DNA of 25,992 nucleotides from a virus. Each line of letters starts with the position of its first letter. The first letter of the stretch is position 1. Under the pieces are notes generated by a model. The model made no database searches. It was given only the letters and a program-made list of their open reading frames with translations, and was not told where the DNA came from. The stretch is from the IMG/VR virus record IMGVR_UViG_3300035438_000394, positions 1-25,992 of that record; one strand, given 5' to 3'. The position numbers were made by a program, and so were the translations under genes. Shown here in pieces: positions 1 through 25,992 of the stretch.

Positions 1-1
1 G

Positions 2-79
2 ACTAACGAGGGGATGCTGACAAAAAGGCCATTTAGCATGGACGGAAGCAGCTACACCTTGTATCGGAAGGCAGAGTGA
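2..79 (+). CDS. Possible C-terminal end of a rightward gene (partial)
   Basis: One forward frame is open from the left edge to a TGA at 77-79 and ends in SSYTLYRKAE; the other two forward frames stop almost at once. If real, a rightward gene converges here on the leftward early operon, which ends at 177. Twenty-five open codons can easily occur by chance, no family is recognisable, and the start is outside the window. Confidence 0.2.
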   Translation, partial: TNEGMLTKRPFSMDGSSYTLYRKAE

Positions 80-176
80 AGGCCCGTTAACTCAGTTCGG
101 GGTTGGAATCCTTACTGTTTCGGCTGAAGCGATCCACGACGGGCCAAGCGTGGGGCCAAGAGCAGCCTGAAAGAAG

Positions 177-764
177 TCAAATACTACCTTGTTTTCTGAA
201 ACTTGTCCAGTTGAAGCTGAGTCCGCACCCGTTCTCCCGGATTCGATCCAAAACAGCGGGGGACAATGAGGCGGCTAGCTTCTCCCTAGTATGGTTCGTA
301 ATCAGGATGGTTGGCCGTTCGTGAAGGTATCTCTCGTCAATGATCGAGGTCAGTTCCCTGTCCTCAAACTCTGTTTTACCGCGCTCCTGCATTTCGTCTA
401 TGACTAGCAACCCAGCATCCGTGTGCGCCTTGATGACTTGCGCCTCGGAGGCATCTGCATTCTTTGAGTATGTCCCCCGAATCTCGCGGAACAGCCCAAC
501 GGCAGTCGTGTAGATCGCTGGCCTATCGCGTTTGGCGGTAGTCCACCCTACCCCTCCAATGCCAACCGTTGCGTCCTTCGGGGTGCATTTGCGAGCCACC
601 TCGTATGCCATGCGTGTCTTACCTGTCCCGTGCGCCCCATACATCACCACAATGCCCCCAGAATCGACCGTAGCGAGAGCTAGGCGGTAATGTGTCCACC
701 AGTCGTCTCCGGTGGCTTCTGGGGCATCCTTGTAGCGGCTTGGGAATCCTTTAAGTAGTCTCAT
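177..764 (-). CDS. DnaC/IstB-like AAA+ ATPase, putative helicase loader
   Basis: This 195-residue protein is a AAA+ ATPase of the DnaC/IstB type. The Walker A motif GAHGTGKT is at residues 43-50, Walker B LLVIDE at 119-124, a sensor-I-like TILITNH at 152-158, and VLDRI with a likely arginine finger near 171-175. Phage proteins of this type load the replicative helicase onto single-stranded DNA at the origin or at recombination intermediates. The helicase itself is not in the window. The N-terminus is short, so this is essentially the ATPase core. Its start lies inside the end of the preceding gene (14-nt overlap), which suggests coupled translation. It is the last recognisable gene of the leftward operon. 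An IstB-like transposition ATPase is the alternative, but no transposase is nearby. Confidence 0.85.
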   Translation of the reverse strand: MRLLKGFPSRYKDAPEATGDDWWTHYRLALATVDSGGIVVMYGAHGTGKTRMAYEVARKCTPKDATVGIGGVGWTTAKRDRPAIYTTAVGLFREIRGTYSKNADASEAQVIKAHTDAGLLVIDEMQERGKTEFEDRELTSIIDERYLHERPTILITNHTREKLAASLSPAVLDRIRENGCGLSFNWTSFRKQGSI

Positions 765-1065
765 TTGTGGTCCTCGTTTGTTTTTTTAATTTCTTCAGCC
801 TCTTCGCTTCCGCTCGCCATGTATTGCGGCTAGCTGTCATTTCTTCGAGTTTGGCTTCAAGCTCTCTGTGTTGCCCGCGAATATCCGTTTGTAATTCATA
901 AGAGCGGTCTTTCATTTCTGTTAATTCCGCCTCTCTTTTTAAGCCGCGAGCAAGCAATCCTGAGATTGCAAACAAATCGTTTTTAGCTTTGTCTCGTTCA
1001 ATTAGTGCTGTTGCCACAATGTCGGCCAATCGTTTCCACTCGTCTTCCTCTGTCATGTTGTTCAT
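751..1065 (-). CDS. Hypothetical coiled-coil protein
   Basis: A 104-residue charged protein. Residues from about 40 to 95 have the heptad-like spacing and Lys/Glu/Arg content of a coiled coil, and the C-terminus is basic (RLKKLKKQTR). No enzyme motif is visible. It lies directly upstream of the DnaC-like ATPase and overlaps it by 14 nt, so the two are probably translated together. Whether it partners the loader is only inference from position. A similar small coiled-coil protein is encoded at 1854-2201. Confidence 0.7.
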   Translation of the reverse strand: MNNMTEEDEWKRLADIVATALIERDKAKNDLFAISGLLARGLKREAELTEMKDRSYELQTDIRGQHRELEAKLEEMTASRNTWRAEAKRLKKLKKQTRTTNETT

Positions 1066-1070
1066 AGTTT

Positions 1071-1361
1071 TTAGTCCTTGAAGTGCTTGTCTAGTATGTT
1101 GGAGCAGGAGTAACTGCTTTTGTGATGGATCTTCGTGTAATCAACCACCTTCGTCGGCTCAATCTTCTCCGATTCCGCCGTCCTTACCAGCAATTCCAGT
1201 GCTTTTGAGGAAATAATTCCCTCCCTCTTTGCAAGCCGCTGAATTCGCTGGTAAGTCTCGTAGGTCAGTCGAAATGTGGCGGTAACTCGTTGCTCCCAAG
1301 GTTTGTGTCTTGGTCTTCCTGCGATGATTCTGAATCCGTTGTCTTTGGTGTAGTTTGCCAC
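1071..1361 (-). CDS. Small probable DNA-binding protein, GTG start
   Basis: This 96-residue protein has a central segment (about residues 25-65) running VTATFRLTYETYQRIQRLA and then a predicted second helix. A beta strand followed by two helices is reminiscent of ribbon-helix-helix or CopG-like DNA-binding proteins, but the match is weak. The start is read as GTG because an in-frame TGA lies 14 codons further upstream with no ATG between. Five bases separate it from the next gene. It could be an early regulator; this is not proven by the sequence. Confidence 0.6.
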   Translation of the reverse strand: MANYTKDNGFRIIAGRPRHKPWEQRVTATFRLTYETYQRIQRLAKREGIISSKALELLVRTAESEKIEPTKVVDYTKIHHKSSYSCSNILDKHFKD

Positions 1362-1437
1362 TTTCTGAATATGTTGTCGTAGTTTTCCCCGTAGCTTTTC
1401 GCATCAACGGGTCTTGGCGTGTCACCTTTTCCTGCGC

Positions 1438-1653
1438 TCATTGCGAGTTGTGGAGCTTGATGATTTGATATTTGGCGAAACTCTTGCCGTTTTGCTTGAT
1501 GGTATGCGTGATGACAGGCACTCCGATCTTGCGAAGCTCGTTGATCCGTGCAGACAACCTCATGCAGCCCCATTTCTCAAGGGCTTGTAGTTGAGTGATT
1601 CCGTATCCCCGCAGCAGCCACGATTCCAGTTTTTCGATTACGCTCTTTTTCAT
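1438..1653 (-). CDS. HTH_39-type helix-turn-helix protein
   Basis: A 71-residue protein whose segment ITQLQALEKWGCMRLSARIN followed by ELRKIGVPVITH is the characteristic core of the short phage helix-turn-helix family HTH_39 (PF14090). Members have a winged-helix-like fold and are common small genes in phage early regions; their targets are mostly unknown. The start overlaps the previous stop as ATGA (1650-1653), which supports the assignment. A gap of 76 bases follows before the next gene start at 1361, where nothing but a weak 5-bp inverted repeat is seen. Confidence 0.75.
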   Translation of the reverse strand: MKKSVIEKLESWLLRGYGITQLQALEKWGCMRLSARINELRKIGVPVITHTIKQNGKSFAKYQIIKLHNSQ

Positions 1654-1850
1654 AATTTTTGGTAGTTAAGTTGGTCCTCGCTAGCGGCGAAGTTGAATTT
1701 GTTGGTTAGTTCAAGCATGATAGCGTCCTCGACGCAGGTTTCAATAACGTCATACGGTGGATCGTCCGTGTGTTTGTGCGCTCGGGACACTCCGTGGCGG
1801 GTTCCTGTTTCAACGCATTCCTTGATGATTTGATAATAATTAGCCTTCAT
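1650..1850 (-). CDS. Hypothetical early protein, 66 aa
   Basis: An unrecognised 66-residue, acidic, mostly helical protein. No motif or membrane segment is visible. It is accepted as a gene because its stop overlaps the next start as ATGA and its own start lies only three bases after the preceding stop, which fits the packed operon. Confidence 0.65.
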   Translation of the reverse strand: MKANYYQIIKECVETGTRHGVSRAHKHTDDPPYDVIETCVEDAIMLELTNKFNFAASEDQLNYQKL

Positions 1851-1853
1851 GTT

Positions 1854-2201
1854 TTAGTATTTTTCGTCGTTCATTTCTTTCTCCAGAGATTTAATTTTAG
1901 AGATGACGTTCGTAATGCGCTTCTTGGCTTTCTCGAGGTCGCCCTCAAGCATCTCATCGTATTCAATATACATATCGCGCCAGCGTTTTGTCTCGGCTTT
2001 CCAAAGGTCTCGGTCCTTTTCCGTGGCAGCAAGATCCCTCCAAGCTTTCTCTAATTGCTTCGTCTGGAGAGCGTAAAGATCTCGGCGAAACTCCAAGTCT
2101 GATTTCACTTCTTCAAGTTGCTGGGTTAACTGCTTGTTGTGCGCTAGCGCGTGGTCTAGCGGTGTCATATCGTTGTGGTCGTGGTCGTGTGGTGTGTTCA
2201 T
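1854..2201 (-). CDS. Hypothetical coiled-coil protein
   Basis: A 115-residue protein that starts with a His/Asp-rich stretch (MNTPHDHDHNDMTP), which could bind metal, and then continues as an almost uninterrupted charged helix (residues about 25-110) typical of a coiled coil. No catalytic motif is visible. The start overlaps the previous stop as ATGA (2198-2201). The function is unknown. Confidence 0.7.
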   Translation of the reverse strand: MNTPHDHDHNDMTPLDHALAHNKQLTQQLEEVKSDLEFRRDLYALQTKQLEKAWRDLAATEKDRDLWKAETKRWRDMYIEYDEMLEGDLEKAKKRITNVISKIKSLEKEMNDEKY

Positions 2202-2467
2202 GGATTTGGTTGGTTGGAGGTGGCGAGGGCTTCATCTATCGGGATAAGAAAATCGCAGTCTTCGCAACAATTAGGAGTGGCGGCTTGCCCGCCGTATCCA
2301 TCTCGTATGCGTTGCAAGACTGCCGCCAGCCTGTCCCGTTGCCCCCGCGCCTCGTCTCGCTCGCGTTCTAGCTTTCGGGCAAACTCAGCAATACCCTGCT
2401 CAAATTGTGGATGATCATAACAAGCTATTCGATTCCACTCTCCGTCTGTTTCTGGTGTGTCGCTCAT
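2198..2467 (-). CDS. Hypothetical early protein with Cys-rich segment
   Basis: The start chosen is the ATG at 2467 (MSDTPETDGEWN). The frame stays open further upstream but there it only shadows the neighbouring gene. The 89-residue product has a basic-acidic helix (FARKLERERDEARGQRDRL), then CCEDCDFLIPIDEAL. The N-terminal MSDTPETD is a style often seen in phage proteins of unknown role. The cysteine cluster CCEDC might bind metal. The upstream leader is A/C-rich and lacks Shine-Dalgarno. Confidence 0.65.
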   Translation of the reverse strand: MSDTPETDGEWNRIACYDHPQFEQGIAEFARKLERERDEARGQRDRLAAVLQRIRDGYGGQAATPNCCEDCDFLIPIDEALATSNQPNP

Positions 2468-2487
2468 AGTTTTTGGTTGGTTTTGGT

Positions 2488-2886
2488 TCATCCAATGGAA
2501 TCCCACATGCTGGCGAACTCTCCGCAGAATCCGCATTGCTTGGGTGTGTCGTGTGATCGGCTGATGGCGACTTGAGACAGCCCGCAGGCCGCGCATCGTT
2601 GCTCGCCCATGCTCATGTTGTCGGATTCGCAGCGTTCTAGTTTGAAGTAGTCCTCCATCGCTATCACCATGCCTTGACCCATCGGGGAGCCGTAGCGGTA
2701 TCCTGTGAGTTCTTCGCAGCGGTCGGCATCCCATAGGGCTTGGCAGCACATGGCGAGTTTGCCGAAGGTGCAGCCGAAGTGCATTCGTAGGAGTGCCACG
2801 GTGCGGGCTTCGGGTTCGGTCATATTTTTTTTTGGTTTTGGTTCGTCTTCGGGGTTAGGCCAGCCGAGTCCGTCGAGTCCGCTCAT
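2488..2886 (-). CDS. Zinc-ribbon protein, 132 aa
   Basis: The C-terminal third contains two CxxC pairs (CAAC, then CGFC after about 17 residues), the layout of a zinc ribbon. The middle is helical with further cysteines. The start at 2886 is preferred over the in-frame ATG at 2895 because it gives the ATGA overlap with the upstream stop (2883-2886) found throughout this operon. Phage zinc-ribbon proteins of this size commonly bind nucleic acid or act as adaptors; no specific role can be assigned. Confidence 0.65.
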   Translation of the reverse strand: MSGLDGLGWPNPEDEPKPKKNMTEPEARTVALLRMHFGCTFGKLAMCCQALWDADRCEELTGYRYGSPMGQGMVIAMEDYFKLERCESDNMSMGEQRCAACGLSQVAISRSHDTPKQCGFCGEFASMWDSIG

Positions 2887-3203
2887 GGTGTCCATAGGTT
2901 AAGTGTTTTCAAGAATGCTTCAGCGCGTTGGGAGGCAGTAGCTGATACATTGTGTTCTAGCGCGACTAGGTATAACCCATACCCTCCGATTCCGTGGTAG
3001 CCCGATTCTCTATTCAGCATCTTCTCTGCTTCGTGCATCGCGTTGAGGTCGTTGAGGTAGTCGGGATAGTATCCGCATAGGTGGCGACCATCTGGAGTAA
3101 CAGTGGTAAACTCAGGAGGCTGGTCTTCGCCGTGGTAATACTCAGGTATGAACTTCCACCCACACGCTTCCGCGATGGCGATTCTTTGTTGTTCAGGATT
3201 CAT
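2883..3203 (-). CDS. Probable phage ABA-sandwich domain protein
   Basis: This 106-residue protein begins MNPEQQRIAIAEACGWK and contains PDYLNDLNAMHEAEKML and then ATASQRAEAFLKTL. I recognise these as the conserved blocks of the small phage ABA-sandwich family (PF18066), which is widespread in environmental phages and has no established function. The start at 3203 is chosen because its ATG overlaps the upstream TGA as ATGA (3200-3203) and it aligns with the family N-terminus; the ATG at 3218 would add only five residues. Confidence 0.7.
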   Translation of the reverse strand: MNPEQQRIAIAEACGWKFIPEYYHGEDQPPEFTTVTPDGRHLCGYYPDYLNDLNAMHEAEKMLNRESGYHGIGGYGLYLVALEHNVSATASQRAEAFLKTLNLWTP

Positions 3204-3556
3204 TGGCAGCTTTCGCATTCGGGGTTATCCATCCTGCAAGCCTCGCCCAACGGCTCATCAAGATCATCGTCAATAGACTCAAGGTGCATCGTCAAACCCT
3301 CGTCCATCCTGCTTTCCAGTTTCTTGATCTTAAGGTTGGGGAGATCGACGTGATACTGGCTGGCAAGGGAGCCGTGGGCGATTAGTGGTCCACCGGAAGG
3401 GTCGATAAAACTCAAGCCCTCTGAGATGCCATCCGCAAATCCGCCGAACCTACAAGAGTTGTTAACTAACGCCAGACGGTAAACTCCGTCCGAGACTTTG
3501 ATCGCGGTTACTGTGTGCGTTCCGTAGTGGCCTTTGATTTCAATTTCTTTGTTCAT
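3200..3556 (-). CDS. Hypothetical early protein, 118 aa
   Basis: The start is the ATG at 3556 (MNKEIEIKGHYGTHTVTAIK), which shares one base with the TAA of the preceding small membrane gene (TAATG). The N-terminal half is beta-rich; the C-terminal part is acidic and helical and ends with PECESCQ. No domain is recognised. The longer open frame upstream to 3637 overlaps the small membrane gene and is not used. Confidence 0.65.
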   Translation of the reverse strand: MNKEIEIKGHYGTHTVTAIKVSDGVYRLALVNNSCRFGGFADGISEGLSFIDPSGGPLIAHGSLASQYHVDLPNLKIKKLESRMDEGLTMHLESIDDDLDEPLGEACRMDNPECESCQ

Positions 3557-3672
3557 TATGGTTTCGGGTAGTTGTCGTCGTTTTCGCTGATGATTACATG
3601 CCACAGGGCAGCTAGGATCAATCCTACAAAGATCCATATCAGCAACAGTGTTACAATGCTTATTGCGCTCAT
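3556..3672 (-). CDS. Small single-pass membrane protein, 38 aa
   Basis: Reading the minus strand from 3672 gives a 38-residue protein with a hydrophobic stretch of about 23 residues (SIVTLLLIWIFVGLILAALW) followed by a short polar tail HVIISENDDNYPKP. It therefore looks like a single membrane-spanning peptide. Both ends are TAATG junctions that share one base with the neighbouring genes, strong evidence that it is real and translated by coupling. Small early phage membrane peptides can be superinfection-exclusion or lysis-regulating proteins. Nothing here discriminates between those, and its early position argues against a classical holin. Confidence 0.65.
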   Translation of the reverse strand: MSAISIVTLLLIWIFVGLILAALWHVIISENDDNYPKP

Positions 3673-3947
3673 TATTTGCTTTCGGCTAGTTTCCTTGCGA
3701 GTTTCTTTTTGATCGCGGCATCGAATCGCTCAATGTCAGCGTCTCGGATCACAAGCCCAACGGTTTGCGGCCTTGAGTTGTGAGTCACCTTGTTGATAAT
3801 GCTGGCAACTCCAAACGGGATCTTCGCTGACCTCGCTGTGTGCATTAGGTTCTTCCCCCCGATGACCTTGTAGCCCCGTGGAATCTGGGCCGTGTATGGT
3901 TCTTCCTCGTTGAAGAGAATGTCTGGATTTCTGTCGATTGGTGTCAT
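3672..3947 (-). CDS. Hypothetical early protein, 91 aa
   Basis: A 91-residue protein with an N-terminal beta-rich part (YTAQIPRGYKVIGGKNLMHT), a central segment ending NSRPQTVGLVIRDADIERFD, and a basic C-terminal helix (AAIKKKLARKL). No family is recognised. The leader ACAAACAAAATG is A/C-rich and has no Shine-Dalgarno. It lies immediately after the RuvC-like gene and is coupled to the small membrane gene by a TAATG overlap. Confidence 0.65.
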   Translation of the reverse strand: MTPIDRNPDILFNEEEPYTAQIPRGYKVIGGKNLMHTARSAKIPFGVASIINKVTHNSRPQTVGLVIRDADIERFDAAIKKKLARKLAESK

Positions 3948-3962
3948 TTTGTTTGTGTTTGT

Positions 3963-4391
3963 TTATTGTTTTGCCCCGTATGCGGCGATTAGTAATGCGT
4001 CAGCAATTGCGTGAGTGACCTTGATTTGTGGGAACAATTCCTGCGAGCGTCTTTTGCTGACGTTCTTGTCGCCCTTCGTCATGCACCCCATTGCCTTTTG
4101 CCAGACTTGCGGCCTGACACGCTCAAAGGGGATTCCCGCTGCCGTGAGTGCCATTTCGAGATGACCGAAGCCGTTGCCAAAGGTAAAGGCCGATTTAACA
4201 CCCATCTGAGGACTGCTGTGGACTTGTTCCAGATAAGCTCTGCAATTTCCATCGCAACCCACGCTGTAAGAATTGAGTAATTCAAACAAGTCCTGCAAAG
4301 TATCCGGCATTTTATGTGCATGTGCATTTCCTCTTTCGTCGATGAGTGCGATTCCTCCATTGGTTCCGGGGTCTATTCCGATTGTTGTCAT
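3963..4391 (-). CDS. RuvC-like Holliday junction resolvase
   Basis: This 142-residue protein has the RNase H-fold RuvC signature. It opens with TTIGIDPGTNGGIALID (catalytic Asp7), has YLEQVHSSPQMG (Glu55), and ends with HAIADALLIAAYG, giving the His127/Asp131 pair that completes the metal site. Such phage enzymes cut four-way or branched DNA to resolve recombination intermediates and clear concatemers before packaging. It is somewhat shorter than bacterial RuvC. It overlaps the preceding gene as ATGA and lies in the same operon as the RecT, exonuclease and SSB genes, a coherent recombination module. Confidence 0.88.
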   Translation of the reverse strand: MTTIGIDPGTNGGIALIDERGNAHAHKMPDTLQDLFELLNSYSVGCDGNCRAYLEQVHSSPQMGVKSAFTFGNGFGHLEMALTAAGIPFERVRPQVWQKAMGCMTKGDKNVSKRRSQELFPQIKVTHAIADALLIAAYGAKQ

Positions 4392-4594
4392 TGATTCCAG
4401 AGTTTCAGTTTTAGTTTTTTGGCGAGTCCGATTACTGCGTCTAGCTCAACCTCGTCGGTGTAGCTATGGCTAGTCTCGGATTTGAACGCGACCCACTTCC
4501 CGTCTGCTCGTCTCAGCGTCTTGATGCACTTCTCCTCTTGCCATTTGAGGCGAGGGGACAAGTTGCCTCCTGTTTCTGGGAATAGGTCGCTCAT
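4388..4594 (-). CDS. Hypothetical early protein, 68 aa
   Basis: A 68-residue protein beginning MSDLFPETGGNLSPRLKWQ, with a beta-like centre and a basic amphipathic C-terminal helix (VIGLAKKLKLKLWNQ). No domain is recognised. The ATG is preceded by AGGA eight bases upstream, one of the few Shine-Dalgarno-like signals in this arm. ATGA overlaps occur on both sides. The context suggests an accessory role near the resolvase, but that is only position. Confidence 0.65.
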   Translation of the reverse strand: MSDLFPETGGNLSPRLKWQEEKCIKTLRRADGKWVAFKSETSHSYTDEVELDAVIGLAKKLKLKLWNQ

Positions 4595-4806
4595 ACTCGT
4601 TGTCCTGCGAGGATCATTTCGGATTTGTGACGCGCTACCTCAAGGCCACCGATTACTTCGACTAGAACGATTTGGCAACCCTTGAGGTCGTGCAACACCG
4701 TTCGCATCCACTCAACGTCCTGCGGATTTTCTTGGTTGTAAGGAGTAGTCAGTGACAGGTAGCCGTTTTTGTGTGCGTCAACTGGCGTTAGGATTTCAAT
4801 TTCCAT
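4591..4806 (-). CDS. Hypothetical early protein, 71 aa
   Basis: An unrecognised 71-residue alpha/beta protein (MEIEILTPVDAHKNGYLSLT and, later, GCQIVLVEVIGGLEVARHK). It starts nine bases downstream of the SSB stop and overlaps the next gene as ATGA. No catalytic motif is visible. Confidence 0.65.
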   Translation of the reverse strand: MEIEILTPVDAHKNGYLSLTTPYNQENPQDVEWMRTVLHDLKGCQIVLVEVIGGLEVARHKSEMILAGQRV

Positions 4807-4815
4807 GTGGGTGGT

Positions 4816-5142
4816 CTAAAAAGGGATGCAATCCGAATCGTCATCGTCCTGAGCATTTGCTTGAGGAGCGTATCCGTTGGACTTGGCTTCGCCGTGTGAG
4901 CTTTGCTTGGGGGCATCCCAGTCCATGATCTTGCCATTGCCAAGAATTGCCCCGCGCTCACCAGCAGCTTTCCGCGCTTGGCTGATCTTCTGGACGATGA
5001 AGCCATCGTTCCCGTATTTGTCTTTCTCCTCGCGGATGAGCAGCGACATGCTCAGGTATTTCTTCCCTGTCTTTGGAGACTCGTAAAGAGCCGTCTTGTC
5101 GATCTTGCTAACGTCGATGCTGATATCAATTGTTTGTTTCAT
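4816..5142 (-). CDS. ssb: Single-stranded DNA-binding protein
   Basis: Read from the ATG at 5142, the protein has 108 residues. It has a beta-rich N-terminal part (MKQTIDISIDVSKIDKTALY then KKYLSMSLLIREE), a GAILGNGKIMDWD strand, a low-complexity linker, and a highly acidic tail DDDDSDCIPF. This tail is the hallmark of bacterial and phage SSBs, used to recruit recombination and replication partners. It is shorter than E. coli SSB, so the OB fold is compact. The ATGA overlap with the exonuclease at 5139-5142 fixes the start. It would coat single strands made by the exonuclease before RecT annealing. Confidence 0.75.
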   Translation of the reverse strand: MKQTIDISIDVSKIDKTALYESPKTGKKYLSMSLLIREEKDKYGNDGFIVQKISQARKAAGERGAILGNGKIMDWDAPKQSSHGEAKSNGYAPQANAQDDDDSDCIPF

Positions 5143-5942
5143 TGTTGTATGTATTTTGGTGTTTCGATTGTTTGGATTCCTTCGATTTGTTTCGGCCAGT
5201 GGTTCGTTGCAACGCAGGTTTGCCACTTAGCTAAGGCGTTCATATATCCGGCCCGACCGAGTTCAAGCAAATTCTCGGATAATTCTACCCATGCCGTTTC
5301 GTGAGGAGATTCAACCTCCACGAAGCAGAAGATAAACCTTGTCCGCTTCTCGTTTGCCGCTGCATTCCAGAGGTCAAGGTAGAGTGCCGCTTGCCAGTGA
5401 TAGCCCCGGTTGACTATGACCCGCTGGAGGGATTCAAGGCTTCCAATCTCTCCGGTCGTCTTCAAGTCCATTAGGCAATCAAGGCCATCCGGCACGATGT
5501 CGATAAGCCCCTTTACCTCGGTAACTCCAATCTTGCCGAAAACCGCCACCTCGGTTTTGTATTTTGCATCGAATTGCAAGTGATATTCATCCGTGACGGC
5601 CTCGGCAATGGAGAGTGCCTTGTCGATTTCGTCTCGTGAAGTGATGATCTTGCCTGACTCGGCCTGATCGGCCTTCCACTCGCGGGCTTCTTTTGTGCGG
5701 AAGTCGGCGTAGGGAGAGATTGCGATAAGGTCTTCCACCGTCTCAGGCTCCAGAGTCGCGGCATGGATGAGCGTCCCCAGATCCATTGCCTTCGATGCCT
5801 CCCTTGGTTTGCTGTGCCGCCACTTGAAAGGGCTTGTGTTAAAATCCCAGAGTAGAGACTTCGACACTGGCCCCGCCTTGGGGTCTGAAGGGGTCGCTGA
5901 CCGCTCGTAATACGTTTTGCCTAGTCCTTGTTCGATTTTCAT
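5139..5942 (-). CDS. RecB-family PDDEXK exonuclease (RecE/ExoVIII type)
   Basis: This 267-residue protein shows the ordered motifs of the phage PDDEXK exonuclease family near PF12684: MDLGTLIHAATLEPE with His60, Glu131, GLIDIV with Asp148, DLKTT with Asp159 and Lys161, and the RecB-type QAALY motif at 184-188. Enzymes of this family degrade one strand of double-stranded ends and produce the single strands used by an annealing protein. Here the RecT gene lies in the same operon, separated by three small genes, and SSB is coupled directly downstream. The recombination pair is therefore functionally complete. The start overlaps the upstream gene stop or lies within four bases of it, as elsewhere. 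Confidence 0.88.
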   Translation of the reverse strand: MKIEQGLGKTYYERSATPSDPKAGPVSKSLLWDFNTSPFKWRHSKPREASKAMDLGTLIHAATLEPETVEDLIAISPYADFRTKEAREWKADQAESGKIITSRDEIDKALSIAEAVTDEYHLQFDAKYKTEVAVFGKIGVTEVKGLIDIVPDGLDCLMDLKTTGEIGSLESLQRVIVNRGYHWQAALYLDLWNAAANEKRTRFIFCFVEVESPHETAWVELSENLLELGRAGYMNALAKWQTCVATNHWPKQIEGIQTIETPKYIQQ

Positions 5943-6127
5943 ATTGTTTCAATTTGTTCTACTTCTTGAATGCTGACGTTGATTTTCCATAAATGCCCCC
6001 AAACTTCTTTTGTCTGAACCCACTTGAAGAATTTCAGCATTGCTTCCTTGTGGTCTTCGGCTTCGATATGAAGAGTCCCCTTGAACAAGTTGCAAGGTGA
6101 TTCGTAATGAGCTGCATAAGTTTTCAT
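5939..6127 (-). CDS. Hypothetical early protein, 62 aa
   Basis: A 62-residue beta-alpha-beta protein (MKTYAAHYESPCNLFKGTLH, then DHKEAMLKFFKWVQ). It may be a small ferredoxin-like fold, but no family is recognised. It carries ATGA overlaps at both ends between the small gene at 6124-6282 and the exonuclease. Confidence 0.65.
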   Translation of the reverse strand: MKTYAAHYESPCNLFKGTLHIEAEDHKEAMLKFFKWVQTKEVWGHLWKINVSIQEVEQIETI

Positions 6128-6282
6128 TTGAATAGCTTTGTGATGGTGGTGGCGATCTTGCCTAGTTTGCTGAGTTTGCTTTGTTTCGGGTTCCTGAGTG
6201 CGCCAAGCAATGCGATTGTCATTTCGAGATCGCTTCCGATTGCGCGGGTTCTTGTCTTAAACGGTGTGTGTGTGACTCTCAT
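6124..6282 (-). CDS. Small basic protein, 52 aa
   Basis: Read from the ATG at 6282, this yields 52 residues beginning MRVTHTPFKTRTRAIGSDLE. It is strongly basic (many Lys/Arg, two Asp/Glu) with a predicted C-terminal helix (LSKLGKIATTITKLFK). ATGA overlaps at both ends support it as a genuine link in the operon. The early codons contain a CA-dinucleotide run. Its charge suggests nucleic-acid binding; no family is recognised. Confidence 0.6.
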   Translation of the reverse strand: MRVTHTPFKTRTRAIGSDLEMTIALLGALRNPKQSKLSKLGKIATTITKLFK

Positions 6283-6584
6283 TTGTTTGCTTGGGATAAT
6301 AGGTAAAGTTCTGAGATGGTTTGGGTCACATCTTGCGATAAATATAGGTAAGCGATAGCCGCGTCCATCCCCGGAGCCGAGTGGTCAGTGACCACGATGT
6401 AAGCGTCACCATCATCAGCGTCGCTAATGATTGTTGTCGGCGAACCGAAATTTTCAAGTGATGTGATGCTGATATTGGTGCAACCGCTCTCCCTTAGAAC
6501 ATCAACCCATTCCGATATTTTTTTTGATTCAGCGGCCCGCACAGCGTCATGCCATGCTTTTTCTTTGGTTTCTGATTTTTTCAT
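6279..6584 (-). CDS. Hypothetical early protein, 101 aa
   Basis: A 101-residue, acidic alpha/beta protein. It has an N-terminal charged helix, SGCTNISITSLENFGS, then DADDGDAYIVVTDHSAPGMD and a C-terminal helix. No motif is recognised. The leader ACCAAATCAAACAAAATG is A/C-rich. It is the first gene after RecT in transcription order, 43 bases downstream. Confidence 0.65.
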   Translation of the reverse strand: MKKSETKEKAWHDAVRAAESKKISEWVDVLRESGCTNISITSLENFGSPTTIISDADDGDAYIVVTDHSAPGMDAAIAYLYLSQDVTQTISELYLLSQANK

Positions 6585-6627
6585 TTTGTTTGATTTGGTT
6601 TAAGTGTTTTGTTTTCGTAGTGATTCC

Positions 6628-7404
6628 TTATTGCGCTGCCTCTTTCGCCATTGCTTCAAAAGCATCGTTTAGAGTTTCTGTTGTCGTCTTGACCTTCTTT
6701 GCCGGGACTTCTTGGACAATCTCGACTTCGACAGGCTGGACGATTTCCGCCTCGATTTCCATCGTTTCAACGGGTTCCTCGATGAACGGGTTGGCCTTTA
6801 CCGGAGTGACATTGCGCGGCGGTTCCGCGAAGTCCCGAACCTCGTCTTGCGTGTACATCCCCAGCGACATATCGGAAGCGTAAGCGCGGCTCCAGAAGCT
6901 CGCTGCACGGTATCTCAGCATTTGCCCCGGCATCGTCAGCCATTTGCTCCCGTTCTTGGTTGACCAGCCTTCTTTCTTTGCCATTTCAAGCGTGATGCGC
7001 TCGCCTTTCAGCTCCTCGCCGCTTTCCCGGTCCCTTGCCACAGCGTAGCACCAAGACGGGGCTTCATCCGAGTCAAACACGAATCGCAGGGGCGAGAACT
7101 TCCCGCTTGCGTTAATCATGCCGATCAATGCCGTTGCACTCCAAGAGGGACGGCCATGAATAATTGCGAGGTTTTGGCAAACCATCAATGGGTCAAGGCG
7201 GGTTCGCTTTGCTACGTTCAAGGCGATTGCGCAGTTAGCGACGTTTCCGGCAAAGTCTTTGGGGACCAAGGTGGACTTTGAAAGCATCATGGCTTGCCGT
7301 TGGATAAGCTCAAATGCCTGAGTTTCTGCGCTGACCTGTGCTAGTGCCATGCTTTGCGGTTCGTGCGCCGCAATCGCCTCGTTTGTTTTCGTTGCTGTTG
7401 TCAT
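6628..7404 (-). CDS. recT: RecT-family single-strand annealing protein
   Basis: The 258-residue product matches RecT (PF03837): an N-terminal segment ending VPKDFAGNVANCAIALNVA, the LDPLMVCQNLAIIHGRPSWS block, the ALIGMINASGKF block, and the diagnostic QMLRYRAASFWSRAYASDM followed by LGMYTQDEVRD. RecT proteins anneal complementary single strands and promote strand invasion, working with a partner exonuclease, here at 5139-5942. The C-terminal 60 residues are low-complexity and rich in Glu, Val and Pro, unlike the conserved core, and may recruit partners such as SSB. Its leader (CAAACAAAACGAAAACATG) is a clear example of the A/C-rich, Shine-Dalgarno-free type. Confidence 0.92.
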   Translation of the reverse strand: MTTATKTNEAIAAHEPQSMALAQVSAETQAFELIQRQAMMLSKSTLVPKDFAGNVANCAIALNVAKRTRLDPLMVCQNLAIIHGRPSWSATALIGMINASGKFSPLRFVFDSDEAPSWCYAVARDRESGEELKGERITLEMAKKEGWSTKNGSKWLTMPGQMLRYRAASFWSRAYASDMSLGMYTQDEVRDFAEPPRNVTPVKANPFIEEPVETMEIEAEIVQPVEVEIVQEVPAKKVKTTTETLNDAFEAMAKEAAQ

Positions 7405-7435
7405 GTTTTCGTTTTGTTTGGTTTGTGCTAATGGT

Positions 7436-7630
7436 TTACGCTTCGTATTCGTTCACGACGATTTGGCCTTCTGAGACGACGTATCCGAAAGCCCTCAGAG
7501 CAGGGACTACAAGATGCTCGACAACCTCTTCTAGTGTGTGATCGTCTCCCGGAATCCAGATTTCAACCTTGGGGTTTTGCATTTCTATTTTGCGTCCGTG
7601 GTTTTCTGTCGGTTCAATCGTAATTTTCAT
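7436..7630 (-). CDS. Hypothetical early protein, 64 aa
   Basis: A 64-residue acidic alpha/beta protein (MKITIEPTENHGRKIEMQNP; later LEEVVEHLVVPALRAFGYVV). No family is recognised. The start follows an A/C-rich leader, ACCAAACAAACCAAAAACATG. It precedes recT in transcription by 31 bases. Confidence 0.65.
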   Translation of the reverse strand: MKITIEPTENHGRKIEMQNPKVEIWIPGDDHTLEEVVEHLVVPALRAFGYVVSEGQIVVNEYEA

Positions 7631-7670
7631 GTTTTTGGTTTGTTTGGTGCTGAATGCGTGTTCGTTTTAG

Positions 7671-7685
7671 CCGGGTTCGATCCGG
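7671..7685 (-). other. Short stop-proximal hairpin with T-loop-like loop
   Basis: On the minus strand this reads CCGG-ATCGAAC-CCGG: a 4-bp GC stem with a 7-base loop. It starts two bases after the stop of the DnaA-domain gene, in the leader of the next gene. There is no following U-tract, so it does not look like an intrinsic terminator. Confidence 0.4.
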
Positions 7686-7687
7686 TT

Positions 7688-8017
7688 TCAAGCGTAAATT
7701 TCAATTTGTTTCTCTTTTTCTTCTGGTTCTGCCCCGTATTGGCAGCGGTTGGAGATAGCGGCGAGCATCTTGGCGAATGAAACGTCCATTTCAGCTTCAT
7801 TCAAGATCCTCTGCCGCGCCCAGATCACGGTGCTGTGACAGGTTCGGTTGCACCTATCCGCCGTGTCTTGGTAAGGGTGATGATCCGCCCAGCAGGCCAT
7901 GACGACGTGCCGAGCCATCGAAACGTGTTTCGTTCGTTTTGGGCCTAGAATGTCCTCGGGAGTGACTCCGAAAACGTCCGCCGTTTCTCTGACCAGTAGA
8001 TCGAAGTCCACGATCAT
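7688..8017 (-). CDS. DnaA domain IV (DnaA-box-binding) protein
   Basis: This 109-residue protein corresponds to the DnaA C-terminal DNA-binding domain (PF08299) without the AAA+ part. VRETADVFGVTPEDILGPKR is the entry helix, VSMARHVVMACW the next, and TADRCNRTCHSTVIWARQRI the recognition helix-turn-helix; DnaA proteins usually have DHSTV where this has CHSTV. Such stand-alone domains bind DnaA-box-like DNA. In a phage this may mark the phage origin, recruit host factors or antagonise host DnaA. The start overlaps the preceding stop as ATGA. No perfect DnaA box was seen in the intergenic region, so its target is unknown. Confidence 0.8.
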   Translation of the reverse strand: MIVDFDLLVRETADVFGVTPEDILGPKRTKHVSMARHVVMACWADHHPYQDTADRCNRTCHSTVIWARQRILNEAEMDVSFAKMLAAISNRCQYGAEPEEKEKQIEIYA

Positions 8018-8250
8018 TTGCTTGTATTGTTGGGGCTTCCAAGGCTCTTGATTGCCGTATCTGTCCGCCTGAATTGGCGTAGGATGCCAGCAGCAAACTT
8101 CCGGCTTACTTCACCGTATGCCCCGCCGATGAATAGCGTGGCATCTTTTTTCGTAACGCCGTGTTCCCTTCGCCATGCCGCACGGGTCACGCAGACGGTT
8201 GAGTCTCCCTGCCCGTATTGGTTAACGCTCTCTGATTTGTGTATTCTCAT
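8014..8250 (-). CDS. Hypothetical early protein, 78 aa
   Basis: The start is taken at the ATG at 8250 (MRIHKSESVNQYGQGDSTVC), which follows an A/C-rich leader. The much longer open frame upstream only shadows the gene at 8264-8644. The protein is basic, with GVTKKDATLFIGGAYGEVSR and a basic C-terminal helix. No family is recognised. It is coupled by ATGA to the DnaA-domain gene, so it may act with it; this is inference from position. Confidence 0.65.
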   Translation of the reverse strand: MRIHKSESVNQYGQGDSTVCVTRAAWRREHGVTKKDATLFIGGAYGEVSRKFAAGILRQFRRTDTAIKSLGSPNNTSK

Positions 8251-8263
8251 TTCGTTTTGTTTT

Positions 8264-8644
8264 CTATTGGTTTGTTTTTCTGTAGTGTTTTGCCATGTCA
8301 AAGCCTGCGAGTGCGCAAACGTCCGCCCATGCGTAATGCGAAGGTGATTGTTCCATGTCATCCCATGCGTCCCGGCAAGCTTCCGTGTGAAGCCAAGCCA
8401 GCCTTTCAGCCATCGTTTCCGGCGTTTGCGGCTCGTCCGTCTGCTTGTCGATCTGCTCCCACCACCGTTGAGCGGAAGCAAGCCAGCACCCCTCACGGGT
8501 AAACCTCTCAATGGCCTGTTCTCGCGCCCACAAGGGGTCTTCAGGGTCTTTGCATGGCTCCTCCCTCCCGTCATTGCAGAGAGGGCAAGAACTCTCAGGA
8601 TCTGGCCATTGACGACTCCCGCATCGTGAGCAGGCAAATTTCAT
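8264..8644 (-). CDS. N-terminal zinc-ribbon protein, 126 aa
   Basis: Starting at the ATG at 8644, the protein opens MKFACSRCGSRQWPDPESSC followed by PLC, giving two CxxC pairs about eleven residues apart, a zinc ribbon. The rest is helical and rich in Trp (REGCWLASAQRWWEQID). The start is preferred over the open frame to 8695 because it gives the ATGA overlap (8641-8644) and a G-rich Shine-Dalgarno-like run just upstream. It is likely nucleic-acid binding; the specific role is unknown. Confidence 0.65.
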   Translation of the reverse strand: MKFACSRCGSRQWPDPESSCPLCNDGREEPCKDPEDPLWAREQAIERFTREGCWLASAQRWWEQIDKQTDEPQTPETMAERLAWLHTEACRDAWDDMEQSPSHYAWADVCALAGFDMAKHYRKTNQ

Positions 8645-8880
8645 GCGTCCCCCTTTCCTGTTGCCTTGGCGATTGCGGCGCGGGCATTTTCCCACATTGC
8701 GCGGTCGTAGCTGTCTGCTTCCCGTGGTTCCTGCGGCAAGAGCATTTGTAAAGCCTCCAGCAATTCCGACGCGGCGGAAATAAGGTTAAGGTTCGCTTGG
8801 TTTTCCTCGTCATCATTGAAAAAACCAAGGATCGCCCGTTTTCCAATGTGCCAAGGTCCGGGTGTGTGTGTGTGTTTCAT
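8641..8880 (-). CDS. Phage protein of the TPGPWHI type, 79 aa
   Basis: Read from the ATG at 8880, it begins MKHTHTPGPWHIGKRAILGF and continues with LISAASELLEALQMLLPQ and ENARAAIAKATGKGDA. This block order (TPGPW near the N-terminus, an A-ELLEAL helix, an AIAKA helix) is familiar from many small phage proteins of unknown function. The first codons form a CA-dinucleotide run, so the coding start itself extends the A/C-rich leader. Confidence 0.7.
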   Translation of the reverse strand: MKHTHTPGPWHIGKRAILGFFNDDEENQANLNLISAASELLEALQMLLPQEPREADSYDRAMWENARAAIAKATGKGDA

Positions 8881-8900
8881 CGTTTCGTTTTGTTTGTGGT

Positions 8901-9095
8901 TCATGCGTTTATGTCTTGGACAAAGTATTGCGTCACGTTGGAAAGGTAATTGTGAACAGCAGCGATCCTCACACCATGCGCCAGATAAAAGGACATTTCG
9001 GAAAGCTCGTTTTGCTGGTAGTCTGTCCAGCTTTTCTCGTCGTTTCCGATGAGTTTCCAAGCTGCTTCTTTTGTAATTTCAACTGAGTGGTTCAT
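8901..9095 (-). CDS. Hypothetical early protein, 64 aa
   Basis: A 64-residue, largely helical protein (MNHSVEITKEAAWKLIGNDE; later ELSEMSFYLAHGVRIAAVHN). It is not recognised. The leader AAAAACAAAAAAACAAAATG is nearly free of G and C other than scattered C. It is followed by 20 bases before the next gene. Confidence 0.6.
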   Translation of the reverse strand: MNHSVEITKEAAWKLIGNDEKSWTDYQQNELSEMSFYLAHGVRIAAVHNYLSNVTQYFVQDINA

Positions 9096-9123
9096 TTTGT
9101 TTTTTTGTTTTTCTGATTCTTGT

Positions 9124-9348
9124 TCAGACCGAAAGAAGCGCGACGATTCCGCCCAAACTGTCTACTCTCCGAACGGCTCCGAAATTGAGGACAGCTACAG
9201 CGTGACCGTGGGACCGATACGCAACCTGCAACCCGTCAACTGTTACGGCTACCATGTCGCCGCCATTCAGTTCCTTTGCTGGCAGTTTGCGGAGGCGTGC
9301 CACATCGTATTTTTTCCCGCCAATGGTGATTGTTTTTTGTGTGTTCAT
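9124..9348 (-). CDS. Hypothetical early protein, 74 aa
   Basis: A 74-residue protein with TITIGGKKYDVARLRKLPAK, then GDMVAVTVDGLQVAYRSH and repeated short beta strands. This suggests a small beta-barrel, but no family is recognised. Its leader CAAACAAAACGAAACAAAATG is a textbook example of the A/C-rich type. Confidence 0.65.
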   Translation of the reverse strand: MNTQKTITIGGKKYDVARLRKLPAKELNGGDMVAVTVDGLQVAYRSHGHAVAVLNFGAVRRVDSLGGIVALLSV

Positions 9349-9397
9349 TTTGTTTCGTTTTGTTTGTTTTCCTCATCAGTGACGGATTCACCGCCAG

Positions 9398-9411
9398 ACG
9401 CTTCTCAGCGT
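9398..9411 (-). other. Stop-proximal hairpin with GAGA tetraloop
   Basis: On the minus strand the sequence ACGCT-GAGA-AGCGT forms a perfect 5-bp stem capped by a GNRA tetraloop. It starts eight bases after the stop codon of the gene at 9420-9632. There is no U-tract. It belongs with the other stop-proximal hairpins of this arm. Confidence 0.4.
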
Positions 9412-9419
9412 TTCGGAAT

Positions 9420-9632
9420 TCAGGACAGCGGGCAAGACATGCCGTGATTTGACAGGATTCGGTGAATCACTGGCAAAGAGTCGATCCATGTTTTTTCCAG
9501 CGTCCTTTCGTATCCGTTGTAATCTGTAAGCGTCCACCCATATTTTGGGTCACGGTAGAATTTCCATGTGAAGGATTTCCCGTGATCCTCGCCAGTTCCT
9601 TGATAAATCGCTTTAAATGATGTCGTTTTCAT
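9420..9632 (-). CDS. Hypothetical early protein, 70 aa
   Basis: The start is placed at the ATG at 9632 (MKTTSFKAIYQGTGEDHGKS). The frame is open further upstream only because it reads through the small gene at 9674-9820. The product is beta-rich with several aromatic residues (FTWKFYRDPKYGWTLTDYNG). No family is recognised. The 41-base region upstream contains the hairpin at 9646-9666. Confidence 0.6.
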   Translation of the reverse strand: MKTTSFKAIYQGTGEDHGKSFTWKFYRDPKYGWTLTDYNGYERTLEKTWIDSLPVIHRILSNHGMSCPLS

Positions 9633-9645
9633 AGTTTGAAGTATT

Positions 9646-9666
9646 GGCGAGGGGTCGAACCTCGCC
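9646..9666 (-). other. T-arm-like intercistronic hairpin, copy 1
   Basis: On the minus strand: GGCGAGG-TTCGACC-CCTCGCC, a perfect 7-bp stem with a 7-base loop. It starts seven bases after the stop of the gene at 9674-9820, in the leader of the next gene. The loop and GG/CC closing pairs resemble a tRNA T-arm. There is no U-tract. A near-identical copy lies at 9836-9856 with a compensatory base-pair change. Confidence 0.6.
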
Positions 9667-9673
9667 GGGTGGG

Positions 9674-9820
9674 TTAAATTTCGGCGGTGATGGCTGGCCA
9701 ATCCTCGGCTAGAGTCGCAACAGCGGCAGCAATAGCCTCTGTGGCCGTCATTCCTGCCGCTACGTTTTCCGCTGCGATATCCGCCACGCGGTTGAGATAC
9801 TGTCTTGTTTCCTGTGTCAT
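9674..9820 (-). CDS. Small helical protein, 48 aa
   Basis: Reading the minus strand from the ATG at 9820 gives MTQETRQYLNRVADIAAENV and then an alanine-rich helix (TATEAIAAAVATLAEDWPAI) to a TAA at 9674. Its regular helical pattern looks like a real protein. It is flanked on both sides by the paired hairpins, which gives the two intercistronic gaps a matching layout. The function is unknown. Confidence 0.55.
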   Translation of the reverse strand: MTQETRQYLNRVADIAAENVAAGMTATEAIAAAVATLAEDWPAITAEI

Positions 9821-9835
9821 AATGGGCGAGGTTGT

Positions 9836-9856
9836 GGCAAGGGTTCGAACCTTGCC
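9836..9856 (-). other. T-arm-like intercistronic hairpin, copy 2
   Basis: On the minus strand: GGCAAGG-TTCGAAC-CCTTGCC, a perfect 7-bp stem and 7-base loop. It starts ten bases after the stop of the gene at 9867-10232. Compared with copy 1, the fourth stem pair is changed from G-C to A-T, with both partners altered, so pairing is kept. The flanking CGGGT on its right side is shared with copy 1. Confidence 0.6.
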
Positions 9857-9866
9857 GGGTTAGTAT

Positions 9867-10232
9867 TTAGAAGCAGGAAACGATGATCCCGCCTTCAAAC
9901 TCAATGAGTGTTCCGTGGTCTTGGATGTAAGAACGGATCAAATCGTCGATTTCTTCGCTGTCCTCGTCACCGTCTAAATCGATTCCCGAATACTGCAGGG
10001 CAAACGACAAGGCTTCCGCCCCGTGATGCTCCATAAGCCAATCTTGCAGGCTCGTGGACTCTGAGAAGTCGCAGCGAATGGCGCACACGTCTAGCTCCAT
10101 TTCCTCGCCAGTTTCCTCCTCAAGCTGTTCCAAGTATTCTGCCAAAGCCCGCGCCCCGTTCCATGTCCAAGCGGCGTTTTCGTCGGATTTGAGAGCGCGT
10201 GCGATATCTGAGGTGTTAAGTGTCGTTTTCAT
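9867..10232 (-). CDS. Acidic hypothetical protein, 121 aa (possible DNA mimic or antirestriction-like)
   Basis: From the ATG at 10232 the protein has 121 residues and is strongly acidic: EYLEQLEEETGEEMELDVCA in the middle and GIDLDGDEDSEEIDDLIRSY near the end, finishing with IEFEGGIIVSCF. The blocks AIRCDFSEST and LIRSYIQDHGTLIEFEGGI look like small phage proteins of unknown function. The charge could suggest a DNA-mimic role, but this is speculation. A 104-base gap lies upstream and holds a bulged GC hairpin but no gene. Confidence 0.65.
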   Translation of the reverse strand: MKTTLNTSDIARALKSDENAAWTWNGARALAEYLEQLEEETGEEMELDVCAIRCDFSESTSLQDWLMEHHGAEALSFALQYSGIDLDGDEDSEEIDDLIRSYIQDHGTLIEFEGGIIVSCF

Positions 10233-10336
10233 CGTAGTTAATTTGTTTTGATTTGTGAGAGTCGCCCTGCTTCGCGGGTCACGCTTGGATGTGGAGAGAT
10301 TGGCGGTTAATTGCCAGCTGTCGAGAATAAAACTAT

Positions 10337-10501
10337 TTATTTTTCCCCGACGTAAAAAGTCCATTGGTCAAGTTGGTTCATAGCCATTCCGCACGGCTCG
10401 CAGGCGGCGTTGAACCATTCGCGCCCGTCCCCCGTCTTAATGAGGTAAAGGCCTTTGATCTCCCCACAGCAGGGGCAGGTGTTTATTGGTTTTTCGTTCA
10501 T
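10337..10501 (-). CDS. Small zinc-ribbon protein, 54 aa
   Basis: Read from the ATG at 10501, the product begins MNEKPINTCPCCGEIKGLYL and has a second cysteine pair NAACEPCGMAMNQ, so CxxC (CPCC) and CEPC could bind one zinc. It ends WTFYVGEK at a TAA at 10337. It starts four bases after the stop of the small membrane gene. Zinc-finger peptides of this size are frequent in phage early regions; no specific role can be given. Confidence 0.6.
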   Translation of the reverse strand: MNEKPINTCPCCGEIKGLYLIKTGDGREWFNAACEPCGMAMNQLDQWTFYVGEK

Positions 10502-10505
10502 AGGT

Positions 10506-10652
10506 TCAAGCGTGAATGATTGCGGCGGTGCAGTAAATCACTGCACAAGCGGCCATAATTCCAAGGAAGATCCCCGGTGCTTTACGCCAGCCGAATATTG
10601 CGACCATTGCGACGAAAAAGACGGCAGGAATGATGAGGATGGAAGAATTCAC
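10506..10652 (-). CDS. Small two-helix membrane protein, 48 aa, GTG start
   Basis: Starting at a GTG (10652), the protein reads (M)NSSILIIPAVFFVAMVAIF, a short basic turn GWRKAPG, then IFLGIMAACAVIYCTAAIIH and a stop at 10506. It thus has two hydrophobic helices with a positively charged turn. The GTG overlaps the upstream TGA as GTGA and is preceded by AAGGAGG at good spacing, so initiation is well supported. It could be a superinfection-exclusion or other membrane peptide. A holin is possible, but no endolysin is nearby. Confidence 0.6.
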   Translation of the reverse strand: MNSSILIIPAVFFVAMVAIFGWRKAPGIFLGIMAACAVIYCTAAIIHA

Positions 10653-10885
10653 TTCGAGCCTCCTTCTAAGCCCATTAGGACGCTTTCTTGAGAATCAATC
10701 ACCTTGTCTAGCTCTTCAACAGCCAGCCAGCCGGAATCAGCTTTGCCATTCTCACGCCATTTAGAGACAAGCACGGACCTTTCCGCATTTAGTCCGGCAA
10801 TGAATTTGACCATGCCTTGAATTGTGGCGTAACGGCTCGCATCGTAGCACATGGCGACTTGTCCCGCTTTGCTTGATGGACTCAC
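10649..10885 (-). CDS. Hypothetical early protein ending LEGGSK, 78 aa, GTG start
   Basis: A 78-residue, mainly helical protein (SRYATIQGMVKFIAGLNAER; later LAVEELDKVIDSQESVLMG). The start is GTG, overlapping the upstream TGA as GTGA, with a G-rich Shine-Dalgarno run four bases before it. Its own last codons (LEGGSK) carry AAGGAGG, the Shine-Dalgarno for the next GTG start. The function is unknown. Confidence 0.65.
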   Translation of the reverse strand: MSPSSKAGQVAMCYDASRYATIQGMVKFIAGLNAERSVLVSKWRENGKADSGWLAVEELDKVIDSQESVLMGLEGGSK

Positions 10886-11133
10886 TTTGCCCCCCCTTCC
10901 AATTCAATCAGCTTCTCTGTGACCAGCTTGGAGACCTCAAGATTCCCGAAAACGGCGTTTGCGCCATACTGGTCACAGGCATCGTCCACAATCGTCTGGA
11001 TATATTCTAAGTAAATGGCCGATCCAATACTGTCTCCCCGGTTTGCTGCGTCCATAGCGCGTTCCACTTCCCGCAGTATCTCAGCCAAGACGTTTCCAGT
11101 GACCATTTTCTCAAAGTGTTTGTGAATTTTCAT
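10882..11133 (-). CDS. Hypothetical early protein ending LEGGAK, 83 aa
   Basis: An 83-residue helical protein (NVLAEILREVERAMDAANRG; later EVSKLVTEKLIELEGGAK). The C-terminal LEGGAK closely matches LEGGSK of its downstream neighbour, and in both cases the codons provide the Shine-Dalgarno for the next gene. The ATG is directly preceded by a run of ten CA repeats plus a short CGATG context, an extreme form of the A/C-rich leader. The function is unknown. Confidence 0.65.
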   Translation of the reverse strand: MKIHKHFEKMVTGNVLAEILREVERAMDAANRGDSIGSAIYLEYIQTIVDDACDQYGANAVFGNLEVSKLVTEKLIELEGGAK

Positions 11134-11134
11134 C

Positions 11135-11155
11135 GTGTGTGTGTGTGTGTGTGTG
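11135..11155 (-). repeat. CA-dinucleotide run in a gene leader
   Basis: Twenty-one bases of alternating GT on the plus strand, that is (CA)10 in the leftward mRNA, end two bases before the ATG at 11133. Such a run is unstructured and could act as a translation enhancer, and it may also change length by slippage. Shorter CA runs occur beside the starts at 11418, 8880 and 6282. Confidence 0.8.
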
Positions 11156-11167
11156 AAGCTGCTACTA

Positions 11168-11183
11168 GGCTGGAAGCTAAGCC
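11168..11183 (-). other. Weak stop-proximal hairpin
   Basis: GGCT and AGCC are separated by an 8-base loop, seven bases after the stop of the gene at 11191-11418. With only four base pairs it is listed because its position repeats the pattern seen elsewhere in this arm. Confidence 0.25.
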
Positions 11184-11190
11184 ATTAAAT

Positions 11191-11418
11191 TTATTGGAGC
11201 GAGTCGCAGAATGCTTGCTCTAGTCTTTGCAACTCTTCAACAATCTCAGAATCGACAAGGTGCTGTTTCGTCCATTGGTCATTCTCGAGGAATCCCTCGT
11301 TTTCAAGCATTGCAAGAGAACCTGAAAAATTTCCCTTTTGAACGTGTGCGTCTGTCAATTCCCCGGCGTGTGATTCAAGGGTGAGCGTGTAGCCTTTCAC
11401 TTTGTGGATTGCTTTCAT
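11191..11418 (-). CDS. Hypothetical early protein, 75 aa
   Basis: The start is the ATG at 11418 (MKAIHKVKGYTLTLESHAGE), preceded by an A/C-rich leader containing CACACACAC. The upstream continuation of the frame shadows the next gene. The 75-residue product has a beta-rich N-terminus and a helical C-terminus (SEIVEELQRLEQAFCDSLQ). No family is recognised. Confidence 0.6.
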   Translation of the reverse strand: MKAIHKVKGYTLTLESHAGELTDAHVQKGNFSGSLAMLENEGFLENDQWTKQHLVDSEIVEELQRLEQAFCDSLQ

Positions 11419-11440
11419 CGTTTCGTGTGTGTGTGGGTTG

Positions 11441-11459
11441 AAGCGGGGTGGAACCGCTT
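11441..11459 (-). other. T-arm-like intercistronic hairpin, copy 3
   Basis: On the minus strand: AAGCGG-TTCCACC-CCGCTT, a perfect 6-bp stem and 7-base loop. It starts eight bases after the stop of the gene at 11468-11653. The loop differs from copy 1 at one position, and the GG/CC closing pairs are the same; the rest of the stem is unrelated. Confidence 0.5.
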
Positions 11460-11467
11460 GTGGGTGT

Positions 11468-11653
11468 TTAGGCGAGATTGCCAACAGCTTGAGCATGCAA
11501 CGCCCATGCTGCGTGAAACGATGACAGGTCTTTTGCTGCTTGAATCGGGTCGCCGTAAACTGCTGAGTAAATTGCCTTGTCTCGGGCTTCATCGCGCTTA
11601 TCGAGGCAGTAATCGACGTATTCTTGGGCGGATGTGGATGTTGTTGCTGTCAT
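11468..11653 (-). CDS. First gene of the leftward operon, hypothetical, 61 aa
   Basis: A 61-residue helical protein (MTATTSTSAQEYVDYCLDKR; later AKDLSSFHAAWALHAQAVGN). No family is recognised. Its leader, CACCAACCAATCCAATG, is free of G over its last 17 bases before the ATG. Being the promoter-proximal early gene, it may be an early host-takeover factor, but that is only position. Confidence 0.6.
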   Translation of the reverse strand: MTATTSTSAQEYVDYCLDKRDEARDKAIYSAVYGDPIQAAKDLSSFHAAWALHAQAVGNLA

Positions 11654-11728
11654 TGGATTGGTTGGTGTGGCGTTGTCTCAGTCGCTAGCATCAGCTAACT
11701 AAAAAGAACCTACAGCACAAAAATCCCA

Positions 11729-11766
11729 TTGTCGACAAATAGTTTCCAAAAAGTGAAAATAGTTTC
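11729..11766. repeat. Palindrome plus paired AAATAGTTTC repeats
   Basis: TTGTCGACAA (11729-11738) is a perfect 10-bp palindrome. It overlaps the first of two perfect 10-bp direct repeats AAATAGTTTC at 11737-11746 and 11757-11766, which start exactly 20 bp apart (about two helical turns). They lie 76-113 bp upstream of the first early gene, suitable for regulator binding. Confidence 0.5.
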
Positions 11767-11958
11767 AAGACAAGCAACAAACCTAGGAAACACAAGGGAT
11801 TGCCAAGCCACGGGAAAGCTGGACCACGAGCAAACGAGCCATCCCACAGGCTAAATAACGGCCCCTAGTTACACTGGCAGCAACTACCCATGCCGGAAGA
11901 GATCCAAGCTCGACGTGCCGTGGTGGCTAGTTGATGGGTTATTGTCAAATATCCAAGG

Positions 11959-12000
11959 GATAAGGATAAGCCATGAAATCGAATGATAAGCCCTGAAATC
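11959..12000. repeat. GATAAGC repeat cluster
   Basis: GATAAGCC(A/C)TGAAATC occurs twice (11965-11980 and 11985-12000), 15 of 16 bases identical and 20 bp apart, with one more GATAAG in tandem at 11959. Further GATAAGC copies are at 12311 (plus) and 12041 (minus). This iteron-like arrangement could be protein-binding sites of an origin or operator. Confidence 0.5.
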
Positions 12001-12037
12001 CATTCCTCATGCCATAGAATAAAGCCAACGCGTGAAG

Positions 12038-12320
12038 CTAGCTTATCGCTCGCAGGGTTTAGCTTAGGCTTGAAGCTCGCTCCTTCCTCCGGAGGAATTT
12101 TAATCATGTTTCCGGAAACGTGTCAAGCTTTCTGTGTTTGTGAACATTCCGCTGACATGGCGCGAGGATGGCCTGTAGCGCGCCGGGCGTGAATATGGGA
12201 CTATGGCAAGGGCGAACGATTCAAAGCGATTTTAGTCTATCATCTCTCTATCAGGTCACTTGGCACGGGAATACGCAGACGCAACAAATAAGCAGGTGCA
12301 AGCAACATGCGATAAGCTAG
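12038..12320. repeat. Long-range 12-bp inverted repeat
   Basis: CTAGCTTATCGC at 12038-12049 and its perfect complement GCGATAAGCTAG at 12309-12320 flank 259 bp containing the leftward promoter and palindromes. Paired sites of one protein bound at both ends could loop the promoter between them. Confidence 0.45.
12084..12126 (-). promoter_or_regulatory. Leftward promoter with two operator-like palindromes
   Basis: On the minus strand a perfect TTGACA (12126-12121) is followed after 18 bp by TAAAAT (12102-12097), five of six bases matching TATAAT. A 12-bp palindrome GTTTCCGGAAAC (12108-12119) fills the spacer, and a 14-bp palindrome TTCCTCCGGAGGAA (12084-12097) covers the end of the -10 box and the expected start site. 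Their centres are 23 bp apart and both are built around CCGG. A bound repressor would block the promoter. The leader to the first gene would be about 440 bases. Confidence 0.45.
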
Positions 12321-12330
12321 GTAAGCAGGT

Positions 12331-12442
12331 GATTCAAACGATCGTTTCACATGGCGCAATACATTAGCCAGGCAATAAGGATTAACCGGCGCGTATTCAA
12401 ACGGGCGTTTCAATTGAACGATGGATTCAAACGGGCGTTGGG
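12331..12442. repeat. Three phased ATTCAAACG(N2)CGTT sites
   Basis: ATTCAAACGATCGTTTCA (12332-12349), ATTCAAACGGGCGTTTCA (12395-12412) and ATTCAAACGGGCGTT (12425-12439) share a core of two AAACG/CGTTT half sites. The starts are 63 and 30 bp apart, close to six and three helical turns. The first is a perfect 12-bp palindrome in its centre. A weaker relative, ATTCAAAGCGATTTT, begins at 12219. They resemble operators or iterons. Confidence 0.5.
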
Positions 12443-12624
12443 ATTCTCACGTTGCTAATGAGACGCTGTTGCAATAGGGGGGGGGCGGTTAGAGTTAGAG
12501 CGGCGGCGCAAATGCTTATACGGTCCACTTGCCAAAGGAATTATTTTTCAACGGGGCCTGTTACTGTTTATGGCCGCTTCAATTTTTAAAAATGGCTAAA
12601 GGGGGCTGTGTGCTGTGGTGTGCA

Positions 12625-12650
12625 GGATGCGACGTTAAGCGTCCATTTTT
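12625..12650 (+). terminator. Possible rightward intrinsic terminator
   Basis: GGATGC and GCGTCC (one G-T wobble) form a 6-bp stem with an 8-base loop, followed after one A by five T. It precedes the late promoter candidate by about 30 bp and could insulate the late genes from transcripts starting further left. It is a modest stem, so it is tentative. Confidence 0.35.
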
Positions 12651-12678
12651 GTGTATGGTATCACACTTTACGACGTGC

Positions 12679-12706
12679 TTGACAAGGATGTGTAATCTGT
12701 TACTTT
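12679..12706 (+). promoter_or_regulatory. Candidate late promoter
   Basis: A perfect TTGACA (12679-12684) is followed after 16 bp by TACTTT (12701-12706), a weak -10 matching three of six bases. The first late gene begins 46 bases further on. A weak -10 beside a consensus -35 is compatible with dependence on an activator, but an unrelated phage-specific promoter is equally possible. Confidence 0.3.
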
Positions 12707-12752
12707 GCGCGTGAACCATTGCGTGTTGCGTTGGTGATACTTTAATATAATT

Positions 12753-13013
12753 ATGGCTAGTCCGGTTGCATATGATTTACAGGGTCAAGGTGGAGGCATT
12801 GTGCTTTCCACTGAGGCAACTACTTACACTGGCAAGATCCGCTGGATTCAGGTGGTCAATGACGCTGTGTTGGCTACTGTGGCAAGTGCGTCTGGGAGCA
12901 TCACTGGTGCATCAAGGTTGCAGACTATTACCCTTCCTGCGGGCTTGGGCATTGGTGGTGACTTTAGCTCCGTGGTTCTTACGTCCGGTGTGGTGATTGT
13001 TTACTACGCGTAA
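12753..13013 (+). CDS. First late gene, small beta-rich protein, 86 aa
   Basis: An 86-residue, almost entirely beta-type protein rich in Gly, Ser, Thr and Val (SGSITGASRLQTITLPAGLG). It ends VVIVYYA with a stop that shares one base with the nozzle gene start (TAATG). Composition and position suggest a small virion or tail component. No family is recognised. There is no Shine-Dalgarno; the leader is AT-rich (AATATAATTATG). Confidence 0.65.
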   Translation: MASPVAYDLQGQGGGIVLSTEATTYTGKIRWIQVVNDAVLATVASASGSITGASRLQTITLPAGLGIGGDFSSVVLTSGVVIVYYA

Positions 13014-15982
13014 TGTCCCAGTTTGCCCAGAGTGGTGGTGCGATGGATTCTGCGATTGGCGAGACCGCTGATCGTTTCTTTGGGCGCGTTAACCAGAGAG
13101 ACCAACTTAACCAACTCCAAGAGGGTGAGGTAAGGGAGTCTCTGAATGGGCGCATGGAGGGGTACTGGAAGCCACGGAAGAACGTGGTGAGTAGGACTGG
13201 GGCATTGACTACGGGAGATTCTCCCTTGCAGTTGCCATTTCTTATTGTTGGCACAAGCATTTTAATTACTAACGCCACAAGAAGTGGTAATACCGTTACG
13301 CTTACTACTGCGTCAGCACACGGTTTAACTACTGGTTCTAGGTTATCCATCGAGGGTGTTAATTATGCTTCTGGGACTGATCCTAATGGGCTGTTTGTTG
13401 CGATTGCCCCAACATCGGCTTCCACGATTACTTATACGGTAACGGGTGCTGCTGGTTCTTACACTACGAGTGCAACTTCCGTATTGAACACTACGGCAAA
13501 AAAGATTTCTGCTGCTTCGGTTACTAGTGGCGTTGTAACAATTACGATATTTGAGGCCCACGGTTTGGCTACTGGTGACTTTGTATTAATTCAAGATGTT
13601 GTGTTTGCTGCTGGCGGCAGTCCTAATGGGAATTTCCAGATAACAGTTACAAATACAACACAGTTTACGTATCCTTTAGCATTGGGTTCAGGGTTATACA
13701 CGGTTGTTAATGCTTTGGCTAACAAGCTATCTACTGCAATTACAGCCGTTGCTTATGCTACCAACCTTGTCACTCTTACTGTTGCGGCACATGGTATTGT
13801 GATAGGACAAACAGGAAACGCAATTATTAGCGGGGTTACGTTTACTGGTGTTAACTATAACGGAATCGTTGCACTGACCGCGGCCACAAGTAATACTTTT
13901 ACATTTGTGACGGTTGGAGTTACAGCTGCTGTAATGGGGGTAACGCCTAGAGTTACACAAATCCTTGTAAACAACGATGCTGCGGCCAATGTCCGTGCAT
14001 CTTGCTTGTTTAGCGATCCAAACGATAGCAACAAGGAGTATGTGATTATTGCTCTGGATACTGTCGCTAAGAAGATTGACTTGGATGGTTATGTGATTAC
14101 CGACATTCCGTATCCTGCTGGAGACGCTATTGGTGCTGACACTGAGATGATCCAAGTGTTCGACAAGGTAATGATCTTCCGTGAAGGACAACAAGCACTT
14201 GAGTGGTTTCCCAATGGCAGGCAAATTCTTTCAGCATCACAAGCTGGAACGACTACCGTCACCATGTCAGTGCGAGATCATGGGTTAGTTGTCGGAACAA
14301 TGGTGACAATTGCAGGGCTTACTGGTGGCACACCCGCAAATGGGACGTTTGCCGTCGCTAGCGTTGTTGACGCAGATACATTCACTTATGTTTTCACCAC
14401 TAGTCAGGAGGTTACGTTTGGCACAAGTGTTGCAATCGCCACTGACGGGTTCACGCTATCTCCCGGTGGAGCTTATACTCAGCCACAAACTTTCAACATT
14501 CAGGCAAAAGATGTCGAGATTGCAAGCGGATTGGTAACTGCGACAGTTACTGGTAACGTAACAATCAAACAAGGCGACATTATTATTGTGCGCCAAGCGG
14601 AAACTCTTGATTTTGCTGAAATGGTTGGGAAAGAATACCAAGTTGTGTCGGCAACCACAACGACGATTGCATGGTATGCGCCAGTTGGGAATTACAGCAC
14701 GTCAAGCACCGATATTTTTGAGTTCGGTGGCAGATTTAGCGTAGGCGGTGGCTTTATGCACCAGCCCGGCGCACCGTGGGGTATCCATTTCCAACGCAGG
14801 CTGTGGGTTCCGTTTTACTACGATCAATCAGGAGCTTATAATGTTCCAGCATACACTAGCCGCAAGATTACCGATGAAATATCCGTATCAGATATTCTAG
14901 ACACTACTACATTTGACCAGATTGAGAACCAATTCCGTGTAAGCGGTGGGACAGCAGACTTTGTTGTGGCAATGCACGGCTTCTATGACGACGGGTTGGT
15001 TGTCCTAAACCGGAACAGCCTTCATCTTGTTAAGGGGACGCTGGGAAGCCTTCTGGATGTTACCGTTAAGGAGCTTACATCTGAGATTGGATGCCTCGCT
15101 CGCAAGTCTGTTGTCATGCGCGGCAATGCAATGCTGTTCTTATCTGACGATGGCGTTTATGGGATTGAGTTCCTTAACGATTACAACCTGCGAGGCACTG
15201 AGGAGCCGCTTTCCAAGAACATTCAGCCGTATATCGACCGGATCAACGCTGATTACTCTGACCGAGCAGTGGGAGTCTTGTTTGAAAACAGGTATTATCT
15301 TGCTGTCCCGCTTGATTCCGTTCCGGGGGCCGGTGATTCATTCGGGAACAACGCAATCTTGGTGTATAACTTCCTAAACAAAGGGTGGGAATCACTGGAT
15401 ACCTTTGGTGATTCTAAGTTTCTGATTAAAGACTTCGTAATTGGCAGTGCTAGCGAGAGGAACAACATCTATGCTGTAACATCAAATGGCGGTCTGCACC
15501 AAATCGAAACGTCTGAGGGTTCCAATGACACTCTGAACGTGGATAATTCCAATTCAACTGTGTCACCATCAATCAATTCAACGCTTATCACTCGCGGATA
15601 TGACCTTGCAACAATGGAACGCAAGCGGTTTACCGACGTTCAAATTAACATGCAGAATCTTGCTGGTTCAAATGGAGAATATGACATTTCGTTTACCACA
15701 GAAGATCCAGATACATACGAACAAATCATCGACCCAGCTACTGGACTTCGCAAGTCGGTTTTAAAAATTGGAACTACAACAAATTTCCTTGGTGGCACAA
15801 TTTTAGGTCCATCGCCAGACAGCCCTAATGAAGCGGAGTCTGCAAGCATCAGGTGCAGATTGGGTGGCATCAGGGGCTTCACCGGAACAATGATCTTGAC
15901 AAGGACCGTGGGATCACCAAAGATCAACTCAATAAAGGTAGCTGGTTCAGTCACCAACAGACAAATCATTTCACAAAGATAA
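13013..15982 (+). CDS. Large tail nozzle protein (T7 gp12-like) with FCCH-like repeats
   Basis: A 989-residue protein. The opening (DRFFGRVNQRDQLNQLQEGE) and the C-terminal half (IEFLNDYNLRGTEEPLSKNI; later FENRYYLAVPLD and ILVYNFLNKGWESL) have the style of podovirus tail tubular protein B, which forms the nozzle below the portal and adaptor. Inserted in the N-terminal half are at least four beta repeats at about residues 85-145, 165-225, 241-302 and 405-463. Each has an AHGL/AHGI/DHGL-type turn and a later NG, like the FCCH repeat. These may be surface domains that bind host glycans or fibres. It is larger than T7 gp12 (about 794 residues) largely because of the inserts. Its start is coupled to the preceding gene. 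Confidence 0.75.
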   Translation: MSQFAQSGGAMDSAIGETADRFFGRVNQRDQLNQLQEGEVRESLNGRMEGYWKPRKNVVSRTGALTTGDSPLQLPFLIVGTSILITNATRSGNTVTLTTASAHGLTTGSRLSIEGVNYASGTDPNGLFVAIAPTSASTITYTVTGAAGSYTTSATSVLNTTAKKISAASVTSGVVTITIFEAHGLATGDFVLIQDVVFAAGGSPNGNFQITVTNTTQFTYPLALGSGLYTVVNALANKLSTAITAVAYATNLVTLTVAAHGIVIGQTGNAIISGVTFTGVNYNGIVALTAATSNTFTFVTVGVTAAVMGVTPRVTQILVNNDAAANVRASCLFSDPNDSNKEYVIIALDTVAKKIDLDGYVITDIPYPAGDAIGADTEMIQVFDKVMIFREGQQALEWFPNGRQILSASQAGTTTVTMSVRDHGLVVGTMVTIAGLTGGTPANGTFAVASVVDADTFTYVFTTSQEVTFGTSVAIATDGFTLSPGGAYTQPQTFNIQAKDVEIASGLVTATVTGNVTIKQGDIIIVRQAETLDFAEMVGKEYQVVSATTTTIAWYAPVGNYSTSSTDIFEFGGRFSVGGGFMHQPGAPWGIHFQRRLWVPFYYDQSGAYNVPAYTSRKITDEISVSDILDTTTFDQIENQFRVSGGTADFVVAMHGFYDDGLVVLNRNSLHLVKGTLGSLLDVTVKELTSEIGCLARKSVVMRGNAMLFLSDDGVYGIEFLNDYNLRGTEEPLSKNIQPYIDRINADYSDRAVGVLFENRYYLAVPLDSVPGAGDSFGNNAILVYNFLNKGWESLDTFGDSKFLIKDFVIGSASERNNIYAVTSNGGLHQIETSEGSNDTLNVDNSNSTVSPSINSTLITRGYDLATMERKRFTDVQINMQNLAGSNGEYDISFTTEDPDTYEQIIDPATGLRKSVLKIGTTTNFLGGTILGPSPDSPNEAESASIRCRLGGIRGFTGTMILTRTVGSPKINSIKVAGSVTNRQIISQR

Positions 15983-15985
15983 AGC

Positions 15986-16672
15986 ATGGGCGCAATTGAT
16001 ACAACTTACACCTTCACAGCTACTGACGTAATCACTAGCACGAAGATGAACAACATCATCGATCAAAGCACGATTACGGCTACTGCTATTATTGGCACGA
16101 CTCTTGCCGTTACTACTGGTAAACTTTCCGTTGCGGCTGGTGGAATTAGAGCAAACGAGCTAGCTGCGAATGCAGTTACGACAACTGCGATCCTAGATGC
16201 AAATGTCACTCCAGCCAAGCTCTCAAACTCTGATTTCGGCGCGTTTACGGTTGCCAGCGGGGTAGCTACGCTTGATGCCGATGTTGTCACAACGGCCAAG
16301 ATTCTTGATGCAAACATCACCGCCGCCAAGCTCAGTGGAGCGCAGACTGGCACGGCTCCTATTTACGGGATTAGAGCATGGGTAAAGTTTGATGCAAGCG
16401 GAAACATTATAAAATCAGGAAACGTGTCGTCGGTTTTTAAAAATTCCGTTGGAGTTTACACCATTACTATGACTACGGCAATGCCAGATACTGATTACGT
16501 TATTATGGGTACTGTGCAACGAGAAACTGTTACTGCTAGAGGAGGTTTTCTTGACATTGACTACGCATTCACGAAAACAACAACGCAGGTAAAAGTAAGA
16601 ACGATTCTATCAAACACAAGCGACCCAGGCCCGGGAGACTGTAGTTTTGCTTATGTGGCAATAATTAGATAA
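15986..16672 (+). CDS. Tail fibre or spike protein, 228 aa
   Basis: The N-terminus (TYTFTATDVITSTKMNNIID) resembles the anchor of phage fibres. The middle carries two copies of a fibre-type repeat, VTTTAILDANVTPAKLS and VTTAKILDANITAAKLS. The C-terminal domain, from APIYGIRAWVKFDASGNIIK through GVYTITMTTAMPDTDYVI, is a beta domain common at the tips of aquatic phage fibres. It probably contacts the host or attaches to the nozzle. The start follows the nozzle stop by three bases, so they are co-transcribed. Confidence 0.7.
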   Translation: MGAIDTTYTFTATDVITSTKMNNIIDQSTITATAIIGTTLAVTTGKLSVAAGGIRANELAANAVTTTAILDANVTPAKLSNSDFGAFTVASGVATLDADVVTTAKILDANITAAKLSGAQTGTAPIYGIRAWVKFDASGNIIKSGNVSSVFKNSVGVYTITMTTAMPDTDYVIMGTVQRETVTARGGFLDIDYAFTKTTTQVKVRTILSNTSDPGPGDCSFAYVAIIR

Positions 16673-16699
16673 AATAATTACATCGTTAAAAATAATTAG
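16660..16699. repeat. Three AATAATTA repeats in an AT-rich gap
   Basis: AATAATTAG, AATAATTAC and AATAATTAG begin at 16660, 16673 and 16691. The first is the end of the fibre gene; the others lie in the 54-base gap after it. The gap is the most AT-rich place in the late arm and might hold a secondary promoter, but no clear -35/-10 pair was found. Confidence 0.4.
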
Positions 16700-16726
16700 C
16701 ATTATTATTCTTGTAAGGTTTGCCAA

Positions 16727-17050
16727 GTGAACCAACATCTAGCTAAAGCAACAGAAATATATGGCGAAGACTTTCACAAACTTTTGTATTGGCACTTATG
16801 CTTTGGCGTTGTCGTTTCTGATGCCGATAGTTTCGCTATGTGTTTCTACTCGCAAGAAGAATCTCCAGATCAAGCCTGTGAAATTCACCATTCCAACACA
16901 CTCTTTGTCACCATGTGCGCTGGTGACATGCGGAAAGCTCTTGGAAAGTTCCGCGATGACTTTGAATACATCGCATTCCGGCGTGAATTTAAGAATTCTC
17001 CTCGGATAAGGTCATACGACATGCAGCAATTTTACTCAAAACTCAAATAA
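16727..17050 (+). CDS. Conserved-looking hypothetical virion-cluster protein, 107 aa, GTG start
   Basis: A 107-residue alpha/beta protein starting at GTG (16727), with AAGG eight bases upstream. Blocks such as EIYGEDFHKLLYWHLCFGVV, TLFVTMCAGDMRKALGKF and EYIAFRREFKNSPRIRSYDM look like conserved core segments, but I cannot name a family. It lies between the fibre and the first internal virion gene, the place where T7 carries gp13. A role in virion assembly is therefore a reasonable but unproven guess. Confidence 0.65.
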   Translation: MNQHLAKATEIYGEDFHKLLYWHLCFGVVVSDADSFAMCFYSQEESPDQACEIHHSNTLFVTMCAGDMRKALGKFRDDFEYIAFRREFKNSPRIRSYDMQQFYSKLK

Positions 17051-17059
17051 TACAAGAAT

Positions 17060-17932
17060 ATGGGAAGCTCTCCTGATAAAGTAAAGGCTCCGAAAGCGGA
17101 TTACGCCAAAGATATTTCAAAATTCGTATCAGCTTATGGTAGTGCGCTTCCGCAAGTCCTTGGATTTGAAAAGCAGTTTCGTCCAGAGTTTCAAGGGCTG
17201 AACCTTGGAGACATCTCTAGCTTTTTAAGTGGCGTTGGTGGTCAGGAAGGCTTGTTTGGGCTTAGCCGGATGGCATCGCAAGAAGCTGGGCAGCAACTAG
17301 GAGCAGCGCGTGAAGGCGAACTAGGCCAGATGGCTGGTCAAGCACCGCTTACCCGTGGTGTCATGCAAGGTCTTTCGCCAGAACAAGCTGCAGCAGTTCA
17401 GGGATTTGCTACTGAGGCAGAACGCGCTAGGGCGGCTGCTCAGGGAGTTAGTCCACAAGAACGCCGGGGTTATGAACAGCAAGCGCGTGAAGGGTTTCAA
17501 GCATCTGGACGGCTTGGAGGCAACCTTGGCATTGTCAGCGAAGCGATGGGGCGTGAGGACGTTATGGCTCGTAAACGCGCTGAAGCTGCTCAAGCTGCCA
17601 ACCAATCGTATAACGCCGCTCAAGGCTTTTACACCCAGCCGGGGCTTGCGTTGCTAAGCCAGCAACCGCTCTCGTATCAATCTGGGCAACAAATGCTCGG
17701 TATGGGCATGGGTCAAATCGGTCGCGGGACTCCGGGCTTGATTAACCCAGACACGGGACTTAACCTTGGTGCAGCCGAAAGGCAAAATCAACTTCAGGCT
17801 CAAGCAGCTAACGCGCAAGCACAAGCATCATACTCGTCTGGATTGTTCGGCGGAATTGGGTCTGCTGTTGGTGGTATTGCTGGAGGACTTGGTGCAATGG
17901 GAGGCACAGCAGCAGGAGCGGCACTTATTTAA
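17060..17932 (+). CDS. Internal virion protein (T7 gp14-like), 290 aa
   Basis: The 290-residue protein has an N-terminal part starting SSPDKVKAPKADYAKDI, a long Ala/Gln/Glu-rich helical middle (residues about 75-200), and a glycine-rich hydrophobic end (GLFGGIGSAVGGIAGGLGAM followed by GGTAAGAALI). This kind of tail is typical of phage ejection proteins that insert into the host envelope. Size and position, ahead of two larger internal proteins, match T7 gp14, which forms a pore in the outer membrane. It has no clear sequence motif, so the call rests on architecture. The stop TAA shares its last A with the next ATG. Confidence 0.6.
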   Translation: MGSSPDKVKAPKADYAKDISKFVSAYGSALPQVLGFEKQFRPEFQGLNLGDISSFLSGVGGQEGLFGLSRMASQEAGQQLGAAREGELGQMAGQAPLTRGVMQGLSPEQAAAVQGFATEAERARAAAQGVSPQERRGYEQQAREGFQASGRLGGNLGIVSEAMGREDVMARKRAEAAQAANQSYNAAQGFYTQPGLALLSQQPLSYQSGQQMLGMGMGQIGRGTPGLINPDTGLNLGAAERQNQLQAQAANAQAQASYSSGLFGGIGSAVGGIAGGLGAMGGTAAGAALI

Positions 17933-18735
17933 TGACAAAACTTGAAAAAACAAAAGAGCTAATTGCATCTGGCGCAAAACACTTCCCAAAAGGAATGATT
18001 TGTTGGTCTGGAGGCAAGGACAGCATGGTATTGTTGCATATCATGCGTGATATGGGAATTGATTTGCCATTGGTATTTTTTCGTGAACCATGGCAACCAT
18101 CCAAATACAAGTTTCACGATAAGATTACCCAAGACTGGGAGCTGCTTATTTATTCATGGCATCCATATCAATCCGCGTTCCAACAAGAAGGTGATGAATG
18201 GGAGGTTCAGAATCACTACAAAGTAAACTCAACCATCTTGACTTGTCCAACTGGGATTACTGAACCTGCAAGTGACGCTAAGTTTGTTTGCGCCTTGGAT
18301 ATTCTTAAGCGTCCGAAACAACACTATCTTGAAGTGCCTGAGTTTGACTGCTTGTGGATTGGCCACAAAGGTTGCGATTCTGATCCAATTCTTGGTGGAG
18401 ACGCTGGAACACGGATTGAATCCAGAGTGCTTATGGAGCAAGCGACCATGATGTTTCCGCTTCGTGACTGGACTCATGCGGATATCTGGGAATACATTGA
18501 AAGCAATGATGTCCCATACGATTCAGACCGTTACGAAAAACTAGATGGCGTTTGGGGCGAGAAGGTGGACAAACTCCATAATGTTGATTATGTTCACGCA
18601 TGCACTAGTTGCATCAATCGGAATCCACAGTCTCCTAAGTTTGTTCACTGCCCAAAACTCAATATGACTATTGAAAACATTTCATCTCTTGTCCCTTGGG
18701 CGGACCAAGAAAAACTCAGCTACATGAAAGACTAA
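17932..18735 (+). CDS. PAPS-reductase-like PP-loop ATP pyrophosphatase
   Basis: A 267-residue protein with the PP-loop SGGKDS at residues 26-31 (MICWSGGKDSMVLLHIMRD), a GHKGCDSDPILGGDAGTRIE central block with ESR, and FPLRDWTHADIWEYIESNDV, the features of the PAPS reductase/DndC superfamily. A CxxC pair (HACTSCINRN) and a further Cys (FVHCPKLN) near the C-terminus could bind an Fe-S cluster or metal. Family members activate a substrate by adenylation with pyrophosphate release, for sulfur reduction or transfer to nucleic acid. The unusual point is its place: translationally coupled to an internal virion gene and followed three bases later by another. The substrate and role are unknown. Confidence 0.8.
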   Translation: MTKLEKTKELIASGAKHFPKGMICWSGGKDSMVLLHIMRDMGIDLPLVFFREPWQPSKYKFHDKITQDWELLIYSWHPYQSAFQQEGDEWEVQNHYKVNSTILTCPTGITEPASDAKFVCALDILKRPKQHYLEVPEFDCLWIGHKGCDSDPILGGDAGTRIESRVLMEQATMMFPLRDWTHADIWEYIESNDVPYDSDRYEKLDGVWGEKVDKLHNVDYVHACTSCINRNPQSPKFVHCPKLNMTIENISSLVPWADQEKLSYMKD

Positions 18736-18738
18736 ATT

Positions 18739-20268
18739 ATGGCACTACTAGGATCATCCGTTGACCCGCGCCTGTTTGTTCAGGACTACTCAGGCTTTAC
18801 CCGCGCTGCCGACATTCAAGGTCAGAGCATGGCTAACATTGGAGCTGATATTGGAGGGATTGCAAAACAATTCGGAGAATATAAGAAGCAACAATCTGAA
18901 CAAGAGAAGCGAGTAAAGTCTGCGGAACTTGTTGCTAATGCCATTGCTAAAAGTTTTCCGACACTTGCTCCAGTTGCTATGGAGGCCCAGATGATAATGG
19001 GAGACAAAAATAATTCGTTGCAAGATCGGGTTGCTGCCGCAGACGCTGTTGAAAAAGCATTGAACATTGGAATCAGCAATGCGTATAAAGAACGTGAATT
19101 TGGTTTGCAGAAGAGGCAACTTGATATTGAAGAGGGACAAGGAGTTCAATCTGCATTGATAAAGCGAGCCGAGTTGGAAGCTGAGGCAAATGAACCTATT
19201 AAGCTAAAACCCAGAACAATAACTCTTGGTCCCGATAGTGCCGCTGACGTTTTAGGAGACGACTATGGAAATATTTATGATCCCAAAACCAAATTAAGGA
19301 TTGTTGATTTTGATGGGTATGTAGCCGGGAAACCACTGGAAGAAACTACCATGTCGGATGACACCAATGGGCTTCCGCCGTTTTCGCAATATAAAAGCAA
19401 TGTTTCGACCAATACCGGGGACGTGCTTCCTAATTTGGTTCCAGAATTATCAGCTGAACAACAGGCGGAAGTGGATATTAAGGGAGCGGCCTATCTTGAT
19501 GGAGTAGCCGTTGCAGGAACGCCACTTGCAGGCGTAACTACTCCTATTGCAACAGAGCGAACAACTAGCCAAAGTGTCGCTGAACTAGCTAGTCCAACTT
19601 ATACTCCAATTCCTCAGCCTAGAGATCCGGTCGCAATTCAAAAGGCTGTTGATCTTACCAGTGATGGGGCAACGAGTGGGTTAACCCCAAGATCGCGGAA
19701 GGTCAACAGGGAGCCGCTTGTAAGAGTGAATACTGGAGATGACCCTCAACAGCAAAGGGAAACTGCAATTGACAAATCACTGCTTGAAACTAAAGCTGGA
19801 GCAGCACAAGTTGCGTCTCAACTTTCAAAGATTGAAGAAATCTCAAAACTTCTTGATGAAGGTGTAAACACGGGGTTTGCACAAAATGTGCTTATGCAGG
19901 GCAAGAGAATATTTGGGCAAGACGTATCAGATCAAGAGGCGTTCAAGGCAGCTTCTGGCAATGTTGCTCTTGGATTTATCAACCTTACAAAAGGTGCAAT
20001 TTCAGATAGGGAAATGCAATATTTTACCGAGGTTCTTGCCCCAAGTATTGGCACCTCTGTTGAGGGTAATAAAAAAATTGTCGAGTTTCTTCGTAAAGCC
20101 GCCGACAAAGCCGCAAAAGTAGAAGGAATCATATCAAACGGAATGAGATCTGGAAAATCAGCATTTGACATTGATGACGAGGTGCAAAAATTTAGAAACA
20201 CTGAAGCGATTGGTCCAAAAGAAGTTGGTGGGATGAATGAAATTTACAGCAAACACGGAGTCCAATGA
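18739..20268 (+). CDS. Internal virion protein, 509 aa
   Basis: A 509-residue protein with an N-terminal helical part (ADIQGQSMANIGADIGGIAK, then a charged coiled coil EYKKQQSEQEKRVKS), a long polar Thr/Pro/Ser-rich linker (about residues 200-350), and a helical C-terminal domain containing EISKLLDEGVNTGFAQNVLM and LGFINLTKGAISDREMQYFT. The layout and place between other internal proteins suggest a structural or ejection protein comparable in order to T7 gp15. No catalytic motif is visible. The stop overlaps the next start as ATGA. Confidence 0.6.
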   Translation: MALLGSSVDPRLFVQDYSGFTRAADIQGQSMANIGADIGGIAKQFGEYKKQQSEQEKRVKSAELVANAIAKSFPTLAPVAMEAQMIMGDKNNSLQDRVAAADAVEKALNIGISNAYKEREFGLQKRQLDIEEGQGVQSALIKRAELEAEANEPIKLKPRTITLGPDSAADVLGDDYGNIYDPKTKLRIVDFDGYVAGKPLEETTMSDDTNGLPPFSQYKSNVSTNTGDVLPNLVPELSAEQQAEVDIKGAAYLDGVAVAGTPLAGVTTPIATERTTSQSVAELASPTYTPIPQPRDPVAIQKAVDLTSDGATSGLTPRSRKVNREPLVRVNTGDDPQQQRETAIDKSLLETKAGAAQVASQLSKIEEISKLLDEGVNTGFAQNVLMQGKRIFGQDVSDQEAFKAASGNVALGFINLTKGAISDREMQYFTEVLAPSIGTSVEGNKKIVEFLRKAADKAAKVEGIISNGMRSGKSAFDIDDEVQKFRNTEAIGPKEVGGMNEIYSKHGVQ

Positions 20269-23200
20269 GTGAAGCAAAAAAAACCAAAGCTGAAATCGAA
20301 TCGGAAATCCAAAAAATATTTCAAGTTGGCCAAGTAATTGACAAGAAGCTTGACGCGGCAAAAGCTTCCGGCAATAAAAAAGAATTTGACTCGTTAATTA
20401 GTGATTTAAGAGCAATAAAGGAGCAAGAAGGATTTCTTGAAACCCAATTTTCTTTACTTCAAGAACAAGAAGAAAAACCAAAGCTGGAAGAGGTTCGCAA
20501 GCTCACAAAAGAACTTGAAGCTCGCCCTTCCTACGCGCCTAATTATATAGGTTTGGGTGGTGGTGGATATAATGTCCCCCCTGTGATTACAGATCAACCA
20601 TCTGCCGAAGAACTTAAGGCAAGGCAACGCGAGGTTATCGGCCAACTTTACAACGCTCCAGTCAGCAAAGATGGTCGTATGTCAGAGCAACTACCAGCCG
20701 GAGTCAGGGCAGGTGTTGGAGCATTGCCGACTCCCGAGTCAGAACTTCAATACTTAAAAAAAACCTATCCAGACGCAAACATTGTTCCAATTAGTGTTGC
20801 AGGCAATACAGAGTATTTGATAAAAAATCAAGACGGAACAAGTTTCACAACACTCGACAAGGGTGTTGCGGGAACGGCAGGAATGCTTGCTGTTGAGGCT
20901 CCGCTTGCTGTTGCTGAAATTGGAGCCACATTAGGAACGCTGGCTGCAACTAAAAGTCCAGTCACAGCAACCCTTGCTGGTGGAGCAACAAGAGCCACAC
21001 TTGGACCCGTTGCAGACTATATAACTAGAGCCGCGCTAGACATGCCACAAAGCGTGGGTGAAAGCGTTTTGAGGCGCGGAACGGAAGCGGCTATTGGAAC
21101 GGCACTTGGACTTGGAATTGATGTGATTCCGGCATCAGTAATTGCAGCGAGAACACCAAGCAACTTTAAGAATGAGTTTCTTAAGACTTACGAAAAATCA
21201 GTCAAAAGGTTGAATCTTCCACCGTCCGCTGTTCCAGCTGGCGCACAGTTCGGCAAACAAGGACTTGAAACGGCTCAAGAACTAAGCGGTCAATTCCCGG
21301 GGTCTGGAATCGCTAGCAACATGAGAAAGGCGCAGGAAAGCATTCGCACTCTTTTTGAAGGATTAAAAGGGAGCATTCCAGCCACCGCGAATGATTTTAA
21401 ATCTATTGCGGTTAATCAAGATGGGCAACGTCGCGCTCTTTCAAACAGCATCGCCAGAAACAACAACAAAAATGTTGCTCTTATTGATGACGCAGTAAGC
21501 AAAATACTGAAGCCTCGAGCAAAAGCAAATGTGGACGATTTAGGTGGATTTCTAAGAGGCACTATTGAATCAGCAGAAAACCAAGCAAAAAAATCAACAG
21601 AAGAGCAGTATAAAGTATTAGCTGATGTTGCTGATCAAGCTGGATTTCAAATCAAAGCAGAAGACTTGCTTGGCATTGTATCAAAAATCAAAAAACAAGC
21701 AAACCCTAAAAAGGCATATGATGAGTCTGCTACCAACGGGGTTGAAAATAGGCTCAGGTCGCTAATCGCAGATAAAAAAGAAATTTCTAATCTTGAGGCA
21801 AGAATTGCTGGCGAGAAAGATGTTGCCAAATCAAACGAATTACTAGGGCGAATTGAATCAATCAAAAAAAGAGGCGACTTAAGTTTTACGGATTTTGACT
21901 CTTATATCAAATCGTTTAACGATGCGCGTCCAGATAATGCAGTTGGTGGAACAACAAAAGACGCGTTAGGGGTCAAGGTTGCCTCTGAACTTTCTAAACT
22001 AAGAAGGGGAATTTATAGTAATTTTAACGCAATAAATCCAGATGGGACGATTAAGAATCTTGGAGAGGAGTTTCAGAAGGCTACTGAATTGGTTGAGGCT
22101 AGAATTGCATTTGAGGGGAATACTCTTGGTGGAGTGCTCAAGGAGATTGTTGGAGAGCAAGCAACAACGCCAAGGGATATCGTAAGTTCTGTTATGAAAG
22201 AGCCATTTACAATTAATCGAGTTTTGCGGGCAGCAAAAGACCTTGAATTAGCTGATCCCACTCAAGTGGGAATTACTAATAAAATGCAGGAAATGATGCG
22301 CCTTCAATACCTTAACGATCTTGGAATGAGTGGCAAGAAAGGGGTTGCCCGTCTTGATTATGATCAAGGAATGCTTGATTCACTTTATGGTGATAAATCA
22401 AATTTGGCGGCTAAAGGTCTTGACAGCTTAAACAATAAGCTCAAAGTCCTAAAGTCGTCAAATGTTCCAGAGATGACCCTTACGGATCTAAACGCTTTTT
22501 CTTCTGCTCTTAGTCAAGACGCAAGAGACGAAGTGGCTAGCGGAATCATTAAAAGGACATCCTTGGAAAAACAAGAACAAGATCTAGTAAGGTCGTCAAT
22601 ATTCAAAGCTGCACAAAAAGGGAACTTTGAAAATATTGACCCAGACTTACTTTCTAAATCAATACTTTCAAAAGGAACGACTATTGGAGAAACAAAAACT
22701 ACAATGGTAAAGCTCAACCAATCTTCACCAGAATCAAGAAATCTTTTTAAAGGAGATTTTATGAGGAACCTACTTGATGAATATCCCGGAGGAGATCCTT
22801 CTGCTGGTGCGCCATACACTCCTTTATTTGATGCTAGAAAGTTTCTCGCTGATTGGGAAGCACCAACCGGAAAGTCTCAATTTGCTCAGAAACTAGAAAC
22901 CGTGCTTGGTGAATCAGACGCTCGGTTTATTTACGATTTGGCTAAGGTTTATGAAGGAAACACGATAGCTGACATTTCCGCGAAATCTAGTGGACTTAGG
23001 ACAATTAGAGGGGAGACAGGGACGACCTTTATCCTCCCTATTGGGCCAATTCTTTCTGCTGGAAAGAATCGTTATTTAGCAGCAATGCTTTCAACTGGAA
23101 GTGATCGGTATGGATTGAAAAGATCTCTTGCTAGAAACGCTTCGCCGGGTGATGTTAACGATGCCTACGTTAAAATGTTCAAAAACGCTTTTACAACAAG

Positions 23201-23312
23201 GCAGGGGATTACCGCTCTGGCTAACCAAGCATCAAGCGATCCCGAGTTCTCTGCTGAATTGCAAAACGCACTAAGGGAATTTGAGAAAAAAGAAGACTTG
23301 CAATCAAAATGA
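20265..23312 (+). CDS. Large internal virion/ejection protein, 1015 aa
   Basis: This is the largest protein of the window. The N-terminus is a charged coiled coil (residues 1-95). Residues about 205-290 are rich in Ala, Gly, Leu and Thr and could insert in membrane (AGTAGMLAVEAPLAVAEIGA; later AAIGTALGLGIDVIPASVIA). The rest is mainly charged helices with coiled-coil segments. This pattern and its place directly before the terminase genes resemble T7 gp16 and related DNA-ejection proteins. I see no lytic transglycosylase or peptidase motif, which T7 gp16 has. Its ATG overlaps the previous stop and has GGAG four bases upstream. Confidence 0.6.
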   Translation: MSEAKKTKAEIESEIQKIFQVGQVIDKKLDAAKASGNKKEFDSLISDLRAIKEQEGFLETQFSLLQEQEEKPKLEEVRKLTKELEARPSYAPNYIGLGGGGYNVPPVITDQPSAEELKARQREVIGQLYNAPVSKDGRMSEQLPAGVRAGVGALPTPESELQYLKKTYPDANIVPISVAGNTEYLIKNQDGTSFTTLDKGVAGTAGMLAVEAPLAVAEIGATLGTLAATKSPVTATLAGGATRATLGPVADYITRAALDMPQSVGESVLRRGTEAAIGTALGLGIDVIPASVIAARTPSNFKNEFLKTYEKSVKRLNLPPSAVPAGAQFGKQGLETAQELSGQFPGSGIASNMRKAQESIRTLFEGLKGSIPATANDFKSIAVNQDGQRRALSNSIARNNNKNVALIDDAVSKILKPRAKANVDDLGGFLRGTIESAENQAKKSTEEQYKVLADVADQAGFQIKAEDLLGIVSKIKKQANPKKAYDESATNGVENRLRSLIADKKEISNLEARIAGEKDVAKSNELLGRIESIKKRGDLSFTDFDSYIKSFNDARPDNAVGGTTKDALGVKVASELSKLRRGIYSNFNAINPDGTIKNLGEEFQKATELVEARIAFEGNTLGGVLKEIVGEQATTPRDIVSSVMKEPFTINRVLRAAKDLELADPTQVGITNKMQEMMRLQYLNDLGMSGKKGVARLDYDQGMLDSLYGDKSNLAAKGLDSLNNKLKVLKSSNVPEMTLTDLNAFSSALSQDARDEVASGIIKRTSLEKQEQDLVRSSIFKAAQKGNFENIDPDLLSKSILSKGTTIGETKTTMVKLNQSSPESRNLFKGDFMRNLLDEYPGGDPSAGAPYTPLFDARKFLADWEAPTGKSQFAQKLETVLGESDARFIYDLAKVYEGNTIADISAKSSGLRTIRGETGTTFILPIGPILSAGKNRYLAAMLSTGSDRYGLKRSLARNASPGDVNDAYVKMFKNAFTTRQGITALANQASSDPEFSAELQNALREFEKKEDLQSK

Positions 23313-23347
23313 AACTAGCGTTTTATTCTGATCAGCCAATACGATGA
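23309..23347 (+). CDS. 12-codon ORF bridging two genes
   Basis: ATG at 23309 overlaps the TGA of the large virion gene, and the 12-codon frame (MKLAFYSDQPIR) ends in a TGA overlapping the small terminase ATG. Both junctions are ATGA. It could be a leader that couples translation, or the remnant N-terminus of a deleted gene. Existence as a protein is unproven. Confidence 0.3.
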   Translation: MKLAFYSDQPIR

Positions 23348-23925
23348 GCGATGATCCAAACGAGAAGCTGAAAGCGGAATACGTTGACGAACGAGAAGAC
23401 AAATCTGCGTGGTTTCTTGAGGTCAAGGAGCGTGCCAAGTTGAACCCTTCAAACTGCGTCGAACACTATGCCCCAAACAAGGCCGCAATGGCCCTGTGGC
23501 TGGCCGCACAAGGCGCGAGGATAACCGACATCCAAAAGAAGACGGGGCTTGGCAGAGAGACCATCAGGGGCCTGCAATGGCGGCACAACGATACGCTGGA
23601 GACAAAACGCAAGGAGTTCTCGATGCGATACGCGATTGCAGCGCAAGACTACACAGACCTGCTCTTTGAGCGTTCCCAACAACTGTTTGATAATCCCGAG
23701 GAGCTTGCCAAGATTAGCCCTGATAAGCTAGCGGTGACGGTGGGCATCTTGACCGACAAGGCGGCGCAACTTACCGGAATGGCATCCTCAATCGTGGAAC
23801 ACCGCAAGGGGGCTAGTATTGACGATGCGGCTAAAATGATTTTTGATGCAAAGGCTCGGATTGCCAGTAAGATCAAGAGTGATGCCATTGATGTTGAAAT
23901 CATTGACGAACCAAATAGCTTCTGA
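23344..23925 (+). CDS. Putative small terminase subunit
   Basis: A 193-residue protein with a helix-turn-helix at about residues 50-80 (LAAQGARITDIQKKTGLGRE then TIRGLQWRHND), followed by helical segments and a charged C-terminus. Small terminases recognise the packaging site with an N-terminal HTH and form a ring that delivers DNA to the large subunit. Its place just before TerL, separated only by an HNH gene, is the main support. The nucleotide composition is more GC-rich than the preceding 1015-aa gene. A different DNA-binding protein cannot be excluded. Confidence 0.6.
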   Translation: MSDDPNEKLKAEYVDEREDKSAWFLEVKERAKLNPSNCVEHYAPNKAAMALWLAAQGARITDIQKKTGLGRETIRGLQWRHNDTLETKRKEFSMRYAIAAQDYTDLLFERSQQLFDNPEELAKISPDKLAVTVGILTDKAAQLTGMASSIVEHRKGASIDDAAKMIFDAKARIASKIKSDAIDVEIIDEPNSF

Positions 23926-23933
23926 TAAAAATC

Positions 23934-23968
23934 AAGCGTCAACCGGATGTGTGGTCCAGAAGACGCTT
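23934..23968 (+). other. Inverted repeat after the small terminase stop
   Basis: AAGCGTC (23934-23940) and GACGCTT (23962-23968) form a perfect 7-bp stem with a 21-base loop, eight bases after the TGA. There is no T-run. It may stabilise the transcript or be the leader of the HNH gene, which starts after an A/C-rich AACACAAAACATAAATG. Confidence 0.45.
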
Positions 23969-23983
23969 TAACACAAAACATAA

Positions 23984-24508
23984 ATGACTATGAAAAGTGC
24001 TGAGAAAAATAAGCCAGAACAAATACTGGATGTCAAGAATGTATCCAATTATTTGGATTACGATCCAGAAACCGGAATTTTTACTTGGAAGGTCAAAACG
24101 AAAACAAGTAGTGCTGGAGATGTCGCGGGACACGCAAATTGGCGCGGATACGTTTCAATTTGGATCAATGGGAAGCCGCATTACGCTCACCGATTAGCTT
24201 GGGCGTTTTGTAATGGCTCATGGCCTATTGGCGATATTGACCATATAAACGAAGATAAGTCTGACAATAAGATATGCAACTTGAGATTGGCTAGCCGATC
24301 TGAAAACATGTTCAACCGTGGTCGTAATAAGAATAATACTTCTGGGATGAAAGGAGTTGTTTTCTGTAAGACAACGCAAAAATGGAGAGGGCAAATTATG
24401 GTTGATCGGAAAAGCGTCAATCTAGGAAGGTTCAAAACCAAGGAAGAAGCGGCAAATTCGTATATGCGTAAGGCTCAAGAGGTCAGAGGGGAGTTTGCCA
24501 AATGTTGA
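23984..24508 (+). CDS. HNH homing-type endonuclease with AP2 domain
   Basis: A 174-residue protein with an HNH_3 (PF13392) core: AHRLAWAFCNGSW (His69), GDIDHINEDKSDN (Asp86, His87), and NLRLASRSENMFN, then an AP2-like DNA-binding domain from about residue 118 (SGMKGVVFCKTTQKWRGQI, GRFKTKEEAANSY). Such free-standing endonucleases cut intron- or intergene-free alleles and spread by repair. It is inserted between the terminase subunits, a well-known site for phage HNH genes, and overlaps the TerL start by seven bases. The start is ATG at 23984; a second in-frame ATG two codons later is also possible. Whether it only homes or also assists packaging is open. Confidence 0.85.
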   Translation: MTMKSAEKNKPEQILDVKNVSNYLDYDPETGIFTWKVKTKTSSAGDVAGHANWRGYVSIWINGKPHYAHRLAWAFCNGSWPIGDIDHINEDKSDNKICNLRLASRSENMFNRGRNKNNTSGMKGVVFCKTTQKWRGQIMVDRKSVNLGRFKTKEEAANSYMRKAQEVRGEFAKC

Positions 24509-25992
24509 AGTGGACAGAGCATCCAATCCTAGCCATTCCTACGGATGAGGAAATAGCTTACATGGATGCTGGAGAGTTGATGGAATTCCATCAAATTCGT
24601 GAAGAGGCTATTCGGAACGCGGCAAAAGATCCGTTTAGATATGGGTGGAAGTTTGAAAACTGGAAAAAACTTGAGAAATGCCTTGAAACAAGAAACGAAG
24701 CACTTATTAGCGGTGGGAATCGCAGTTCAAAAACTCAAGTAGGGGCATACTTTGTAGTCAAGGCGGCTATTGAAAACCCAAATTCCGACATCTTTTGTTT
24801 TGCACAAAACGCCGAGGTGTCAATTCGGCAGCAACAAGCGGCGGTATATGACTGGATGCCAGCGGAATTTAAGAACAAGCAAACAAGTCAAAACACATAT
24901 CTTTCTTATTCAAGAAAGAACGGGTGGACTGACAATTCTTTGATTTTGCCAAACGGATCGCGCATTTCATTTAAGACTTACGCTGCCTTCGCAAACAATT
25001 CAACCATTTTAGAGGGAGCGGAGCTTGGATCTAAAGAAGCGACGTGGCTTAACATTGGGACTTGGTGCGACGAAATGCTTGGTGGCCCTGAACTGGTTGA
25101 TACGTTAAGATTTCGGTTGGCGACCAGAAACAGCAAGATGATGCTTACGTTTACTCCAATTTTTGGATATACTGAGCTAATAAAGCAATACCTCGATGGG
25201 GCTAAGGTTCTTGAGAGCAGGGAGGCGGAATTGCTAAACAACGAAATCGTCCCCACGATCCTAGAATGCAAAAACATCAAGGGAACCATTCATTACTTCC
25301 ACTCTCAAGATAATCCGTTTGGTGGTTATGATCGGATAAAACAAACATTACTTGGAAAAACAAGAGAGGAAATCTTAATCAGAGCCTATGGAATCCCAAC
25401 AAAAGCGGCGGCAACCAAGTTCCCTAAGTTTAATAAGGTGGTCAACGTGGTTCCTCCCTCCTCCATACCAACCAAGAACATCACGCGCTATCACGTTATC
25501 GACCCTGCTGGGGCGAAGAACTGGTTTATGTGCTGGATTGCCATTGACGAGAGCGGGACGTTTTGGGTTTACCGCGAGTGGCCGGGAGTTGACGTTGGTG
25601 ACTGGGCTGAATGGAAAAGCGGGAAGTGGATGCCGGGGCCGGGGTCTAAAGGACAAGGCTTTGGTATCCGTGACTATATCGAGGCAATCCAAGAAATGGA
25701 AGGCGACGAGGAGATATTTGAACGACTTATAGACCCTCGCCTTGGGGCTGCAAAGTATCAGGTGCAGGATGGTTCCTCCTCGATCATTGAGGACTTAAGC
25801 GAATCAGGAATGGTTTGCATCCCTGCACCGGGGCTTGATATCGACGATGGACTTCAAGCGTTGATTGGCAAGATGTCATGGGATACCGCTCGACCTTTGG
25901 ATTCCGTAAACAGACCGCATTTCTACGTCAGCAGCGACTGCGAGAACATCATTCAAGCACTCTCTGAATACACTGGCGAAGGTGGGCTTAAG
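24502..25992 (+). CDS. terL: Large terminase subunit (partial, cut by right edge)
   Basis: The frame is open from the ATG at 24502 to the window end (497 codons). Walker A is ISGGNRSSKT (residues 69-78), Walker B WLNIGTWCDEM (Asp190, Glu191), and the coupling motif TFTP is at 216-219. HVIDPAGAKNWFMCWIAID begins the C-terminal RNase H-like nuclease domain with Asp334. TerL cuts concatemers and pumps DNA into the capsid using ATP. GGGGAG nine bases upstream is a Shine-Dalgarno-like signal inside the HNH gene. A later ATG at 24562 (MDAGEL) is an alternative start. The C-terminal end is missing. Confidence 0.88.
   Translation, partial: MLKWTEHPILAIPTDEEIAYMDAGELMEFHQIREEAIRNAAKDPFRYGWKFENWKKLEKCLETRNEALISGGNRSSKTQVGAYFVVKAAIENPNSDIFCFAQNAEVSIRQQQAAVYDWMPAEFKNKQTSQNTYLSYSRKNGWTDNSLILPNGSRISFKTYAAFANNSTILEGAELGSKEATWLNIGTWCDEMLGGPELVDTLRFRLATRNSKMMLTFTPIFGYTELIKQYLDGAKVLESREAELLNNEIVPTILECKNIKGTIHYFHSQDNPFGGYDRIKQTLLGKTREEILIRAYGIPTKAAATKFPKFNKVVNVVPPSSIPTKNITRYHVIDPAGAKNWFMCWIAIDESGTFWVYREWPGVDVGDWAEWKSGKWMPGPGSKGQGFGIRDYIEAIQEMEGDEEIFERLIDPRLGAAKYQVQDGSSSIIEDLSESGMVCIPAPGLDIDDGLQALIGKMSWDTARPLDSVNRPHFYVSSDCENIIQALSEYTGEGGLK

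Follow-up and report, generated by a model that had tools for sequence, protein, structure and literature searches.

Perreault et al. (2011, PMC3088659) proposed that phage hammerhead ribozymes occurring in clusters divide long transcripts into gene-length mRNAs. Their replacement by a non-catalytic element at orthologous gaps, described here, gives a direct handle on the purpose of these intergenic ribozymes, and so does the ability of that element to form their stem III. The element in question resembles the T-arm of tRNA, whose isolated forms are recognized by several enzymes. According to a review (PMC7912444), a 17-nt T-arm with 53-GUUYRANYC-61 suffices for TruB/Pus4, and the needs of TrmA are limited to a stem of 5 bp with a T-loop of 7 nt. 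Model hairpins that combine the acceptor stem and T-arm are cut by RNase P in vitro (PMC11143913). A literature search with sparse coverage of subscription journals found no T-arm mimics in phage mRNA.

The window (the whole stretch of DNA that was analyzed, a linear virus record of 25,992 bases) carries genes for RecT, a RecE-type exonuclease, a DnaC-type loader, HNH endonucleases, and structural proteins. It has almost no kin among named phages. A blastn search of INPHARED with the hairpin region gave no matches, and a tblastn search with the PHROG 9974 protein matched Microcystis phages alone, at 37-40% identity. The initial annotation had placed two T-arm-like hairpins on either side of a small leftward gene. 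Both occur exactly at these positions (Table 1), and neither is matched with three or fewer mismatches in 100 dinucleotide shuffles of the window. Their distances from the preceding stop codons, a common flank (ACCC immediately upstream), and one compensated pair change between the two stems (G-C to A-U) were also confirmed. Each is predicted to fold into a 7-bp stem with a 7-nt loop (-11.6 and -13.4 kcal/mol with z = -3.1 and -4.4 for hairpins 1 and 2, respectively). No tRNA was detected in the window with ARAGORN, and the complete cloverleaf of a tRNA or tmRNA gene is not present.

A third hairpin that the initial annotation had missed belongs to a second stem class, AAGCGG(G)-TTCRAYC-(C)CCGCTT. 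Hairpins of this class have a CA-rich leader downstream, occupy other gaps, and recur in L006, L011, L028, L029, L034, L037, and other loci. Another hairpin, AACCGG-ATCGAAC-CCGGCT, lies right after a stop codon at positions 7669-7687 of the minus strand and has the same loop in five relatives; it was left out of the family since it has an A at position 54 in place of U54. Within positions 1-12700 of the minus strand, the start codons of this operon are preceded by A/C-rich leaders (cacacacacacgaaacgATG) without a Shine-Dalgarno sequence, suggesting a host that initiates translation without one.

Table 1. Features of the leftward gene cluster that contains the T-arm-like hairpins (window positions)
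Feature	Positions	Strand	Remarks
Type II hammerhead ribozyme	9369..9418	-	Gap follows ORF 9420-9632; core complete, three stems present
70-aa ORF	9420..9632	-	Between hairpin 2 and hammerhead
Leader, hairpin 2 to next ATG	9633..9645	-	13 nt; no Shine-Dalgarno
T-arm-like hairpin 2	9646..9666	-	GGCGAGG-TTCGACC-CCTCGCC; 7 nt past stop of 48-aa ORF
48-aa ORF	9674..9820	-	Flanked by hairpins 1 and 2; matches no family
Leader, hairpin 1 to next ATG	9821..9835	-	15 nt; no Shine-Dalgarno
T-arm-like hairpin 1	9836..9856	-	GGCAAGG-TTCGAAC-CCTTGCC; 10 nt past stop of PHROG 9974 gene
PHROG 9974 gene	9867..10232	-	121 aa, function unknown; anchor for orthologous gaps
E3 core, third conserved intergenic element	10264..10285	-	AGCGTGACCCGCGAAGCAGGGC; upstream of PHROG 9974 gene; no Rfam match
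T-arm-like hairpin 3	11441..11459	-	AAGCGG-TTCCACC-CCGCTT, other stem class; 8 nt past stop, then CA-rich leader; z = -3.7

Scans for relatives found 64 loci with the 121-aa PHROG 9974 protein and 80 with the alignment as the query, and two MAG contigs were matched in a genome scan. Locus L134 (CAIOHY010000083.1, labelled Cellvibrio) has a PHROG 9974 homologue together with two T-arms of the same kind, and it is possibly a clue to the host or a mis-binned phage contig. In all, the T-arm-like intergenic RNA elements of related phage contigs form a family with 48 or more distinct members, with 1-4 copies per genome within one operon. Unrelated matches from a strict viral scan, some of them near true tRNAs (L008, L013), were excluded. 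In another phage group (L014, L015, L021, L024, L025), a 12-13 bp hairpin, GGTGCGGGGAGG-TTCGATC-CCTCTCCGCACC, occurs ahead of a gene. It has the exact length of a tRNA acceptor stem plus T-arm and is preceded by an arm-like sequence (AGTCCTGCTCGTAAGGACT); this is possibly a tRNA-like structure.

When the gap downstream of the PHROG 9974 gene is chosen by protein homology only, a T-arm hairpin is found in most relatives above ~57% identity and in several more distant ones. The stems in this gap vary (GGCGAGG, GGCAAGG, GCAAGG, GCGGGATG, GCGGGGAG, the bulged GCGGC-AAG, and TGCGCGGGGG). Loss of the stem or uncompensated change among relatives had been named as evidence that would count against selection. 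Among ~30 protein-defined close relatives the stem is mostly kept, but L040/L151 shows an uncompensated mismatch, the only one, and in several relatives the place of the hairpin is empty or taken by a hammerhead.

The proposal that structure is selected is supported by strong covariation across relatives. In 33 distinct stems, a set picked for perfect stems and thus more biased than the tests by loop only or by protein-defined gap, 100% of the cells are paired, five of the six pairs are changed on both sides, and 63 cells are double-changed versus a mean of 19.6 after shuffling, with 14 further pair types. Selection by loop only gives at least six contiguous flanking base pairs at 36 of 231 sites in stop-to-start gaps versus 17 of 5168 sites elsewhere in the same contigs, and nearly all of these gap sites lie 12-22 nt past the stop codon. 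If the loop sequence is left free, 59 hairpins with a 7-nt loop start 4-15 nt past a stop codon, whereas shuffling of the gaps leaves 15-17 and positions deeper in the gap have 14-19. About two thirds of these 59 hairpins have the loop T-Y-C-N-A-H-C, and the individual T-loop positions are T in 44, C in 43, A in 42, and C in 42. The assignment of the loop to the T-loop type, which the initial annotation had made from two copies, is therefore upheld by hairpins picked on position and loop length only. The window copies conform to the T-loop motif (U54, C56, A58, pyrimidine 60, and a closing G53-C61 pair). U54 is present in 48/48 family elements, where the search pattern imposes it, and in 44/59 hairpins found without that constraint. 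The stem covariation and the predominance of T-Y-C-N-A-H-C among the 59 stop-proximal hairpins indicate that RNA fold and loop are both conserved. Most T-arms are located 5-13 nt past a stop codon and 10-35 nt ahead of the next ATG, and the distance to the stop is far less variable (sd 3.8 nt) than that to the next start (sd 11 nt).

The same operon contains a type II hammerhead that was also missing from the initial annotation. Its layout is TTCC-GAAA-CGCTGAGAAGCG-UC/-TGGCGGTGAATCCGTCA-CTGATGA-GGAA, with predicted cleavage (slash) after GUC between positions 9397 and 9396. The permuted order, with stems I (6 bp) and III (5 bp) closed and stem II (4 bp) open, is that of type II. A search of positions 9000-12700 with the Rfam 15 covariance models (E <= 10) did not detect this copy and returned no family that matches the T-arm element. 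Hammerheads in L028 and L041 score 34.3 and 32.6 bits with RF02276, for which the gathering score is 37. Relatives keep the hammerhead with altered stems, and homologues of the 70-aa ORF that precedes it in the window (MKTTSFKAIY..) come directly after a T-arm in L023 and L047.

T-arms and hammerheads replace each other at orthologous positions. The gap downstream of the PHROG 9974 gene, from GGxIVSSF-stop to M(T/K/N)(H/N)SVEITKEAA, contains a T-arm in L006, L011, and L029 and a hammerhead in L034 and L045. The gap before this gene has a hammerhead in L146, L200, and L052, a T-arm in L058 and L176, and E3 in close relatives. In L181 the two are combined in this second gap, where a hammerhead has a T-arm as its stem III (ACGGGAG-TTCAATC-CTCCCGT). 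Many relatives have neither T-arm nor hammerhead in the gap, and the element is therefore dispensable. The E3 region (10264-10320, minus strand) follows the pattern GGC..GTCGCC..AAGCGYGRCCCGCGANGCAGGGCGA with an invariant CCCGCGANGCAGGGC, and in the relative G005 (L032/L100) it is present as four near-tandem copies with a period of 44 nt (L100 8420-8576). E3 may itself be a catalytic or a regulatory RNA.

Two scans of the collection that targeted type II cores with stem III capped by a T-loop show that the L181 arrangement is recurrent. Eight of the nine matched stretches are real hammerheads with three stems each. Fully paired examples occur in three lineages beyond L181: L221 (CCAGGG-TCCGATC-CCCTGG), L242/L245/L246/L247 (CGTAGGG-TCC[GA]ACC-CCCTGCG), and L243/L244 (CACAGGG-TCCAACC-CCCTGTG). 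Together with L181/L222 this makes four unrelated lineages, in two of which the hammerhead lies ahead of an ATPase gene (PHROG 1297). When the scan leaves the loop unspecified, a T-loop is present in just 4 of 47 hammerhead-like matches, all four from one lineage. The T-loop on stem III is thus a recurrent minority feature that is dispensable for hammerhead function. Stem III of the hammerheads starts ~8-10 nt past the stop codon, which is the site of the free-standing T-arm.

We suggest that the T-arm hairpins are mRNA-boundary elements of the 3'-end or processing type, a counterpart of hammerhead stem III with a loop kept for recognition, and we give this reading about an even chance of being correct on the basis of these sequence comparisons. 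The hairpins would act as intercistronic boundaries in a leftward polycistronic phage message. Each would form just behind the ribosome terminating on the upstream gene and end up as the hairpin at the 3' terminus of the upstream message, where it could mark a processing site or block decay from a downstream cut. Self-cleavage of a hammerhead would leave stem III as a 3' hairpin on the upstream RNA at the same stop distance, and T-arms may play the part of the ribozymes in these gaps with the help of a protein or of the host. The simplest function that the two could have in common is that of a boundary hairpin at which the upstream message ends or is protected. What selection acts on may well be the feature shared by both elements, a hairpin at a fixed stop distance that would end the upstream message. 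The T-arm that follows a major head protein gene in L227 also agrees with a boundary role. Conservation of the T-loop (U54, C56, A58, C60, and G53-C61) could be explained if a reader of tRNA T-arms, or of that fold, binds or modifies it, with a TrmA-like enzyme as the first candidate. The hairpins thus draw attention to possible binding or modification of phage mRNAs by tRNA T-loop enzymes. The interchange could also reflect only the tolerance of both elements by the same gap, and the tight stop spacing may perhaps result only from compact gaps and the ribosome footprint.

Binding or modification of phage mRNA by a host T-loop enzyme (TrmA at m5U54, TruB at pseudouridine 55, or both) might itself be the function, although we consider this unlikely. 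Acceptance of minimal T-arms by these enzymes and the prevalence of U54 both agree with it. Every perfect-stem copy has the 5-bp stem and 7-nt T-loop with U54 of a predicted TrmA substrate. The TruB consensus (53-GUUYRANYC-61 with a stem of at least 5 bp) fits 27 of the 48 loops, including those of hairpins 1 and 2, but not the other 21, among them hairpin 3 (TTCCACC). A quarter or more of the loops are misfits for TruB, with C55 in 14/48 and a pyrimidine at position 57 in 7/48. The occurrence of C55 therefore argues against TruB as the sole reader and rules it out as the general one. Modification may also merely accompany the fold. A phage-encoded RNA-binding protein that regulates early genes through the loop is improbable. 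Hairpins bound by proteins usually combine a constant loop with varying stems, and 1-4 copies in one operon would suit such a regulator, but there is no RNA-binding or RNA-processing family among the window proteins, and the presence of the loop on hammerheads of unrelated phages with Shine-Dalgarno sequences (L221) favors a general host partner. Cleavage by RNase P or RNase Z, with a mimic of the top half of tRNA directing a cut at the hairpin base as in the tRNA punctuation of mitochondrial transcripts, is no more probable. The conserved T-loop, the in vitro cleavage of model hairpins, and the 12-13 bp stem of the L014-type element are compatible with such a site, but nearly all stems have 6-10 bp instead of the 12-bp T/acceptor ruler, and RCCA or CCA opens the 3' flank in 0/48 elements, so the copies do not qualify as RNase P substrates.

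A plain terminator, or a passive stabilizing hairpin with an unread loop, would account for distant relatives with GC-rich stems ahead of a run rich in T or C/T (L053, L187, L225) and for the T-arm 3' of a major head protein gene in L227, an unrelated phage. We regard this explanation as rather unlikely. The window hairpins have no 3' U-tract (their 3' flanks are AATACTTC, ACAACCTC, and CAACCCAC), which bears out the earlier remark that they are not ordinary terminators and rejects an intrinsic terminator here. Just 5/48 elements have TTTT within 8 nt on their 3' side, an ATG follows 10-35 nt downstream, and a passive cap leaves the loop conservation unexplained. An element acting at the DNA level, such as the remnant of a tRNA-gene integration site or a REP-like repeat, is highly improbable. 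T-arm sequence is a usual integrase target, but the stem covariation strongly disfavors a DNA-level role, and placement on the sense strand after stop codons, an asymmetric loop, and use in a ribozyme likewise point to RNA. Among the roles first envisaged for the hairpins, that of an RNA boundary, processing, or stability element fits best. Recognition by a tRNA-handling enzyme fares unevenly, since the RNase P and RNase Z rulers do not apply and TruB fails as a general reader, but the hairpins fit the minimal T-arm substrate of TrmA, and 27 of the 48 loops fit that of TruB.

The boundary reading can be carried further. Phages might punctuate their polycistronic messages at stop codons in either of two ways that can replace each other, with a hammerhead that cuts itself or with a T-arm decoy for the tRNA-handling machinery of the host. 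This would be a prokaryotic counterpart to tRNA punctuation that retains the T-arm alone. This extension is speculative and unlikely. As phage intercistronic RNA elements, the T-arm hairpins would most likely mark message boundaries.

Each of the known systems resembles this element in part. Like intrinsic terminators, it is a GC-rich hairpin soon after a stop codon, but the window copies lack the U-tract and the next gene begins within 10-35 nt. It has a T-loop on a helix in common with RNase P model hairpins (acceptor plus T-arm) and with tRNA-like RNase P substrates in phage RNA, whereas nearly all copies lack the 12-bp helix and RCCA. The tRNA T-arm and the minimal TruB and TrmA substrates have the same 7-nt loop, U54-Y-C56-N-A58-H-C60, with a closing G53-C61 pair. 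Unlike the T-arm of tRNA, the element stands without a surrounding tRNA on a continuous stem of 6-10 bp and tolerates C55 and a pyrimidine at position 57. The stand-alone T-arm also differs from hammerheads in having no catalytic core (a search of the hairpins for CUGANGA, GAAA, UH, and three stems was negative), and it cannot self-cleave by that route. It nevertheless shares with the type II phage hammerheads (RF02276; Perreault et al. 2011, PMC3088659) the same gaps, the same distance from the stop codon, a place at the mRNA level, and clustering at small phage genes.
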